Shown: positions 1-64,000 of the stretch, in pieces
Position numbering within the stretch: position 1 is the first letter of the stretch
How the letters are laid out: each line of letters starts with the position of its first letter
Virus record (IMG/VR): IMGVR_UViG_3300029286_000018
Location: 30,350 to 94,349 of that record
Origin: a virus
Strand: one strand, 5' to 3'
Length of the DNA stretch: 64,000 nt
Made by a program: the position numbers and the translations under genes
Notes under the pieces: model-generated
What the model saw: only the letters and a program-made list of their open reading frames with translations
Database searches by the model: none
Told to the model about the DNA's origin: nothing

Positions 1-395
1 AGTCTACCCCAATTGAAAAATCTGTTGATCGTTCAGTTTCTCGTATCTCTGAGTTTCTTCCTGATATTAAGCAAGAAGTCCCATCAGATGTTGCTGATGA
101 CTTGATGAAGTTCAAGGGTAATTTTTCTGAAGCTTCAAAAGCTGCAGGTTCTCACGGTTCTGTGCGCACAGATCGAATAAGTATGTTTGACGAGGGTGCT
201 TTTGATAGATTGCAGAAACCAGAGACAGAGAAGAAAGCAGCAAAGGTTGTTGAAGAAAAGAAAATTTCTAAGGCGATGAGAGCGACAGATATTGCTAACT
301 CAATGTGGTCAAAACTTTCTGATGACAATTCAGCAAAAGGCAAGATGTCGAGAGAGCGTGCAATCGATAAATTATTTGGAGACAATAATGCCTAA
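1..395 (+). CDS. Partial gene, C-terminal 130 aa of an unknown phage protein
   Basis: The frame is open from base 3 to a TAA ending at 395, so the start lies upstream of the window. The visible 130 residues are hydrophilic and rich in Lys, Asp, Glu and Ser, with no cysteines, no membrane segment and no recognisable catalytic motif. A Lys/Glu-rich helical stretch lies near the middle (PETEKKAAKVVEEKKISKAM). The stop overlaps the next gene's start by 8 nt, so the two are probably translationally coupled. It precedes the head genes, where terminase or a head-assembly factor often sits, but nothing in the visible part supports either. Function unknown. Confidence 0.75.
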   Translation, partial: STPIEKSVDRSVSRISEFLPDIKQEVPSDVADDLMKFKGNFSEASKAAGSHGSVRTDRISMFDEGAFDRLQKPETEKKAAKVVEEKKISKAMRATDIANSMWSKLSDDNSAKGKMSRERAIDKLFGDNNA

Positions 396-1446
396 ATTTA
401 ATCTTTTTAAGTTGGCACAAGCACAGCCTGGCCAGTTTAATATGAGCCAGCCAGTGATTCAAGGAGCCATGGAATCTGTTACTCCAGAGGGAACTACTGA
501 GGAGTCGCTAGAAGATGGTGCTGGTATGGGCATGGAAGGTGATACTCAGCTGTTGATGAATCCCGGTCAGTCTGATGTTGACTCAGAAATAGAGACTTTG
601 TCAGTTCCACTATTTGAAAACCATGTGCAGATGTATGAAAAGTTAAAATCTATGTCTACCGGAGATACAAAATCTTCGATGAACGCTGCATGGAATAATT
701 ATTTTGCACCTACTATCGGTGAAACTGAAATTGGCGATGATTTTAAATCTGGTTTGGGACAATTTTTTGACACTGATCCTGATTCTGAAGATGCAGTTGA
801 TATTGCTAATCGCCTTTATGACATGTACGCCAAGATTCATCCTTCCCATAAGGGTTCAGAGGCTGAGCAAGAGACAATTAATGAAGAGTTAGATGTAGCT
901 ACTGCTAGTACATTAGATGTCATCAAAATGGCTCAAAAAATGGCTAAGTCACAAGTGCAAAAAATGGCAACAGGATCTTTTAATCTTAAGAAGATTGCTC
1001 AGCATAAGGGACTTGACTCTTCTAATGTTATTACTGGTCCATCTCAGACATCTTTAAGCCCATTCACTCGTGACATTCAGGGCGGTATGCACTTAATCGA
1101 GCAGAACAAAGGGTTTGGACTTAAGATTGATGACATTCTTGACATTAACTTTGAAGCAATTTGGCGTGGTAATATTATGGATAAATATAATCAGCCATAT
1201 CGTGACGAACAAGGTAATTATGTTGGTGGTTATATAAATAGAAGATTTGAAGTTGATCGTAATATTCCAGTTGGTAATAATTTGCAGCTTCTTCCAGGAA
1301 CCCGTCATCGTCCATGGATGCCAGAATATTCTATTCTTGAGTCTCGCATGGAGTCTGCTAGAGGAAATAAGGATAAGTTAATTAATCCTTTTACTTTTGC
1401 AAAAGTCTCTATTGGCCCATTTAACTTAAAAAAAAAGAGCAAGTAA
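388..1446 (+). CDS. Head-module protein of unknown function, 352 aa, zero-frame product
   Basis: I chose the ATG at 388 because it overlaps the upstream stop by 8 nt (ATGCCTAA), a junction style repeated in this window, and has GGAGA just upstream; a longer frame from 292 would run through the previous gene. The N-terminus FNLFKLAQAQ is followed by a Gly/Met/Glu-rich acidic stretch and a helical middle with KMAQKMAKSQ. A short motif, FNLFKLAQ / FNLKKIAQ / FNLKKK, occurs at about residues 4, 207 and 346. No known fold is recognised. Its place just before the portal suggests a head or packaging protein. Its last codons contain an A_AAA_AAG heptamer that allows a -1 shift into a zinc-ribbon extension (1437-1655). 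Confidence 0.8.
   Translation: MPKFNLFKLAQAQPGQFNMSQPVIQGAMESVTPEGTTEESLEDGAGMGMEGDTQLLMNPGQSDVDSEIETLSVPLFENHVQMYEKLKSMSTGDTKSSMNAAWNNYFAPTIGETEIGDDFKSGLGQFFDTDPDSEDAVDIANRLYDMYAKIHPSHKGSEAEQETINEELDVATASTLDVIKMAQKMAKSQVQKMATGSFNLKKIAQHKGLDSSNVITGPSQTSLSPFTRDIQGGMHLIEQNKGFGLKIDDILDINFEAIWRGNIMDKYNQPYRDEQGNYVGGYINRRFEVDRNIPVGNNLQLLPGTRHRPWMPEYSILESRMESARGNKDKLINPFTFAKVSIGPFNLKKKSK
1431..1437 (+). promoter_or_regulatory. Candidate programmed -1 ribosomal frameshift site A_AAA_AAG
   Basis: Nine adenines (1428-1436) followed by G place the heptamer A AAA AAG exactly in register with the zero frame (codons AAA 1432-1434, AAG 1435-1437), seven bases before the zero-frame UAA at 1444. This is the E. 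coli dnaX-type slippery sequence. A hairpin lies downstream at 1479-1498 (8 bp including one G-U, loop GGAC), and a weaker 5-bp one at 1453-1469. The -1 frame stays open for 72 further codons. An indel error in the A9 run is the main alternative. Confidence 0.6.
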
Positions 1447-1655
1447 AAATTAAGACTGCCAGTAAGTCTGGTTACAACAGAGCTCTGGACAGAGCTTTCT
1501 CTTTTGGGGCACCCGATAAAAGTACTATGTATGCAAGGCAGAAAAAAGTCTGCCCTGTATGCAATTCGGATAATTCTGCGGACACATCTAAAAACCAAGG
1601 AAAATGTGTCAACTGCGGATTTGATTTAAGTAAAGTTCAGGTCACAAGAGTATAA
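1437..1655 (+). CDS. -1 frame extension with a C4 zinc ribbon
   Basis: After a -1 slip at 1431-1437, translation continues from GAG at 1437 for 72 residues to the TAA at 1653-1655, giving a product of about 422 aa. The extension is basic and ends in a zinc ribbon with CPVC, an 11-13 residue loop, then CVNC. The only internal ATG is at 1527 and has no Shine-Dalgarno at a useful distance. The 90 bases before it are open and protein-like, so a frameshift explains the frame better than a separate gene. The stop is three bases before the portal ATG. A 42-aa stand-alone protein from 1527 is the alternative. Confidence 0.55.
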   Translation, partial: EQVKIKTASKSGYNRALDRAFSFGAPDKSTMYARQKKVCPVCNSDNSADTSKNQGKCVNCGFDLSKVQVTRV

Positions 1656-1658
1656 TAA

Positions 1659-3911
1659 ATGGCAAAACAAACTAAAACACCTCAAGATAATATCGTTGAG
1701 CTCAATATTACTGACAATAAAAGATATGCTTCATCTGGCTCTGTGCATCTACCATTGACAAAAGCTGCACAATATATGGGTGGTAATGCTGGTACGATTT
1801 TTACACAGCCAATGTTTTTCAGTCCGTTGCATACGCCACAAAATTGGCAAATTGCAAGTAAGCGCAAAGAAGTTTATCAATGGGCTCGTTTCTATTATGA
1901 GAATGAACCAAAGGCTGCTGCAGGTATAGACTTCTACGCTGGTTTCCCAATGAATGGCTTATCTTTGGAATGCAAGGACAAAAAGATTCTTGCATATTAC
2001 GAGCATACAATTGAAAAAATAAATCTTGAGTATTGGCTAAGAAAAATAAGCCATGAATACTTTTTGCTTGGTGATGCATTTGTGTTTACGGAAATTGCAT
2101 GTCCAGTATGTAATGGGGTAGGTCATCTTTCTAACGGCAATATATGTAATCACCCTGATGGTACTATCAAGAGACTTTTAGTTTTAAACCCAGATTTTAT
2201 TGAAGTTCAAAGTACTCAGTTAGCTGACGAGCCAAGCGTTGCTCTTATCCCAGATGATGACTTAAAGAGAGTTTGTCAGCAAAAGAAGCCTAAGCAAGTT
2301 TATGATCGTATTCCAGAAAATATAAAAGAGTACGTTATGTCTGGTAGGCCAATCCCATTAAGTCCTAGATGTATTAGTCACTTAAGACATAAGGGCTCAC
2401 CATACGGTACTTATGGTGAAAGTTTGTTGCGTAGACTATTTACTATTATTGCTTATAAAACTAAATTAATGACAGCAAACTGGATTATGGCAGAGCGTCA
2501 TATTCTTCCTGTAAGAGTTGTTAAAGTTGGTAATGCAGAGCGTCCTGCTTCTGAAATTGACATTGCAGACGTTCAGGGTCAGCTCGCTGCTGTTGCAAAC
2601 GATCCTAATTTGACTATTGTTACACACCATGCATTTGAAATGGATTTCATAGGAGCTACAGGCAAGATACATGATATCAGCAATCAGATGGAGATGATTG
2701 GTAAAGAAATGCTCGATGGTCTTATGCTTCCCCAGACGTTGTTGAATGGCGAAATGGCTGCATATAGTGCTGCTGCAGTGGGCGTTGAGACTCTTATCCG
2801 TAGATTAGAAACATGGAGACTAGAGCTTGGCGAATGGGTTGCTAAAAATGTATTCCTGCCAATAGCACAGATGCAGGGTTTTGTTGATACTCAAAAGAGC
2901 AAGCTAGTTGGTGAAACAGTTTGGCTATACCCTACAATCAAATGGAACGACTTACGCCTAAGAGACAACTCTCAGTATTTGCAGTCACTCATGCAGCTCC
3001 ACGACAAAGGTCTTATTTCAACTCAGAAATTGCTTACTGAATTCAATATTGACTTTGATCAAGAAGTTAATCGCTTGCGGGAAGAACAGATCACTGCAGG
3101 TAAGGGCGGTCAGGTCGTTGGCGGACCTCCGGGTGGCGGCGGCGGTGGTCTTGACCTTGGCTTGGGCGGTGCTCCTAGCGCTGGTGGACTTGATCTTGGC
3201 TTAGGTGGCGGTGGTGGTCTTCCTCCTGGGCTGGGAGCGCCTCCTGGTGGCGGTCCTCCGGGTGGCGATGCCCTAATGGGTGGCCAACCACCAATGGGGG
3301 CACCAATGGGAGCGGCAGCAGCTTCTGAGGAAGATATGACCAAGGTCGCACAAATGATGCCAGATCCATCTGGTATGTCTATAGAGTCTGGCCGTATCTA
3401 TAAAAAGGGCAGGGAGCCAAAAAAGAAAAAGGACGAACAGGTTGACCAGTCTCAAAAAATATTTCTAACAAAGCCTGAGCAAAAGCTTTATCAAATAATT
3501 CGTTCTTTAAATATTCCATTGCGTTTGTTTGCTCAATATCAGCAGCATGTTGCTGGCAATCAGAATGCGTTTATGCTTGACTTTGCATTCCCGGATATTA
3601 TGTTAAATTTGGAAGCTGATGGAGATTTCTGGCACTCAGACTTTGATGCTTTAGAAAGAGATAAGGAACGTGATCTAAAGCTTGCATCGCTCGGATGGCG
3701 TGTGGTTCGTATACGCGAAAGTGCGCTAAATACAAACGCTCAAATGGTAACGCAGGTTGTTATAAATAATATTAAAGAAGCAATTGCACAGCGTAAGGCA
3801 ATGATGGCTAAACGTGCAAGCGTTGAGGACGAAAGTATTGCCTACGAAGACGGAGAAGACGTAAAAATTGCGTTTCAAAATTTAATATATCATAATGAGG
3901 ATAATGATTAA
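1659..3911 (+). CDS. Portal protein fused to a C-terminal Vsr/DUF559-like nuclease domain
   Basis: Residues about 50-480 look like a phage portal: a conserved aromatic N-terminal region, a long helical middle, and a C-terminal part typical of ring portals, just upstream of the protease and capsid genes. At about 148-165 there is a zinc knuckle (CPVCNG with CNH). Residues about 481-554 are a Gly/Pro-rich linker with repeated GLGG/PPGG. Residues about 600-711 then look like a PD-(D/E)XK nuclease of the Vsr/DUF559 type: KPEQKLY, DFAFPDI, EADGDFWH, a D-rich helix, and LGWRVVRIRE. Portals usually end after the barrel, so the fusion is unusual. The linker region also contains TKVAQMM, matching the K-x-A motif of the downstream polyprotein. 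Portal identity is fairly sure; nuclease activity is inferred. Confidence 0.85.
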   Translation: MAKQTKTPQDNIVELNITDNKRYASSGSVHLPLTKAAQYMGGNAGTIFTQPMFFSPLHTPQNWQIASKRKEVYQWARFYYENEPKAAAGIDFYAGFPMNGLSLECKDKKILAYYEHTIEKINLEYWLRKISHEYFLLGDAFVFTEIACPVCNGVGHLSNGNICNHPDGTIKRLLVLNPDFIEVQSTQLADEPSVALIPDDDLKRVCQQKKPKQVYDRIPENIKEYVMSGRPIPLSPRCISHLRHKGSPYGTYGESLLRRLFTIIAYKTKLMTANWIMAERHILPVRVVKVGNAERPASEIDIADVQGQLAAVANDPNLTIVTHHAFEMDFIGATGKIHDISNQMEMIGKEMLDGLMLPQTLLNGEMAAYSAAAVGVETLIRRLETWRLELGEWVAKNVFLPIAQMQGFVDTQKSKLVGETVWLYPTIKWNDLRLRDNSQYLQSLMQLHDKGLISTQKLLTEFNIDFDQEVNRLREEQITAGKGGQVVGGPPGGGGGGLDLGLGGAPSAGGLDLGLGGGGGLPPGLGAPPGGGPPGGDALMGGQPPMGAPMGAAAASEEDMTKVAQMMPDPSGMSIESGRIYKKGREPKKKKDEQVDQSQKIFLTKPEQKLYQIIRSLNIPLRLFAQYQQHVAGNQNAFMLDFAFPDIMLNLEADGDFWHSDFDALERDKERDLKLASLGWRVVRIRESALNTNAQMVTQVVINNIKEAIAQRKAMMAKRASVEDESIAYEDGEDVKIAFQNLIYHNEDND

Positions 3912-3949
3912 AATATTTCAAAACAAAGGAAAAATTTTAATTATTATAA

Positions 3950-3970
3950 AATGAATACCTTAGATTCATT
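3950..3970 (+). promoter_or_regulatory. Hairpin abutting the start of the 137-aa gene
   Basis: AATGAAT and ATTCATT form a perfect 7-bp stem with a 7-nt loop ending at the base before the ATG at 3971. It may affect initiation. The stem is all A/T except one pair, so it is weak and could be chance. Confidence 0.3.
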
Positions 3971-4384
3971 ATGATAAAAATAGCTGGTAAGCGTATAAAA
4001 GATCGCCATATTAATTGGCAAGAGCACTACTCGGAAAGAACAGAACCTTTGCGTGATCGTTATTGGTCTGAATTAGGCACTGGTTCTTATCGTAGATGGG
4101 AAGGTCATGACTATACAACGAATAGTGATTATTACGTTGTTTGCAGTCCTGCTCAAACTAAATACGGAGAAAAATCTTACTTTGCTGGTATTAAAAAATT
4201 ACCACCCGCTTCGGTTCGTGAAACTACAAAAGTGTATTCTCCATATGGTAAGTACTTTAGTAGCATGGCTGCTGCTTTGAGTTTTTTAAAAGACAAGTAT
4301 GGTGTACCTTGGCCAAAAGATCAAGTGAATTACATGTCAGCGCAATTGCAAAATATTGAAATCCCTAGATTCGTGAAGGCATAA
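3971..4384 (+). CDS. Small hypothetical protein, 137 aa
   Basis: The ORF lies between portal and protease genes and ends six bases before the protease ATG. It begins MIKIAGKR, a short K-x-A N-terminus like others here, followed by a basic, aromatic-rich soluble protein (many Tyr, Trp, Arg) with no cysteine cluster or membrane segment. There is no clear Shine-Dalgarno. A 7-bp inverted repeat (3950-3956 with 3964-3970) abuts the ATG, and a seven-codon minicistron (3951-3974) overlaps the start as TTATGA. Location suggests a minor head protein. Function not recognised. Confidence 0.7.
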   Translation: MIKIAGKRIKDRHINWQEHYSERTEPLRDRYWSELGTGSYRRWEGHDYTTNSDYYVVCSPAQTKYGEKSYFAGIKKLPPASVRETTKVYSPYGKYFSSMAAALSFLKDKYGVPWPKDQVNYMSAQLQNIEIPRFVKA

Positions 4385-4390
4385 AATATT

Positions 4391-7300
4391 ATGGATAAAT
4401 TTACAATAACTACTGAACGTCAAATTGAACCTTTGAACATTCCACAGCATTGGGATGAAATAAATATTTCTCCTATTACAAAATATGCATCAAATGATAA
4501 GGTCTTTGAGGAGAGAGTGAAGGGCATGGATTTAGGCGGCTTTAACATTGTAAAAGAAGTCAAAGAACATCCAGAGCATTTATTTGTAAAAGTATTTGCA
4601 ATTAAGAAAGATGAAGTAAATGATAATGGAGATTACTTTAGTGAAAAAGAACTAAAGAAAGCTGCAAAAACATTTATTGGTGTTCCTGTATTTGTCAATC
4701 ATCAGAACGATGATATTGAAAAAGCAAGAGGAAAAGTTGTACATGCTTGGTGGGATGATGAGCGTGGTGGTATTTATACAATTAATATGGTTGATAAAGT
4801 TGCATATCCACGTCTTGCAAGAGGAATAGAGGCTGGATACGTCACAGGTAGCTCCATGGGGTGTTCAGTCAAGTATAGCGCCTGTTCAGTTTGCCATACT
4901 CGTGCAGCAAATGCAAAAGAATATTGCTCACATATTAAGGAAAGAAAAAAGAAGAATTTTACTGGAGAACATGAGTGTCTTTATCACAAAAGCGCTAACT
5001 CTGGTGATGAACCATGTCCTGTTTGTGGTTCTGAAAAAGGAAAGAAGAAATTAAACAAGTACGCAAGTCAACAGATATTTGAGCATAATTATGATGTTAA
5101 GTTTATTGAGGATAGCTTTGTAGTTAATCCTGCATGTCATGATTGCTTGGTAAGTGACATCATAAATCCAAGCGCTTTGTTTAAGAAAGTTGCCGACATT
5201 AGAGAGACTATTTCAAAGCTTGGTTTTGTAGTCGAATCAGATTCATCTTTTGGCATAGAATGCTCTACTGGCCAGTGCGGCTTACACAAGGCTGCTGGTA
5301 AGCAGGAGTTAAATGAACTTAATGATGCCATGAATCAATTGGAGCGTGTCGCTCGTTCAATGATGGCTCAGAAAAATAAGGTTAGCTTAGAGTATGTTTC
5401 TGATATTATTAAAGTTACTGCAGATATACAGAAAATATCAGATGAATTAGTTGAAATGGGTTATGCAGTATTACCAAGTCCAACTTCTGAGCAGGTTGCT
5501 TATGGAACAAACGTGCAGGCAAGTCCTGTTGTTGGTCCATCTTCTGCAGTACAAACACCTATTTCAGCTATGCCAAAGCCGTCTTCAGGAGCTCAGCCCT
5601 CTGCTCAGCCATCATTAGCAATGCCACCACAACAGGCTGCTCCGATGATGAAAACTGTTCCCGGCACAGTGTCTCCACAGGTTCAGGATCTTGGTGATGA
5701 CATTGGACGAGTAACAAGACCAAATTTTGTTCCAGTTCGTGCAGATTCCGCAAAGGATTTTATTAAAATATCTAATAGTATAATGAACAGGCTCTCGGAA
5801 ATTGCGGGAGTTTTAAATATTAATGGAGAGTTTATGTCTGAAAATTCAGGATACAAATACACACAAGGTGATGATACAATTGTAATTTCCTCTGATGTAG
5901 ATGGGGAAATTCACGTTGCTCATCTGAACCAGGATCGCTTGCTCAAGTGGGCAAGCATAGATTCATTTGATAATGAAACTCAAAGTTTAATAACTCACAA
6001 TCCGCAACAAGCCGCTCGTAAAATACTTTCTTCATATATGAACAACAATAATTCAGAGGAGTCAATTATTTCCATGGAAAACAACAATAAGATCGCACAG
6101 TCTCAGACTAATGATGTACACGAAGTTACCACCGAATCCCAACTCAATAGTGTTAAGGGTCTTGGCAGGCGTCAAGGAGAAGCCCCCACTGGTACTACTG
6201 AGAGCAAAGAGCAGCTTGGCTCTGGCAAGGTTTACTTCAAGGACGTGAACAGCGAGTCTCCCACCGCTCATCGTGGAACCTATGATTCCATCGTTGAGTC
6301 TACTCTGAATTCTAAGACTGGTGGATACATGGCGAGATGGGGTTCTTTCCCAGAGGTCATTACTGAGGCTCAATGGGACGACTTGTCTCGCGAAGTTAAG
6401 GCCAACATTCCTTCTGACTGGACATCCGTTGCTAAGGAAGGTCAGCTCGATGCCTTGCGCTCCACATTCAGCTGGTCAGAGCCAACAGCAACCACAGAAT
6501 CACAACTGTCAGGAAAGATGAAAAAGAAGGCTTCTGCCAAGGATCTTATTAAGGTCGCTCAGTCTGCAGTTGCTGATGCCATGGCATTCTATGGTGTTGG
6601 AATTGAAGACATTCAGAAGAGTGTCCAATTTGTGAACTCAGATTCTTCTCGTAAGTTTAAGTCAAAGGTTATGGTTGCACTAAATGCTGCTCCATGGGCA
6701 GTTAACGCACGTAAGGCTTACAATAGTCGTCTTGCTTCATTCTCTAAGGTTGCTTCAGAAGTTTATGGACTTGAGCCAGTTGATGCAGTTCTTGCAGCAA
6801 TTGGAGACAGTCTCGACAACAATGGCGCAGAGGACGTTCTCGCTGCAGTTACATTTGTTGCAGGCAACAAGTTGGCAATGCAGCAGGCAGAAGATTTGGC
6901 AGTTGAAAGATTTGAGTCTACTGTTTCTGGAAATAGTAATGAAGAAGACATGTTCCGTCAGGCCTTCAGTGAGCTTTCTCTCCCAGAGGATGGTCTTATT
7001 AAGGTTTGTATGAGCGCTCAAGATGATTTGGGAATGGATGTTTCAGGAGACAAGTCATTCATTGATGCAGTTCATAAGTTTGCGCAGAATATGGTCAGCG
7101 AAAATCTTGGCAAGCAAGTTGAAGTCGTTCCAGTCGCAGTTGATGTTGATGAGGAAAACGGACTTGTTGAAGCTACTTGCAAGCTTGCATCTAAACTCAC
7201 TGATCAGGAAAAACAAGCTTTTAGCAAGTGGGCATCTTCCGCTGAGGAAGCAACCAAGCAGGCTGAAGTAATAGAAGAAGTCGAAGAAACCAAGTTTGAG

Positions 7301-10192
7301 AATAAGCGTGCTTCCTTGATTAAGGAACTTAATCAACTAGAGAAGCGTGCTCAGCTTGCTGGTGGACAGATGCCAGCTAATTTAAATCCTGCTGGCATGG
7401 GAATGGGCATGCAGCTTCCAGGTGGAGCAGCTCCCGCTGGTGGTCCAGGCATTGAAGCTCTCACTGGTGAACTACCAATGGATGCTGGCGGTGCTGGTGC
7501 TGATCCTCTTGCTGGAGGAGATATGGGCATGGAAGACGCTGAATCTAAGCCAAAGCCACCAGGTGCAGTTTGCATTGTTTGCGGAGGAAATGACGTTGAT
7601 GTCCAGAGTGGCAAATCGAAGTGCAACGGCCCAGGCTGCGGCATGAACTACACCATCAAGATTGTCCCAGATGCATCCTTGCTTGACAAGATTACAGACG
7701 GAGATGTTGATCAAGAAGATGTTACAGCTGGTCCAGAATCCCCAGAGAAGGGCCTTGGCGGCTATGGTCCAATGGGCGCTCTTGACGCTGGCGCTGCAGG
7801 AATGCCAGCTCCAGCAGGAATGCCAGCAGGCGGAATGGCAGTTGCTGCATCTGCCAAGATCAGTGCTGATACCATGAAGAAGTTTGCATCTCGCCATGCT
7901 TTTGGATCAATCAGTCCAATCACTGGCGCAAGTAACACTATTCGTCTTGACCAGGAACACTGGCAGTGCCTAGATAGTGGTCAGATCTACCGTGTTCGTT
8001 TGGCTGCAAAGCAAAATGATTCAAAGCACGTTTATGCTCAATGGGAATGGGTTCCATTAGTAAAGAAGGCTTCTTGCGCTCCATGTCAGCGTCGTAAGAA
8101 CGCGATTGTCAGCGCTCTTTCTTCAGTTGGAATTTCTGAGAGCAAGTTTGACGGTATGTCTATGACTGACAAGGCAAATGCTTTGAATTCAATTAATGAG
8201 CGTGGATTGCTCGGCACAGTCAAGGAGGCTTCCTCCGATGGTGTGCGCAGCTTCTTTAAGCAGGCATTCACTGTTCACGGTGAATTCCCAATGGAAATGT
8301 GCATACACAAGCTTGCCAATCGCTATGGAGATAACGCTCTTGCTTTGAGCGGTCCATGCGAAGGTAAGAATCTTGCTGAGTGCGTATGCAGTTCTTTGTC
8401 CGATGAGAAGGTTTACACTACCGACTTGGCTCGCAAAGTAGCTTCTGCATGGTCTGAGCGTGATGGAATGTATGAATGCGTCGAAGACTTCGTGCGCGAT
8501 GGCCTTTCATTGAATAAGTCTGCTCAGGCATGTGAAGATCTGAAGACCAAATACATCAGTGCAGAGGAAATGTTTGCAGAAACTATTTCTAATGATGCAG
8601 TTGTTAAGGCTGCTCAGCTTGAAAATGAGGAGCCTATCGAAGAAGAAGATCCATTTGACTCATCAGATGAAATGTCTGATTCTTCTGAGGACGCTGATGT
8701 CGATTTTGAAGACATGTCAGACGATTCTGAAGGTATGGAAGATGACGATTCTGAAATGGACGGCGACGATGATTCGGGTATGCCATCTGGATACCACGAT
8801 GAATCTGAAGGTGGAGATGAAGACGAAAGCGAAGGCGATGAAGATTTTGAAGTTGAGATCAGCCTAGACAGTGGTTCTGCTGATGAAATTGAACACGGTC
8901 TTTCTCAGGTCCCTGAAGAAGAGGGTGGAGAAGAGATGGATTTGGATATGGAGATGTCAGAAGAAGAGATGGACGGCGAGTCCGATCATTCAGACGAGTC
9001 TGGTCATTCAGGTCATTCAGCTCATGAGGAGGGCAGCATGGAAGAATCAGGTATGGTTAGCGAGGCAGACCTTTATAAGGAGTCTCCAAAGCAGGCAAAT
9101 GAACTTGAAAAGTTTGAAAAAGAAGCTCATTCATTGCGTCGTGGTCGCATAGTCGGCGTCAACAAGCTAAACATTGATGTTGACAGCATCCGTGCAGCCC
9201 TCAATAAGAAGGCTGGCAAGGTTGAGCAGACCAGTGCCCAAGATACCGTGAAGGGTATTGCTAACGGCAAGCCTCACTCAGAGAGCACTCAGGAAGGTTT
9301 CGATGCAGAGACTCCAGACGTTCCGACACAGAACGGAAAAGTCCTGAGTAATGAGCATGGCGATGGATTTGATGCTGATATGCCAGAGATCCCATCCGGT
9401 AAGGGTAAGTTCCCAAATGAGACCAATGAAGGCGAAATGCAGGACACTGTAAGTGGTGGAACAGCTGGTCAGGGTTCAAACCATACTGGTAAATACCGCA
9501 AGGCTTCCAATATGTTTGACCAGGCACTTGCCAAACTCGCCAAGGACATGAACCTTGAAATCGGAGCAGCTCAAAATGATCCAGACATCGCACCAATTGC
9601 TGATGGTAAGGCTCATCCAGATGCTGCAACTGAGGAAGGCTTCAGCGCAGATTCGCCAGACGTTCCAGACAATGGTGGAAAGCCACTGAGCTCTGAGCAC
9701 GGCGAAGGATTCAAGGTTGATGGTCCATCAATCCCAGCTGGTGACGGCAAGATGGGGCATGAATCCAATGAAGGTGAAAAACAAAATGGAATCACTGGTG
9801 GTGGGCTCGGTCAGGGCAATCACACCCAGTATAAGTCTAAGAAGGCCAATAGTGCCAATAAAGAGGTTGCATTAAAGCTTGCAGCAAAAATGGTTGAAGG
9901 AGGCTTAATTAAGGCCGACCAGATGCCAGGCAAGATTTCGGAGTTGCAGAGATACGAGGTATCTCAGCTCCGTGACCTCGAGAAGGCGATGTTTAATCGC
10001 CCGAGTGCTATGAAGGGCCTGAAGATTGCGTCGAGTGGGGTAGAGCAGCCACTCGTCATCAGCGAAGCAAGCAGTCACAAAAATGCTTCGGTTGATCTAA
10101 AAGGTAAAATTGCTTCTCTGTTCCGCTTGCAACAGCAGGTCGAAGCGGCAGATGAGAGCGAGGCTGCTAAGTTACGTAGTGCGTTTAAATGA
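4391..10192 (+). CDS. Prohead protease-scaffold-like polyprotein, 1933 aa
   Basis: Residues about 60-165 resemble the S78/assemblin-fold prohead protease: a strand ending in FVNHQ (candidate catalytic His104), a conserved GxV segment, then VTGSSMG (candidate Ser155). Cysteine pairs follow (C165/C168, C179, C196, C209/C212), suggesting an inserted zinc domain. From about 562 the protein is long, helical and scaffold-like. It contains another C4 cluster (C1061, C1064, C1078, C1083), a CAPC pair at 1229-1232, a very acidic Asp/Glu/Ser stretch (about 1412-1550) and GK...EGF-type repeats (about 1619-1815). More than 30 K-x-A tripeptides are scattered through it. Ordinary prohead proteases have about 200-600 residues, so this is extremely long; a protease-scaffold fusion, perhaps self-processed, is my inference. 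It lies directly before the decoration and capsid genes, as expected. Confidence 0.8.
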   Translation: MDKFTITTERQIEPLNIPQHWDEINISPITKYASNDKVFEERVKGMDLGGFNIVKEVKEHPEHLFVKVFAIKKDEVNDNGDYFSEKELKKAAKTFIGVPVFVNHQNDDIEKARGKVVHAWWDDERGGIYTINMVDKVAYPRLARGIEAGYVTGSSMGCSVKYSACSVCHTRAANAKEYCSHIKERKKKNFTGEHECLYHKSANSGDEPCPVCGSEKGKKKLNKYASQQIFEHNYDVKFIEDSFVVNPACHDCLVSDIINPSALFKKVADIRETISKLGFVVESDSSFGIECSTGQCGLHKAAGKQELNELNDAMNQLERVARSMMAQKNKVSLEYVSDIIKVTADIQKISDELVEMGYAVLPSPTSEQVAYGTNVQASPVVGPSSAVQTPISAMPKPSSGAQPSAQPSLAMPPQQAAPMMKTVPGTVSPQVQDLGDDIGRVTRPNFVPVRADSAKDFIKISNSIMNRLSEIAGVLNINGEFMSENSGYKYTQGDDTIVISSDVDGEIHVAHLNQDRLLKWASIDSFDNETQSLITHNPQQAARKILSSYMNNNNSEESIISMENNNKIAQSQTNDVHEVTTESQLNSVKGLGRRQGEAPTGTTESKEQLGSGKVYFKDVNSESPTAHRGTYDSIVESTLNSKTGGYMARWGSFPEVITEAQWDDLSREVKANIPSDWTSVAKEGQLDALRSTFSWSEPTATTESQLSGKMKKKASAKDLIKVAQSAVADAMAFYGVGIEDIQKSVQFVNSDSSRKFKSKVMVALNAAPWAVNARKAYNSRLASFSKVASEVYGLEPVDAVLAAIGDSLDNNGAEDVLAAVTFVAGNKLAMQQAEDLAVERFESTVSGNSNEEDMFRQAFSELSLPEDGLIKVCMSAQDDLGMDVSGDKSFIDAVHKFAQNMVSENLGKQVEVVPVAVDVDEENGLVEATCKLASKLTDQEKQAFSKWASSAEEATKQAEVIEEVEETKFENKRASLIKELNQLEKRAQLAGGQMPANLNPAGMGMGMQLPGGAAPAGGPGIEALTGELPMDAGGAGADPLAGGDMGMEDAESKPKPPGAVCIVCGGNDVDVQSGKSKCNGPGCGMNYTIKIVPDASLLDKITDGDVDQEDVTAGPESPEKGLGGYGPMGALDAGAAGMPAPAGMPAGGMAVAASAKISADTMKKFASRHAFGSISPITGASNTIRLDQEHWQCLDSGQIYRVRLAAKQNDSKHVYAQWEWVPLVKKASCAPCQRRKNAIVSALSSVGISESKFDGMSMTDKANALNSINERGLLGTVKEASSDGVRSFFKQAFTVHGEFPMEMCIHKLANRYGDNALALSGPCEGKNLAECVCSSLSDEKVYTTDLARKVASAWSERDGMYECVEDFVRDGLSLNKSAQACEDLKTKYISAEEMFAETISNDAVVKAAQLENEEPIEEEDPFDSSDEMSDSSEDADVDFEDMSDDSEGMEDDDSEMDGDDDSGMPSGYHDESEGGDEDESEGDEDFEVEISLDSGSADEIEHGLSQVPEEEGGEEMDLDMEMSEEEMDGESDHSDESGHSGHSAHEEGSMEESGMVSEADLYKESPKQANELEKFEKEAHSLRRGRIVGVNKLNIDVDSIRAALNKKAGKVEQTSAQDTVKGIANGKPHSESTQEGFDAETPDVPTQNGKVLSNEHGDGFDADMPEIPSGKGKFPNETNEGEMQDTVSGGTAGQGSNHTGKYRKASNMFDQALAKLAKDMNLEIGAAQNDPDIAPIADGKAHPDAATEEGFSADSPDVPDNGGKPLSSEHGEGFKVDGPSIPAGDGKMGHESNEGEKQNGITGGGLGQGNHTQYKSKKANSANKEVALKLAAKMVEGGLIKADQMPGKISELQRYEVSQLRDLEKAMFNRPSAMKGLKIASSGVEQPLVISEASSHKNASVDLKGKIASLFRLQQQVEAADESEAAKLRSAFK
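6055..6076 (+). promoter_or_regulatory. Candidate internal ribosome binding site and start for a nested scaffold protein
   Basis: AGAGGAG (6055-6061) lies 12 nt before an in-frame ATG (6074, residue Met562; protein starts MENNNKIAQ). Around this point the codon choice changes from AT-ending to C/G-rich, expression-optimised codons similar to the capsid gene. This is the layout of lambda C/Nu3, where scaffold is a nested in-frame product of the protease gene. The spacing is longer than ideal. Confidence 0.45.
9245..9835 (+). repeat. Tandem protein repeat region near the C-terminus of the polyprotein
   Basis: Two diverged blocks of about 260 nt (about 9245-9500 and 9572-9835) encode the same pattern. 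Each has two units like GK...E.GF.A..P.IP, then a GK...NEGE..... GG unit and a closing GQG-NHT segment. That gives about six units of roughly 22 residues. Translation shows the repetition; the DNA has diverged, so this is an old duplication. Confidence 0.7.
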
Positions 10193-10226
10193 CTTGCAAA
10201 TTAATTCTTAAAAGGAGAATATAAAA

Positions 10227-10802
10227 ATGGCTTTAATAGTATCATATCACACAATAGCAACCCAGCTTCCAACAACTTCCACAACCATTGTTGAGGGCAT
10301 GGGCGTTAAGTTCTCTGCTGTATCCGGTGCAGAGTCAAAGGTGGCCCTTGCTGATGCAACTACCTTCACTTTTGGTATCGCTGGCGATAGTTCAGTTTCA
10401 ACTGGTCCAAACAAGCCCTACGGTGCTTCAGTTGTAGTGAACGGCGCTGGCGGAACTCGTGGAACTAGTAACCGTGTTTCTGACTTTTTCAATGAAACAG
10501 TTGGCTCAGGTAAGATCACAGTTTATACTGGTATTGGAGAATTTTACACTGACCAATATAACACTAGTGGTTCATATACACCAGGCGCTAAGTTGTTTAC
10601 CAACAGTGTTGGTAAGTTGACCAATACTGATGGTGGCGGTAACTCAATTGGTTTCACCATGGACGGCCCACGCGCTTATCCAAGCGGTGTTCCTGGCGTT
10701 GATGACGGTGGCGTTACTGGCGCAAACACGACTATTAACGGTAGCTTGTCTTTAGGTAGCTACCTTCGTTTCTACATGAACATTTCTGGTATAGATTTAT
10801 GA
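10227..10802 (+). CDS. Probable capsid decoration/stabilisation protein, 191 aa
   Basis: The ATG is preceded by a strong AAAAGGAGA site at 7-8 nt, consistent with high expression. The product is rich in Gly, Ser, Thr and Val with no cysteines, and looks all-beta (VSYHTIATQLP start, then GIAGDSS and later VYTGIGEFY). In many phages a head-decoration protein lies between protease/scaffold and major capsid, as here. The Thr/Gly-rich composition fits that role, but there is no specific motif, so the assignment rests on position, size and expression signals. A minor head or tail protein is the alternative. Confidence 0.6.
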   Translation: MALIVSYHTIATQLPTTSTTIVEGMGVKFSAVSGAESKVALADATTFTFGIAGDSSVSTGPNKPYGASVVVNGAGGTRGTSNRVSDFFNETVGSGKITVYTGIGEFYTDQYNTSGSYTPGAKLFTNSVGKLTNTDGGGNSIGFTMDGPRAYPSGVPGVDDGGVTGANTTINGSLSLGSYLRFYMNISGIDL

Positions 10803-10810
10803 TCGTAACT

Positions 10811-10842
10811 ATATATTGGTATTCTCGTTGAGATCAATATAT
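10811..10842 (+). promoter_or_regulatory. AT-rich hairpin upstream of the capsid gene
   Basis: ATATATTG (10811-10818) and CAATATAT (10835-10842) form an inverted repeat that extends inward by a G-U and a T-A pair, with a 12-nt loop. It sits in the 71-nt gap before the capsid gene's AAAGGA site. It could be a processing or stability element for the abundant capsid mRNA. A TATAAT-like sequence follows at 10842, but I saw no matching -35 box. Confidence 0.35.
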
Positions 10843-10873
10843 ATAATATAAAATTTTGAAAGGATTTACAAAC

Positions 10874-11746
10874 ATGTCACTAAATAAAGATGGTTTGACC
10901 TATGATGAGAAAGAGGCAGTAATTGCCCAAGCTCTCGCTACAGAAGAGGGCCGTACTGCTCTCGCACAGGCAATGGTGGAGCCAATCCGCCGTTCTTTGG
11001 AGTATCAAGCTGTTGGTCGTAAGTTGCTCATGGTTGACGAGCTCCCACAAGGTGCTCTTCCTCGCTATGAGCGCGACGTAGCTTCTACCGCCACTGTCAT
11101 TGCTCGTCAGGGTGCAGTCCCTGACCAGATTCAGCAGGGCGAAGAAGTCCTTGTTCCAACATTCGAGATTGCTGCTCACCCAACAATCCGTTTGTCTGAA
11201 ATCAAGGCTCGTCGTTTCTACATTGTTGACCGCGCCCAGATCAAGGCAAAGGAAGCCATTCAGAAGGAAGAAGATCGCAATATCTTCAACGCTCTGATTG
11301 CTGCTGCCGATACCCGTAATGATCAGGTCGTTGGCAACAGTGGTGATCTTACTACTGATTCACTTAACGTTGCATACCGTTTGATTGAGACCCACGATCT
11401 TGTCGCAAGCAAGGTTGTTGCTCACCCACTTCAGTATGCTCGCTTCCGCGTTTTCGGCAAGACTTTCTACGATGAGGCTACAACTCGTGAAATCCTCACC
11501 ACTGGTCTCTATGGTCACCTCTGGACCGCTGACATTCACGTCAGCTCCCAGCTTGACCCTCAGACCATATTGGTGTGCGCTTCTCCCGACACCGTTGGAG
11601 CCTTCCCAATCCGCCAGGACATCACTGTCCTCCCAGCGGACGATCCGAAGAAGCTTCGCCTCGGTTGGGTAATTTATGAAGAGATCGGCATCGTTGTAAT
11701 GAACGATTACGCTCTCTCGAAGATTGAAGTTTACCGCACAAGCTAA
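10874..11746 (+). CDS. Major capsid protein, HK97-fold type, 290 aa
   Basis: I chose the ATG at 10874 because AAAGGA lies nine bases upstream; an earlier TTG at 10856 would place that site inside the gene. The sequence has typical HK97-fold capsid features: a helical N-arm (EAVIAQALAT), RYERDV, a long spine helix with DRAQIKAKEAIQKEEDR, an A-domain helix region, then a hydrophobic strand with VASKVVAHP and a beta-strand C-terminus (WVIYEEIGIVVMND). Codons are clearly optimised (many C-ending, high GC) relative to neighbours, as expected for the most abundant virion protein. A strong terminator follows. At 290 aa it is compact. Confidence 0.85.
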   Translation: MSLNKDGLTYDEKEAVIAQALATEEGRTALAQAMVEPIRRSLEYQAVGRKLLMVDELPQGALPRYERDVASTATVIARQGAVPDQIQQGEEVLVPTFEIAAHPTIRLSEIKARRFYIVDRAQIKAKEAIQKEEDRNIFNALIAAADTRNDQVVGNSGDLTTDSLNVAYRLIETHDLVASKVVAHPLQYARFRVFGKTFYDEATTREILTTGLYGHLWTADIHVSSQLDPQTILVCASPDTVGAFPIRQDITVLPADDPKKLRLGWVIYEEIGIVVMNDYALSKIEVYRTS

Positions 11747-11778
11747 TAGCTGGGTAAATATAGGTTTTTTGAATTGCG

Positions 11779-11813
11779 ACCCGCTCTCCGAAAGGAGGGC
11801 GGGTTGTTTTTTT
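11779..11813 (+). terminator. Strong rho-independent terminator after the capsid gene
   Basis: An 11-bp GC-rich stem (11779-11789 with 11794-11804, one T-G pair) closes a GAAA tetraloop and is followed by TTGTTTTTTT. It ends the head transcription unit about 33 nt after the capsid stop. Confidence 0.92.
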
Positions 11814-11867
11814 GTTGTAAATAATTCTCATAGATAATATGACGACATATTCGTATATGAGGTTTTT

Positions 11868-13517
11868 ATGAGTGAACGCAAGATATTTAACTTTGAATCA
11901 AAAATATTAGATAATGAAACTCTTAGTAAATTTGGATATTATCCAGAATCTATTGGAAGATCATCTGCAAAGTTTGTAGTTGCTATATGTAGATTTTGTG
12001 GATATCAAATGGATATAAGGAAGGGCTTTTATAATAAATCTGGATCGGCTTGTCATAAAGATTGTAAGCTAAAAGAAATGAGTCTTTCTGGGTCCCCATT
12101 TTGTCTTGATAAAACAAGGGAAAAAGCAAAGGTCACAAACTTAAAAAAATGGGGTAATGAATGTCCTCAAAAAACAGAAGTGATTCGCAATAAGATAAGT
12201 GTGTCAAAAAAAGATGCAGAGTATCAAGCAAATTTTAAAGAAACCATGAGATCAAGGCACGGTGTTGATAATCCTGCTAAGATGTCCGATCATGCAGAAA
12301 AAGTTAAGAATACTTCATTAATTAAGTATCAAAAAGAACATTTTAATTTAAATGAATCAGTTCAAGCAAAAAGACAAAACACAAACATTGAAAAGTATGG
12401 ATGTGCTTTTCCTACGCAGAATGACTCTGTAAAACAAAAGATAAAAGATTCTTGGAAACAAGTTGTTTCACAAGACGATGAGAAATATTTTATGTTTAAT
12501 TTTGTTTCTAACTCTAAAGAGCTATGGAACGACATTGAGGCAGGTATGTCTTTATCTGACATATCTCAGCATTATCAAATTGATCGTATTGCCTTAAATA
12601 AAGTTCTTTTAAGTCAGCAATTTAAAAATAAATACCAAAAGATTTATTCGTATCCAAAACATCAAAAACAAAAAGAAATATATGATTACTTAAAATCGAT
12701 TGGTCTATCAGATATTGTTATGGATGATAAAGGTGTAATTGGTTTAGAACTAGATATTTATTCTCCGTCAAAAAAGATGGCAATAGAATTTAACGGTTCA
12801 TATTGGCACTCAGAAGCAATCTTAGATCCTGATATTGCTAGAAAAAAACATATCAATAAGACAAAGATGTGTGGAAAAATTGGTGTTAGGCTAATTCATA
12901 TTTTTGAAAAACAATGGGAAGAAAGAAAGGCTCAATACGAATCCTTTTTGACATCAGCGTTTGGATTGAATCTGGTTAATCTACATGGAAGATCTTGTTC
13001 TATTGATTTTAGTCCTGAGTACTCATTTATGGAAAATTATCACATACAGGGCAAGCCTAGAGGCGTTGAATTTTGGGTAAACTTAAAGTATGATGGAGAA
13101 ACGGTTGGGTCAATGTCTTTATCATCTCATCATAGACAGAATGGATCTGTAAATGAGGCTGTTTTAAGTAGAATGGCATTTAAGGCAGGGGTTACTATTC
13201 GCGGCGGAGCCTCTAGGATGCTTTCCTATGCAATAAAGTTGGCAAAAGCAAACGGATTTGATAGTATTATTACTTGGTCAGATGAAATGATTACAAGTGG
13301 GAATGTATATCAAAAAATGGGATTTATATCAGATAAAACTTATGGTCCAGATTATTTTTATTGGGATTTAAATAATAATCAGTATCGTTCAAAACAGTCT
13401 CAGAAAAAATCTGCAACTGGATGCCCTAAGGATAAGACAGAACGAGACTGGTGTTATGAAAATAATTTATATAGAATGTGGGACTGTGGTAAAAGACGTT
13501 GGAGGATAAAGGTTTAA
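11868..13517 (+). CDS. Free-standing Hef/Vsr-type homing endonuclease, 549 aa
   Basis: N-terminal cysteines (C41, C44, C62, C66) suggest a small zinc motif. Residues about 90-200 hold repeated segments of the type N...KYG...P.Q, as in phage homing nucleases with modular DNA-binding repeats. The likely catalytic centre is about residues 295-316: LELDIYS, then MAIEFNGSYWHSE, a Vsr-like PD-(D/E)XK motif. The C-terminus has a GNAT-like part and ends YRMWDCGKRRW, a tail seen in such phage enzymes. It begins after the capsid terminator, with GAGG upstream of the ATG. These selfish genes often sit beside conserved phage genes. It has an AT-rich codon profile, unlike the capsid gene, consistent with acquisition. 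Family confident; target unknown. Confidence 0.85.
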   Translation: MSERKIFNFESKILDNETLSKFGYYPESIGRSSAKFVVAICRFCGYQMDIRKGFYNKSGSACHKDCKLKEMSLSGSPFCLDKTREKAKVTNLKKWGNECPQKTEVIRNKISVSKKDAEYQANFKETMRSRHGVDNPAKMSDHAEKVKNTSLIKYQKEHFNLNESVQAKRQNTNIEKYGCAFPTQNDSVKQKIKDSWKQVVSQDDEKYFMFNFVSNSKELWNDIEAGMSLSDISQHYQIDRIALNKVLLSQQFKNKYQKIYSYPKHQKQKEIYDYLKSIGLSDIVMDDKGVIGLELDIYSPSKKMAIEFNGSYWHSEAILDPDIARKKHINKTKMCGKIGVRLIHIFEKQWEERKAQYESFLTSAFGLNLVNLHGRSCSIDFSPEYSFMENYHIQGKPRGVEFWVNLKYDGETVGSMSLSSHHRQNGSVNEAVLSRMAFKAGVTIRGGASRMLSYAIKLAKANGFDSIITWSDEMITSGNVYQKMGFISDKTYGPDYFYWDLNNNQYRSKQSQKKSATGCPKDKTERDWCYENNLYRMWDCGKRRWRIKV

Positions 13518-13566
13518 TGTTTGTCAAGGAATGTTTTTCATAAATAAATGAGTAATATTTTATATC

Positions 13567-15132
13567 ATGAATTGGTATAAGTTCGCTGCAAAGATATCAT
13601 CATCTATTTCTCCTACTGCAAGTGAAGAAGCAATATTTAAAGTAATTAGAGCTGGCCGAGACGCATACGCTCCAGGTGTGCAGCTTCGAATTGCTGGTGG
13701 TTGGGTACGTGACAGGCTGCTTGGTAGCGTTTCCGATGATATTGATATCGCGGTAAGCGGTGGAGACGGCAATGCTGTAGCTGAAGCAATTAGGCGCTAT
13801 GATGTTGAAAACACTGGTGGTAAGCACACTAAAGATCCTTATGCAGTGAGCTTAGAAAAGACTCAAGCTGGTGATAAGAAAAGCAGCGCAGGTCTTCGAG
13901 TGGGTGCTATTGATATAAATGGCGTCAAAATAGAATTTGTACCAATGCGTACTGAAGTTTATAGTCAAGGAAGTAGAATTCCAGGGATAACAGCCACTGA
14001 TGACCCCAAAGAAGACGTGAAGCGTAGAGATTTGACGATTAACGCAATTTATTACAATATTGATACAGGCAAGGTTGAGGATTATGCTGGTGGCGTGAGC
14101 GACTTGGAAAAAGGTGTTCTTCGAACTCCTGTCAACCCCGTTGAAACACTGAAGGAAGATCCCTTGCGTGCACTTCGAGCATTGCGTTTTCTTTCTCAAA
14201 TGCATGGTTTTGAATTGGATGAATCTTTAGTTGAAGCACTAAAGCACCCAGAGGTTCATAAGGCATATCTTGAAAAAGTTGCCCCTGAGCGAGCCAGAAA
14301 AGAAATAGAAAAACTTGCACTTGGAAATAGGCCAGCCGAAGCTATTAGACATTTCTTTTCCAGCGGTCTATACTTACCTGTTTTTCATCATGATAAACTT
14401 TATGGATTTAAGCCAATACATATGGACCAGAATAATCCAAAGCATCAATACAATCTTCTTGAGCACACTGTTCACGTAGTAAAGAATTTGAACGATATGT
14501 TATTGGAGTCTGGTGTTTCCAAGAATGAAAGATTGGTTGCTGTGCTTTCTGCTATATTTCATGATTTTGGCAAAATGGATCCAGATTTAGTTCGTCCAAG
14601 CAAGTCAATGCCAGGTGCTTCTTCATATCCTGGTCATGAGAATGTATCTGCTGAATTAGCTGTTGATATATTAAAGCGTCTTGGTTTTGGATCTGAAAGA
14701 GATCTTGTAGCCAAAGTTGTTAAGGAGCATATGCGCCCTCATGGTGAAATGCATAGTCCAAAATCAATTGGCAAATTTTTACGTGATTTTGATGATCTTC
14801 CATCTGGTGACGATACAAAACCTCGTCTTTGGTGGCTAACTTTTATGCATGCTATTGCAGATTCTATGAGTAAGGGTGGCATGGACTATCATGAAGACGT
14901 GAAGGGCAAGCACGATCAAATTAAGACAATTGAGCAGTTCATAGAAGAGCGTTCCAAGATTGGTTCAAAACCATTGTTAAATGGTAAGGAAATTATGGAC
15001 ATTTTCCCAGACAAAAATCCTAAGACAGGCTTTATAGCAGATATGCAAAAAGCACTACTTGATGCTCAAGATTCTGGGCAAGTAAAAGATAAAGATGCTG
15101 CAAAACGGTTGCTTCAATCTTTATTCTCTTAA
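13567..15132 (+). CDS. cca: CCA-adding tRNA nucleotidyltransferase with HD domain, 521 aa
   Basis: This enzyme adds or repairs the 3'-CCA end of tRNAs. Visible motifs are GGWVRD (about 44-49), a DDID metal site (about 57-60), RRDLTINAIYYN (about 151), DPLRALRALRF, and ERARKEIEKL, in the usual class II order. An HD phosphohydrolase domain follows, with HTVHVVKN and HDFGKM. The N-terminus MNWYKFAAKI is not part of the usual enzyme and resembles K-x-A N-termini of other proteins here. There is no strong Shine-Dalgarno. No tRNA gene was found in the window, so substrates are encoded elsewhere in the phage genome or by the host. Family highly likely. Confidence 0.92.
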   Translation: MNWYKFAAKISSSISPTASEEAIFKVIRAGRDAYAPGVQLRIAGGWVRDRLLGSVSDDIDIAVSGGDGNAVAEAIRRYDVENTGGKHTKDPYAVSLEKTQAGDKKSSAGLRVGAIDINGVKIEFVPMRTEVYSQGSRIPGITATDDPKEDVKRRDLTINAIYYNIDTGKVEDYAGGVSDLEKGVLRTPVNPVETLKEDPLRALRALRFLSQMHGFELDESLVEALKHPEVHKAYLEKVAPERARKEIEKLALGNRPAEAIRHFFSSGLYLPVFHHDKLYGFKPIHMDQNNPKHQYNLLEHTVHVVKNLNDMLLESGVSKNERLVAVLSAIFHDFGKMDPDLVRPSKSMPGASSYPGHENVSAELAVDILKRLGFGSERDLVAKVVKEHMRPHGEMHSPKSIGKFLRDFDDLPSGDDTKPRLWWLTFMHAIADSMSKGGMDYHEDVKGKHDQIKTIEQFIEERSKIGSKPLLNGKEIMDIFPDKNPKTGFIADMQKALLDAQDSGQVKDKDAAKRLLQSLFS

Positions 15133-15164
15133 GCAAATCTAGACTTAGTTGCATTACAGCTTTA

Positions 15165-15749
15165 TTAAACAACAGTGCTATCTATGAGTGCAACTGGAGA
15201 GAATCCATCGTTGCACTCTCCGCACACAAGAAGTTTATTGCCAAACATAAATTTCTTAAATGCGATTGGCTGTTGTGTTGTTGTTACTACCGCTAATGAT
15301 TTATTTGTATCTAATAGCCATGTAAACCCTGAAAAGTCTGTAAAGCTTGATTGGGGTACCGTTGAAGTTTGATTAAGCTTTTGCAGGCTTAGTATGTAGT
15401 CATTTCTTTCGTTTCCTGCCACTAAGACGGAGCATCCATTAAGAGTAGTTTTCTCATTATTTGACGTAGAAAATGTTCCGTGTAACCCAGAAATTGTTGT
15501 TACGTCAATTATTCTTATTGCAGAACGTCCATTGGACATTCTGTGCGCCACCATTGGTATTCCTCCAATATAATATCTATCCATGTCATATACATGTGAT
15601 GTAAATTCTGTACATGTTAGCTTTTTGTAGTTCTTGGTTGTACTATCCAAAGTAAATACCTTAGAAGAGCCCAGCATCATGAATTTTTCTTCATAACTGG
15701 ATGTGTCGTATGTGTAAGCCATATAATTTATTAAGATAAAACAAACCAT
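15165..15749 (-). CDS. Hypothetical protein, the only minus-strand gene, 194 aa
   Basis: It reads leftwards and converges with the CCA gene, with 32 nt between stops. Its start is 20 nt from the divergent glycosyltransferase start. The frame's first ATG (15749) has GAGAGG three nt upstream; a second ATG (15722) gives MAYTYDTSS, a more protein-like start but without a site. The product is Ser/Thr-rich and likely beta-rich, with four cysteines including CGEC near the C-terminus and no membrane segment. No family is recognised. It could be an acquired moron or a small structural protein. A translated sequence with varied amino acids supports a real gene. Confidence 0.6.
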   Translation of the reverse strand: MVCFILINYMAYTYDTSSYEEKFMMLGSSKVFTLDSTTKNYKKLTCTEFTSHVYDMDRYYIGGIPMVAHRMSNGRSAIRIIDVTTISGLHGTFSTSNNEKTTLNGCSVLVAGNERNDYILSLQKLNQTSTVPQSSFTDFSGFTWLLDTNKSLAVVTTTQQPIAFKKFMFGNKLLVCGECNDGFSPVALIDSTVV

Positions 15750-15769
15750 TAACCTCTCGATAAATACTT

Positions 15770-17128
15770 ATGAAGATTGAAAATAGGACTGGACATTCTG
15801 TCAATATTTCAGATATAGAAAGAAATTTTGCTCCTAAAGAAGAAGTATCATTTTATGAAATATCTAAACAAGAGCTTTTAAAAAGTATGTCTCTCCGAAA
15901 TCTTATTAGGTCTTCTAGGTTCTATCCAATTGAAATTGATAATGAGTCATCATTGGAAGTAAATTTAAAAAAAGAAAGCGACATTGTCTTATCTATGTCA
16001 TCATCAGAAAAAGAGCAAAAAAATTCTGGAGTTATTTTAAGAGGTCAATTTTTGGATTATAGTGGTTATGCTAAAGTGAATCGCAATTTAGCAGCCGTTA
16101 TTAAGAAAAATAAGATACCAATTTCTATTAATGCCGTTGATTCTGCACATCCTAGATTGATAGGGTCTGATTTGGTTCTTAGCTCAAGCTTTACGTATAC
16201 TAATAGTTCATTTGGTGATGTTGTTATTGATAGTGTTGTCCCTTCGTTTGACTCTGGTCGTGGTAGGAAGAAATCCATTCTTTACACAACAGTAGAGGCG
16301 TATACTGTGCCTGACAGCTTTTCTAAAATATTTGATCAATATGATGAAATATGGACAACTTCTAATTTTTGTAAAACTGTTATTTCTGGCAAGACTAATA
16401 AGCCAGTGCATGTAGTTCCAGGAATCGTTGATTTTGAAAACTATACAGCTTCAGGTGAAAAATTTGACCTCCATGGCAAGGCAAAGTCATTTAAATTTAT
16501 AAGTGTTTTTAATTGGAATCATCGTAAGGGTGCAGATGCACTTATTAGGGCATATTGTCAGGCGTTTAGCGGAACTGATGATGTTTCTCTTATATTGGTC
16601 TGTAGGAAAAGGCGTGTTTCAGGTCCAGCTCGGGGGGTAAAGGACGAGGTTGAAAAAGAAATAGCAAATGTCAAAATGGCCAACCCTCCACACATTGTAC
16701 GTTTAACAAAAGAGATTAATGAGATACAGTTGGCTTCTTTGTATCGTAGTTGTGATGCGTTTGTCTTGCCTACTCGTGGAGAGGGCTACGGCTTGCCTTA
16801 TTTGGAAGCTGGCTTGTGTGGCATACCTGTAATTGGCACAAAAGTTTCTGCAGTTCAAGATATCTTATCAGAAGACACAAGTCTGCTTATTGATATAGAT
16901 GGTTTTAGAAAAGTGCCAGAAAATGCCACTGGTTGTTATTTTTGGGATGGACAGATGATGGCTGATTTAACTTCTAAAGATTTTATAAATAGGCTAGCAG
17001 AGGGCATGAGGGATATGGTTAATAATTATCACAAGTATGCCGAAAAAAATAAAGCATTTCAGAATTTTATTTACACAAAGTGTTCATCACATGCTGTATT
17101 TAATACCGTAAAGGACCTATTACCTTGA
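15770..17128 (+). CDS. GT4-type glycosyltransferase with extra N-terminal module, 452 aa
   Basis: Residues about 90-440 form a GT-B enzyme. A Rossmann-like N-half contains YSGYAKVNRN. FNWNHRKGADALI starts the second half. RGEGYGLPYLEAG is the GT4 donor-binding signature with the EX7E spacing intact. It would transfer a sugar from an NDP-sugar to an unknown acceptor. The first about 55 residues form a separate module that resembles the start of the 167-aa protein at 25720 (N-x-[ST]-G...DI/DL...P-x-E). Its stop overlaps the next start. No clear Shine-Dalgarno is present. Virion decoration is a plausible role given its place among structural genes; host-surface or DNA glucosylation is also possible. 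Confidence 0.87.
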   Translation: MKIENRTGHSVNISDIERNFAPKEEVSFYEISKQELLKSMSLRNLIRSSRFYPIEIDNESSLEVNLKKESDIVLSMSSSEKEQKNSGVILRGQFLDYSGYAKVNRNLAAVIKKNKIPISINAVDSAHPRLIGSDLVLSSSFTYTNSSFGDVVIDSVVPSFDSGRGRKKSILYTTVEAYTVPDSFSKIFDQYDEIWTTSNFCKTVISGKTNKPVHVVPGIVDFENYTASGEKFDLHGKAKSFKFISVFNWNHRKGADALIRAYCQAFSGTDDVSLILVCRKRRVSGPARGVKDEVEKEIANVKMANPPHIVRLTKEINEIQLASLYRSCDAFVLPTRGEGYGLPYLEAGLCGIPVIGTKVSAVQDILSEDTSLLIDIDGFRKVPENATGCYFWDGQMMADLTSKDFINRLAEGMRDMVNNYHKYAEKNKAFQNFIYTKCSSHAVFNTVKDLLP

Positions 17129-17742
17129 TAGCTATAATTGATCATTCAGAAAATAAAGTTGTCATTATTGGCGACAAGTTATATCGTATTTCTTTTGACG
17201 AATTTAGTCGTGTTCAAAATTATTTAAATGAGTGTGGGTTAGTTATTATTAATGGTGACAAAGCAAGTGGACAGCACTTTTCACATAAACCTCAACTATC
17301 ATCTCAATCACTTGTATCACAAGTTAATGCTGCGCCATCTTCACGGACTGAATCTATTAAAGAATATGTGGCATGTAAAAATGGGCAGTACCTTGTAGTG
17401 AATGGGCTAGAGCCTAAGCTTCAGTTCATGGGACTTGATGATTTTAAGACTATTGATTACTTGAATACCACATATGGAAAAGTTCCTAGTCAAGTTAAAA
17501 GTCTTATAGATAGTGGCGTTCTTATTTTAATAGATGAATCAGAAAAGGTTAATCGAATAAGTAAGATGAAAGAAAAGCAATCAGTGAAAGGCAAGCGAGT
17601 CCAGCAGTCTTCAAGCAAGTCTGTGAGGCTTGCAGAAACTTCTGGTCAAGACGATATGTCTTCAGATGTTAGTGATGCTGATTATGCAGATCTTGATCCA
17701 GAAGATAGGGTTTTGAGAAATGCCGTAAAAATAGACTTATAA
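17125..17742 (+). CDS. Hypothetical protein with two related domains, 205 aa
   Basis: Translation most likely starts at TTG 17125, overlapping the previous TGA by 4 nt, with AAAGGA about 10 nt upstream; no suitable ATG exists. The protein has an N-terminal part (VIIGDKLYRISFDEF) and a second, similar one after about residue 85 (YLVVNGLEPKL, then DDFKTIDYLN), suggesting an internal duplication. It has a Lys/Gln/Ser-rich linker (KMKEKQSVKGKRVQQ) and an acidic end (DYADLDPEDR). No known motif. It is coupled to the glycosyltransferase, so it may be a partner or another virion component. Function unknown. Confidence 0.65.
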   Translation: MIAIIDHSENKVVIIGDKLYRISFDEFSRVQNYLNECGLVIINGDKASGQHFSHKPQLSSQSLVSQVNAAPSSRTESIKEYVACKNGQYLVVNGLEPKLQFMGLDDFKTIDYLNTTYGKVPSQVKSLIDSGVLILIDESEKVNRISKMKEKQSVKGKRVQQSSSKSVRLAETSGQDDMSSDVSDADYADLDPEDRVLRNAVKIDL

Positions 17743-17743
17743 T

Positions 17744-18457
17744 ATGAAAAAAATATTACTATCATTGCCCCAGACTGAGTGGTCTTGTTTTTTGGCTTCG
17801 CATACACAGGGAGTCATGCGTAAATTTGTTGATGGCCCTGTATCTTTTGACTTGCTTGAAAAAAACGTCATGGATAGTTTGACCTTTCCACATGTCGTTG
17901 GAATTCATTCTTGTGTTGAAATGTGTAGTCTTAATCAACCTTACGATATGGTAGTAAATTTTGATACTGATCCCATGCTTGCGGAATATTTTAATAGCAA
18001 GTACGAAAATGTAGTGAATATGCAAGCTGCTATATACGGGAATGAAAATAAATCTATTTGGTCGTCTATTTCTGATGCCTTTCAGGTTCAGTGTGAGTTT
18101 CCTATTTTTCAATTTTCTTTTTTGAATAAGACTCGCAATAATAGATCGGAATCTGGCGTGGCTATTAAAAATGATAGTTTGCGCATGCATATTAAAAACG
18201 CATTTTTTGCAGACGACAACAGGCTTTGGCATATCCCTGTAAGAATAAATCTTATTAAAAGATATGATGAGTGCAACACTGCAAAAAATATCGTGACTGA
18301 TGATATATTTTGTGCATTAAGTGCTTGTCATATGGGCAAGGATGTTATATTTTTAAAAACCAATAGCGCAGTCCCTAATATAGCTGTTGCAAATAAAATA
18401 CATGTACAAAATGTTGATAATTTTATAAATGCAACTTATACTAAAAAAACTTCTTGA
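17744..18457 (+). CDS. Hypothetical protein, possible degenerate glycosyltransferase-like, 237 aa
   Basis: The ATG follows the previous stop by two bases. The sequence begins KKILLSLPQ, a Rossmann-like strand, and later has SLRMHIKNAF and DIFCALSACHMGKDVIFLK, a pattern loosely recalling the C-half of GT-B enzymes. The signature motifs of GT4 or GT9 are missing, so this is weak. It overlaps the following protease gene by 29 nt. Several cysteines are scattered without pairing. I cannot assign a function; the glycosyltransferase idea rests mainly on pattern and context. Confidence 0.6.
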   Translation: MKKILLSLPQTEWSCFLASHTQGVMRKFVDGPVSFDLLEKNVMDSLTFPHVVGIHSCVEMCSLNQPYDMVVNFDTDPMLAEYFNSKYENVVNMQAAIYGNENKSIWSSISDAFQVQCEFPIFQFSFLNKTRNNRSESGVAIKNDSLRMHIKNAFFADDNRLWHIPVRINLIKRYDECNTAKNIVTDDIFCALSACHMGKDVIFLKTNSAVPNIAVANKIHVQNVDNFINATYTKKTS

Positions 18458-19280
18458 TAAGAAAAAAGCAGTTAAGCAAATAAAAAGTGCTGTACATTAT
18501 TTGCCAACTAATTTTGATTTTAATATACCAAATGTTAATCCAACAAATATAAAGATTGCAATTCTTGACACTGGAGTGCCTGGGCATACTGACATGGCCA
18601 ATATTGGAAGCAAGACAGAAGTTACTTGTGTTGACTTACTTGCATCCAAGACTAGCGTGTGGGACGAGCATGGTCACGCTACATTAGTGACTGGTATTTT
18701 GGCAAGTTCAAATCCAGGAGCAGTGATGGGTATGGCTCCATCTGCGCGTTACTATTTCTGCAAAGTCATGGACGACTTTGGAGACGGCGATACAAATAAC
18801 TTAACTGCTGGAATTATATGGGCACTTTCTCACAATGTAGATATTATTTTGATATGCGCAGGCTCTCCTATCTATGATAGGTATCTTGAAAAGATGGTTA
18901 AAAAAGCTTTTGATTTAGGATGCATCATCATTGCTTCTTCCGGCAAAGAAGTAACACGTGGAAATAGAATTTTATATCCAGCAGCATTTGACGGAGTAGT
19001 GTGTTGTAGCTCTACAAAAGATAAAAAATGTGAATACGATAGTAAGAAAAATAGACTGAATGTTGACATAGATGCATCGTCGGTGTGGTCAGTTTTTCCA
19101 CCAGATATTTTTATGAAATCATCTGGCAGTAGCATGGCTGCGGCAATTATGTGTGGCTGTGCGATCAACTTTATTGGCGACTGTCGGATGAGGAATATTC
19201 CCATTAATGGTGTAGGAGAATTTATGGAAAATTTTGCGAAGACTTTCCGGGCAGAAGACAATGGCAGCAATAAGCTTTAA
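18429..19280 (+). CDS. Subtilisin-like (S8) serine protease with altered oxyanion position, 283 aa
   Basis: Subtilase motifs are in the right order: AILDTGVPGH (Asp47), DEHGHATLVTG (His83), and SSGSSMAAA (Ser235). The usual AAGN segment reads IASSGKE, so the oxyanion-hole Asn is Lys173, which would weaken or alter catalysis. There is no signal peptide and no prodomain of usual size, so it probably acts inside the infected cell or the virion. The start overlaps the previous gene by 29 nt and the stop overlaps the next by 20 nt, a tightly packed operon. Role is unknown: cleavage of a tail or head protein, or a structural pseudo-protease. Confidence 0.87.
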   Translation: MQLILKKLLDKKKAVKQIKSAVHYLPTNFDFNIPNVNPTNIKIAILDTGVPGHTDMANIGSKTEVTCVDLLASKTSVWDEHGHATLVTGILASSNPGAVMGMAPSARYYFCKVMDDFGDGDTNNLTAGIIWALSHNVDIILICAGSPIYDRYLEKMVKKAFDLGCIIIASSGKEVTRGNRILYPAAFDGVVCCSSTKDKKCEYDSKKNRLNVDIDASSVWSVFPPDIFMKSSGSSMAAAIMCGCAINFIGDCRMRNIPINGVGEFMENFAKTFRAEDNGSNKL

Positions 19281-20076
19281 TTTTACTACTCAGTACCCAG
19301 GCACATATTATGCCTTGGTTCATGACCAAAAGAATGCATTTTATAATAAAACAACTAGACTAGTGTCAGTTGATATAACCATTTTAAATAATTTTGTTAT
19401 TTCTCTTACAAAAGACAAATTAAACTCATATGTTGCTTCAATTGTATCTGACAATCTTGAATCTGGTGTTTATACTTTTAGAATTTATAAGCAAAATGGA
19501 TCTTCTCCTGATATTACAAAAGATGATTTAATATCAGTTGGCCAAACTGGGTGGAACAAAACTTTAAATATTCAAGAAAACCCCAATGACATCATAAGAT
19601 CTATCCAAGCTTATGAAGATCGTCAAGACAGCATATGGAGAATAGACATTCTTCTTGATTCTGTCCAGCTTGGATTAAGAAATGGGGAAACTGGATTTGC
19701 TCGCTTAGATGTAGACCAGATATCCTCTAGTCTTAAAATAAAGGCATTTTGGAATTTGCAGGCAAACGTCTCTGCGACTTTTTTAAGTATTCGTGGCCCT
19801 GCTTCTCTTGGTCAGCGCACAAGTCAATTATTGAGTTGGCCGTTAAGGCAAGGCACTAAAGAGTTTACTATCACATCAAATTTACCATCTGACGTAAAAC
19901 AGATGCTATTATCTAAAGCATTCTATGTAACTATAGAAACTGCAGGTTTTCCATTTGGTCGTGTGGGAGGATATCCAATCTACACTCCATCGTCTCCAGT
20001 TGGAGCAAGTGGCACGGTCTCTTTTTCTGTTCAGCCAGGAAATCTGTCTACAGGAGTTTCGTTCAGGACTGTATAA
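19261..20076 (+). CDS. Putative structural protein, beta-rich, 271 aa
   Basis: I chose ATG 19261 over an earlier TTG at 19234 because it begins MAAISFNFTT and keeps the overlap with the protease to 20 nt. The sequence is rich in Ser, Thr, Asn and alternating hydrophobics, with Ig- or carbohydrate-module-like patterns (YVASIVSD, SGVYTFRIY, VSATFLSIRG) and no cysteines. The end is PGNLSTGVSFRTV. It looks like a virion beta-sandwich protein, perhaps of neck or tail, but no family is recognised. The preceding protease gene could act on it. Confidence 0.65.
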   Translation: MAAISFNFTTQYPGTYYALVHDQKNAFYNKTTRLVSVDITILNNFVISLTKDKLNSYVASIVSDNLESGVYTFRIYKQNGSSPDITKDDLISVGQTGWNKTLNIQENPNDIIRSIQAYEDRQDSIWRIDILLDSVQLGLRNGETGFARLDVDQISSSLKIKAFWNLQANVSATFLSIRGPASLGQRTSQLLSWPLRQGTKEFTITSNLPSDVKQMLLSKAFYVTIETAGFPFGRVGGYPIYTPSSPVGASGTVSFSVQPGNLSTGVSFRTV

Positions 20077-20084
20077 AATATATT

Positions 20085-21095
20085 ATGACAAATTATGGAC
20101 AAATCGCAGAACATATAGGCAATTTTTCACAAGCTACTGCCAACAATCTTTTTCTTAAATTAACAGACATTGATGGTGTAGCAAAGTCTGCTGAAGATGT
20201 TAAAATAACAATTTCTAAAGATGACGCATATGGAGATCCTGTTATTGACATGGCGACTGCCTCTGCAGTACAACAGGGCTATTATTTTTACGATTGGGAA
20301 ATAGCTCCAGATGCTACAGTTGGCTCTTACACCATCATATGGACATACACACTAGACGGCGAGGAACAGAGTACTTTGCAGTCTGTTATTGTAAGTAAAG
20401 CTCCTGAATTAGAGAGTCCATATTGGGGCCCAGTTAACGATTTACGAATTGCGCTTGAATTTCATATTCGTCCAGCAATGAATATTCCAGTTTATTTTGA
20501 ACAGGCAAAGCCAAGTCGTGATAAGAAGACTTATAGGTTTGGATTCCCTCGTTGGAACCAAAGTGCTGGCGTTAGAGTGTATAGAAATCAAGAAATTGTT
20601 GATTCTGGTGTGACTGTTAATTATTTTAAGGGCGAAGTTACTTTTGAAAGCCCACTATCTACATATGATGTAGTAAATTGTGACTATAATTTTAGATGGT
20701 TTGAAGACTCTCAGCTTTATAGATTCTTGCAATCTGGAGTTCAAAGATATAATTCTTTTCCTGCTGTATCTTATTATGGGTTACATGCATTGCCAGAACG
20801 TGCTATAACGCCAGTTATTTATGCTGCAGTTACCGATGCGCTTCGAGAAATGCTTATGTCTTTACAGTTCCAGGAGCCACAAATGGTATTTGGAAGTCCA
20901 GAGAGAGCTCAAAATGTGTTTAGTAATCTAGATAATTTGAAGAAAAATTACGAAGAAAGTCTTAAGGGTCTGCTCGACGCCAAGAAAAATGGTCCTTACA
21001 CTGGCCTTACAAAGGCTATCGTAGTTCCAGAATACACGCTACCTGGTGGACGCAGCAGATGGTTCCGTTACTTATTCACAGGTTCAAATGTCTAA
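20085..21095 (+). CDS. Putative virion protein with N-terminal beta-sandwich domain, 336 aa
   Basis: Residues about 15-105 form a beta-sandwich-like part (LFLKLTDIDG, then GSYTIIWTYTLDG), similar in style to Ig-like phage modules. The rest is a mixed domain with RVYRNQEIVDSGV and a helical stretch (RAITPVIYAAVTDALREMLMSLQF), which recalls connector or neck proteins. It has one cysteine (CDYNF) and a helical C-terminal section. The next gene begins within its last codons (8-nt overlap). Function unknown; a neck or connector role is inferred from position. Confidence 0.65.
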   Translation: MTNYGQIAEHIGNFSQATANNLFLKLTDIDGVAKSAEDVKITISKDDAYGDPVIDMATASAVQQGYYFYDWEIAPDATVGSYTIIWTYTLDGEEQSTLQSVIVSKAPELESPYWGPVNDLRIALEFHIRPAMNIPVYFEQAKPSRDKKTYRFGFPRWNQSAGVRVYRNQEIVDSGVTVNYFKGEVTFESPLSTYDVVNCDYNFRWFEDSQLYRFLQSGVQRYNSFPAVSYYGLHALPERAITPVIYAAVTDALREMLMSLQFQEPQMVFGSPERAQNVFSNLDNLKKNYEESLKGLLDAKKNGPYTGLTKAIVVPEYTLPGGRSRWFRYLFTGSNV

Positions 21096-21381
21096 TATGG
21101 AAAATAAAAACAATCAAATAAGAAACGCTATTTTGGATAGCCGCGCTACTATCTTTATACTTCCTAAACAAGAAATAAAAGATGCTATTATTAAATGCAG
21201 TGATCCAGACATCAATGCATTGTCTACAGAATTAAAAAGTATTTTTTTAGAAGGCAAAGGGCTTGCAGTAGAGAACAAAATGGTCGCAGATTATATTGAA
21301 GGTAAGCTTGATTCTAAAAATGCCAAAGTAATTTCAATGTGTGAGCTTAGGGTCGTAGAGGATACAGTCAAAATTAATTAA
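21088..21381 (+). CDS. Small hypothetical protein, 97 aa
   Basis: I chose ATG 21088 because it overlaps the previous stop by 8 nt (ATGTCTAA), with AGG seven bases upstream; a longer frame from 21046 would run through the upstream gene. The product is helical and charged (IRNAILDSRATIFILPKQEIKDAI, broken by short loops), with two cysteines and no membrane segment. The end is acidic and hydrophobic (CELRVVEDTVKIN). It is likely a small accessory or assembly protein. No family recognised. Confidence 0.65.
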   Translation: MSNMENKNNQIRNAILDSRATIFILPKQEIKDAIIKCSDPDINALSTELKSIFLEGKGLAVENKMVADYIEGKLDSKNAKVISMCELRVVEDTVKIN

Positions 21382-21391
21382 AACATACATC

Positions 21392-21802
21392 GTGATCACT
21401 GGCCGTACTGATCAACTTATATTTAAAGACTATGGTGAGTATTTTCACCATACAAGGCCGCTCAGTCTATATCAAAAAACTAAATTGTTCGAACACTTCC
21501 CACATGATCTTCGTTATTTTTTAGAATCTAGTTATGAAAGTGACGGATGGGACGAAGTCGTAGAGTCTAACCTATTTGAGCAAAAACTTGAAGCCATTAA
21601 AAGACAATTCAACAAAAATTTGTTTCAAATGAGAGTTAAGCTAAATAATGGTTTTAGCATAAGAGTAAAAGAGATTTTTTGGAAATTTGTCCAGCAAGAG
21701 CTGTCTGACATTTCCGATTCTCGCAAAGAGCCACTTATCGGCGGGTTAAACTATCGTTCTGATCCAAAAGATAAAAGGTGGATAATTATTAAAAAGAGGT
21801 AA
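21392..21802 (+). CDS. Small hypothetical protein, 136 aa, GTG start
   Basis: The frame begins at GTG 21392 and has no in-frame ATG near the start. It is a soluble, Arg/Lys/Phe/Tyr-rich protein (YFHHTRPLSLYQKTKLFEHF in part) with no cysteines. The C-terminus has GLNYRSDPKDKRWII, a tidy basic ending. It lies just upstream of the PhoH gene, separated by four bases. A head-completion or small tail protein is possible, but nothing specific is seen. Confidence 0.6.
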   Translation: MITGRTDQLIFKDYGEYFHHTRPLSLYQKTKLFEHFPHDLRYFLESSYESDGWDEVVESNLFEQKLEAIKRQFNKNLFQMRVKLNNGFSIRVKEIFWKFVQQELSDISDSRKEPLIGGLNYRSDPKDKRWIIIKKR

Positions 21803-21806
21803 TTTT

Positions 21807-22520
21807 ATGAGTAAGACAACTAAGACTAAGAAAAAGGCTGTTCAGGAGATAAAGACGGGAGGCACTTACACCTACAGTGCGTTCAAGCCTCGTGACAATT
21901 TTCAAAAACTTGCAGTAGATACTGTTATGAATAACCCAGTATCTTTTATCTATGGTGTTGCTGGCACTGGTAAGACGACAGTCGCGGTTGGCTGCGCCTT
22001 GCGCTTGCTGCTGACAGATCAAATTACTAACATTGTCGTTACTCGTCCATATGTTACTGCTGGTGAAAAATTAGGGTATTTACCTGGTAATATTGAGGAT
22101 AAATTTGATCCTTTTATCATGCCTATTAAGATGATTTTAGAAAAATTGGTTGGCAAGTCTACTGCTGGTCGCTATTTTGCGAGCAATAAGATCATGATGT
22201 TACCACTTGCATACATGCGTGGTCTGACTTTTGAAAAGTCTTTCGTTATTATGGACGAGGCTCAAAACAGTACTTGCGAGCAAATGCACCTTATTCTAAC
22301 AAGACTAGGAAAAGATAGCAAGCTTTGCATTACTGGAGATGAGTTCCAAACAGACATTGATAAAAGTCATAAGAACGGCCTCACAGACGCCATTAGAAGG
22401 CTTGGTAACATAGAAGGCATTGGTTTGTTTGAATTCCCTCCAGAGAGCTGTCAGCGTCATGCCTTGGTTGCGCAGATCGATTCTCGCTACAAGGATGGGG
22501 TAAAGAATTTTAGGCAATAA
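21807..22520 (+). CDS. phoH: PhoH-like ATPase, 237 aa
   Basis: This is a PhoH-family P-loop ATPase, common in large phages. Walker A is GVAGTGKT (residues 50-57), followed by TRPYVTAGEKLGYLPG, a hallmark of PhoH, and Walker B VIMDEAQN (about 147-154) with a CITGDEFQTD motif. It has a basic N-terminal tail (KTTKTKKKAVQ). An AGAGG site lies upstream of the ATG. The exact role in phages is unsettled; RNA/DNA metabolism under stress is usual. It sits inside the structural operon. A 12-bp hairpin spans its stop. Confidence 0.93.
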   Translation: MSKTTKTKKKAVQEIKTGGTYTYSAFKPRDNFQKLAVDTVMNNPVSFIYGVAGTGKTTVAVGCALRLLLTDQITNIVVTRPYVTAGEKLGYLPGNIEDKFDPFIMPIKMILEKLVGKSTAGRYFASNKIMMLPLAYMRGLTFEKSFVIMDEAQNSTCEQMHLILTRLGKDSKLCITGDEFQTDIDKSHKNGLTDAIRRLGNIEGIGLFEFPPESCQRHALVAQIDSRYKDGVKNFRQ

Positions 22521-22535
22521 GGCTTATTGCTAAAA
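22508..22535 (+). terminator. Hairpin spanning the phoH stop, possible weak terminator
   Basis: TTTTA-(G)-GCAATAA and TTATTGC-TAAAA form a 12-bp stem with a GGC loop and one bulged G. It covers the phoH stop. No strong T run follows, so it may stabilise the mRNA or act as a weak terminator. A second hairpin (22549-22564, 6 bp, loop TGGA) lies downstream. Confidence 0.45.
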
Positions 22536-22602
22536 TGTATTTATGGCAATGTCCTGGAGGGCATATGCTATAAATTTCGAAATATAATTGTTAGGAGATA
22601 TT

Positions 22603-25533
22603 ATGAAAAATTTATTCCACATAAACAGTATTTATCATACAGCCGCTAAAAATAGCAAGGGCTTAGGGTCTTCTGAAAAAGGCATTAATGTCAATGCCCT
22701 TAAACAAGAAGCTATTGCTATGATTAAACAACACCTAAATGAAAAAAAAACTGTTAACTCTATTCAGGCTGATCCTCGATTTACGGCAATCCAAGAGTTA
22801 TTGGCGATGGATGGATCTGACGATGCCAATGATGCTCTAGATACGATATTGACCATGTTAACTTCACATTATGTGGACCCAACGAGTGAGCCGGTAGAAG
22901 ACTGGAGGAAAGCTACTGAACTTAGTATTAACGTAAATAGTGATCCCTATAAACTTCTTACTAGATTAAATCAGGTTGCATCTGAAAAAATTTCTATAGT
23001 TATTAATGACTTTAGGAATTTTAACACTGCTCCATATGTAAACTGCGCTGACCCAGGAACTCGTAATTGGGCGTTATCTTATGCTAATACTAAAGCGAGA
23101 CATCAGGACGAGTATTATCAAGCGCTGGGTGACTTAGAAGGCCGAAAATTATGGTTTGTTGCAGAAGACTTTTTTAGTGCTAATGCTCCTGTTGTGTATA
23201 CGTATTACGCTCATGACCCATCAAAGCTTGCCGCTATAAATAACTATATGCTACAACGTTTTAATCTTTATGCAAATCGTAGCACATCATCAGGAGGTTA
23301 CGATGCAGAAAAGTTGCGTAAATCTTTACAGGGCGCGGTAGATGGCCCTTTGAAGGCTGCTCCTTGGCATCTGAATAGGTATTTTGAAAATGGTAAGGAA
23401 CATTTATTTGCTGAAAAATTACTTGCAGACTTTACTGAAAGATTAGCTCAAGAAGATCCTCAGGCAATGTGTGCCTTAATGGCTCGTATGCGAATTTACT
23501 TACACGGACATGAAGACGTGAAAAAATTATTTACTAAAGAACCTGAGTCAACTGATGGAGGATTAGCTGATTTTGATGAAAAAGCGCGATTTAGAAAAGA
23601 TGAAGCAAAAGAAAATCTATCTTTATCGGAATCTCTTCACGGCAGGGCTACTAAAGAAGTCGCTAAAACAGGCATAGTGGTTGGCGACAATTTGCTATCT
23701 GATGGCCCTGATTCTATTTCATATGAGTTTAATAAAGTATTCACAGAATATAATGAAGGCTTGCAAGGGATGCTTAATCTTACAAATCAGCAAGCGCATC
23801 CAATAAAATACGCACAGCTTGTTGCTCATAATGCAGATTTTCAAGATGCTGCTGCGCAGGCGCAAGAGAAAATAAATACTTGGAAATACAACTACAAGTA
23901 TGAAAAAAATATGAGAACTCAAAACGGCCAGTATGATAATAGATGGCGTGCATCTAATGTTGATATAATGTTCAATAGGGCCTTCTCGTCCGGATACATT
24001 GATGACCAGAATAGATTAAGATTTATGTTTAGTGGTAAAAATAAAATAGTCAACATAAAAATATATTTAAAGCCTAGTGCTAGTATTGTCAAGCATGACT
24101 CTAATGGCAGGGTTATTCGTAACACCAAACCAAGAACATGGACAGTAGATTTAATTGATGTAAGCTTTAGCTGGGCGTCACTTGATAAAAATGGGCTGAC
24201 TGGCAATACTGCAACTGGCTTTTTAATTCGTGATGCGTCAAAGGGCGATAATCAAATATCGGTAAATAATGCGTCCGTTTTTAAATCTAATGATCAAGTT
24301 TTTATTGCCTCTTCTCAATCTGTTGGAAGTGAAAATGTAGATGAGGCTGTTTATGAAGCTGATTTGGTTGTATCAAAAATTATTGATAACCAAAATATTT
24401 TGTTAAAATCTCCATTGCGTTTTAATTGGGATATGACTAGAAATCCATTTGTGCGCTTGAAGTCTGATAAATCGAAAAAAATTCCTGAATATATTTCTGA
24501 GGTAGGTGGTGATTGTTTGGAAGACGAGATTACTGTCTCTAAAAACATAAAAAATACTGCAAATCCTGCGGATTTTCCAAGTGGTCCATTTACCACTTTA
24601 AGTTCTTCTTATTTAGAGGATAAGGATAGGGAAGACATCTCATTAGCTGCTAGTATAGTTCGTGAAGAGCTAGCAGAAAATTTTCATTTATTGAAACCAT
24701 TATCTGCTGGTTTCAAGCAAGGTTGGGGAGACAAAACTCCTGCAGATGGTATGCGTAACCTGCAGAGAAATAATCCTGCAGAATACGCAAGCTATGTATC
24801 TTTGGTGAACGTAATAGTCGGGTACCTTAAGAGAAAACTAGTACATTTTCAAGAGAAGTCTGGGCTGACAGATGAGGCGATTGAATGCTATGTATCAATT
24901 GGAAATCCGTCTTTGCAAGCATCAATAAAAAAGCTTAATGACGCCATCGCCGATCCATCGAATGCAGATGATAAGAATAGACTCCAAGTTTCCTTAAAAG
25001 AGCTAACTATGGCAAAAGATCTATTTGATATAGTATTGATTGGTGGCAAAGACTCTTCATTTAAAGGTAAGCCTGGTGCAATGGATATCATAAAATGGTT
25101 TGAAACAAGTGTAATAGCTTTGATAGAAAGTGACAAACTTGAAAAAATACTTAAAAATACTCAAAATAGACAATTATATGAAATGATTCAAAGGCAATCA
25201 GCTGTGATTATGAAAAAGGAGCTTGAAAAAATTGATGATTTTCATGTACTAGATTTTGCTGCAACGATAATGCGTGGATCAAATGCTTCTGCAGAAAAAC
25301 AAGCTTGTAGAGTTGAAAGAAAAAACTTTGAGCCATACATGCTTAGATATCTTGAGTCAAACCCAAATGTTAAAATCTTGTACAATGCAATGTTTGGAGG
25401 ATGCAAACCTGATGAGAATAAGCAAGCAGATTGCGAAGACTGTTATAAAAAGACATCTAGCTTGTCTTCTGGCATTTATGAAAGTATTGATCAGTGGTTA
25501 AGACATATTGCTAGAAAGACATACCTTGAATGA
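22603..25533 (+). CDS. Large structural protein of unknown function, 976 aa
   Basis: The ATG at 22603 has a perfect TTAGGAGA site five bases upstream, so I prefer it to a TTG at 22588. It begins MKNLFHINSIYHTAAKNSK. The N-half is mostly helical, with conserved-looking segments such as YYAHDPSKLAAI. Near residues about 545-615 it contains a beta module like those in the genes at 27287 and 28309. The C-terminal part has a cysteine cluster (GGCKPDE, DCEDCYKK). No enzymatic motif. It is large and in a connector region, so I infer a virion protein. Confidence 0.75.
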   Translation: MKNLFHINSIYHTAAKNSKGLGSSEKGINVNALKQEAIAMIKQHLNEKKTVNSIQADPRFTAIQELLAMDGSDDANDALDTILTMLTSHYVDPTSEPVEDWRKATELSINVNSDPYKLLTRLNQVASEKISIVINDFRNFNTAPYVNCADPGTRNWALSYANTKARHQDEYYQALGDLEGRKLWFVAEDFFSANAPVVYTYYAHDPSKLAAINNYMLQRFNLYANRSTSSGGYDAEKLRKSLQGAVDGPLKAAPWHLNRYFENGKEHLFAEKLLADFTERLAQEDPQAMCALMARMRIYLHGHEDVKKLFTKEPESTDGGLADFDEKARFRKDEAKENLSLSESLHGRATKEVAKTGIVVGDNLLSDGPDSISYEFNKVFTEYNEGLQGMLNLTNQQAHPIKYAQLVAHNADFQDAAAQAQEKINTWKYNYKYEKNMRTQNGQYDNRWRASNVDIMFNRAFSSGYIDDQNRLRFMFSGKNKIVNIKIYLKPSASIVKHDSNGRVIRNTKPRTWTVDLIDVSFSWASLDKNGLTGNTATGFLIRDASKGDNQISVNNASVFKSNDQVFIASSQSVGSENVDEAVYEADLVVSKIIDNQNILLKSPLRFNWDMTRNPFVRLKSDKSKKIPEYISEVGGDCLEDEITVSKNIKNTANPADFPSGPFTTLSSSYLEDKDREDISLAASIVREELAENFHLLKPLSAGFKQGWGDKTPADGMRNLQRNNPAEYASYVSLVNVIVGYLKRKLVHFQEKSGLTDEAIECYVSIGNPSLQASIKKLNDAIADPSNADDKNRLQVSLKELTMAKDLFDIVLIGGKDSSFKGKPGAMDIIKWFETSVIALIESDKLEKILKNTQNRQLYEMIQRQSAVIMKKELEKIDDFHVLDFAATIMRGSNASAEKQACRVERKNFEPYMLRYLESNPNVKILYNAMFGGCKPDENKQADCEDCYKKTSSLSSGIYESIDQWLRHIARKTYLE

Positions 25534-25720
25534 TAGTCAAATTAATTTATCTTGTGTGTGCGAGCATTGTTCAAAAACAGTGAGTGATAATATCAAGATA
25601 GAGCTTAATTTTGCAAGTAAGATTATTTACTGGTATTGCCCTGAGTGTAAGCAAATGAACGAAATAGATTTTAAGTCTCTTAAGGATTTAAAAGCACTTC
25701 CCAAGATGAGGTTAATGTAA
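25526..25720 (+). CDS. Small zinc-ribbon protein, 64 aa
   Basis: I place the start at TTG 25526, giving an 8-nt overlap with the previous stop as at several other junctions; TTG 25508 is an alternative. The protein has CVCEHC early and CPEC later, a C4 zinc ribbon, with YWYCPECKQM between beta strands. The end is basic and short (KALPKMRLM). It probably binds zinc, perhaps helping assembly. Its stop overlaps the next ATG (TAATG). The function is unknown. Confidence 0.65.
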   Translation: MNDSQINLSCVCEHCSKTVSDNIKIELNFASKIIYWYCPECKQMNEIDFKSLKDLKALPKMRLM

Positions 25721-26223
25721 TGTACAGTATAGTAAACACTTCTGGAAGATATTTGAGCATACAGGATTTAAGAATAATGCTTTCTCCAAGAGAGCGTATT
25801 GATTTAGATAATGTTTGTGAGAGAAGAGAGATTGAGAGTAGCGTTCATCTTAAATCTGCGCTTAAAAAAGGTTACATTAAGGTGGTGATTAAAGATCGCG
25901 AAGGCTTTGATCCTAACCAGTCAGTTAGCTCTCCTAGTGTGATCACAAAAGATGACCTTGACAGAGTTAAGCAGGACATTGCTGGCATTATTAAAGAGGC
26001 TCTTTCTTCCATAAAAGTTGTTGGGTCTTCCAATGAGACAGTTCCTCAAGTAAACGTCAATGTTGGTGGGATAGAAATGTCAGATACTATTTTAGAAGCA
26101 ATACATAAAAAAACAGTTGATAGGTTAATGATAAATTCTGAAAAAGCAGTTGAAGTAAAGCAATCAAAAACTAACAATGTTAATATGGATAAAAATCTCG
26201 ACGAGCTTGAGGGCTTATTATAG
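25720..26223 (+). CDS. Putative virion protein, 167 aa, with an N-terminal module shared with a glycosyltransferase
   Basis: Coupled by TAATG to the gene before. Residues about 3-55 form a small module: IVNTSGRYLSIQDLRIML, PRERIDL, then S.HLKSALKKG. The same pattern begins the glycosyltransferase at 15770. The middle is a helical linker (DDLDRVKQDIAGIIKEAL). The C-terminus is Asn/Lys-rich, with VNVNVGGIEMSD. It has no catalytic motif. It may be a virion-docking or scaffold-like component. The next gene starts nine bases after the stop. Confidence 0.7.
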   Translation: MYSIVNTSGRYLSIQDLRIMLSPRERIDLDNVCERREIESSVHLKSALKKGYIKVVIKDREGFDPNQSVSSPSVITKDDLDRVKQDIAGIIKEALSSIKVVGSSNETVPQVNVNVGGIEMSDTILEAIHKKTVDRLMINSEKAVEVKQSKTNNVNMDKNLDELEGLL

Positions 26224-26231
26224 GAGTAGTT

Positions 26232-27287
26232 ATGTCAATATCAGTAGGCTATGATGTCGGTACAATGTTTTGTCAAATGGCTAAGCAGGACTCAGGTGGA
26301 TCCACTGCCATGTCCACTATTCGCAATGCTTTCGTTGAAATTCCAGAATCAGAAGATGTTGAGGAAGTTCTTTCTCGCAATGGATGGCAATGGGTTCGTG
26401 ACGGGAAAAGTGTTTTTGTTATTGGAGAAGATAGCGTTCAGGTTGCAAAGTTATTTCCAGGCAAAGTTGAGATACGTCGCCCTCTTCAGGATGGAGTTTT
26501 GAACAAGAACGAAGAGAAGAAAAATATAGTTCTCGCTTCTATCATAGAAAGTCAGTTAGGTAAGGCTATAGGTGAAGGTTCTGTTGTTGCAACTTGTATA
26601 TCTTCTCCGTGCATAGATGGTAGCGGAGACAGCACTTTTCATACTGCTCGTTTGAAGGGCATGTTCTCTAGACTTGGTTGGAACGTAAAGGTAATTGAGG
26701 AGGCTCTTGCTGTAGTTCTTAGCGAAAGACCTTGCGTAATTGATGACGATGGATCTGAAGTTCCTTATTCAGGTATAGGTATGAGTTTTGGAGCTGGTAG
26801 GGCTAACTGCATGCTAGCGTTTAAGGGAATGCCAATACTGGGAATGAGTGTTTCAAGATCTGGCGACTGGATTGATAAAATGGTTAGCGAACAGACTGGA
26901 GTTCCTATTGCTCAGGTAATGGAGACAAAAGAAAAGAAACTAGATTTTAATAAAATTGATATGGATAATGATGTAATGTTTGCCCTTGATGCTTATTATG
27001 ACGCCATGCTTAAGCATGTTTTCTCTTTATTTGCTAAAAAATTCAAAGAAGTAAAAAGCGATTTTAACAAACCGCTCGACATCGTTTTGGCTGGCGGAAC
27101 AAGCATGCCAAGTGGATTTGATAAAAAAGTTGATTCTATTGTAAGGTCTTTTGATCTTCCTTTCAAAATAAACTCAGTTAGAAAAAGTAAAGACCCAAGA
27201 AATTCAGTTGTTACTGGCTTGCTAACTCAGGCAGAAATAGTAAGACGTAAGTTGGAAAAAGGACAAATAACAAAGGATAGCATTTAA
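26232..27287 (+). CDS. MreB/ParM-like actin-fold (ASKHA) protein, 351 aa
   Basis: The nucleotide-binding motifs of actin-like proteins are in order. Phosphate-1 is GYDVGT (D8-T11). RPLQDGVL (about 83-90) is very like MreB. Phosphate-2 is GIGMSFGAGR (181-190), where the usual Asp is Ser185 and the usual Gly-Thr end is Gly-Arg. The adenosine motif is VLAGGTSMP (285-293). It has no membrane-binding helix. Phage actin-like proteins usually segregate or position DNA, but this gene is in the connector operon with overlapping starts, so a virion or assembly role is possible. Altered phosphate-2 residues suggest weak hydrolysis. GAGTAG precedes the ATG. Confidence 0.85.
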   Translation: MSISVGYDVGTMFCQMAKQDSGGSTAMSTIRNAFVEIPESEDVEEVLSRNGWQWVRDGKSVFVIGEDSVQVAKLFPGKVEIRRPLQDGVLNKNEEKKNIVLASIIESQLGKAIGEGSVVATCISSPCIDGSGDSTFHTARLKGMFSRLGWNVKVIEEALAVVLSERPCVIDDDGSEVPYSGIGMSFGAGRANCMLAFKGMPILGMSVSRSGDWIDKMVSEQTGVPIAQVMETKEKKLDFNKIDMDNDVMFALDAYYDAMLKHVFSLFAKKFKEVKSDFNKPLDIVLAGGTSMPSGFDKKVDSIVRSFDLPFKINSVRKSKDPRNSVVTGLLTQAEIVRRKLEKGQITKDSI

Positions 27288-28012
27288 TGGGATATTGTAC
27301 TCCACAACTTGTTCAGCGCATTTTAGTGCAATCTTTAACGTCTGCCACTACTCCTACGACTACTGGTAAAGGTTCTTTGCTGAACTTTGGCAACAGTATT
27401 GATAAGAATCTCATCACAGATGAAATAATGAATCAGCACATCAATATTGCTGATACTTTCATTAACAGTACTCTGAGTGTTCTTTATAAAACTCCGTTAA
27501 GAGAAATTGCTGACATTGAGTGCAAGCTCGCTGTTGACATTGATGTATACAATAATGAGGTGATACTTGTTTCTCCTCAAGCTAATGTATTTGTCCCAGG
27601 AGATATCATCGTAATTAATGATGGTGTTTATGAAGATAAGCTGACAGTATCAAGTATTATTGGTGATAATATTCTAAAGTTTGATGACATTATAGCGGGT
27701 ATTTTCTCAGCAGATTCTACAAGAATCTTAAGAGTTAGATTCCCAGACCCTATCCCAAATACGAGCGCAAGATTGGCTGCAGCAAGTATCTATGACAGAT
27801 ATTTTTCTGCACAATCAACAAGCCAGCAGTCTGATTTTGCCAAGACTCTTAAGAGTATGTGTAGGGCTGATTTGAATAATATCTTAAACGGACGTGCAGT
27901 TCTTCATGGTCAGCATAGAATTGGCGATAGATTCTTAAACTCGCACCTTAAGGACCGTTATGGCCTCAGGGGTATGGAGAGTGATTCTACAAGAGATGTG
28001 GGTGAATTCTAA
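27287..28012 (+). CDS. Head-tail connector-like protein with inserted beta module, 241 aa
   Basis: The N-terminal (YCTPQLVQRIL, DEIMNQHINIADTFIN) and later (RLAAASIYDRYFS) segments follow the helical pattern of gp6/gp36-like head-tail connectors. Inserted between them, about residues 85-150, is a beta module: EVILVSPQANVFVPGDIIVI, then VSSIIGDNILKFDD. The same module recurs in neighbouring genes. Coupled by 1-nt overlaps at both ends. Assignment as connector is from pattern and position; a neck protein is the alternative. Confidence 0.72.
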   Translation: MGYCTPQLVQRILVQSLTSATTPTTTGKGSLLNFGNSIDKNLITDEIMNQHINIADTFINSTLSVLYKTPLREIADIECKLAVDIDVYNNEVILVSPQANVFVPGDIIVINDGVYEDKLTVSSIIGDNILKFDDIIAGIFSADSTRILRVRFPDPIPNTSARLAAASIYDRYFSAQSTSQQSDFAKTLKSMCRADLNNILNGRAVLHGQHRIGDRFLNSHLKDRYGLRGMESDSTRDVGEF

Positions 28013-28305
28013 TGCCTTCACAAGATATAAGTAACTTGCAAAAAGAATTAAAACAGCTGCATGACTCATTGAATGTGCTGAAAGAAATTAAAATGAATAA
28101 GCCTATTTCATCAATGTCTTCTTCTGTGTTCTCTACCAGAGAAGCCGCTAAAGCTTCTGCTCCTTTTAGACCAGAACCTACAAAATCGCTATCCACCGAA
28201 GAAGTGGAAAAATTAGTGACAAATGAATCTGATATGGTTGATTATGTTGAAAATTTAGTATCTAAAAATTTGGATGATGTTATTGGAAAAATGTTAGGCG
28301 ATTAA
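28012..28305 (+). CDS. Small coiled-coil-like protein, 97 aa
   Basis: Starts with TAATG coupling. The first part is a charged helix (LQKELKQLHDSLNVLKEIK), likely coiled-coil, then a Ser/Pro/Ala-rich linker and a second helix (STEEVEKLVTNES). There are no cysteines. It lies between two connector-like proteins, so it may be an assembly chaperone or neck component. No family recognised. Confidence 0.65.
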   Translation: MPSQDISNLQKELKQLHDSLNVLKEIKMNKPISSMSSSVFSTREAAKASAPFRPEPTKSLSTEEVEKLVTNESDMVDYVENLVSKNLDDVIGKMLGD

Positions 28306-28308
28306 TAT

Positions 28309-29208
28309 ATGGAAGAAGTACTTGATAGTCTTAGAAAAATAATCAACAGGTGGGTAAATACAGAAGTCGATCTCACTGAAGACGCTGAGGTCGGTGACGT
28401 ACTATTAAAAGTAAAAACTGCGATGCGCTTTAGAGATGGTGACGAGGTAATGCTAACTGATGGAAATGAATTTGAGCACCCTCTCTACGTAAAGAGTGTA
28501 GTTGATGAAACTACCATTGAGTTGGCTTCTTCTCTTAAGTTTGTGTGGTCTGTTTCTAAAGGAAGTAAAGTTAAAAAAGCAGTTGCTGGCAAGCTTGTTC
28601 AGAGTATTTTCTTAGGTGAGCCAAATGTAATTCAAAGATTCCCAGCCATCGTGGTGGTTGGAGATAATCAAAATTCACAATGGACTACTTTTGAGTCAAC
28701 GACTGAAACATATGATGTAAGTATATCTTCATATATTGAAGACAGTACTTTAGAAGATGGATATAGGGCATTGATGCGGATGACAAAGCTTATTGAATTT
28801 GGATTAAAAAGAAATATGTTTCCATTAGTGGGTGAACGTTCTCATGCTTCAATTATTCAGCCTATTGCTCCAGGTGATATATATTTAAAAGTTGATAGCA
28901 CTGCAGGAATGGTCTCAGAGCAGCTAATACTTCTTGAAAGTACCTTCCGAGCAGAGCAGGTTGTCATTAAGAGTATCCTTGATGAAAGCACAATCGAATT
29001 GGTGCAGGGCGCATATTACCCATATCCTTTAATTGACGATCCTCGTGCAATAATAGTGACAAGGTTCTTGTATAAGTGTTGGCCAAAAACAATTAATTAT
29101 GGATTTGTCCATAAGGACACATTACTTAAGGCTAGCAAAATTAGTTGGTCTGGCGAAGAAATTCAACAGCATGGCCCTATCGGATGGTGGGATACTCCGA
29201 GAAATTAA
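28309..29208 (+). CDS. Tail-completion/neck-like protein with two beta modules, 299 aa
   Basis: Residues about 20-95 and 183-250 each carry the same beta module (LLKVKTAMRFRDGDEVML, then SVVDETTIEL; and IYLKVDSTAGMVSEQLILL, then SILDESTIEL). Between them lies a helix-strand domain (YDVSISSYIED, then GYRALMRMTKLIEFGL) like phage tail-terminator/completion proteins. It sits in the operon after the connector. Name inferred from order and pattern. No catalytic site. Confidence 0.7.
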   Translation: MEEVLDSLRKIINRWVNTEVDLTEDAEVGDVLLKVKTAMRFRDGDEVMLTDGNEFEHPLYVKSVVDETTIELASSLKFVWSVSKGSKVKKAVAGKLVQSIFLGEPNVIQRFPAIVVVGDNQNSQWTTFESTTETYDVSISSYIEDSTLEDGYRALMRMTKLIEFGLKRNMFPLVGERSHASIIQPIAPGDIYLKVDSTAGMVSEQLILLESTFRAEQVVIKSILDESTIELVQGAYYPYPLIDDPRAIIVTRFLYKCWPKTINYGFVHKDTLLKASKISWSGEEIQQHGPIGWWDTPRN

Positions 29209-29213
29209 TATCT

Positions 29214-30362
29214 ATGAAGATATTAATAATTGGTCCATCGCCCTACATGCATCATGATCCTGGTTTAATAGTAAGAGATGTTCTTGAGCAAGCAAGTGCT
29301 GACCATACATTGTATGGGTGTTTTTTTCATCACGATTTTTCTAAACATCCAGTTGATCACGTACAAAACTATGTACACGGAGAAGTTTCTGTGCCATCTA
29401 AGTGGATAGACAATTCGCAGGCTAATGCTGCGGTTATAGATACTTATGACTGCATTATGGATAATGAAATTGAAGCAGTTGTAAGTGTTGGTTCTACAAT
29501 GGAGTCAGAATTTATTAGAGCTGCAATAGAAACTTCTGGTAAATCTTTACCGTGGTTTCATGTAATGTCCATGTCAAATCACATGCATGATGATCGTTAT
29601 TCTGAAACTTTAAATGCGATTTCTCACATATGGACTTATTCTGAATCTCAGAAAGAAAACATACAGTCAAAGTGTGGAGTGTTAGAAGATAATATTTCTG
29701 TGTTGTCAAGACGTAGTGAGCTTTTATCTCAATCTAATAGTGAGAAAAAATGTGATCTCGTCTTTGGTGGATGGAATACCGAATCCTACAACTTGCGGTC
29801 AATCTTCGAAGCTGCATCATTAACCACATCATCTGTTAAGTGTTTGACAAATTATTTCGAGCATGGCGATTTCGATCTTGACAAGATGGGAAATTATTTT
29901 TTCCCAAAGATTAATCTATTCCCATCCGATTTTGCAAGCTTATTTGAAAAGCCATCGTTTTCTCAGTGGGATGATTTTATAGAAAATTCATATGTATTTG
30001 TTGATATGAGCATGACTCAGAACGGTTGCTCTACCCTAAAAAGGGCATGGAAGTCTGGTGCTCAATGCGTGGTTATAGATACACCTAGACACAGAGAGAT
30101 GGCTAGCCAGATGCCTGGTATCATTTTAGTAAAATCCTCTGTGTTTTTTAGTTTATCTGGGATTAAGCTGTATGTTCCAGATCATCTATTATTAAATCTA
30201 ATATTGTCAGACATTTTGCAGGATAAACATACAAAAGTCTGCAAACCATCTATAAGTAACGAATCTAAAGAAAAAGAACAGAAGGAATTCAGCAATTTAT
30301 TAAATAAATTAATACGAATAGCATCTTTAGGAAGGTTTCTAGATCTAGAGTCAATAACATAG
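29214..30362 (+). CDS. Glycosyltransferase-like GT-B protein, degenerate, 382 aa
   Basis: I chose ATG 29214, just after the previous stop, which gives a Rossmann start MKILIIGPSPYMHHDPG. The second half (VFVDMSMTQNGCSTLKRAWKSG, then AQCVVIDTPRHREM) resembles the donor-binding half of GT-B enzymes, but lacks the EX7E signature, so catalysis is uncertain. The SYVFVDM strand and a late helical region are typical of the fold. It stands between connector and tail-tube genes, suggesting virion glycosylation or a structural use of the fold. Confidence 0.7.
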   Translation: MKILIIGPSPYMHHDPGLIVRDVLEQASADHTLYGCFFHHDFSKHPVDHVQNYVHGEVSVPSKWIDNSQANAAVIDTYDCIMDNEIEAVVSVGSTMESEFIRAAIETSGKSLPWFHVMSMSNHMHDDRYSETLNAISHIWTYSESQKENIQSKCGVLEDNISVLSRRSELLSQSNSEKKCDLVFGGWNTESYNLRSIFEAASLTTSSVKCLTNYFEHGDFDLDKMGNYFFPKINLFPSDFASLFEKPSFSQWDDFIENSYVFVDMSMTQNGCSTLKRAWKSGAQCVVIDTPRHREMASQMPGIILVKSSVFFSLSGIKLYVPDHLLLNLILSDILQDKHTKVCKPSISNESKEKEQKEFSNLLNKLIRIASLGRFLDLESIT

Positions 30363-30381
30363 GGTGGAGGAATTAATCAAA

Positions 30382-30768
30382 ATGGCAAGCATCTCTTTTA
30401 GTAAGTATAAAATAATTTCTGACAACATAGGTGACGCTCGCACTTCCATACTGTCGGCAATCGACAATATGTTTGCCGCCGTTTATGAGGTAGCTGTACT
30501 TGACGATGTCCAGTCTACTCTAGATCTTCTACAGCCCATGTTTGCCGCCTATCAGCTGGCAGATCAGACGCTTCGTAGTATCAATACTTTTACTTCTGCA
30601 GTCACAGCTTTGAATAACCACGTTGTGCGTAGAAATTCGTCTTATACAACAGTCAATGATTTTTTGGCTGCAAATAATGCGGATCAAGTAGGCAACAAGC
30701 TAGATCCAGAGTTTATAGATATTTCAAACACGCTTGGATACGCAGTTCAATCTAAGTATTCTGCGTAA
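30382..30768 (+). CDS. Small helical virion protein, 128 aa
   Basis: ATG 30382 follows GGAGG (30366-30370), 11 bases away; I prefer it to GTG 30364. The protein is helical and Ala-rich with no cysteines (SILSAIDNMFAAVYEVAVL). It ends YAVQSKYSA. It is directly before the tail-tube gene, so a tail- or neck-assembly protein is plausible, but nothing specific is seen. Confidence 0.68.
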   Translation: MASISFSKYKIISDNIGDARTSILSAIDNMFAAVYEVAVLDDVQSTLDLLQPMFAAYQLADQTLRSINTFTSAVTALNNHVVRRNSSYTTVNDFLAANNADQVGNKLDPEFIDISNTLGYAVQSKYSA

Positions 30769-30787
30769 TTAATAATAGAGGAGTAGC

Positions 30788-31897
30788 ATGTCAGTAGAAG
30801 GACAACCATCATTTAGCGTTCCTCCACCGTTGGGTCTTGCAGATCCAACGGCTCGTCCAGCATATGCTGGATATTCAGGCTTTGTAACATACGAGGCCAC
30901 TCTTGGCGGTGCACTTAAGAAATATTTGCTACGCGCAGATCGCTGCAGCTTGAAGGGCACGCAAGCGATTGATACTGTCAAAGATATTGATGGTTCTATT
31001 GATTCAACCAGATATGCTTTAAAGTCTTTTGAAGTAAACGGGGACGTATCATTCAATCTAGACTCTGCTCCAGACAGCGTTGGGTATAAAGCTTTTGCTC
31101 AGCTTTATTCAGATACAGTGTTGCGCAGTGCAGATGGTAGACTAAAGATTAGAGAGGTTCCTGGATCTCGCAATATGCTGGTGCGCTACAACAGCGAAGT
31201 TTCTTATAGATATCTTGATATAGTTCCAAGCAAAATGAGCATTGAATGTGCTGCTGGTGAAGCATTGCGTGTCTCCGTATCCTTCATGGGTAGAGGCCGT
31301 GAGGGGCCATTTGATGGCACTACAGCTGTCATGGGTGATGGTCTTGGCGCTACCGTGGACGGTAGTGTCAATGTTGCTCCCGTGCGCGTAGTCACATATA
31401 ACGACGTTACTATTGACATAGAGTCTGCCCCTATTTCAACAGGCGTTGTTGTCAATACTCCTCCTAGCATTACTCGTCTCCCTTTAGTTAAGAGCTTTAA
31501 AGTTGATATCGACAACGCTGTTGAGGCTGTTCATACGCTCAGCGGAACTCTCGCTGCATATGACCTTGTTGCTAAGAAAAGAACAATTAGTGGAAGCATA
31601 ACATTCTTGGGTAGAAACAGAGACATTGGTGACTACGCATTGTATAATGAAATTGGTCAAACTTCACGTGCCAACTTGCTGTTTAATGTAAGATTTGGCA
31701 ACGTGACAAAGACTTTGTTCAAGTTACGTGGCGTGGTCTTTAAGATTGAGTCTATGGATCTCACTAATGACGTTCTAAACTCAACTATGGAATTTATGGC
31801 TCTTGGAGATCAAGCATTTAACTATGAATCTATTTCAGCTCTTGAAACTCCAAACACCAGTGCCAACGGATCTCAACATCCGTACCCATTCATTTAA
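30788..31897 (+). CDS. Major tail tube protein, 369 aa
   Basis: A GAGGAG site precedes the ATG. The sequence has the beta-rich pattern of phage tail tube proteins: FEVNGDVSFNLDS, then SYRYLDIVPSKMSIECAAGE, a Gly-rich loop, VKSFKVDIDNAVE and TISGSITFLGRN, ending with a conserved FKIESMDLTND. Codons are expression-optimised relative to neighbours. It lies upstream of the chaperone pair and tape measure, exactly as in siphoviruses. The absence of a sheath gene nearby supports a non-contractile tail. The gene is followed by a hairpin that may reduce read-through. Confidence 0.85.
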   Translation: MSVEGQPSFSVPPPLGLADPTARPAYAGYSGFVTYEATLGGALKKYLLRADRCSLKGTQAIDTVKDIDGSIDSTRYALKSFEVNGDVSFNLDSAPDSVGYKAFAQLYSDTVLRSADGRLKIREVPGSRNMLVRYNSEVSYRYLDIVPSKMSIECAAGEALRVSVSFMGRGREGPFDGTTAVMGDGLGATVDGSVNVAPVRVVTYNDVTIDIESAPISTGVVVNTPPSITRLPLVKSFKVDIDNAVEAVHTLSGTLAAYDLVAKKRTISGSITFLGRNRDIGDYALYNEIGQTSRANLLFNVRFGNVTKTLFKLRGVVFKIESMDLTNDVLNSTMEFMALGDQAFNYESISALETPNTSANGSQHPYPFI

Positions 31898-31902
31898 AAT
31901 GT

Positions 31903-31926
31903 CGATAGAACATTGAGGTTCTATCG
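31903..31926 (+). terminator. Perfect hairpin after the tail-tube gene, possible weak terminator
   Basis: CGATAGAAC (31903-31911) and GTTCTATCG (31918-31926) pair perfectly over 9 bp with loop ATTGAG. The downstream T run is short (TATTTG). It could be a partial terminator that lowers expression of the next genes, or hide GAGG (31915-31918), the only Shine-Dalgarno near the GTG at 31932. Confidence 0.5.
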
Positions 31927-31931
31927 TATTT

Positions 31932-32339
31932 GTGAATAACTTAGTTATCAATCAAGACGTAAAGGCTTATATAATAAGCGGTGGCTTTGTTTCCGCTGAG
32001 CTATTGGCTGAGCAGCCAGAATATCCTCTCCCAGAAAATGTTTTTATATTAAAATTAGAGTCTACTTGGAAATATCCAACTATATCAAGTAGAAAAACCT
32101 TGGTAAAAGAACTTGAGGTTTTTGATCCAATCAAGGTTGAGATAACAGTAGATAATATTACATATAAAAATGCTTTTATTAAGCATTATATCCAATCTTG
32201 GAACATACGTGGTCCAGACATAGATGAAGGCGGCGACGCAAGTAAGATAGAAGACTTGCCATGCGACCTAGTTGACATCATGTATCAGGGTATTATGGGA
32301 GTGTCAAAAAAGGCGGAGGAAGAGCTGGGAAAAGTCTAA
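31932..32339 (+). CDS. Tail assembly chaperone, zero-frame product (G-like), 135 aa
   Basis: GTG 31932 is the start; there is no in-frame ATG near it. It lies between the tail-tube and tape-measure genes, the place of lambda G/GT. Near the end of the frame, VSKK is encoded by an A AAA AAG slippery heptamer, and the -1 frame continues into the 70-residue gene that follows. The protein is mixed alpha/beta with no motif to name (ENVFILKLEST, then VEITVDNITYKN). The chaperone call rests on synteny plus the frameshift signal, which together are strong. Confidence 0.78.
   Translation: MNNLVINQDVKAYIISGGFVSAELLAEQPEYPLPENVFILKLESTWKYPTISSRKTLVKELEVFDPIKVEITVDNITYKNAFIKHYIQSWNIRGPDIDEGGDASKIEDLPCDLVDIMYQGIMGVSKKAEEELGKV
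32306..32312 (+). promoter_or_regulatory. Programmed -1 ribosomal frameshift site A_AAA_AAG in the tail chaperone
   Basis: The zero frame reads AAA (32307-32309) AAG (32310-32312), preceded by A, forming A AAA AAG. The -1 frame is open from here to 32566. The heptamer is identical to that at 1431-1437. A 9-bp stem (32340-32348 with 32378-32386) lies downstream. Frameshifting to make G and GT chaperones is the well-established siphophage scheme. Confidence 0.8.
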
Positions 32340-32566
32340 AGGCGCTTCGTGATATGATGACAGAATCCAAGTTTGATGAAGCGCCTGAAATGTTAAAAGA
32401 GTATATCCTAGCTCAAGACTTAGGATGGTCTTTAGAATATATTAGATCTTTATCCGAAAATGATAGAGATAAATTTTTTATGTTAGCCATTACAAAAATG
32501 TCATATAAAAATTTCGATATCATGAATATGATGGCTATCACAACTACAGGTAAATCACTTATTTAA
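32312..32566 (+). CDS. -1 frame extension of the tail chaperone (T-like domain)
   Basis: After a -1 slip at 32306-32312 the ribosome reads GGC at 32312 and continues for 84 residues to the TAA at 32566, giving a GT-like fusion of about 211 aa. The frame is open throughout, including the bases before the ATG at 32354. A stand-alone 70-aa protein from 32354 is possible, but that ATG has no Shine-Dalgarno and sits inside a 9-bp stem. The domain is helical and charged (MLKEYILAQDLGWSLEYIR), as in T domains. Confidence 0.75.
   Translation, partial: GGGRAGKSLKALRDMMTESKFDEAPEMLKEYILAQDLGWSLEYIRSLSENDRDKFFMLAITKMSYKNFDIMNMMAITTTGKSLI
32340..32386 (+). promoter_or_regulatory. 9-bp stem enclosing the start of the T-like ORF
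   Basis: AGGCGCTTC (32340-32348) and GAAGCGCCT (32378-32386) are perfectly complementary, with a 29-nt loop holding ATG 32354. It could block independent initiation of the T-like ORF or form part of a distal frameshift stimulator. It begins 27 nt after the slippery site, farther than classical stimulators. Confidence 0.55.
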
Positions 32567-32576
32567 AGGAGAAAAT

Positions 32577-32963
32577 ATGGGAATTTTTATAACAGACAAT
32601 GACACAGTAGACGTTTCTTTTTTTGTTGGGGCAGTTGACAATGAGATGCTTTGTTCAGAGACAGAGGCAGAGGCCAAGGACAAATTTAAAGAAAATGCTT
32701 TTGAAAAGCATTTCATCAGTTTTAAGAAAATGAATTATGGTACAATGAAAAAAGTACAAGCTGCATGCATGCAGGAATCAGACGGTAAGTTTGTATTTAA
32801 TCCATTAAGATTTAGAGCAGAAAGATTTATGCAGTCTATTAAAAAGTGGTCATTCAAGGACGCGGCTGGCAATACTGTTCCGATTAGTTCTCAAACAATC
32901 GACAGTTTGTCTGACGTAGTAGCAAACTTTTTAATTGACTTGTTTGAAAGGAAAACAGGTTAA
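32577..32963 (+). CDS. Tail-assembly-chaperone-like protein, 128 aa
   Basis: AAAGGAG lies six to seven nt before the ATG. The C-terminus has KKWSFKDAAGNTVPISSQTI, then a hydrophobic helix, a pattern seen in phage tail-assembly chaperones just before the tape measure. It has two cysteines, not paired. It might be an additional chaperone to the frameshifted pair upstream. The next gene is four bases away. Call based on pattern and position. Confidence 0.68.
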   Translation: MGIFITDNDTVDVSFFVGAVDNEMLCSETEAEAKDKFKENAFEKHFISFKKMNYGTMKKVQAACMQESDGKFVFNPLRFRAERFMQSIKKWSFKDAAGNTVPISSQTIDSLSDVVANFLIDLFERKTG

Positions 32964-32967
32964 ATAA

Positions 32968-35772
32968 ATGGGTGCAGGTGAGCAAATCTCCGGGTTATTA
33001 GTATCACTTGACGCTTTATCCAAGGGCCTTGGAGGCGTTGGTATAAATGCGCAAGCCATCACGGGAAGACTCACTACTCTTTATCAAAGCTTTGTTGCTC
33101 TGTCTGTAGTTACAAATACTACAGGCAAAGAAATGGATGCTCTTGCTGCTAGAACTCTGCAAATTTCTAAGCAGATGGGTTATACCCAAGAGTCAGTCAT
33201 TTCAATGCAAAAAACCTTGATGGTTGGATTTCAAAAACCAATTGATGACGTTGATACATTTAATAATCTTCTGGCAAGATCAGAGCAATTATTTGGAAGA
33301 AATGAGGAGTCTGCCAGCCGATTTATAGATACACTTGCAAAACAAAGTAAGGAAATGTCTTCTCTTAGAGATCTTACTCTAGAGATATCTAACATTCAGG
33401 GTCGTGCAGCCAAAGAAGGCAGGGAATTAAATGCCAGAGAGCTTCAGGGCTTGGAGGCTCAAGTAGGCTTAAGCCAGCAGATTTTAGAGATGAAGTTCAT
33501 GACCGGCGAGATTGATATAGACAAATATAATACAAGCATGAGAATTATAGAACAGCAAAAAGATGATCAGAGTAATATACTAAACGGGGCCAAGGCCTAT
33601 ACCGAGATACAACAAAAGCAGCTTGCCTATACGGTTGCTGAAGGCAATGCTCTATTCGAACTTTCTGGATCTAGAATTGCTCAAAAAGGTTTAGAGTATG
33701 TCACCACTGGAGGTTCTCAGCTTGGTGCGAAAGCACTTTCCATTACCGATCAGCTTAGGGGTTATGAAAGTACTCGAAAGGCTCCAGACAATGCAGATAA
33801 GTCGATTAGTTCAGATCAGCAAGAAGTTTTGAAAAGTTTTGCTGCCGATGTGGTTAAAAATACTGGTGCGGCGAATTTTGCAGCTGTACAAGAAGAAATT
33901 ATTAAAAAATTCAAAGAGCAGAACATTCTGCAAGATTTGAGCGTAGAAGATCTTAAAAAACAAGTAAGTTTATTGGCTAAAAGTAAAGAGGTTAACGAAG
34001 TACTGGCAGCAAATCAGGTTAGACTGAATGGTAGTATTAATGACCAAACTGGTAAGATTGAAAAAACAGTTGCATTAGAAGAAAAACGTAACAACAGGCT
34101 TGCTATCTCGCAAGCGCTCATGAAAACTATGTTGGACAACGCAAATGCGCAGGTTGCTGCATTAAATGCAAGTATAGGCGCTCTTGGTACAATAGGTACA
34201 CTTGCAGGATTGGCTGGGCAGTCAATTGATGCAAGTAAGTACGGATTAGACCCGAAAAAGATGATATCAGATGCTGCCGCTGCTTCATCTGCTCTTAATG
34301 AAGTTGCACAAATGGCAGAGAAACAGACTGCAATGATCAAGTCTATGGCTGCTAATACAGCAACGACTCAACAGCAGCTTGCTGAAAACGCAAAAACGTT
34401 GGCAGAATCATATGCAGATGAGGCCATAAAAATAGACAAACAAATTTCTGCGACTAGAGATGAGGGTACTAGAAAAACGCTTGAAGAGAGCAAGAAAGCA
34501 TCTCAAGAAAATGCAGATGCATATAAGTTGCTAAGTGAACGAGCAGCAGGAGGTGATGAAGGAGCTGCAAAAGAAATTCAAGCAAAAATTAATTCTGCTG
34601 GCAAGGCTGGATCTGAAGGTGAGATGAAATCATCAAAATTGAGGCAGCAATCTATTGAAGTTAGCTTGAATGCACAATTGCAATTAAATCAAGCAGTGCT
34701 GGCGGGTGATGAACAGCACTTAAAGAACTTAAACTCAGAATATCAAAAGATACAAGCTCAAATTTCATTGATGGATAGTCTTGCTGTTGGCATAGGCGCT
34801 AATGCAGCAGCACGTCAACAGGCCGCTCAAAATTTAATAGAGCAAGTTCGCGTGGTTAAAGAAGAAGAAGAAAAAGTTTTAGCATTAAAAGCAGAGTATG
34901 AGGCACAGGAAGCCAGAGCTGTTAAGGGGTCTCGGGAGCAACAGATTGCAGCTGCTGGTAGGCAACAGGCTCAGAATCAGTATAATGATTTAAAGACTAA
35001 AGAGGTTAATCTTACCAAGCAGGCTCTTGATATGACTCAAAGGTTACGCGAAGGATACCTTGATGCTATTCAGGCAATGGAGTCTGGGGCAGGTGTGTTT
35101 ACTGAAATAGTTGTTAATCAAGATAAAAATTTGGGATCATTAATTCGAACAACTGCTGAAGTTCCTCGCGTACTGAGGACAGGTGCAGGATCTGGAGGCT
35201 TGACTCAACCAACTGGATTTGGTCCTGGTGGAATGACTGGAGGCGCAGATCCTCGTAGTGAAGAATACGGAAAGAGTGTTTTAACTAATTTTGAACAAGT
35301 TAATCAGCTTATGGCAGAATTGCCAAAGCTGATTGGAGAAGAAACTGGAAAGAACTTGGCAATAGCTGCAAGTGCTCGCCCAGAGTATGGCGGTGTTATT
35401 CTTGACGGTACTTCTCCTGGTTCTGCTGGAACCGTGACGGTAGGAGGCAGTACTTCTCCTGGTTCTGCTGACAAGGCTTCTCCTGGTTCTGCTGACAAGG
35501 CTTCTCCTGATTATGCTAGCAAGGTTCAAGCTCAAGCTCAAGCTGAGGCGGATGCATCAAAACTGAGGCAGCTATCTATTGAAGTTAGCTTAAGGCAGCA
35601 AACTGAAGTTGCTTTAAATACACAACAACAACAATTACAACAATCTGTTAAGGCTGGTTCAGTCACCGTTGAAACAGCTGCTATAGCTGAGACTATTACT
35701 AAGGGAATGGTTGCAGCAGTCGAAATTGGAGTAAGAAACGCGCTTTCTGTACTTGAGCAAAAGACAGCGTAA
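32968..35772 (+). CDS. Tape measure protein, 934 aa
   Basis: Long helical, Ala/Gln/Glu-rich protein right after the chaperones, as expected for the tail-length ruler. It has an Ala-rich middle and many heptad-like stretches (KTLAESYADEAIKIDKQI). A repeated segment with SKLRQ-SIEVSL occurs at nt about 34635-34700 and 35559-35655. Near the C-terminus a 24-nt tandem repeat encodes SPGSADKA units. No peptidase or muramidase motif. By the usual 1.5 Angstrom per residue rule, the tail would be about 140 nm. No strong Shine-Dalgarno; the ATG follows the chaperone stop by four bases. Confidence 0.87.
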   Translation: MGAGEQISGLLVSLDALSKGLGGVGINAQAITGRLTTLYQSFVALSVVTNTTGKEMDALAARTLQISKQMGYTQESVISMQKTLMVGFQKPIDDVDTFNNLLARSEQLFGRNEESASRFIDTLAKQSKEMSSLRDLTLEISNIQGRAAKEGRELNARELQGLEAQVGLSQQILEMKFMTGEIDIDKYNTSMRIIEQQKDDQSNILNGAKAYTEIQQKQLAYTVAEGNALFELSGSRIAQKGLEYVTTGGSQLGAKALSITDQLRGYESTRKAPDNADKSISSDQQEVLKSFAADVVKNTGAANFAAVQEEIIKKFKEQNILQDLSVEDLKKQVSLLAKSKEVNEVLAANQVRLNGSINDQTGKIEKTVALEEKRNNRLAISQALMKTMLDNANAQVAALNASIGALGTIGTLAGLAGQSIDASKYGLDPKKMISDAAAASSALNEVAQMAEKQTAMIKSMAANTATTQQQLAENAKTLAESYADEAIKIDKQISATRDEGTRKTLEESKKASQENADAYKLLSERAAGGDEGAAKEIQAKINSAGKAGSEGEMKSSKLRQQSIEVSLNAQLQLNQAVLAGDEQHLKNLNSEYQKIQAQISLMDSLAVGIGANAAARQQAAQNLIEQVRVVKEEEEKVLALKAEYEAQEARAVKGSREQQIAAAGRQQAQNQYNDLKTKEVNLTKQALDMTQRLREGYLDAIQAMESGAGVFTEIVVNQDKNLGSLIRTTAEVPRVLRTGAGSGGLTQPTGFGPGGMTGGADPRSEEYGKSVLTNFEQVNQLMAELPKLIGEETGKNLAIAASARPEYGGVILDGTSPGSAGTVTVGGSTSPGSADKASPGSADKASPDYASKVQAQAQAEADASKLRQLSIEVSLRQQTEVALNTQQQQLQQSVKAGSVTVETAAIAETITKGMVAAVEIGVRNALSVLEQKTA
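35452..35523 (+). repeat. Three 24-nt tandem repeats in the tape measure gene
   Basis: Units at 35452-35475, 35476-35499 and 35500-35523 encode SPGSADK-type peptides; the third has diverged. A partial copy lies at about 35410, and a 6-nt CAAGCT repeat (QAQAQA) follows at about 35528. It is in frame, a likely site of slippage. Confidence 0.85.
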
Positions 35773-35778
35773 TATGAT

Positions 35779-38700
35779 ATGGGAGACTCATATTCAACTA
35801 GTCTTAGTGGCAGCTTAAAAGCGAGAGCTAGAGGCTATCCTGCTTACTACTTAGGCGATTTAATCCCAATAGGATTTATAAAGCCATATGAGTTTGTGTC
35901 AGCTTCTGGCATAGATGAGCCTCCGATTACTTCCTATAACCTTACCACTAATGGCAATTTTGGTGTTTTGCGTTTTAGTGCAACAGATGAAGATTTAGAG
36001 GGACAAATTCCAGATGCTTCGGGTAAGAAAGAACGTATTTATACAGCGTATATTAATTATGTATGGCTTACTGATAAAGCACCCTTGGTTGGTGGCAAAG
36101 AAGCTGGGATTGGTTATTTTGAGATAGCAAATAGCTCTGGCGTACTAGTAAGAAAAATACATGTTGTCAATGAGAGGAGGTTTTTTCCTGGTCCTCCTAA
36201 TGATAGTGCTGGAAATTACAGTACTGAATCTGAAGTTTGGATATTGCCAGGGAACAATCATAGGTTCTCTTTTACTATTCCATATTTAGGTGACCCAGAA
36301 GACCTGCCATCAACATATATTCCACCGTCTTTTAGCGAAATTAGATGGTCTTCTGGAGTGGTTAAGCTACTACCGACATTAGCTCTAAGTTTATGGTTAG
36401 CGATTGGTGGAGGTGTAGAACTTATAGCAAGTTTTGATCCAGCCGATGCATTTCAACAATTTGCTGAAAACTTTGGATTTCTTGGAGCTGGAGTAATAGG
36501 TGCTTTTGGTTCGGCTACTGCAGAACAGACAAGACGTAATTCTCCAGTTATATATAAGCCATTTAACTTAAAGTTTGGATACTCTGTCGTTGGTTCTTCT
36601 GATTTGCGATATGATGACAAAATAGAAATAACTTTCAATGATTTATATGAAAGAGTTTATGATGATAAAAACAATTATGAGATTAAGCCAAAGTACATTA
36701 AAGGTGGAAATTATATCATTTTAAATAAGCAGATTGGTTCTAGCTCAGATTTTATATCAAAAGTGTTTTCTGTATCTTTACTGCCATTTAATTTTTCAGA
36801 TGGAGAGAAAAGATATATTGGCAAAGGTATAACTGATAGTGTAGATTTTAGAGATGGAATCCTAGCATCTAGATTCTTGCTGTCATCTCCTATTCCTTTT
36901 TCTGTAGTAAAAGAAAAAGCTATACCTGCTGCTTTTATGAGGCAAGTATCTAAGTTCAGATATCCTAATACAAGTATACCGGAAGAACACATTCCCAATG
37001 GAGATTGTAATATTCAGATATGGCTACCAACTGAGAATCTAGATATAAGTCAAAATAGATTTACTTCAACTTTTGTATATGTCACCTATAATCGTGTAAG
37101 GCGTCCAAATTTTCGCCAAGTTAATTCATATCGCATAATTGCAGCTGCTCAGTCCGCTTCAATAGCGGATGCGAAGGCTCAAGTTTTTTATCAAGGAAGT
37201 GCTTTTGCTTATGATGCTTTTTATATTGATAAAAGTTTAAGATATAGTTTTAATGCTTCTTCTTTTGAGCCTGATAGTTCTCCAATTGATTTTAATATCG
37301 TTAGTAATTTAACAGGTTTTCCTGCAATTTTTGATACAGGATATGTTCCAGAAACTTTTAAAGTTTCAACAGAAATTATTGGGAAAAAGCTTTATGAGAC
37401 ACAGGACGTGCCAAAAGTTTCTACCTATAGACTTTCTTCTAGAAGAGCAGCTAATGGAAGCGAAACATTTTCGTTTACAGAAGGAGTATTCGTTGCTGCT
37501 GCAAAGTTTAGGTATATTAATCCAGATGGCCTTACTTACTCTGACTATCCAGGAGGTATTGGGTTTATAGATGGTCTTGGTAACTTAACGATGTTGATTG
37601 ATGGTGGTAAAATACTAGATCAGGAATGGTGGAAAAACTATTTTGGCTCCGTTGGACAGACTTTGTCTGTACAGGGGTACACTGATGATTATGGTACAAA
37701 AATTGTAAAATATGATAGATGTATCGCAACAAATAGTTTATTTACTGATGATGAAAAAATAGGGTATGATGAAAAACTTGCGAGTGCACTTTCTGCTATA
37801 GTGCCCATGAGCTCAGGTGGACCTGGTATAGGTATATGTTTATTGGACTTTATAGATACTAAAAATTTTAACATCAAAAGCAGTGTAGGTGGCTTTACAA
37901 AAAATAGTTCATCATATGATCCTAATCTTAATTACTATTTAGATTTATCAGAAGCATACTTTAAAAACGACGTCAATCCAATATGGAGATTTAATATTGT
38001 ACAGTTGTTAAATCCTCCAATAACTGTTGCCGGAAATATCGCTAATCGTGGAACAATTACAGCAGAGTCTTTTTGCTTTGATGTTTTACCAGTTAGTTTG
38101 ACTTCAAAGGGAAGAGTTTTTTATGAAGGCATGGGCGGACTTGGAGCTGCATATGGAGTGGCCGCATTGGAGCAGCTTTACGTTAGAAGTAATTCTTATG
38201 ATGTAAAATTAGGTTTTGCTTCTGATTATCAAAATTTGATGGGCTTATATGCTCATCAGGTTGATGGAGAGTTGCGTGCTTACAGCATGAGAACATCTGA
38301 CTTTTTAATTTTTAACATATCAAGCAATACTGGGTATGATTATAGAAATGCAGTTATAAGTTCGAATAAAAAAACAAAGTCAAATCAAGCCAGTGATGTT
38401 AAATGGTTTGGATTTCCAGTAGACAAGACTCCATTCCCTCAGTATGGTCTTAACGTTGTAGAGACAGAGGGTGATTTTGTTCCAGCCGGTAAGACAGACG
38501 TGAAGGTTCAGTATAAGGATCTATATATAGATGGAAAAAACATAAAAAAAGATAGCACTGGAAATTTATCAATAGATTTAGAAAGTTCATACAGAATTGC
38601 AAATATACAAATATATATAGATAAAAAAATTGCTAGAAATTTAGCAAATTTTAATTCAAAAGCAGATTTATCTTACTATAGGTATTCGATTACTTTTGAT

Positions 38701-40398
38701 TATCCACAAGGCTCTACCTTATCTGAAGGTGAATCAATTGCATTTGCGTCATTTAATCATCATTCTGGTGACTATGCTTATGGAATAATGTCTTCAGTTG
38801 TAGTGCCAAACTACAGCGCAAAAAAAATATATCTTAAAGGTGATGATTTATCTTTAATAAAAGACTTAGTAGATTCTGGAGATAAGCCTCGTATAGTTAT
38901 TGCCGTTTATTTAGAAAGTAACTATGAAAACATCTCATTCAATACAAGTGATTGTTTTCCGGCAATTGATGGATTCACTCAAGGATATATATCTGTAATA
39001 AATAGAAAAGATACATATCCGTCTTTGGATATATATACTACCGGAGACCATGATCAAAGATGGCGCTTATATAGAAGTATATTCCAGCTTTTTAATGGAG
39101 AAACTATATATCAATGTGTTCTTAAGGCCGATCAAAAAGGCAAAAAGCTCCACTTAATGTTCTCTTTAAACGGGAATCTTTTATTTAAATCTATTGAAGG
39201 CTGGACTGTCTCGTCTCTTTATTACGCAGGGCAAAAGTCAGAATCTGAAAATGCTTTTTTGCTGGGAAACAATAACACGACTAATTATTATGCATTAAGT
39301 TCTACTGTCTATGATAGATTGCAAAATATAGGGTCTAAATCTCCTGCAGAGCTTGATCATTCAGCTCGCTTGGCTTCTGCTTATGTTGTACAGGCTAATT
39401 ATATTGATAATGAATTTCTGCAACAAGAGTACGTGAATACTTTGGTTACTAATGCAGTTAAGAGTGCGCTTCAGCAGGCAAACGCAGCAGGTAAAGATGC
39501 TCCCAAGACGGTTGTTGTTGAGGCAGAAGTTGATTCCAAGAAAAAGAACTTATCTGTTTCTATCCCAGATCAAATTACATCTAACTCAAGATTAATATCT
39601 CCTAGAATTTATATTGATCGTATACCTACATCCACAGACTCTGATATAAATTGGCCAGTTAATCAGCCATACACATTTGAAGTTTTAAACTCTGGTTCAT
39701 TTATATGCTTTGTTCTAAGAGAAGGGTTAGTTCATGTCATGGAAAGTGGCGATGGCAAAAATTGGGGTCCTGGTTTTGGGCTTGATAGCCTTTATGGATT
39801 TAGACCTATTAAATGGAGTAATGATGATCAAGATAGTGTAATAAGCACTGCAAGGAAAACTTTTTCTGTTGGTAGCTGCCCTCCAATAGATAATATATCT
39901 AGTTGCTACGATTGCCATAGTGGAAGACTCACGTTGTTTTATGTTATGGATAACGCAATATTTGGTCAAAATTTTTATATGGATCAAATAAAAGGTAATA
40001 TGTTCTATAATTTACAGACCATTAATTCTGACAATAAAGATGTACGATCAAAGCCATATTATATTATTGGTCAATTGCCTCCAGAAATGATTGAAAGCGC
40101 ACATAAAGGTAATAACTATGTAAATTTTGGAATAATATCTGAAGGCAATGTAAAAGAAAAATCAAGTTTACAATCTTTTAGATCTGTATTGGCGCAAACT
40201 ACATATCTAGAAAATACTAGTAATCTAAAAACTAATGGGAAAGCGCCTGGTGCTTGTTTTATAGGAGCTGGACTAATAAGGATGTATTACGAGGATGAAA
40301 ATGATCAAATTAGAGGTGTTACCATAAAAAGTAATGAAATCGTTATCGATTTATTAATGAGGAGCGCGTCTGTAGACGCAGGTATTACAAATGGCTGA
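35779..40398 (+). CDS. Large tail-tip protein, unknown function, 1539 aa
   Basis: It is the first of the large tail-tip proteins after the tape measure, where Dit- and Tal-type components usually lie. It is rich in beta-strand patterns and Ser/Tyr/Asn. One hydrophobic segment (about residues 194-218, LPTLALSLWLAIGGGVELIA) and a following Gly/Ala-rich one could be a membrane-interacting or core helix. Near residue 1360-1385 it has a Cys pair (SSCYDCHSG). It ends 8 nt into the next gene. No motif gives a precise name; a baseplate or fibre component is inferred. Confidence 0.7.
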   Translation: MGDSYSTSLSGSLKARARGYPAYYLGDLIPIGFIKPYEFVSASGIDEPPITSYNLTTNGNFGVLRFSATDEDLEGQIPDASGKKERIYTAYINYVWLTDKAPLVGGKEAGIGYFEIANSSGVLVRKIHVVNERRFFPGPPNDSAGNYSTESEVWILPGNNHRFSFTIPYLGDPEDLPSTYIPPSFSEIRWSSGVVKLLPTLALSLWLAIGGGVELIASFDPADAFQQFAENFGFLGAGVIGAFGSATAEQTRRNSPVIYKPFNLKFGYSVVGSSDLRYDDKIEITFNDLYERVYDDKNNYEIKPKYIKGGNYIILNKQIGSSSDFISKVFSVSLLPFNFSDGEKRYIGKGITDSVDFRDGILASRFLLSSPIPFSVVKEKAIPAAFMRQVSKFRYPNTSIPEEHIPNGDCNIQIWLPTENLDISQNRFTSTFVYVTYNRVRRPNFRQVNSYRIIAAAQSASIADAKAQVFYQGSAFAYDAFYIDKSLRYSFNASSFEPDSSPIDFNIVSNLTGFPAIFDTGYVPETFKVSTEIIGKKLYETQDVPKVSTYRLSSRRAANGSETFSFTEGVFVAAAKFRYINPDGLTYSDYPGGIGFIDGLGNLTMLIDGGKILDQEWWKNYFGSVGQTLSVQGYTDDYGTKIVKYDRCIATNSLFTDDEKIGYDEKLASALSAIVPMSSGGPGIGICLLDFIDTKNFNIKSSVGGFTKNSSSYDPNLNYYLDLSEAYFKNDVNPIWRFNIVQLLNPPITVAGNIANRGTITAESFCFDVLPVSLTSKGRVFYEGMGGLGAAYGVAALEQLYVRSNSYDVKLGFASDYQNLMGLYAHQVDGELRAYSMRTSDFLIFNISSNTGYDYRNAVISSNKKTKSNQASDVKWFGFPVDKTPFPQYGLNVVETEGDFVPAGKTDVKVQYKDLYIDGKNIKKDSTGNLSIDLESSYRIANIQIYIDKKIARNLANFNSKADLSYYRYSITFDYPQGSTLSEGESIAFASFNHHSGDYAYGIMSSVVVPNYSAKKIYLKGDDLSLIKDLVDSGDKPRIVIAVYLESNYENISFNTSDCFPAIDGFTQGYISVINRKDTYPSLDIYTTGDHDQRWRLYRSIFQLFNGETIYQCVLKADQKGKKLHLMFSLNGNLLFKSIEGWTVSSLYYAGQKSESENAFLLGNNNTTNYYALSSTVYDRLQNIGSKSPAELDHSARLASAYVVQANYIDNEFLQQEYVNTLVTNAVKSALQQANAAGKDAPKTVVVEAEVDSKKKNLSVSIPDQITSNSRLISPRIYIDRIPTSTDSDINWPVNQPYTFEVLNSGSFICFVLREGLVHVMESGDGKNWGPGFGLDSLYGFRPIKWSNDDQDSVISTARKTFSVGSCPPIDNISSCYDCHSGRLTLFYVMDNAIFGQNFYMDQIKGNMFYNLQTINSDNKDVRSKPYYIIGQLPPEMIESAHKGNNYVNFGIISEGNVKEKSSLQSFRSVLAQTTYLENTSNLKTNGKAPGACFIGAGLIRMYYEDENDQIRGVTIKSNEIVIDLLMRSASVDAGITNG

Positions 40399-43300
40399 TG
40401 GAACTGATTATGGCTGGGATCAATCTGGCAGTGCTTTGCCTCACAATTCTGGAGTTGTGAGAATACAGGTCACCATATTTCCAACAACTGTACCTTTAAG
40501 AAAAAGAGTACGTCAACACTATTCTTATCAATTTAATGCTTTTACAGTTGGTCAAATACCAAGTAATCAGCTGGAAAATTTAGAAACTATTGCAGACGAA
40601 AAGAGCGGAGCAATTGGCATAACATTTAAAAAGCTTGATAACATAGAGCACACTATTTGTGGAATTCCATTTATTGATGCCATAATTGGCGTAAGCGAAG
40701 AGTCAGGTTCTCAAAATTATACGAACAATAAGCCTTCTAAGCCTCCTACCTATTATGATAAAGTCGGAGGTAAATACTATGTTGATGATATTGGTGATTC
40801 TTTGTATGGTAAAAATGAGTTGACAAAAAAAGAACATCAGACATTTGTTGCGGCAGGCTCTTTGTTTTCTACAGGCTTTATGACGGCCAATGACATAGTG
40901 TCTTATGTTGCTAATGAAACAGATCCCCTTATATATTCACAGAAACTTAAATTTTATCTTTCAATAAGGCCCGAACAGTCAACAGTCAGACTGGCTGAAA
41001 CTTTTACTGTTTCTGTTAGAAATTTTCAACAATATATAAAGCCAGCAAAAGCTGCAATTGCTGATTCGTCCTATATTGGACCAAATCCAAATGGTGCGTC
41101 TTTTTTTGAAGGCACAAATTCTGATCCAAATAACGATGGTGGTTGGTTAAAACAATTTCTTTTTGGGACTGAGAGTCAGGGGAATGCGCCAGACTTTAAT
41201 ATACAACAATTTGTTGGTTATGTTGGCGTAAATAACGTTTATATAGGAAATTTCCATACTCAGATGAGAAATGCTGGAATTTCACCAAGGCCGATTGTGC
41301 GTGGTGGTATAGATTTTAATGGCAAATTTTTCGATGCAAAAGTTAAAACTTATTCGAATCTTCCTCCAGGTGTGCATATAAGTTTTGTAAAAGCACTCCC
41401 TATATTTCCAGGAGAAGATTTTACAATTAAATTTAGAAAACTTTCTACAGATCACCCAATCGCTGCTATTGAAGATGAGGAAAGCGGTACTGTAAGATGG
41501 CAAATGAGAGATTCTTATAGATTTATAGACACTGGGTCTTTTCATACTGATTCTTCAGGTAACGGTACTGGAGCTTCTAACGATAATGGAATCATTACTG
41601 CAAATTTTGGATTGTGTCCGCCTGCATATGAGGGAAAAGATGGTAAGTTTAATCCAGAAAGAAGAATTCCAAAAGTTGCTGGCAGCTACTATCTAGCTCG
41701 TCAGCCTTATGTGATTGTTGAAATCGATGGTGGTATTGAAAATAGATATTTTTTAATTATACCACAAGATGGAAATGTGGTATTGGTAGAAGTGACTTCT
41801 GATTTTGAGATAGTTGATTATGTAGATGCTGATGGAAAATTTACAAAGTATCTCGATGGTAGTAGAATGCCGCATTCAAGATTGGTGCATAACTTTAATA
41901 TTAGTGGTGGCTCTCTGCTCGCGATGGACGCTTTTTCTATTCATTTTCAACATTTTAGAGGCATGTTGCAGATTGTATTTGATCCGATGCAAAAGTCTCA
42001 GGTTGTTTCAAGAAAAAGATATGGAGTCAATATCCCTGATCAGCTTGTTCCATCACGCGGCTTATTTGTTGATGATCCAAGTATAAAAGACAAGTTAAAT
42101 CCAGAAGTTATTCCAATAAAACTCGCCGGGTCTGTTGTAGTTCATATGGGGCATGCAAAAATGGCATTTAATTTTTCCCCTATTACATATCCTGCTAGCT
42201 CAACTATTAATCTTTCATACCCTGTTGGTATTACTAATCTTGAGGGCAAGGAATCAGCTATTAATATTTTACTTAGAGATTCTGGCGGTTTTAGTGAAGA
42301 TGAAAAGGGCAAAAAGAAAATTACTAAGACAAATAATTCACTTATAAAAGATGAATTTGGAAAAGCGGTTCCTGGTCAATCTGCTCCGCACTATTCTCAT
42401 CAGGCTAATATTATGTATGAGACACTGGGCGGCTCTCTTGCTCCAGTTTCATATGCCGATTTTTCACTTAATCAAAAACTTTGCATTACTGGCCCTTCTG
42501 GATCTGACGATCCTGCATGGGGGCAGCAGTATGGTAGTCTAGATAAACCCAGCTCTATTTATGCTTCATATAGACTTACAGATGCTAAGGAATATGTGAA
42601 TAGAATATATCCATATATAACTATAGAGTCTGGAGATATGACTTTCTCTGGAGACAGTGGCTCTTATTCATTAAAGGGGGCGATTAGACCAATTTGCTCT
42701 GGTTTTAGTGTATTTGTTCCTGAAGGAAAAAAAGCTGGGTGGACAGGAATCGGCGCAGATGTCACAAATAACGTAATGGAATTTTCTGATACATGGGACA
42801 GATCTGATAGATCGTTTCTTTCTCACACTGGTAACTTAAGATTTTATTTAAATAAGTCAGATGCATTACCAATACTTGAAAATATTACAGCAGTACAAAC
42901 AGAAAAAGGCAAGGTTACTGGGGGCGTTAGAAAAGCTGAAAGAATTAATAGCGGTTTTCTTGCTAGTTTTGGTGACAACACTGGAGATCAAACTTCACTA
43001 TTGGCCAGTTTGCAAGATAAGTATTTTTATGTAGAAGTAAGAGCTTGGAGAGATCCATATAAGACAAGAAGCCATCAGATGGGGGCGTCTGGGGATCGTG
43101 GTAATACTGGTCCATCTAACGTAGCAAACGCTTTTTATGCAACTTATAAAAACAATATTCCTGATAGTGAAAACACTTTAATGTTTACTGGTTTATGCAG
43201 AAAGTCTTCATACAGCATATCTGAAAGTCATGTAGAGATGTCTTGTAATCTTGAAGACTATTGGAGCATACTTGACAATATGACTTGGTTAAATCCTCCG

Positions 43301-44248
43301 TTCTATGACGCAATGAGAGATTATGATGCTGTTTTTGATGTAATGCAAAAAGCTGGATTTTTCTATGAGCGCAGTAATAGAGACCCCGGATATTTAATAA
43401 ATAAGTTTGTGTCAACTCCTTCTGATAGCGACTATTATGAAATTCCTTATGATGGCTCTAAAATACTTGCAAATGACTATGTGCTTCCCGGTAGCTACAA
43501 CACGATGAATCAGCCTATACTTAGACCAACGGGTGGAAGCGATAAATATTCGGCAATATTAAAGAGATTTGCAGAGATTTCAGGTAAGGTTATTTATTTT
43601 GATCGCAGAGGAGTCATGCATTTCGACATACCACCTGACGAAATGGAAATAATGCAAATGACTGGTAGGAGTAATGGTAGGCCAATGTATGAGGCTCCTA
43701 TCTATGATATATTCTCTCACACATATTCCAGCCCAATGGGGCAAACTATTCCTTGGTGGAATATTGTGACTGGATCATATATTTTTGAAAGAGCCGTTAA
43801 TGATATTGTAAATGAAATAAGAATTATGTCTTCAACTCCAGAGGGTAGTCTGGTGTCTGCTGCTCATATGAATAGGGCATCGCTTTCTGATATCGATTTG
43901 CCAGGGTTTATTGGCTTTAGAAGAACGTTCTTGCAAAAGAGCGGGTATTTTGGTTCTGGCGCAGCTGTTAAGAAGCAGCTTGAAAGATATACTACAATGT
44001 TTAATGCTCCAATTATTGCTAAATTTTCCATACTTGGTAGGGTTGGAATGCAAGCTGGTGAGACTATTTTGATGGATGGTCCAGGATATTCTGGTGCCTA
44101 CAGGCTTTTAATAACTAATGTTAGTAATACAATAAAGCCAAAAGAAAATGAATGGCTAGCAAGTATTGCTGGCAGATACTTTATACCTGGCGAAAAGGTC
44201 AAGTTTACTGGTAGTACAATCAGCCTTGGTGCTGGCACAGGAGGATAA
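40391..44248 (+). CDS. Baseplate hub/tail-tip-like protein, 1285 aa
   Basis: Overlaps the previous gene by 8 nt (ATGGCTGA). The C-terminal about 400 residues look like the hub domains of long-tailed phages: CNLEDYWSILDNMTWLN, GVMHFDIPPDEMEI, then FSILGRVGMQAGETILM, and WLASIAGRYF near the end. The N-half is an all-beta section with GVHISFVKALP and DSYRFIDTGS. No enzymatic motif is seen. It is probably the tail hub or tail-associated protein that links the tube to the fibres. The next gene starts two bases later. Confidence 0.72.
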   Translation: MADGTDYGWDQSGSALPHNSGVVRIQVTIFPTTVPLRKRVRQHYSYQFNAFTVGQIPSNQLENLETIADEKSGAIGITFKKLDNIEHTICGIPFIDAIIGVSEESGSQNYTNNKPSKPPTYYDKVGGKYYVDDIGDSLYGKNELTKKEHQTFVAAGSLFSTGFMTANDIVSYVANETDPLIYSQKLKFYLSIRPEQSTVRLAETFTVSVRNFQQYIKPAKAAIADSSYIGPNPNGASFFEGTNSDPNNDGGWLKQFLFGTESQGNAPDFNIQQFVGYVGVNNVYIGNFHTQMRNAGISPRPIVRGGIDFNGKFFDAKVKTYSNLPPGVHISFVKALPIFPGEDFTIKFRKLSTDHPIAAIEDEESGTVRWQMRDSYRFIDTGSFHTDSSGNGTGASNDNGIITANFGLCPPAYEGKDGKFNPERRIPKVAGSYYLARQPYVIVEIDGGIENRYFLIIPQDGNVVLVEVTSDFEIVDYVDADGKFTKYLDGSRMPHSRLVHNFNISGGSLLAMDAFSIHFQHFRGMLQIVFDPMQKSQVVSRKRYGVNIPDQLVPSRGLFVDDPSIKDKLNPEVIPIKLAGSVVVHMGHAKMAFNFSPITYPASSTINLSYPVGITNLEGKESAINILLRDSGGFSEDEKGKKKITKTNNSLIKDEFGKAVPGQSAPHYSHQANIMYETLGGSLAPVSYADFSLNQKLCITGPSGSDDPAWGQQYGSLDKPSSIYASYRLTDAKEYVNRIYPYITIESGDMTFSGDSGSYSLKGAIRPICSGFSVFVPEGKKAGWTGIGADVTNNVMEFSDTWDRSDRSFLSHTGNLRFYLNKSDALPILENITAVQTEKGKVTGGVRKAERINSGFLASFGDNTGDQTSLLASLQDKYFYVEVRAWRDPYKTRSHQMGASGDRGNTGPSNVANAFYATYKNNIPDSENTLMFTGLCRKSSYSISESHVEMSCNLEDYWSILDNMTWLNPPFYDAMRDYDAVFDVMQKAGFFYERSNRDPGYLINKFVSTPSDSDYYEIPYDGSKILANDYVLPGSYNTMNQPILRPTGGSDKYSAILKRFAEISGKVIYFDRRGVMHFDIPPDEMEIMQMTGRSNGRPMYEAPIYDIFSHTYSSPMGQTIPWWNIVTGSYIFERAVNDIVNEIRIMSSTPEGSLVSAAHMNRASLSDIDLPGFIGFRRTFLQKSGYFGSGAAVKKQLERYTTMFNAPIIAKFSILGRVGMQAGETILMDGPGYSGAYRLLITNVSNTIKPKENEWLASIAGRYFIPGEKVKFTGSTISLGAGTGG

Positions 44249-44249
44249 T

Positions 44250-44465
44250 ATGGAACGATTAGATGGTATTTCCGCAAAGATATTAGACAATCTTGATGGC
44301 TTGATTAGAGAAAGAATAAATAGTAATTATACAAAAAATTACCATCAAGATAATTTATTTGAAGGTGGTCTTTACGGTGGTGCTCGTAGCGTCACTGACG
44401 TTTCGACTGGCTCAGAAGAAAATCATATGTCTGTTGGCATAAGGTCTGGAACTGTAGGTATGTAA
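44250..44465 (+). CDS. Small virion-associated protein, 71 aa
   Basis: AGGAGG precedes the ATG at 44250; a longer frame from 44166 would lie inside the hub gene. The product is short, with a helical start (MERLDGISAKILDNLDGLI) and a Gly-rich end (GGLYGGARS). TAATG coupling joins it to the giant gene that follows. Function unknown; possibly a connector or assembly factor of the tail tip. Confidence 0.68.
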   Translation: MERLDGISAKILDNLDGLIRERINSNYTKNYHQDNLFEGGLYGGARSVTDVSTGSEENHMSVGIRSGTVGM

Positions 44466-47400
44466 TGGCAGGAAAAACACGTCATTTTGGTTTAGCTTAC
44501 TTTGACTATAAGGACAGACTTGACACGTCTGTATCTGTCAAATTGGAACGGGATAGATTCATTACAATTGATGATCAGCTATTTGGCTTATTTAGCATAT
44601 TTGGCAACGGCATCGTTAATGGCTTTAGAATGTCGAGAGACCAGGCAGCGGACGGTCGTTCTGTTTTGTCTATAGAACCTGGAACTATATTCTGTAGGAA
44701 TAGGAGCTACGAAAGCACTGAGACTCAGCAACTTCGTAATTATCCTGTTAACGGAGAATTTTATGTTTATGCAGATATAGTATCTTCTACTACTGGAGCA
44801 AAAGACTTAACCATATATGCATCTCGTTCTGGATCTGATCTTAACGCAGTACGCCTTGCTCGTATCTTAACCAATAATGGCGAAGTTACTACAATAGACT
44901 TTTCTTATAGAAATGAAATTTCTTTTAGAAGAATAATTGAGTCAGCTGTTGCTAATCACAAGCACAATGGAACAGTTTCGAAAATTGATCTCATTAAAGA
45001 AGTAAAAAATGCTCTTCCTGGAGCAAGACTATCTTCAATCGATGCTAACAAAGTTAAATACGGTACGTTCAACAAAGAGCGTATCCCTCAAATTAATCAC
45101 AATGACTTGAAGAATAAGGGTATTGTAAGTCATGCTGGTTTGGAAACTCTGGCAAGAAGCTTGCAAAACGTTAACCGCCAGTTGCTTGGTGAAGTATCTT
45201 CTGTAAATCTAATGAAGCATTCTTTACTTTTGAAGCGTAAATTTCCCAATGAAGCCGAAAGTACCGTTAATATGGTGACTTTTATTCCCGGGATAACTCC
45301 TGATTCCGCAATAGACTTTGCAAATAGTAGTGCAAATATTAGTCTTCCATCCAACTGTATATCTGGTCGTCAGGCAGCTGGTGGAAGGCAAATATCTGTT
45401 AAATACTTTGGCACACAAGCTTTAAGTAATTACTCTTTTATAAATAATTGTTCTGTTGGTCAAGACGTTGTATTTTTGAATAGTACAATATCTAGCTCTA
45501 CGGTTCAGTTTAAAGATAGCTTTGAAAATGCAACCGGTTCAGATAGACCGTTCCCAGGATTAACTGCTCAGGCAGAAACTGTAGATAATAAAATAACAGT
45601 TAGGAGTGACGGCTATAATATTGTGAGTGGTTTATTTTCTGCTCGCTTTACTTCTGGCAAAAAAGATAAAGCAGTTTATAGACGCACGGTGACTACGCAA
45701 AATAATTGGACATCATTCAACAGGCTTTTTCTTTCTGTAAAGTGCGCCCAATCTCCACATCCGTCTGTATTGTTTTATGTAGTAAACAAGAATGCTGATA
45801 ACACAACTACTGAAAGCGAAAAAATTCAACTGTTAGCAACGGATGAAGTTACGTTAAACCCGCAGGTAAGTAATTTTAAGTTAGTGGAAATCGACATCAC
45901 TGAATATACAAAAAACAATATTCAAGAACTTGTTTTTGAAGTGATAGACGCAAGCACTGAGTTTATATTTTATATTGATGACATAAAGACATCTTCTGTC
46001 TCTACTTCCGATATTAGATATGCGTCAACAGGAAGCGTCAGATATAGATATAGTGCCCCAACTCAGGTTGTTTTGGAGACAATCATTTTTAGTGTTCAGC
46101 AAGAAGACAATACTAGTGTGCAGTGTAGATTTAGAACAGGTGCAAATATAATTGAGCTTTTGAACGCTTCTTTCTCTGGGGCAACTGCTTCTGAAGATGT
46201 GATAGGTACTCCTTGTAATCTTGTAGAAGTTGAATTTACTTTGCGAAGTAATGAAAGCCAGACTGCTACTCCTAAGGTTAAAGATCTTACTCTTATTTTA
46301 GTGTCTCAAGGTGGAGAAAGAAGAATTGAAGTTAATTCTCTGCAAGAATGGCAACAAGGCTCGTATGCAAATGTAGAGTTTTTTCAAGAGTCAAATGATA
46401 ACGACTATGGGCTAAGAATTAAAACTCCGCTCGAAACAAATCATATTATTTATTCTTCCAATAATTATGTCCAGCAAATTAAAAATGCTTTTGCAAATGT
46501 GCCTCCTAGCGAAGCAAATTTGAGTATATTTGGTTATAATGGATCGTCCTTGCTACAATGTCCTCAGCAAATAGTATCTTCTACTGCGAATAATCCAGCA
46601 AGTGGATTTGATCAGCCAAGTAGTGTACAAAGATTGGACAATAGAAATTATTTAGTTTGCGACACTTTTAATCATCGAGTTCTTGAGATAGACAGAAGTG
46701 GTGGTTTAGTAAAAGGATTCGGTGGTGCTTATGTAGTCGAAAATGCGACTCAAGGAGGATACGTCCCTTTGTGCGCAAACTTGAATCTACAAACGGGAAT
46801 GTTACAAATATGTTTTGATACAGATTTTGCTTCTCGAGATGTAATTAACATACAATATTTGACAATAGTGATAGGTCAAACAGAGTTGAGGCTCGGAGAT
46901 CTTGACAAAAACTCAAATGATAACGTACCTAAAAATGTGGTACAGATTAAATTGTCTGATCAAAAAGTTCAGATTCTTAAAGACACAAACATTTCTATAT
47001 TTATTAAACTTGATCCAAGATTTATTGGGGAAGAAACGTTTAATACAGAATCTGCAACTTATAGTATTGCATATGGGATAAGTGGCTTGCGCTTGACAAA
47101 GTTTAATTTTACTTATGTCAAGCAAATATTCCACCCTATAGCTGCTATTGAGTATAGTAGTACTGATTGGGTTGTATGTAATAGTTTAATACGATTTGAT
47201 AGAATTAGGGCTGGGCTAAGACAGGATATCGATGAATTTTTCTTACCAAGAAGTGTTGACTCAACTTTTTATATTATAGCTACTTTGTCCAGCGAGTTGC
47301 AGAACCAAGACGTACAAGTTGTATTCTTGAATGATCCTGACGCTGCACAGTCTGCAAATGAAACTTCTGAAAATGTTATAGTTACAAATAGTAATAATTT

Positions 47401-48133
47401 AGGATTCTCTGGACCCATTACGGTAAAAACACAAAGCAATATAAGCGCTAAGGTTACAGTTACCCCCGAGGCAGGAATGTCTGGCCTAGACTTTACCTTT
47501 ACCTTTAGGGTTGTGGTTAAAGCTTATGACAGCGTGACAAATAGATATTTGCCAATAGCTGGCTCTCCATTTAGAATAGAGAAAAGAATACATATAATAC
47601 CGCAGGGTACCACAGAAGGATCTGCTCAGTCTCCAGAGCTTTCATCTTTAATTAGATTTAATACAGCCACTATGCAAACCGAATTTGCTTTTGGAAAGGC
47701 TGACCAGTTCACTTTTAGTGACTTCACGCTCGGTGGGGTATATAAGCTATCTGATGGTAGATTGCTAGTCGGTGGTATTCAGAAAATTCCAACAGAGTTA
47801 CAATTTGATACTTCTCCACCTAATGATGATGGTTTTAGATCTCAGGCTTTCAATCTTTTGAAAACTTATCGTGGAAAAGTGTATTCGATAAGCTCAATAG
47901 ATAGTTCGGTTACTTTTAACTATGATAGTCCAGATGGGTTGTTTGTAAGTGATTGTTCTATGACATCTGATGGAGATGTGCTGGTTGCTGAGTCTTCTAT
48001 CGTGCAAAATTCTGGCAGGACGATAAAGATCGATGGATTCGGGAATATAAATTATGTGTTGTCTAATGGACAGTTTAGTATAATTAACCATGCAAGAGAA
48101 TCAGGCTCTGGCCACATTATCATCAGCACCTAA
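44465..48133 (+). CDS. Tail fibre-like protein with NHL/beta-propeller segments, 1222 aa
   Basis: The N-terminus (MAGKTRHFGLAYFDYKD) and an HKHNG segment near residue 165 resemble fibre base regions. Residues about 705-760 contain an NHL-type motif (GFDQPSSVQRLD, NRNYLVCDTFNHRVLEID). The last about 150 residues look like more propeller blades (LSDGRLLVGGI, then MTSDGDVLVAES). Between them is an Ig-like region, so the propeller may be split by an insertion. There is no signal peptide. It is likely a receptor-binding or fibre protein. Confidence 0.75.
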   Translation: MAGKTRHFGLAYFDYKDRLDTSVSVKLERDRFITIDDQLFGLFSIFGNGIVNGFRMSRDQAADGRSVLSIEPGTIFCRNRSYESTETQQLRNYPVNGEFYVYADIVSSTTGAKDLTIYASRSGSDLNAVRLARILTNNGEVTTIDFSYRNEISFRRIIESAVANHKHNGTVSKIDLIKEVKNALPGARLSSIDANKVKYGTFNKERIPQINHNDLKNKGIVSHAGLETLARSLQNVNRQLLGEVSSVNLMKHSLLLKRKFPNEAESTVNMVTFIPGITPDSAIDFANSSANISLPSNCISGRQAAGGRQISVKYFGTQALSNYSFINNCSVGQDVVFLNSTISSSTVQFKDSFENATGSDRPFPGLTAQAETVDNKITVRSDGYNIVSGLFSARFTSGKKDKAVYRRTVTTQNNWTSFNRLFLSVKCAQSPHPSVLFYVVNKNADNTTTESEKIQLLATDEVTLNPQVSNFKLVEIDITEYTKNNIQELVFEVIDASTEFIFYIDDIKTSSVSTSDIRYASTGSVRYRYSAPTQVVLETIIFSVQQEDNTSVQCRFRTGANIIELLNASFSGATASEDVIGTPCNLVEVEFTLRSNESQTATPKVKDLTLILVSQGGERRIEVNSLQEWQQGSYANVEFFQESNDNDYGLRIKTPLETNHIIYSSNNYVQQIKNAFANVPPSEANLSIFGYNGSSLLQCPQQIVSSTANNPASGFDQPSSVQRLDNRNYLVCDTFNHRVLEIDRSGGLVKGFGGAYVVENATQGGYVPLCANLNLQTGMLQICFDTDFASRDVINIQYLTIVIGQTELRLGDLDKNSNDNVPKNVVQIKLSDQKVQILKDTNISIFIKLDPRFIGEETFNTESATYSIAYGISGLRLTKFNFTYVKQIFHPIAAIEYSSTDWVVCNSLIRFDRIRAGLRQDIDEFFLPRSVDSTFYIIATLSSELQNQDVQVVFLNDPDAAQSANETSENVIVTNSNNLGFSGPITVKTQSNISAKVTVTPEAGMSGLDFTFTFRVVVKAYDSVTNRYLPIAGSPFRIEKRIHIIPQGTTEGSAQSPELSSLIRFNTATMQTEFAFGKADQFTFSDFTLGGVYKLSDGRLLVGGIQKIPTELQFDTSPPNDDGFRSQAFNLLKTYRGKVYSISSIDSSVTFNYDSPDGLFVSDCSMTSDGDVLVAESSIVQNSGRTIKIDGFGNINYVLSNGQFSIINHARESGSGHIIIST

Positions 48134-49238
48134 AGTAGATTATTATTCTTTTCTTGCACCAACTGGGTACACTCAGGCGGCTATGGATAATTTAAAGTCT
48201 ATGCAAGTGTCTGGCGTAGATATTGCTTTGCGTTGTGTTCACGGCAAAATGGTTGGCACAGGTTTCTCTGTGGCGGAAAGAAACTGGCTAGCAAGTTTGT
48301 TGTCTAAAAAACATTTAGGTATTGACGCCCAAATAGTCCATGCCATACCTCCACGATGGAACGTGATTCCTAGTAGCTCAAAAAGAATAGCTTTATTTGT
48401 TTTTGAAAATGAAGTCATTCAGCCTGCTTGGATCGACCAGCTCTCTAAGTGCATGGGGGTAATTGTTCCGTCGAGATTTAATCTTCATTCTTTACAAAAA
48501 GCAGGATTAAAAAATGTACATCTAGTTCATCATGCAGTGGATGTAAATATATGGAATAATGATATAAAGTCTCCTAGAATAGACGAATATAAGAAAATTC
48601 GAGTAATTACAGTTGGAACTTGGCGTCAAAGAAAGAATTGGAAATTAATGGTCAACTGCATGGCTGAAGCATTTAAGTCATTAGAAAATTTAGAATGGAC
48701 CATTAAAGTGGATAAAATCAATCCCGCAACTACTGAGATCAAGACTTGGCTGTCTGAATTAGGATGTCCTGATGTCTTGGGCACAAAAATTAAGATTGAT
48801 TCTAGAATATTGGACGAGGCATCTATTGCTCGCTTAGTTGGCGCTCATGACATCTTGTTGAGCGCCTCACTAGGGGAGGGTTTTGGACTTCCTGCCCTTC
48901 AGGCGTCCTTCCTAGGGCTTCCTGTGGTGTGTCCAAGGCATGGCGGCTATGAAGAGTTTTTCGATCCCATGTCTTATTTTGAGATAAAGGCATCTGGTTT
49001 TTCTAAAATACCTAAAATGGATAATCTTCCGCAATTCGATAATTTAGAGTGGCCAATATATGACAAGGATTCGATATTAGATGCCTTGTATTTATGTATA
49101 GGAAATCTCCCAAAAGCTAAGGAGCTTGCGCGTATTGTAGCAGAAAAAGCTGCTCAAAAGTTTAATCATAAAACTATTGGTACGTCATTTCTAAATGTTA
49201 TAAGTTCTTTCGATGCTATCACCAGTAATAAAAATTAA
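48090..49238 (+). CDS. GT4-like glycosyltransferase, 382 aa
   Basis: A GT-B enzyme: YYSFLAPTGYTQAAMDNL at the start, RWNVIPSSSKRIALFVFENE, then ITVGTWRQRKNWKLMV and LGEGFGLPALQAS. The last is the GT4 motif, but the second Glu of EX7E is Gln, a notable substitution. The start overlaps the fibre gene by 44 nt, and the stop overlaps the giant gene by 26 nt. No Shine-Dalgarno is seen. It lies between two fibre-like genes, so glycosylation of fibres is a good guess. Sugar and acceptor cannot be told. Confidence 0.86.
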   Translation: MQENQALATLSSAPKVDYYSFLAPTGYTQAAMDNLKSMQVSGVDIALRCVHGKMVGTGFSVAERNWLASLLSKKHLGIDAQIVHAIPPRWNVIPSSSKRIALFVFENEVIQPAWIDQLSKCMGVIVPSRFNLHSLQKAGLKNVHLVHHAVDVNIWNNDIKSPRIDEYKKIRVITVGTWRQRKNWKLMVNCMAEAFKSLENLEWTIKVDKINPATTEIKTWLSELGCPDVLGTKIKIDSRILDEASIARLVGAHDILLSASLGEGFGLPALQASFLGLPVVCPRHGGYEEFFDPMSYFEIKASGFSKIPKMDNLPQFDNLEWPIYDKDSILDALYLCIGNLPKAKELARIVAEKAAQKFNHKTIGTSFLNVISSFDAITSNKN

Positions 49239-52200
49239 CGATTTTGACTCTATTAGTGGCCTAGTCAGCGCTTCTTTAATCAATTTAGATTATAAGAAAA
49301 CATATAAGTTTGAATTTTCTAATATTAATTTTAATGTACTTAACGGTAGAATTTCTACAAATGTTCCAGATCTGGAAAAAATAGAACAACGCTCGCAAGT
49401 TGATTTTTCATTTAATGTAAAAAATGATGAAGACAAGTTTTTGTTTTGCAAGATATATGAGTGGGACCTTGACATGTGGAAAGAGGTCCATATATCAACT
49501 GCAGTCGTCTCAGAGCAAAAAATTATTTCTGTAGACTCTAACCTTATTCAGATAGAACAACCATATGTTGGTCCAAATGATAAAATAAGTGTTATAATTA
49601 AAGCCGAATCCGAGCACAGATACGATGTCAGAATTGACAAGAAAACTTTTGGTATTAAAACAGACAAAAACGGTGTCGGAAAGTTACTTGTCAATACAAT
49701 TAATGCCGTTGACTATCCAACATATATTGGCAAATTTGTTAAGAAAATTTCTTGCAGCCTTATAGATACTGTAAAAAAAGAAGCAATATCTTTGGCTGAA
49801 TGTGAATATGTCCCAGAGAATTTATATGCATTGGCGGCGACTAACGACCCTAATAGACCAAGCTGTGTAATACTAGATCCTGATCCAGTCGCTGTGTTTT
49901 CTGTTAATACTGATGCATTTAACGCTCAGTGTTTTCCTCAGCCTCTTGTTGGTTCTGCATTTACTACAAGTGGTTCTAACTTTGCGAATACTACTCGCCT
50001 TGATGATAGTTATATAAACTGCAATGATGGCTATGTCAGTTCAGCAAAAACAGTTGTTGATTCTTCTTGCAAAATATATCATCAGCCTCGCATGGCTCGT
50101 ATAGCTCCTGCTGTTTCCTCAGAAGCAGATCTAAGGCTGAATTCGCTTTATGGTTCAGGAAGTAGTCCAATTGATAAATCTGCGTGGTCATCTCGTCCAA
50201 TTGGATTTGTCTATAGTTCTTGTGATGCTAATGCAAATTCAGAGAATGTAAGTGTTGATCCATGCTCTTTTACTTCTCAGGAGATAAAGAAGATACCTAG
50301 AATCTTCCTTGGCTGCACCACAGATGCTACAAATGTGAAAATATTTGGTCTTGCTAGAGGGATTTTAAAGGCTCCTCCTGCTTATTTTCATAGCATTCTG
50401 GTTGGAGATCCATCTGTTGTTTCTGGAGTATTTGAAGACGGAGACATAGTAAACGTAGTTTTTGATCTTCCTTCTGGGGAAAGAATTTCTAAATCTTTAG
50501 AATATCAGTCGTCAACCTATTCGTCTTTGGCTGCATTTATAACTGCATTTGCTTCTGAAATATCTTCAGATGAAAATATAACTAATGCTGGAATTAGCGT
50601 AAGAGTTTATACAGATAAATATAGAATTGACGTTTATTCTGATACAAAGTTTAATATATATGCTGGTCAAGTTAATTATGTTGACAGTGAAACTGGTAAT
50701 TATAAGACTAATAACAAAATTTATATTATAAGAGATTCAAAATATACTTTTGATTTTGAGATAACAAGTCCAGTAAATTATGATGATATAAAAACTTTGC
50801 TTTCCTCTGGCGCTACTCATATGCTTTTCTTGGACAGTCAGTTTAAAGGTATGACAGTTTCTATTACGCAGTCTGAAGATAAGGGAACAATTGTACTCGA
50901 TACATGTCCAAGAGTTACTCAATCTCGTCGTGGTCTCGGAGCTTTTGTTGTGTCAGAAGACACTAATTGTGTCCATGTGGCATTAATAAACGACTCAAGA
51001 GTTTCTGATGATGACGGAACAAAAGTTACTGCATTGCCATTTGCGCGTAATAGTTTTAATGAAGTAATTCCATCTTCGAATCCTGTTATCACAAAATTCG
51101 GTCACGTATTTTGTCAGGCCTTGATTGACAATAAGTGGCAAATATTTTCTTACTTCCCTAGTTTGAGCGACTCTCCGTGGTTGCAGTTAACTTATAATGG
51201 AGAAAATAGAAACGTAAGCGCATGTTCTGATGGCTTTGGAAATGTTCATTTGTCTTGGGAGACAGACAGATATGGGTATACTTCTGTGCAGTATGCGTGT
51301 ATCGGTCCTTCTTCTAAGCTTATCAATCGACTCAGCTTATCTGGAATGATATCCAAGCAATTTGTAGATGAGTTGTATGAAAAAACGTTTACAATCAATC
51401 CTTTAGAGAGTGCTGTTAATTTTGTCCAGCAAAGTTCCGCCAATATAAGTTTGATTCCAGAAACAAGTTTAATTAGTCTAGTAGAAGGTGCTCAAATAGG
51501 TGGAGGTAGTTTCAGTATAGCTAGAGAGTTTACTGGATATGTGCGCATAGAAAAAGACGAATTTAATGCACTTATCACAGAGAATCGCAGCGTCAAGCTT
51601 GGCTTTGTTGATTGGGGCCTAAAAGTTCAGCCAAATATAAATTTAGGAGATTATTGCACTAGCTATCTCGTTCACTTTGAACAAGTGGGAACAGAGACTG
51701 GACAGACGCTAAGCTCATTATTCTCAGCAAAATTTAATGGTAAAATTTTAAGAGTATTTGCTTCTCCTACTGATTTTGGATTATCTTCTAAGTATTTTAG
51801 GTCAAATAGAATTTCTTACCCATCTAATTCAAGCGTAACATTTGACAACAATGGGCTTGTTGAGAGTGGGTCCATATCTGTTGGTTCTGATGAGACGACA
51901 TTAGATTTTTCTTTTTCCTATCTAGATGGGGGTGGAACGGGACCGCTTGAATTTAGAGTTCTGGTGGAAGGTGTAAAAAATCAATCTTCTATTGAGCAAT
52001 CTAATTGGAATAGAATATTCTCAAACAATGGTCGAGTCAGTGTGTCTGAGGATACAGCTGTATGTGTAGAATGTGCGCCTAGTAGTGACTGTGCCGTTGC
52101 AACCTTGTCTGTATCTCAAGATCATAATGGAACATATTTTCAGGGCCAAGAAGCGGAAATTAATATATCTGCTCATGCGCTTTGCAGTATTGGACCTAAA

Positions 52201-55200
52201 TCAACTGACAAGATATCTCCAATAGGATTTGGCATACAAGATGTTTTTGAGAGTGACTACATGGATTTGATTGAGCGCACCGGTGGTTACAGTAGTCCAT
52301 GGGATTTGATTAGTCAACCAATACATTATGTATCAGAATTTTCTGGAGAGCCAGGCTTTACGCAGACAAGGCAATACGCATCAAAGTATAAAGATCAGTC
52401 AAATTCTCCGATTGTAAGTTTTGAAGATAATGACAATAGATATTTCCCTGGATTCTTTAATAATTCTAAGGTGCAGTCATTTACTGTATCTATTAATGCA
52501 GGTTTTCTTGTAGATAATGTTGTTAGAGAAATTTCCTTTCAACATCCTATTTTGGCTCTTTACATTGATCAGACTGACTTGGATTCAACCGATCTTTCTC
52601 TGGGGAATGGATCAGCTAATCGTGCAAATCTGCTGCCAGATCAGGGTGTTAAGATAACGGTCAACAAATCAAGAACTACACTCAAAGTTTCAATGCCAGC
52701 AGCCATTGAAGTAGATTTTAGTATTCGTGTAGTTGTTTCTTCCGAGCAATTTGACTATCCATTTGAAATAAAAGATGACAAGAAAATTAATGGATTGTAT
52801 AGTGACTTTTTAAATGGTTTTGTAAAATCACCCGATGAGTCTTACTTGTTGGCAAATAACAAGTTTACTATTAGCTCTACAGATAAGCGCTATGATGAAA
52901 TCATTCCTTTACTTGGATTTTTAAAATATGATGATATCAATATAAATCCAAATGCATATGCTGCTAACTTTAATAATTTAACTTCTATTATCTATAACGT
53001 AGATGACATAGACACCACAACATGTAGCGATCTGGTGTCTCAGGGCACATACAGACTGGATGATCAATTTAATCTTGATGGAGATGATGCACATGTGCAT
53101 CATGCATATGTTTGCGTAATTCCAGAACGTGTTTCATTTATGGCTAGAAATAATGAGACTCTTGATGAATATGTTCTTAGAACAAAATCTATAGCTGGTT
53201 ATAGAGAGGCGATTGTCAAAGATGTTTACACTGGATATGGAAAAGTATTTATCATAAATAATAGTATTTCTTCTTCCAGCAAGAGAACTAGCATATCTCT
53301 TGGTACAACAACAAAAATATCAGATCTTCCATCTGTTGATTTATCCGGCTCTTTTAGAGTACAAGTTGATGGAAATTATTCAAGACTAAGCGAAGAAGAT
53401 AAAAAGCTTCTTTCTAATTGGTCGTATCCATCTAGTGATGTCTTTTATCCATCTTCTAAGTCACATCCGAATTACCATTTTATGTGTAATGTTTACATAA
53501 ATGATAAGCCAATACTTTCTCATAATGCTCAAGTCGATTTGGGCGACAAAACGCGTCAATGGGAGGTTGGGTTTGGCTCACCATTTGGTCAGTACCCTGT
53601 TTGTAGAAGCTCTGATGCAAGTTTCTTAGACTTGATGTCTAATAAAAACTGGTCAATTGATTATTCTGATATTAGAATTGGGAATCCAAGAGTTATAGTT
53701 GATCCACGCATCACGGACGCTAGTGCCATAAATGTTTCTAGTGTATTTATTTCAAAATTAGTACCAAATTCTGATTCGAATGTGCAAAACGAGTCTTTTG
53801 CTCAATCTCTGATTGACCCAGGCGATTGGGTTTCCCTTGAGCATGGCAGCTTACTTATTGATGGATGGGAGACATTCAATGGAGGCGCAGTATACGTTGG
53901 TTCTTACACTGCATACACTCCAAGTAAGCGTTCAGTTCTTCTTGAATCATGCATGATATATAATGATAGCTCCCCTGTCAGTTATGCATCATATCCGCAA
54001 TACAAGTCTAGAAGAGGAAGAATTTCTACTGGACAACATGGTGGAATTAACCAAACGGCAGGGACTTTAAAGCCAAATGAAATGCATCAAATATCTTTGA
54101 CGACTGGTATGCGTCAGGTGCAAGAAAGCTATCCTAAGCTGCAAAGATCTATTTTAGTTCAGGCTGATACATCAGTATTTACATGCAGGCACACTCCTGG
54201 AGTAGGCGAATTTGTTGGCCCAAATTCACAGCTTGACTATAAGACATTTAGATCATCTTTCATTCCAAGTTCAAGTAGTTTTGATGTGTATATAAGAAAT
54301 GTTTCAGAAAACCTGAATAATTTATTTTCTTACTTTCCGCTCAACACTGTTGACTATACCGAATCATATGGAATTGACCCGTTCACAGGTCACGAGCAGG
54401 GCGCTTTGACAAAAGATGTTATATTTTATGTGGATGCTAGTGGAGTGTTAAAGCTTTATCAATCGTACTCTGGGGCAAGTGGGTTAATTGTAACGGAAGT
54501 TGAATTGTCAGATCCTCTTGAAATTGTCGCAGTTGATTCTCGCATTAAGTATACAAGTGAAACTAGTCAAAATCCATTCTGTGTTGCAGTGACTTACAGC
54601 GGCTTTTTGCAAAGTTTTACTTACGATGGAACAGAAAATAATATACCTAACTTTGTAAATCAGTCAAATTTACCATCCGCACAAGGTTTTGTCTCTGTTT
54701 CTCTTGGATATGACCACGCATGCGCACTAAAGTCTGACGGTACAGTTGTATGTTGGGGTAGTAATACGTATGGTCAAACTGCAGTGCCATCTGGCTATAA
54801 GTTTGTGCAGGTAAAAGCTGGTCAATATTTTACAATTGGCATTAATGAAAGCGGAGATATTATTGCTTGGGGCAGAAATAACCATGCTCAAGTGTCTCCA
54901 GTGCCATCTGGCAAGTTTGTAAAGATTGATGCAGGCGCTGAGCATGCAGTTGGCATTAAGTTTGACGGAACTGCTGTTTCATGGGGAAGAAATGCAAATA
55001 CCGGTGACCTTGTCGATCCTACAGTAAAATTAATTGATGTTGCGGCTTGTGGCGGAAATATGTATAGTCTTAGCACATACTCAGATTCATCATCTTCATC
55101 ATCTTCTATGGGGACTTATAACGTTGAGCCATTCAATGTCGGTATTGATATAAATGGAAATGTTATTAAGTGGGGTATGTGGAATGATGCATTTACAGCT

Positions 55201-58200
55201 TCTGGTAGGGAAAAATTTCACGCTGTACCATCTATTCCTTGCGTTGCAGTGAAACATGGAATTAAAAGTTGTTTGCTTTTGGGTATAGACGGAAAAGTGT
55301 ATGCTCATGGAATCGCATTTGGTCCATCTGAGCCTGATTCAGCTTCCAACATAAATTCAGTTTACAAAACAGATCTTGATTTTGCTTCTGGTGGTCCTTT
55401 TATTGAATCGGTATATTCTTATGCAGAGTCAGATTTGATAGAAGAAGATGTAGATGTTGAGGCTTATCGCTTGTTCGGGATGGCGTCTAGTGATGCATTT
55501 AACCAGTCATATGGCTTGCCGCTGTTGAATAGTTTTTCAAGTATTCCTTTGTCTTGGCAGTACGGTAATTTACAAAAGTCTCCATCATGTGAAGTTGACA
55601 AATTTAATAAATGCACTTTGATTTGGGAAGATAATTCATATGGAGTATGGGGTATATATGAGTCTTCTAATATTTGGATTAATAGATCATTTAGTGATCG
55701 TATATTCCTTTCTGATAAAGAAGTGCCTTCATTACGTCCTTCTATTGCTTCTGATGGAGCTGGTAGAAGAGCTGTAGTCTGGGAATCCATTTCTGGGGAT
55801 AGTCATGCAATACGCATGGCTTCTCACATTAAGCACCCTGATTATGCTTCCGACTGTGATGTTGATAAGGTAGTTTCAAACAGCAGGCTCCTTGGCTTTG
55901 ATCCTGATCCATATGATCCATATAATGTAGAGCAGTCTTTGATGTCTTGCAAGGTTGACCTGTCATTTACCGCACCAGAATTTGGCAATTACTTCTTTAG
56001 TATAGCATTTAAAGATTTGAGTGATGTTAATATTATATATAAACAATCTTCTTCTAAAACTGAATCTGGTAAATGGCTTATAAATGGCAAGTTCATATCA
56101 TATGATGGACAAGTGATTGCTCAAGGAGAAACCGTAACTGTATCTTATGTCCCAGATTCTAACGATAATGTTTTTAATAAAGTTTTAAAAGTTGAGCTTA
56201 CCTATAGTACCGAAGAGACATCTGGTGAGTCTATGCTATTCTATGCCAGCAAGTCAACGCAGGTCACGCCTGGAGTTACTTGGTGGATGAATGATTTATT
56301 CCCAGTGACTGTGGATTATCCAGTCTCTATTAATGGTTCTGCTAGAATACCATATTTAAGTGAATATATGGTATTTGCAGAAGCTGCCAAAAACTGCCCT
56401 GTTACTATTCTGCCACAGGGTGCTGGGTATTTTGAAACTCAAGGAGTTGGAAAAGATCAAAACTTTATATTCCCTTCTGGGGTTTCTAGTCTTCCAGGCG
56501 TGACAGCTGGAACATTCGTAAAGAGTTTCTTGTTTGTTCTTGGAGATGATGATGGTACTACCTTGAATCCAGTAGAGGCCACACTGTCATTCAATCAGCC
56601 AATTGTTGCCGTATTAATAGATGAGGAAAATATGCAGTTCAGTGATGGGTATTTCACTGACCCACTGGCTCCCATCAATGTGTCACGCAAAAATGTAGTA
56701 GATACTTTTCAGTTTTATGATGGTGAGTACATGAGACTTGATGAGGACCGAAAGAAGTTGCATATAAGATTTTATCAACCTCGCAAAGCAACATGGCCAA
56801 CTCCTCTGACAAAAGTGTCTCCTAAAGCACTCAAAGGATTTGTAACTGCATCTCCTACAGTCACTGACACTCCTATAGCCACTGACACTGCAGCGACTGC
56901 TTCTATTAATCTTGGGAAGGATGAAGCGAGTATTGTATCTTTTTCTGAGGAAACATTAGGGCCACTTGTATCTCAAGAAAATATAAAACCTTACGCCACA
57001 TTTAGAGTTATTGTGGCGAACACTGGTCGTGTTTCTGGTCAAATTGTCACCACATATTTTTGCCCAGCTCCTCTGCGTGCTCTATGTAAGATAAGTACTG
57101 CTTACACCAATAATTCATCTCAATCTAAAGATGTTCATTTTAAGGTTTCTGTTTATTCAGATTCATCTTACAAAGATGCAATCATGGCATTTAATTCCAA
57201 AACAGATGCAAGACTTTGGTCTAGCGGAAGTAATGTATTCCCGGTAAATGGTATAACTATTTCTCCAAGCGCAACAGGTTCTGTTAGCTTTGCTCCACCT
57301 ATCATTAACATTCAAAATGGTCAATATCCAATAGACGAATCTTCTGTAAATACGCAAACACGAGCAAGTTCTATATATGACTATTATAATTTGGCAAGAA
57401 CTTCACTTATATGCGGAATCAAATATTATATCATCGCAGAAGCTACTGTTAATAATGATGATATAGAATTGTACAGAACATCATTTCTATGTGGTTGTAA
57501 CGACAATCTTTTTGACAGAGAGGACGAGTCTGAGTGGCGTAGTGTGATGAATAGTTCAATTAATACTGTGATAGCTTCAGCAAAATGGTATATTGGTAAT
57601 CCAAGTGTGAGTGCAACAAGAAATGGTTTATTTGCAATTTCATGGGAAGATTCCCGATCTAGTGCAAATTTAAATGGCCTTAATAATAAGGAAAATCAGA
57701 ATTTAGACATATATTGTGGCTTCTTTGATGCAATCAATGATTCAGTTGATTCAGCATATCATGCTGGAATTGATCGTTTGTTGTTAAATAATTCAGTAGC
57801 AGACGATGTCGCAATAAGAGATCAAAGACTTCCACAATTGATTTCAGATCCTTTTGGTAATTTTACTATGTTTGCGAGCAAAGATTACAATAAGATTATA
57901 AAGCGTTATTTCAGCGTTGGCTCTAAAGTCACTCCAAATATAATAGTAGAGTCTGCAATTACAACTGCATGCTCCTTTACCCTTACTGATATTAATACTT
58001 ATCAAACTGCTTTTGATGGTGGCGAATTTATGCAGATTCGTGTTAATGATAAATTCATAAAGGGGTATAAATCTATTGCTGCGGCTGCTCCAGCTCCAAT
58101 TGTGAATGATTGCTTTGTTGATTTAGAAATAATTGGAATACCTGGCGCAATGGCATATCGCATTAAGAATGAATCGGAATCAGACTTTACCGACTGGATA

Positions 58201-59052
58201 CCTATTAACCTTCCATTGCAGCCGCTTGACAGTGCTGGCAAGGCAATAAGTCTAGACGCAAGTGTTTTCCGTGAAACATTTAAAGGTAGATGGATAGCAA
58301 ATGATATATTTACTGCTCCCTGGGTGCTCAGTAAGGCCGATGGAGTTAAAAGAGTTTGTATAGAAATTTTGACTCAATTTGGCAAAACTCAGCAGTTCTG
58401 CATGGATATTATTGCCGAATACGCATCACTATCTTATATTGTAGAAATATTCTACTCACCTATTGATTCAAACAGCAAGTTGTTTAAGCCTGTTCGCTAC
58501 AAGGGCATACCTGTTGTTAATAGAAAAACATATTATAGTCAAGCTACAGACTCTCAGTCAGCAGTCACTATTTCAAAAGAAGATTTACGTAGCTTGGACT
58601 TAGACTCTTATACTGAAGTAGATGTTTATGTGCAGGTTACTTTTGAGGATGCAGAAAGAATAGCTAGACTGGATGCCCTAAATAGTATTTCTAGTTATGC
58701 TAGTCGCCGTAAAGATAACGGTTCTATGCAGCTTTCGCTATATCAGCAAGGAAATCGAGTACAGACAGCTTCGCTGGTTGTCAGTGATGCTGTAAACGGA
58801 ATTTATTATGGAAAATTTAAGATAAATAAAAATAATGGGGTAACAGACAAAGATGGGCTTGCATTCGTATTTGTGGATCTCCCGTCAGAGTGCCTTAATC
58901 CGTTTGTTAAGAATTTTATATCTGTATTAAGACTGATAAATGATCAAAACCTAGATATGTCTCAAGCAAAAGTCGTTGACTCAAATGCATTTATTGAGCA
59001 GTATATACAGAACGATAAGCGTAATGCTTTCGGTAAGAGGAGGATTAACTAA
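49213..59052 (+). CDS. Giant tail fibre/adhesin-like protein with RCC1 repeats, 3279 aa
   Basis: By far the largest gene. It is Ser/Asn/Tyr-rich and mainly beta. An RCC1-type propeller lies at about residues 1830-2040, with repeats such as DHACALKSDGTVVCWGSN, IIAWGRNNHAQ and AVSWGRNANTG, then IKWGMW and VYAHG. BNR/Asp-box-like SDG-type segments occur elsewhere. A domain with LSFNQPIVAVLID near residues 2430-2530 matches one near residues 1076-1180, suggesting internal duplication. Ser-rich linker at about 1958-1965. No signal peptide. The start overlaps the glycosyltransferase and the stop overlaps the next ATG (TAATG). A fibre or adhesin is the best guess. Confidence 0.78.
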   Translation: MLSPVIKINDFDSISGLVSASLINLDYKKTYKFEFSNINFNVLNGRISTNVPDLEKIEQRSQVDFSFNVKNDEDKFLFCKIYEWDLDMWKEVHISTAVVSEQKIISVDSNLIQIEQPYVGPNDKISVIIKAESEHRYDVRIDKKTFGIKTDKNGVGKLLVNTINAVDYPTYIGKFVKKISCSLIDTVKKEAISLAECEYVPENLYALAATNDPNRPSCVILDPDPVAVFSVNTDAFNAQCFPQPLVGSAFTTSGSNFANTTRLDDSYINCNDGYVSSAKTVVDSSCKIYHQPRMARIAPAVSSEADLRLNSLYGSGSSPIDKSAWSSRPIGFVYSSCDANANSENVSVDPCSFTSQEIKKIPRIFLGCTTDATNVKIFGLARGILKAPPAYFHSILVGDPSVVSGVFEDGDIVNVVFDLPSGERISKSLEYQSSTYSSLAAFITAFASEISSDENITNAGISVRVYTDKYRIDVYSDTKFNIYAGQVNYVDSETGNYKTNNKIYIIRDSKYTFDFEITSPVNYDDIKTLLSSGATHMLFLDSQFKGMTVSITQSEDKGTIVLDTCPRVTQSRRGLGAFVVSEDTNCVHVALINDSRVSDDDGTKVTALPFARNSFNEVIPSSNPVITKFGHVFCQALIDNKWQIFSYFPSLSDSPWLQLTYNGENRNVSACSDGFGNVHLSWETDRYGYTSVQYACIGPSSKLINRLSLSGMISKQFVDELYEKTFTINPLESAVNFVQQSSANISLIPETSLISLVEGAQIGGGSFSIAREFTGYVRIEKDEFNALITENRSVKLGFVDWGLKVQPNINLGDYCTSYLVHFEQVGTETGQTLSSLFSAKFNGKILRVFASPTDFGLSSKYFRSNRISYPSNSSVTFDNNGLVESGSISVGSDETTLDFSFSYLDGGGTGPLEFRVLVEGVKNQSSIEQSNWNRIFSNNGRVSVSEDTAVCVECAPSSDCAVATLSVSQDHNGTYFQGQEAEINISAHALCSIGPKSTDKISPIGFGIQDVFESDYMDLIERTGGYSSPWDLISQPIHYVSEFSGEPGFTQTRQYASKYKDQSNSPIVSFEDNDNRYFPGFFNNSKVQSFTVSINAGFLVDNVVREISFQHPILALYIDQTDLDSTDLSLGNGSANRANLLPDQGVKITVNKSRTTLKVSMPAAIEVDFSIRVVVSSEQFDYPFEIKDDKKINGLYSDFLNGFVKSPDESYLLANNKFTISSTDKRYDEIIPLLGFLKYDDININPNAYAANFNNLTSIIYNVDDIDTTTCSDLVSQGTYRLDDQFNLDGDDAHVHHAYVCVIPERVSFMARNNETLDEYVLRTKSIAGYREAIVKDVYTGYGKVFIINNSISSSSKRTSISLGTTTKISDLPSVDLSGSFRVQVDGNYSRLSEEDKKLLSNWSYPSSDVFYPSSKSHPNYHFMCNVYINDKPILSHNAQVDLGDKTRQWEVGFGSPFGQYPVCRSSDASFLDLMSNKNWSIDYSDIRIGNPRVIVDPRITDASAINVSSVFISKLVPNSDSNVQNESFAQSLIDPGDWVSLEHGSLLIDGWETFNGGAVYVGSYTAYTPSKRSVLLESCMIYNDSSPVSYASYPQYKSRRGRISTGQHGGINQTAGTLKPNEMHQISLTTGMRQVQESYPKLQRSILVQADTSVFTCRHTPGVGEFVGPNSQLDYKTFRSSFIPSSSSFDVYIRNVSENLNNLFSYFPLNTVDYTESYGIDPFTGHEQGALTKDVIFYVDASGVLKLYQSYSGASGLIVTEVELSDPLEIVAVDSRIKYTSETSQNPFCVAVTYSGFLQSFTYDGTENNIPNFVNQSNLPSAQGFVSVSLGYDHACALKSDGTVVCWGSNTYGQTAVPSGYKFVQVKAGQYFTIGINESGDIIAWGRNNHAQVSPVPSGKFVKIDAGAEHAVGIKFDGTAVSWGRNANTGDLVDPTVKLIDVAACGGNMYSLSTYSDSSSSSSSMGTYNVEPFNVGIDINGNVIKWGMWNDAFTASGREKFHAVPSIPCVAVKHGIKSCLLLGIDGKVYAHGIAFGPSEPDSASNINSVYKTDLDFASGGPFIESVYSYAESDLIEEDVDVEAYRLFGMASSDAFNQSYGLPLLNSFSSIPLSWQYGNLQKSPSCEVDKFNKCTLIWEDNSYGVWGIYESSNIWINRSFSDRIFLSDKEVPSLRPSIASDGAGRRAVVWESISGDSHAIRMASHIKHPDYASDCDVDKVVSNSRLLGFDPDPYDPYNVEQSLMSCKVDLSFTAPEFGNYFFSIAFKDLSDVNIIYKQSSSKTESGKWLINGKFISYDGQVIAQGETVTVSYVPDSNDNVFNKVLKVELTYSTEETSGESMLFYASKSTQVTPGVTWWMNDLFPVTVDYPVSINGSARIPYLSEYMVFAEAAKNCPVTILPQGAGYFETQGVGKDQNFIFPSGVSSLPGVTAGTFVKSFLFVLGDDDGTTLNPVEATLSFNQPIVAVLIDEENMQFSDGYFTDPLAPINVSRKNVVDTFQFYDGEYMRLDEDRKKLHIRFYQPRKATWPTPLTKVSPKALKGFVTASPTVTDTPIATDTAATASINLGKDEASIVSFSEETLGPLVSQENIKPYATFRVIVANTGRVSGQIVTTYFCPAPLRALCKISTAYTNNSSQSKDVHFKVSVYSDSSYKDAIMAFNSKTDARLWSSGSNVFPVNGITISPSATGSVSFAPPIINIQNGQYPIDESSVNTQTRASSIYDYYNLARTSLICGIKYYIIAEATVNNDDIELYRTSFLCGCNDNLFDREDESEWRSVMNSSINTVIASAKWYIGNPSVSATRNGLFAISWEDSRSSANLNGLNNKENQNLDIYCGFFDAINDSVDSAYHAGIDRLLLNNSVADDVAIRDQRLPQLISDPFGNFTMFASKDYNKIIKRYFSVGSKVTPNIIVESAITTACSFTLTDINTYQTAFDGGEFMQIRVNDKFIKGYKSIAAAAPAPIVNDCFVDLEIIGIPGAMAYRIKNESESDFTDWIPINLPLQPLDSAGKAISLDASVFRETFKGRWIANDIFTAPWVLSKADGVKRVCIEILTQFGKTQQFCMDIIAEYASLSYIVEIFYSPIDSNSKLFKPVRYKGIPVVNRKTYYSQATDSQSAVTISKEDLRSLDLDSYTEVDVYVQVTFEDAERIARLDALNSISSYASRRKDNGSMQLSLYQQGNRVQTASLVVSDAVNGIYYGKFKINKNNGVTDKDGLAFVFVDLPSECLNPFVKNFISVLRLINDQNLDMSQAKVVDSNAFIEQYIQNDKRNAFGKRRIN

Positions 59053-60557
59053 TGGCAACTCCTGCAACGCCCGTACTTGAATATCCACTTGGTTCTGAAT
59101 CTATTTCAACTAAAATTATTGAGATAAAATGGAAAGCGCAAAATGCTACAGTTGGTCAATTTGACCCAACTTATTTGTACGAAATTTTATATAAAAGTGC
59201 TGATCCTATTTTGGCTGCTCAGGCAGGCTGGGAGAGATTAGCAACACTGCCTTCTTCTTCTCAGCTATATAATTGGATTATTCCTGAGTATCTTTTTGGT
59301 TCTAAGATAATGATAGCTGTTCGTTCATTGTCAAAAAATGGAAATGGTTCTAGTTATGCTCAAAGTGGTATTTTTGAAATTGAGCCTAAACCTTTACCTA
59401 AGCCTTCTGTCTCAAATCCAGTTGCAGGCAAGGTCTATGGTTCACAAATAGTGATTCAATTAAACAACCCTATGCTCATAGAAGATACATCCAAATTAAA
59501 TAGATATAGAATTAACTTGTATTATTCGAGTCCAAGTAATTCAGTATCTTATGCTCCAATAATAGAAAGAATTTCTGGTTCAACCACTCAGGTTATATGG
59601 GAAACTTCGCAGTTAAGTCCAGCTGATGATTATGTAATGTACGCTTTCTATAGTGATGACTTTGGCAGAAAAGGCCCCCAGGTGTCAATAGGTCCGTTTG
59701 TTGTTGAGAACCAGGGGTACATGTTGATCGACACGGACGGACCAGAAGTTGCGGTTAAAATAAATTCATTGAATGGATATTTAAAGAATAGAGATATAAG
59801 TGTTGAACTATATGCATATGATGAAATTGATGACATTCATGGATTTAAATTAATAGAGAATATCAGAACCTCTGCTGGTGACATTGCTGAAGTGATGGCA
59901 AGTGAGCCAAGGTTCTATCAAAAGAATAATTTCTTATCACTGTCAGACGTTGATGGCTCTTATGTGATTACAGCGCTTGTTGAGGATTTGGGTGGAAATC
60001 GGGCTAATGAGGAAGACGCCAGCGCTGTAAAAGTTCAAAATAAATATAGAAAGTTTTTTAGTAAAAATAACTTTAAAATTACCGCACTTGCTAAAACATC
60101 AGACAGTCTATACGCTTGTATGTATGATGGAACTTATACTCAGGTAATAAGAGTTAAAGATGGTAAAGTATATTTCATAAGTTCTTTTCCTGGAAGAATT
60201 ATTGCTCTTGCAGTCATAAATGAAAAAATATATGGTAGTAAATTTAACTCAGATAGAGTATTAGAATTGGTTTCTATTGAGTCTACGGGTTTAGTGCCAC
60301 TAATATCCCTTATGTCTCCTGATACGGAAATGTCTGCATTACATGACTCAGGTGACTCTGGAATATTGTTGGGATGTATCAATGGTGATGTATATAGATA
60401 TTTTAATCAAAATATTACACTTTTAAGAAATTTAGGATCTGGAATTTCTAGTATGTATCCTGGTCAATTTAGTTCAGTTTTTATATTGACTCAGAGTTCC
60501 GAAAAAGTATTTATATACAACGATGGAATTTTAAATAAAGTACAAATAACTATTTAA
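59052..60557 (+). CDS. Tail protein with FN3-like domains and a propeller-like C-terminus, 501 aa
   Basis: TAATG coupling joins it to the giant gene. Residues about 1-110 and 115-225 look like FN3/Ig-type domains (PVLEYPLGSES, then IEIKWKAQN; VIQLNNPML; YVMYAFYSDD). A third similar beta part with EVAVKINSLNG follows. The last about 160 residues have blade-like repeats (ALAKTSDSLYACMYDG, then IIALAVINEKIYG), suggesting a beta-propeller. Predicted to be part of the fibre tip. No catalytic residues seen. Confidence 0.73.
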   Translation: MATPATPVLEYPLGSESISTKIIEIKWKAQNATVGQFDPTYLYEILYKSADPILAAQAGWERLATLPSSSQLYNWIIPEYLFGSKIMIAVRSLSKNGNGSSYAQSGIFEIEPKPLPKPSVSNPVAGKVYGSQIVIQLNNPMLIEDTSKLNRYRINLYYSSPSNSVSYAPIIERISGSTTQVIWETSQLSPADDYVMYAFYSDDFGRKGPQVSIGPFVVENQGYMLIDTDGPEVAVKINSLNGYLKNRDISVELYAYDEIDDIHGFKLIENIRTSAGDIAEVMASEPRFYQKNNFLSLSDVDGSYVITALVEDLGGNRANEEDASAVKVQNKYRKFFSKNNFKITALAKTSDSLYACMYDGTYTQVIRVKDGKVYFISSFPGRIIALAVINEKIYGSKFNSDRVLELVSIESTGLVPLISLMSPDTEMSALHDSGDSGILLGCINGDVYRYFNQNITLLRNLGSGISSMYPGQFSSVFILTQSSEKVFIYNDGILNKVQITI

Positions 60558-60558
60558 C

Positions 60559-63500
60559 ATGAATTATATTAAACCATTATTTCGCATCGATAGACGGCCA
60601 ATAGTAAAAATCAATTGCGCCAATATTCTGAATGACACCAATTCAGACTTGCGAAATTTACCATGCCCAGACTTTAACAATGACGGAATTGTTGACTCAA
60701 AAGACTTGGGAATCTTGACGGCAAATATAGGAACACGTAATAGTCTTTACGATTTAAATGGTGACGGGATAGTTGATATCGGTGATGTAAACTTATTAAT
60801 TTCATATTATGGTCTACTTAATTGCGCTCAGTGGAGTGGATCTGCATATAGCAACGTATGTAATTCTGCAAGAATGAGTAGAGGCGTTGCTTCCCTTTGT
60901 CAGCCTAACGGGTTTTATAATTTTTTCAATATTAAGTTACAACGATTATATGATGCTGGAGTAAGGCGTTTTGTTTTGCAGTGTCCGTCTGGAACTTTTA
61001 GTAATACTATTTTGTCATCTAATATTCGTGACCCGTTTGATGCTAGTGGTGCATATAGCGTGTTGACATCACAGACCAAAGAAGTTCTTAATTGCAATGA
61101 ACCTGGTATTCCATTTGACAAATCTAATAATATTAGTGGTGGTTATTTTGAAAGCTTTCGTGGCCTTATGAGGGAATGGGTTGGTTCATTAGGCGAAAAT
61201 GTTGAAATATTTATAGAAATTAATTCTTCTGTTTTGATGCTTGGTGCAGAAGTTGATTATAGCAACATAATGCTCAGAGCTGATTTAGGGGATTCGCACT
61301 TTTATGAAAGCTTTGATCCAGACAATATAAAGCACGTCGAATGGTTGAGCTACAATACTCAAGAGATGGACACCGATGGGTTGTCTGGCATAGCCCTTAA
61401 TAACTTTGGGGCAAAATCTTTAGGTAGATTTGATGGGTACAAAAACATAAATCATTTTATGTCCTCAACTTTTAATGGACAAGAAGTGATGTGTACCAAT
61501 TTACCAAATATCAATGGAAATTTATATAATTTTGAAGAGTATTCAAAGTGTAAATTTGTATTTGATCAAGATAATTTTAACTTGGCAACATTCAATAAGA
61601 TGGCGAATGCTCGCTTGTTCCAGTATAATGCTGAGATTCACGCAATTGCTTCAGCGAATATATCAAAAAGTGAGTCTGATTTTTATGATCTTGCTTATAA
61701 TTACGGATGTGTTCCTGGCCTTAAGCTTACCTACAATGACGACATTGACGTTGGTTCAGTTTCTTCTGCTATTGGCAGAATGAAAAACGCGATTGAATCT
61801 GCTGAAAGAAAGATATCACTAGGACAAAACGGTAGAAAGTTTTACTTGTTTAGCGAATATGCGGGAAATACTGCAGATTCTAATAACGTAGTTTCCTCCA
61901 AGAATAATTACTTAAGATCTGATTTAGCAAAAGCAAAAGACACTATAGTCCCTGTAATAAAAGCAAATTGCTCTGTAAATATTAGCAATTTATCTATTGA
62001 CATAGCTCGTACGTATATTCCAGCATGGTGGTTTACAAATAATCGTCAAAGCTGCATCGATAGTTCGATGCTTAATTTTGTTTCAGATTCATGGACTGTG
62101 CCAAATAGTTCAAGCATTTTAAATGCTTCTGTGCCAAGTCCATATGGTACTATTGGTCCAGAAAAATGTGCAGATGCTGTTTTTGATCAGAATATTTATT
62201 ATCAAATATTTTATAATGGCACTTCTGCAGCAAAGATAGATTTCAAGCAAAGCAAAAATTTTATAGTAAAATTAGAAAATTGGGGAGATTTGCATGATCA
62301 CATTTATAGTGATTCTCCATTTGAAGGCACTACTTTGGATCAAAATGGGTGGTGTCGTCTGTTTACGCATGGAGCAGACAAAGTTCGTCCTTATCGGGAC
62401 AGCGATTTGAACCTTGACTACAATCCGATAGACCCAGCAAAAAATCTCTTTGCATATAATGGTTCACAAGAATGCGCCATGTGGGTTAAGCGTTTCATCG
62501 CAAGATTTAAGTGGAGGCAAGGTTATCTTGCTTCTTATGATGCAGATTATGTGGTACCAAGTCCTTCCTTGATTTATATAGATGAACAAACTACAATTCA
62601 AGTTTCAGATTTTATTAATTATAAAAATGTAAATACAGGGCTTATGTCTCGTAAATATTTCGGCAGTTGGTTTAATCATTTCAATGATTCTCGTTATTCA
62701 TTGCAAACGATTGGATTTAAATGGCGTGATTCAGTTAGTTTAAGCGATGCTTTCTTTGCAGCTACAAGTCAATATTCTAATGAATTCTCAGTAATTCGCA
62801 CTGATGGAAATAGTCAAAGTACTTTCGGTAAAATTCTTCCTAGCGATTATAAGCCAACGTCAAATCAAGTTACTTATGACAATCAGTCAAATGCAAGCAT
62901 GGAAAAATGGCTGCAAATATTGATTGATGAAGTTGTTGCTCGTCGTGTTTACGAATCATTTGGTGTGCAGGTAGAAAAAGCATTTTCTAATGGTAGATAT
63001 TCGCAAAAAGGATTTGTTGGTTATGTTCCAAGTTCAGATTTGTATGGCAATATACATGCTCCATTCTACCCCCTGATTAATAGATGGCAAAATTATAATG
63101 GTAAATATGGATTTAATGATGTAAAGTCATCTTCATTTCTAGTCTCATATATTCATCCTGTTTCTGTAATAGCAAGTAAATTTGCTTCCACTAAGCTTGG
63201 ATGGTCTCCAAGTATTTTAAATTCCGACATTAATATAAGGTTTGAAATTTTAGATTATTATAGTTCAGCCTTTAGTGGTGATCTGCAAAATTCGCAATGG
63301 GGATGGCCTATTTTTTACAATAATGATTCAGATGATCGTGGATCATATATTTACGGAACTGGTAACTCTGATTTTGCTACTGGCTATTCAATAGGTGATG
63401 CTCATCAAAGATCTTTACGTACAAATTTAATTTACAACCACAAAAAATATATTAATTATTTACTTAATACAATTGATTCTCTTGACAGCAATTCTACATT

Positions 63501-64000
63501 TTATAATAACTTGAAAGTTATTTTCACGCATGGTGTAAATATTGGTAATATAAAAAATATAGTGCTTCCAAAAACTGTTTCCAACATAGGAGATCTATCT
63601 ACCGGATCAATACTATCTAGTGACTCTGATGGATATACATTTGATCAAAAGACTTTTTCTGCGTCATACTCTGAATATGCTAAAAAAGTAGTAAATTCAT
63701 CGATACCAGAAAAGAATGTAGTTTTTATTCACAGTCATCCTAATCACAGTATATCTGACTGGAATGAGCTTATCTATGGAATTGATCAGGCAATTAGTTT
63801 ACCATTCGCGCTGCGTTCAAGCGTAAATCCGAATCAAACCGACGCCGGTGGTGGCCTATCCACTGATGATGATAGTGGTTCTTCTGGTAGCTCTAGTTCT
63901 TCTAGATTACTTGGAGACATTAATGGTGATGGAATTGTTAATAGTCAAGATTTGGGTGAATTGCTTGGTAGCTGGGGTCCTTGTCTTGGGTGCCCTGCGG
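60559..64000 (+). CDS. Partial giant protein with dockerin-like repeats, runs off the window
   Basis: Open from ATG 60559 to the window end with no stop (more than 1147 aa). Near the N-terminus are two calcium-loop motifs (DFNNDGIVDSKDLGIL and DLNGDGIVDIGDVNLL), as in type I dockerins. A third, DINGDGIVNSQDLGELL, is followed by SWGPCLGCP close to the window end. The middle is a large domain with YNYGCVPGLKLTYNDD, FSEYAGN and IPAWWF, perhaps an enzymatic or sugar-binding fold that I do not recognise. A Ser-rich linker (GSSGSSSSS) precedes the third motif. Likely a fibre or adhesin whose dockerin-like parts bind calcium or a partner. Confidence 0.75.
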   Translation, partial: MNYIKPLFRIDRRPIVKINCANILNDTNSDLRNLPCPDFNNDGIVDSKDLGILTANIGTRNSLYDLNGDGIVDIGDVNLLISYYGLLNCAQWSGSAYSNVCNSARMSRGVASLCQPNGFYNFFNIKLQRLYDAGVRRFVLQCPSGTFSNTILSSNIRDPFDASGAYSVLTSQTKEVLNCNEPGIPFDKSNNISGGYFESFRGLMREWVGSLGENVEIFIEINSSVLMLGAEVDYSNIMLRADLGDSHFYESFDPDNIKHVEWLSYNTQEMDTDGLSGIALNNFGAKSLGRFDGYKNINHFMSSTFNGQEVMCTNLPNINGNLYNFEEYSKCKFVFDQDNFNLATFNKMANARLFQYNAEIHAIASANISKSESDFYDLAYNYGCVPGLKLTYNDDIDVGSVSSAIGRMKNAIESAERKISLGQNGRKFYLFSEYAGNTADSNNVVSSKNNYLRSDLAKAKDTIVPVIKANCSVNISNLSIDIARTYIPAWWFTNNRQSCIDSSMLNFVSDSWTVPNSSSILNASVPSPYGTIGPEKCADAVFDQNIYYQIFYNGTSAAKIDFKQSKNFIVKLENWGDLHDHIYSDSPFEGTTLDQNGWCRLFTHGADKVRPYRDSDLNLDYNPIDPAKNLFAYNGSQECAMWVKRFIARFKWRQGYLASYDADYVVPSPSLIYIDEQTTIQVSDFINYKNVNTGLMSRKYFGSWFNHFNDSRYSLQTIGFKWRDSVSLSDAFFAATSQYSNEFSVIRTDGNSQSTFGKILPSDYKPTSNQVTYDNQSNASMEKWLQILIDEVVARRVYESFGVQVEKAFSNGRYSQKGFVGYVPSSDLYGNIHAPFYPLINRWQNYNGKYGFNDVKSSSFLVSYIHPVSVIASKFASTKLGWSPSILNSDINIRFEILDYYSSAFSGDLQNSQWGWPIFYNNDSDDRGSYIYGTGNSDFATGYSIGDAHQRSLRTNLIYNHKKYINYLLNTIDSLDSNSTFYNNLKVIFTHGVNIGNIKNIVLPKTVSNIGDLSTGSILSSDSDGYTFDQKTFSASYSEYAKKVVNSSIPEKNVVFIHSHPNHSISDWNELIYGIDQAISLPFALRSSVNPNQTDAGGGLSTDDDSGSSGSSSSSRLLGDINGDGIVNSQDLGELLGSWGPCLGCPA

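Follow-up and report, generated by a model that had tools for sequence, protein, structure and literature searches.

A tail-region gene at the end of a phage contig from an environmental metagenome encodes three dockerin-type calcium loops, and the last of them opens a dockerin whose type, in our searches, is elsewhere confined to proteins of Planctomycetota. The gene has phage-type codon usage and lies in the setting of a tail operon, a similar dockerin is present as a cassette in a related phage, and modules have been gained and lost among the relatives. The reading that we favour, at roughly even confidence, is that the product is a structural protein from the tail region of a tailed phage, which has acquired dockerins of its host, most likely a member of the Phycisphaerae, and uses them for docking on the host surface.

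The window analysed here comprises bases 30350-94349 of a 94,349-nt IMG/VR contig, i.e. its last 64,000 nt; the record is classed as linear. The head and tail module on the contig includes a recognisable portal gene and a weak match to a head-tail adaptor, and giant tail-region genes follow the tail tube gene in series. The genes that are needed for the argument are the following (window coordinates).

10856-11746, + strand: major head protein (phrog_2522, E 7.6e-63), which served as query for relatives
30788-31897, + strand: tail tube protein (PF18906 and phrog_290)
49213-59052, + strand: giant tail-region protein with RCC1 repeats, 3279 aa, whose homolog in the related phage G005 bears a dockerin cassette
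59052-60557, + strand: 501-aa tail-operon protein (p501), directly upstream of the dockerin gene; its homologs precede the equivalent gene in the related phages G006 and G007
60559-63999, + strand: tail-region protein with the dockerins; at least 1147 aa are encoded before the contig ends, Pfam Dockerin_1 scores above cutoff and the operon is syntenic with that of relatives

The dockerin gene is the last gene of the tail operon and runs off the contig end. The order of the RCC1 giant, p501 and the dockerin gene is the same in G006 and G007. We rejected the possibility that the reading frame resumes at the other end of the contig, as in a circular genome, since the record is linear and its first bases lie in another open frame, which is tail-fibre-like. 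Elsewhere on the contig, a Volactin-family viral actin homolog (26232-27287 of the window; PF25216, E 4e-54) lies between the capsid and tail genes, and a homing-endonuclease family protein is encoded at 11868-13517. At contig positions 20948-24025 (L003:5549-8623) there is a 1025-aa protein with an intein splicing domain and a LAGLIDADG endonuclease, which by its position is perhaps the terminase. The tail operon also contains, beside giant Ser-rich tail proteins, a glycosyltransferase gene (48090-49238) that is retained in G005; as a speculation, its product might glycosylate poly-Ser linkers.

Within the dockerin gene, the modules are arranged as follows.

60661-60822, + strand: N-terminal dockerin pair, aa 35-88, PCPDFNNDGIVDSKDLGILTANIGTRNSLYDLNGDGIVDIGDVNLLISYYGLLN; taken alone, this segment scores 26.4 bits with PF00404
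60670-60705, + strand: calcium loop 1, DFNNDGIVDSKD
60751-60786, + strand: calcium loop 2, DLNGDGIVDIGD
63874-63903, + strand: Ser/Gly-rich linker SGSSGSSSSS, which precedes the C-terminal dockerin; in relatives, inserted modules are bordered by poly-Ser linkers
63910-63999, + strand: first half of the C-terminal planctomycete-style dockerin, LGDINGDGIVNSQDLGELLGSWGPCLGCPA, whose second repeat is lost at the contig end
63916-63951, + strand: calcium loop 3, DINGDGIVNSQD, which opens the C-terminal dockerin
63970-63996, + strand: inter-repeat signature SWGPCLGCP; GPC-x-GCP is also found in host dockerins

The original prediction had placed a dockerin repeat with SWGPCLGCP at 63850-64000, in a phage fibre, and two motifs like it near the start of the gene. 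Both motif claims were confirmed: the + strand encodes DINGDGIVNSQDLGELL...SWGPCLGCP at 63916-63996, within an open reading frame that extends from 60559 to the contig end, and loops 1 and 2 are the two motifs near its start. The proposed extent needs correction, as the dockerin proper starts at about 63910, behind the Ser-rich linker, and the module is truncated, with the sequence stopping before any stop codon. The calcium-loop repeat pattern D-x-[ND]-x-D-G-x-[IV]-x-x-x-D occurs exactly three times on both strands of the window, each time in the dockerin gene, where shuffles lead to an expectation of 0.00. For the long C-terminal motif there is one occurrence where 0 are expected, and the exact signature DLGxLLGxWGPC is present at 63916-63984. 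The whole protein scores 28.2 bits with Pfam Dockerin_1 (PF00404), above the gathering cutoff of 22.9. Both loop repeats are present in the N-terminal pair, which is 53% identical over 55 aa to a GC-type dockerin of Phycisphaerae (L150), and one is present in the C-terminal copy before the contig ends. With three complete EF-hand-like loops, the protein is predicted to be calcium-bound, as had been proposed.

The term fibre was borne out only in part, in so far as the gene closes the tail operon. For the body of the protein itself there is no match to a PHROG or Pfam family and no confident match to a fold, and the AlphaFold model of the whole protein (pLDDT 29) does not predict a fold; the label thus rests on gene position. 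The sole PDB match to the profile of the protein, mL77 (E 2e-4), is not credible as a function and was discarded. The reading as an adhesin is plausible.

To find relatives, we searched viral contigs with the head protein, which resulted in 102 related stretches, of which 80 were kept, on contigs of up to 548 kb; the dockerin search of these relatives covered 50 whole records. A direct search of viral contigs with the whole dockerin-bearing protein revealed no close relatives, and its relatives were reached only via the whole records of head-protein relatives and by profile. No relatives were found in a search with a 1222-aa tail protein. In G005, whose head protein is 84% identical to that of the window phage, the RCC1 giant protein contains a dockerin of the same style, DLDGDGFIGGGDLGVLLGNW...DLDGDGAVGGSDLGILLGNWG, flanked by poly-Ser linkers. 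This dockerin lies inside a segment of about 417 residues that is missing from the window homolog (window residues 1323/1330 flank G005 residues 1262-1679). Other dockerins are carried by G017 and G023. G006 and G007, which keep the operon order, encode a homolog of the dockerin-bearing protein (26-30% identical over a part of its length) that lacks a dockerin; thus, the dockerin is not essential to the tail. These two homologs (L179:6857-12550 in G006, L180:5394-9395 in G007) are 84% identical apart from a subtilase domain, which is bounded by poly-Ser in G006 where G007 has a single poly-Ser linker. To judge from two cases, this phage group seems to exchange extracellular modules as cassettes, with poly-Ser linkers as the points of exchange.

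We propose that the phage would have acquired its host's own dockerins, one pair at the N-terminus and one near the C-terminus on a Ser-rich stalk, and that these modules would fold with environmental calcium. The C-terminal dockerin of the virion could then dock on the surface partner that retains the dockerin-tagged proteins of the host, which may be a cohesin or a diverged functional equivalent. Such docking would help the virion to adsorb or to stay on the cell surface. The N-terminal pair might have this function too, or might connect the protein with the tail. We give about an even chance to the step of docking on the host surface.

The modules could instead act inside the virion as glue or spacer, either as calcium-stabilised structural modules or by binding another tail protein, with no host contact and with the host-like sequence as a record of origin. 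The N-terminal pair sits at the position of a possible tail-attachment domain, and none of the motif-bearing genomes has a host cohesin above the cutoff, both of which are in line with such a role. So is the 2148-aa baseplate-wedge protein of another viral contig (IMGVR_UViG_3300032302_000043, L196; 2369-8815, minus strand), which adjoins another baseplate wedge gene. It starts with a baseplate-wedge domain and ends with a C-terminal domain without assignment; between the two, about 27 EF/dockerin repeats in tandem form an array that looks like a calcium-stabilised stalk on the baseplate. However, the C-terminal module in the window keeps the full host signature including GPC-x-GCP, with 23 of 29 residues identical to the closest host copy (L106), which exceeds the needs of a generic spacer. 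Furthermore, the gain and loss of modules between close relatives fits surface-exposed specificity modules, and no cohesin was noticed in the contig at the sequence level. We regard a purely intravirion role as possible, though unlikely.

Dockerins also occur on viral proteins of a secreted type. A looser dockerin pattern detected 17 viral stretches, among them that of the baseplate-wedge protein above, one with a dockerin in a collagen-type tail fibre, and those of the subtilase and the five cohesin-like proteins described next. A subtilase with an N-terminal hydrophobic segment and a C-terminal planctomycete-style dockerin (L186:13104-14525) is encoded beside phage structural genes, on a contig that has a tail sheath gene, and G023 has a dockerin on a possible protease. 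Five further proteins, L200:657-1424, L190:7455-8354 and those of L192, L193 and L195, combine a cohesin-like first domain with a C-terminal dockerin, some of them with apparent signal peptides. The first domain had no match in Pfam in the two of these five that were scanned. In a low-confidence model (pLDDT 53), its top eight PDB matches are all cohesins, none of them below E 0.001. A profile of this domain matched three of 70 genomes (69 tied to the Planctomycetota set and a record labelled Hyphomonas), in one of them beside Pfam cohesins. Such proteins are consistent with a mimicry of the host secretome, in which the dockerin anchors phage-borne enzymes or other proteins on the host surface or matrix for retention or superinfection exclusion and not for adsorption. 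The protein in the window has no evident signal peptide and belongs to the tail operon, which argues against this explanation here, and we consider it improbable.

The original prediction had noted a likeness to repeats of Planctomycetota, which is strongly supported by the distribution of the motif in bacteria. We searched a GTDB data set with one genome per species (84,980 species genomes) with a degenerate DNA pattern for D-x-[ND]-GDG-x-[VI]-[ND]-x-x-DLG-x-LLG-x-WGPC. All 46 matching stretches, from 15 genome records, are from Planctomycetota, mostly of the class Phycisphaerae, when one record labelled Hyphomonas is included; the pattern was written from the phage motif itself and thus measures the spread of that motif and not of dockerins generally. 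In the record in question (NHBW01000010.1, L117, labelled Hyphomonas sp. TMED17), the stretch is identical to one on the Phycisphaerae MAG contig NZFT01000063.1 (L100), so that the record is likely mis-binned or mislabelled. The host motif ends at most 40 residues before the stop codon in 41 of the 46 cases. An independent model, that for GC-type dockerins in NCBIfam, NF041540, has 16-94 matches per genome in all 14 motif-bearing Planctomycetota genomes, whereas it matches two of 249 genomes in the control phylum, that of the Hyphomonas record, one of them through the shared contig, and none of 14 named control genomes. Dockerins are found in many phyla, and the N-terminal pair alone also resembles sequences on Nostoc plasmids (45% identity) and solved clostridial dockerins, as would be expected if a generic EF-hand or dockerin fold had converged and the motif were uninformative on the host phylum. 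The absence of the C-terminal motif from every other phylum in this data set, for a pattern built from that motif, makes such convergence very improbable.

A host contamination or chimeric assembly could be suspected, as the C-terminal motif lies within the last 90 bases of the contig, but it is refuted for practical purposes by the phage-type GC3 of the motif (0.27, with 0.25 for its gene and 0.86 for host copies, minimum 0.70), by the second dockerin pair 3 kb upstream in the same open reading frame and by the mid-gene dockerin of the related phage.

A Phycisphaerae-like host is probable. The predicted host in Planctomycetota is upheld as likely by the motif distribution, and the CRISPR check that had been suggested neither supports nor refutes it. 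Among 1,694 spacers in 76 arrays, obtained from 67 of 100 Phycisphaerae cas1 loci, there was no convincing match: the best matches of 16-20 nt were no better than those of shuffled or reversed spacers, except that one spacer of 52 nt partially matched another contig, over 20 nt. Distant homologs of the head protein are present in four of 392 Planctomycetota genomes and in none of 389 control-phylum genomes. With identities of only 26-35%, these prophage data are weak support and too few for naming a host. The GC content of the phage (about 37%) is far below that of the motif-bearing host contigs (59-73%), which counts against this host. No cohesin above the Pfam cutoff was found in the 14 motif-bearing genomes, and we therefore do not name the docking partner; 18 of 101 Phycisphaerae genomes have such a cohesin. 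The partner may have diverged, or GC-type dockerins may function in some other way.

Compared to known systems, the phage modules share two EF-hand repeats with GC-type dockerin domain-anchored proteins (NF041540 dockerin_GC), in which the host motif is mostly C-terminal. They differ in that the N-terminal pair scores 18.2 bits, under the curated cutoff of 29, the C-terminal copy, truncated after one repeat, gives no match, and they sit on a protein from the tail region of a phage. As in cellulosomal type I dockerins (PF00404), the calcium loops are complete and the score exceeds the gathering cutoff; here, the carrier is a phage protein outside a cellulosome context, with no named cohesin partner and putative cohesin binding. 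A cohesin-dockerin 'planctosome' has been proposed for the Phycisphaerae family Nemodlikiaceae (PMC6461901). It likewise involves cohesin and dockerin modules outside cellulose degradation and in the same bacterial class; however, it is a hypothetical complex of host proteins, whereas the module here is on a phage. The case is best placed among phage tail proteins with interchangeable host-like extracellular domains (collagen, RCC1, LamG, Ig-like), with which it shares a surface-type domain and modular gain and loss; here, the module is the host's own dockerin tag. A dockerin in that role was found neither in 50,697 GenBank phage records, which gave no match in a tblastn search with a planctomycete-type dockerin consensus, nor in a literature search for dockerins on phage tails. 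The nearest published case is an E. coli phage with a structural resemblance to a cellulosomal carbohydrate-binding module (PMC5967307).

More broadly, and only tentatively, unrelated Planctomycetota phages may use the dockerin-based protein-retention system of their hosts as a receptor. They would carry host-type dockerins, gained via poly-Ser-flanked cassettes, on baseplates, fibres and giant tail proteins, and adsorb at docking sites meant for secreted host proteins, with some phages encoding secreted cohesin-like and dockerin proteins of their own; we hold this generalisation to be rather unlikely. The known phages of Planctomycetota are few in number, and for phages assembled from metagenomes the host is usually missing. 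A tail protein that bears a module specific to one host lineage provides a host label readable from sequence, which can also be used on other viral contigs. Furthermore, the Phycisphaerae have dozens of GC-type dockerins and no obvious cohesin, which raises the question of what these dock to. A phage with a copied dockerin tag may have found the partner, and its module could serve as bait for fishing it.
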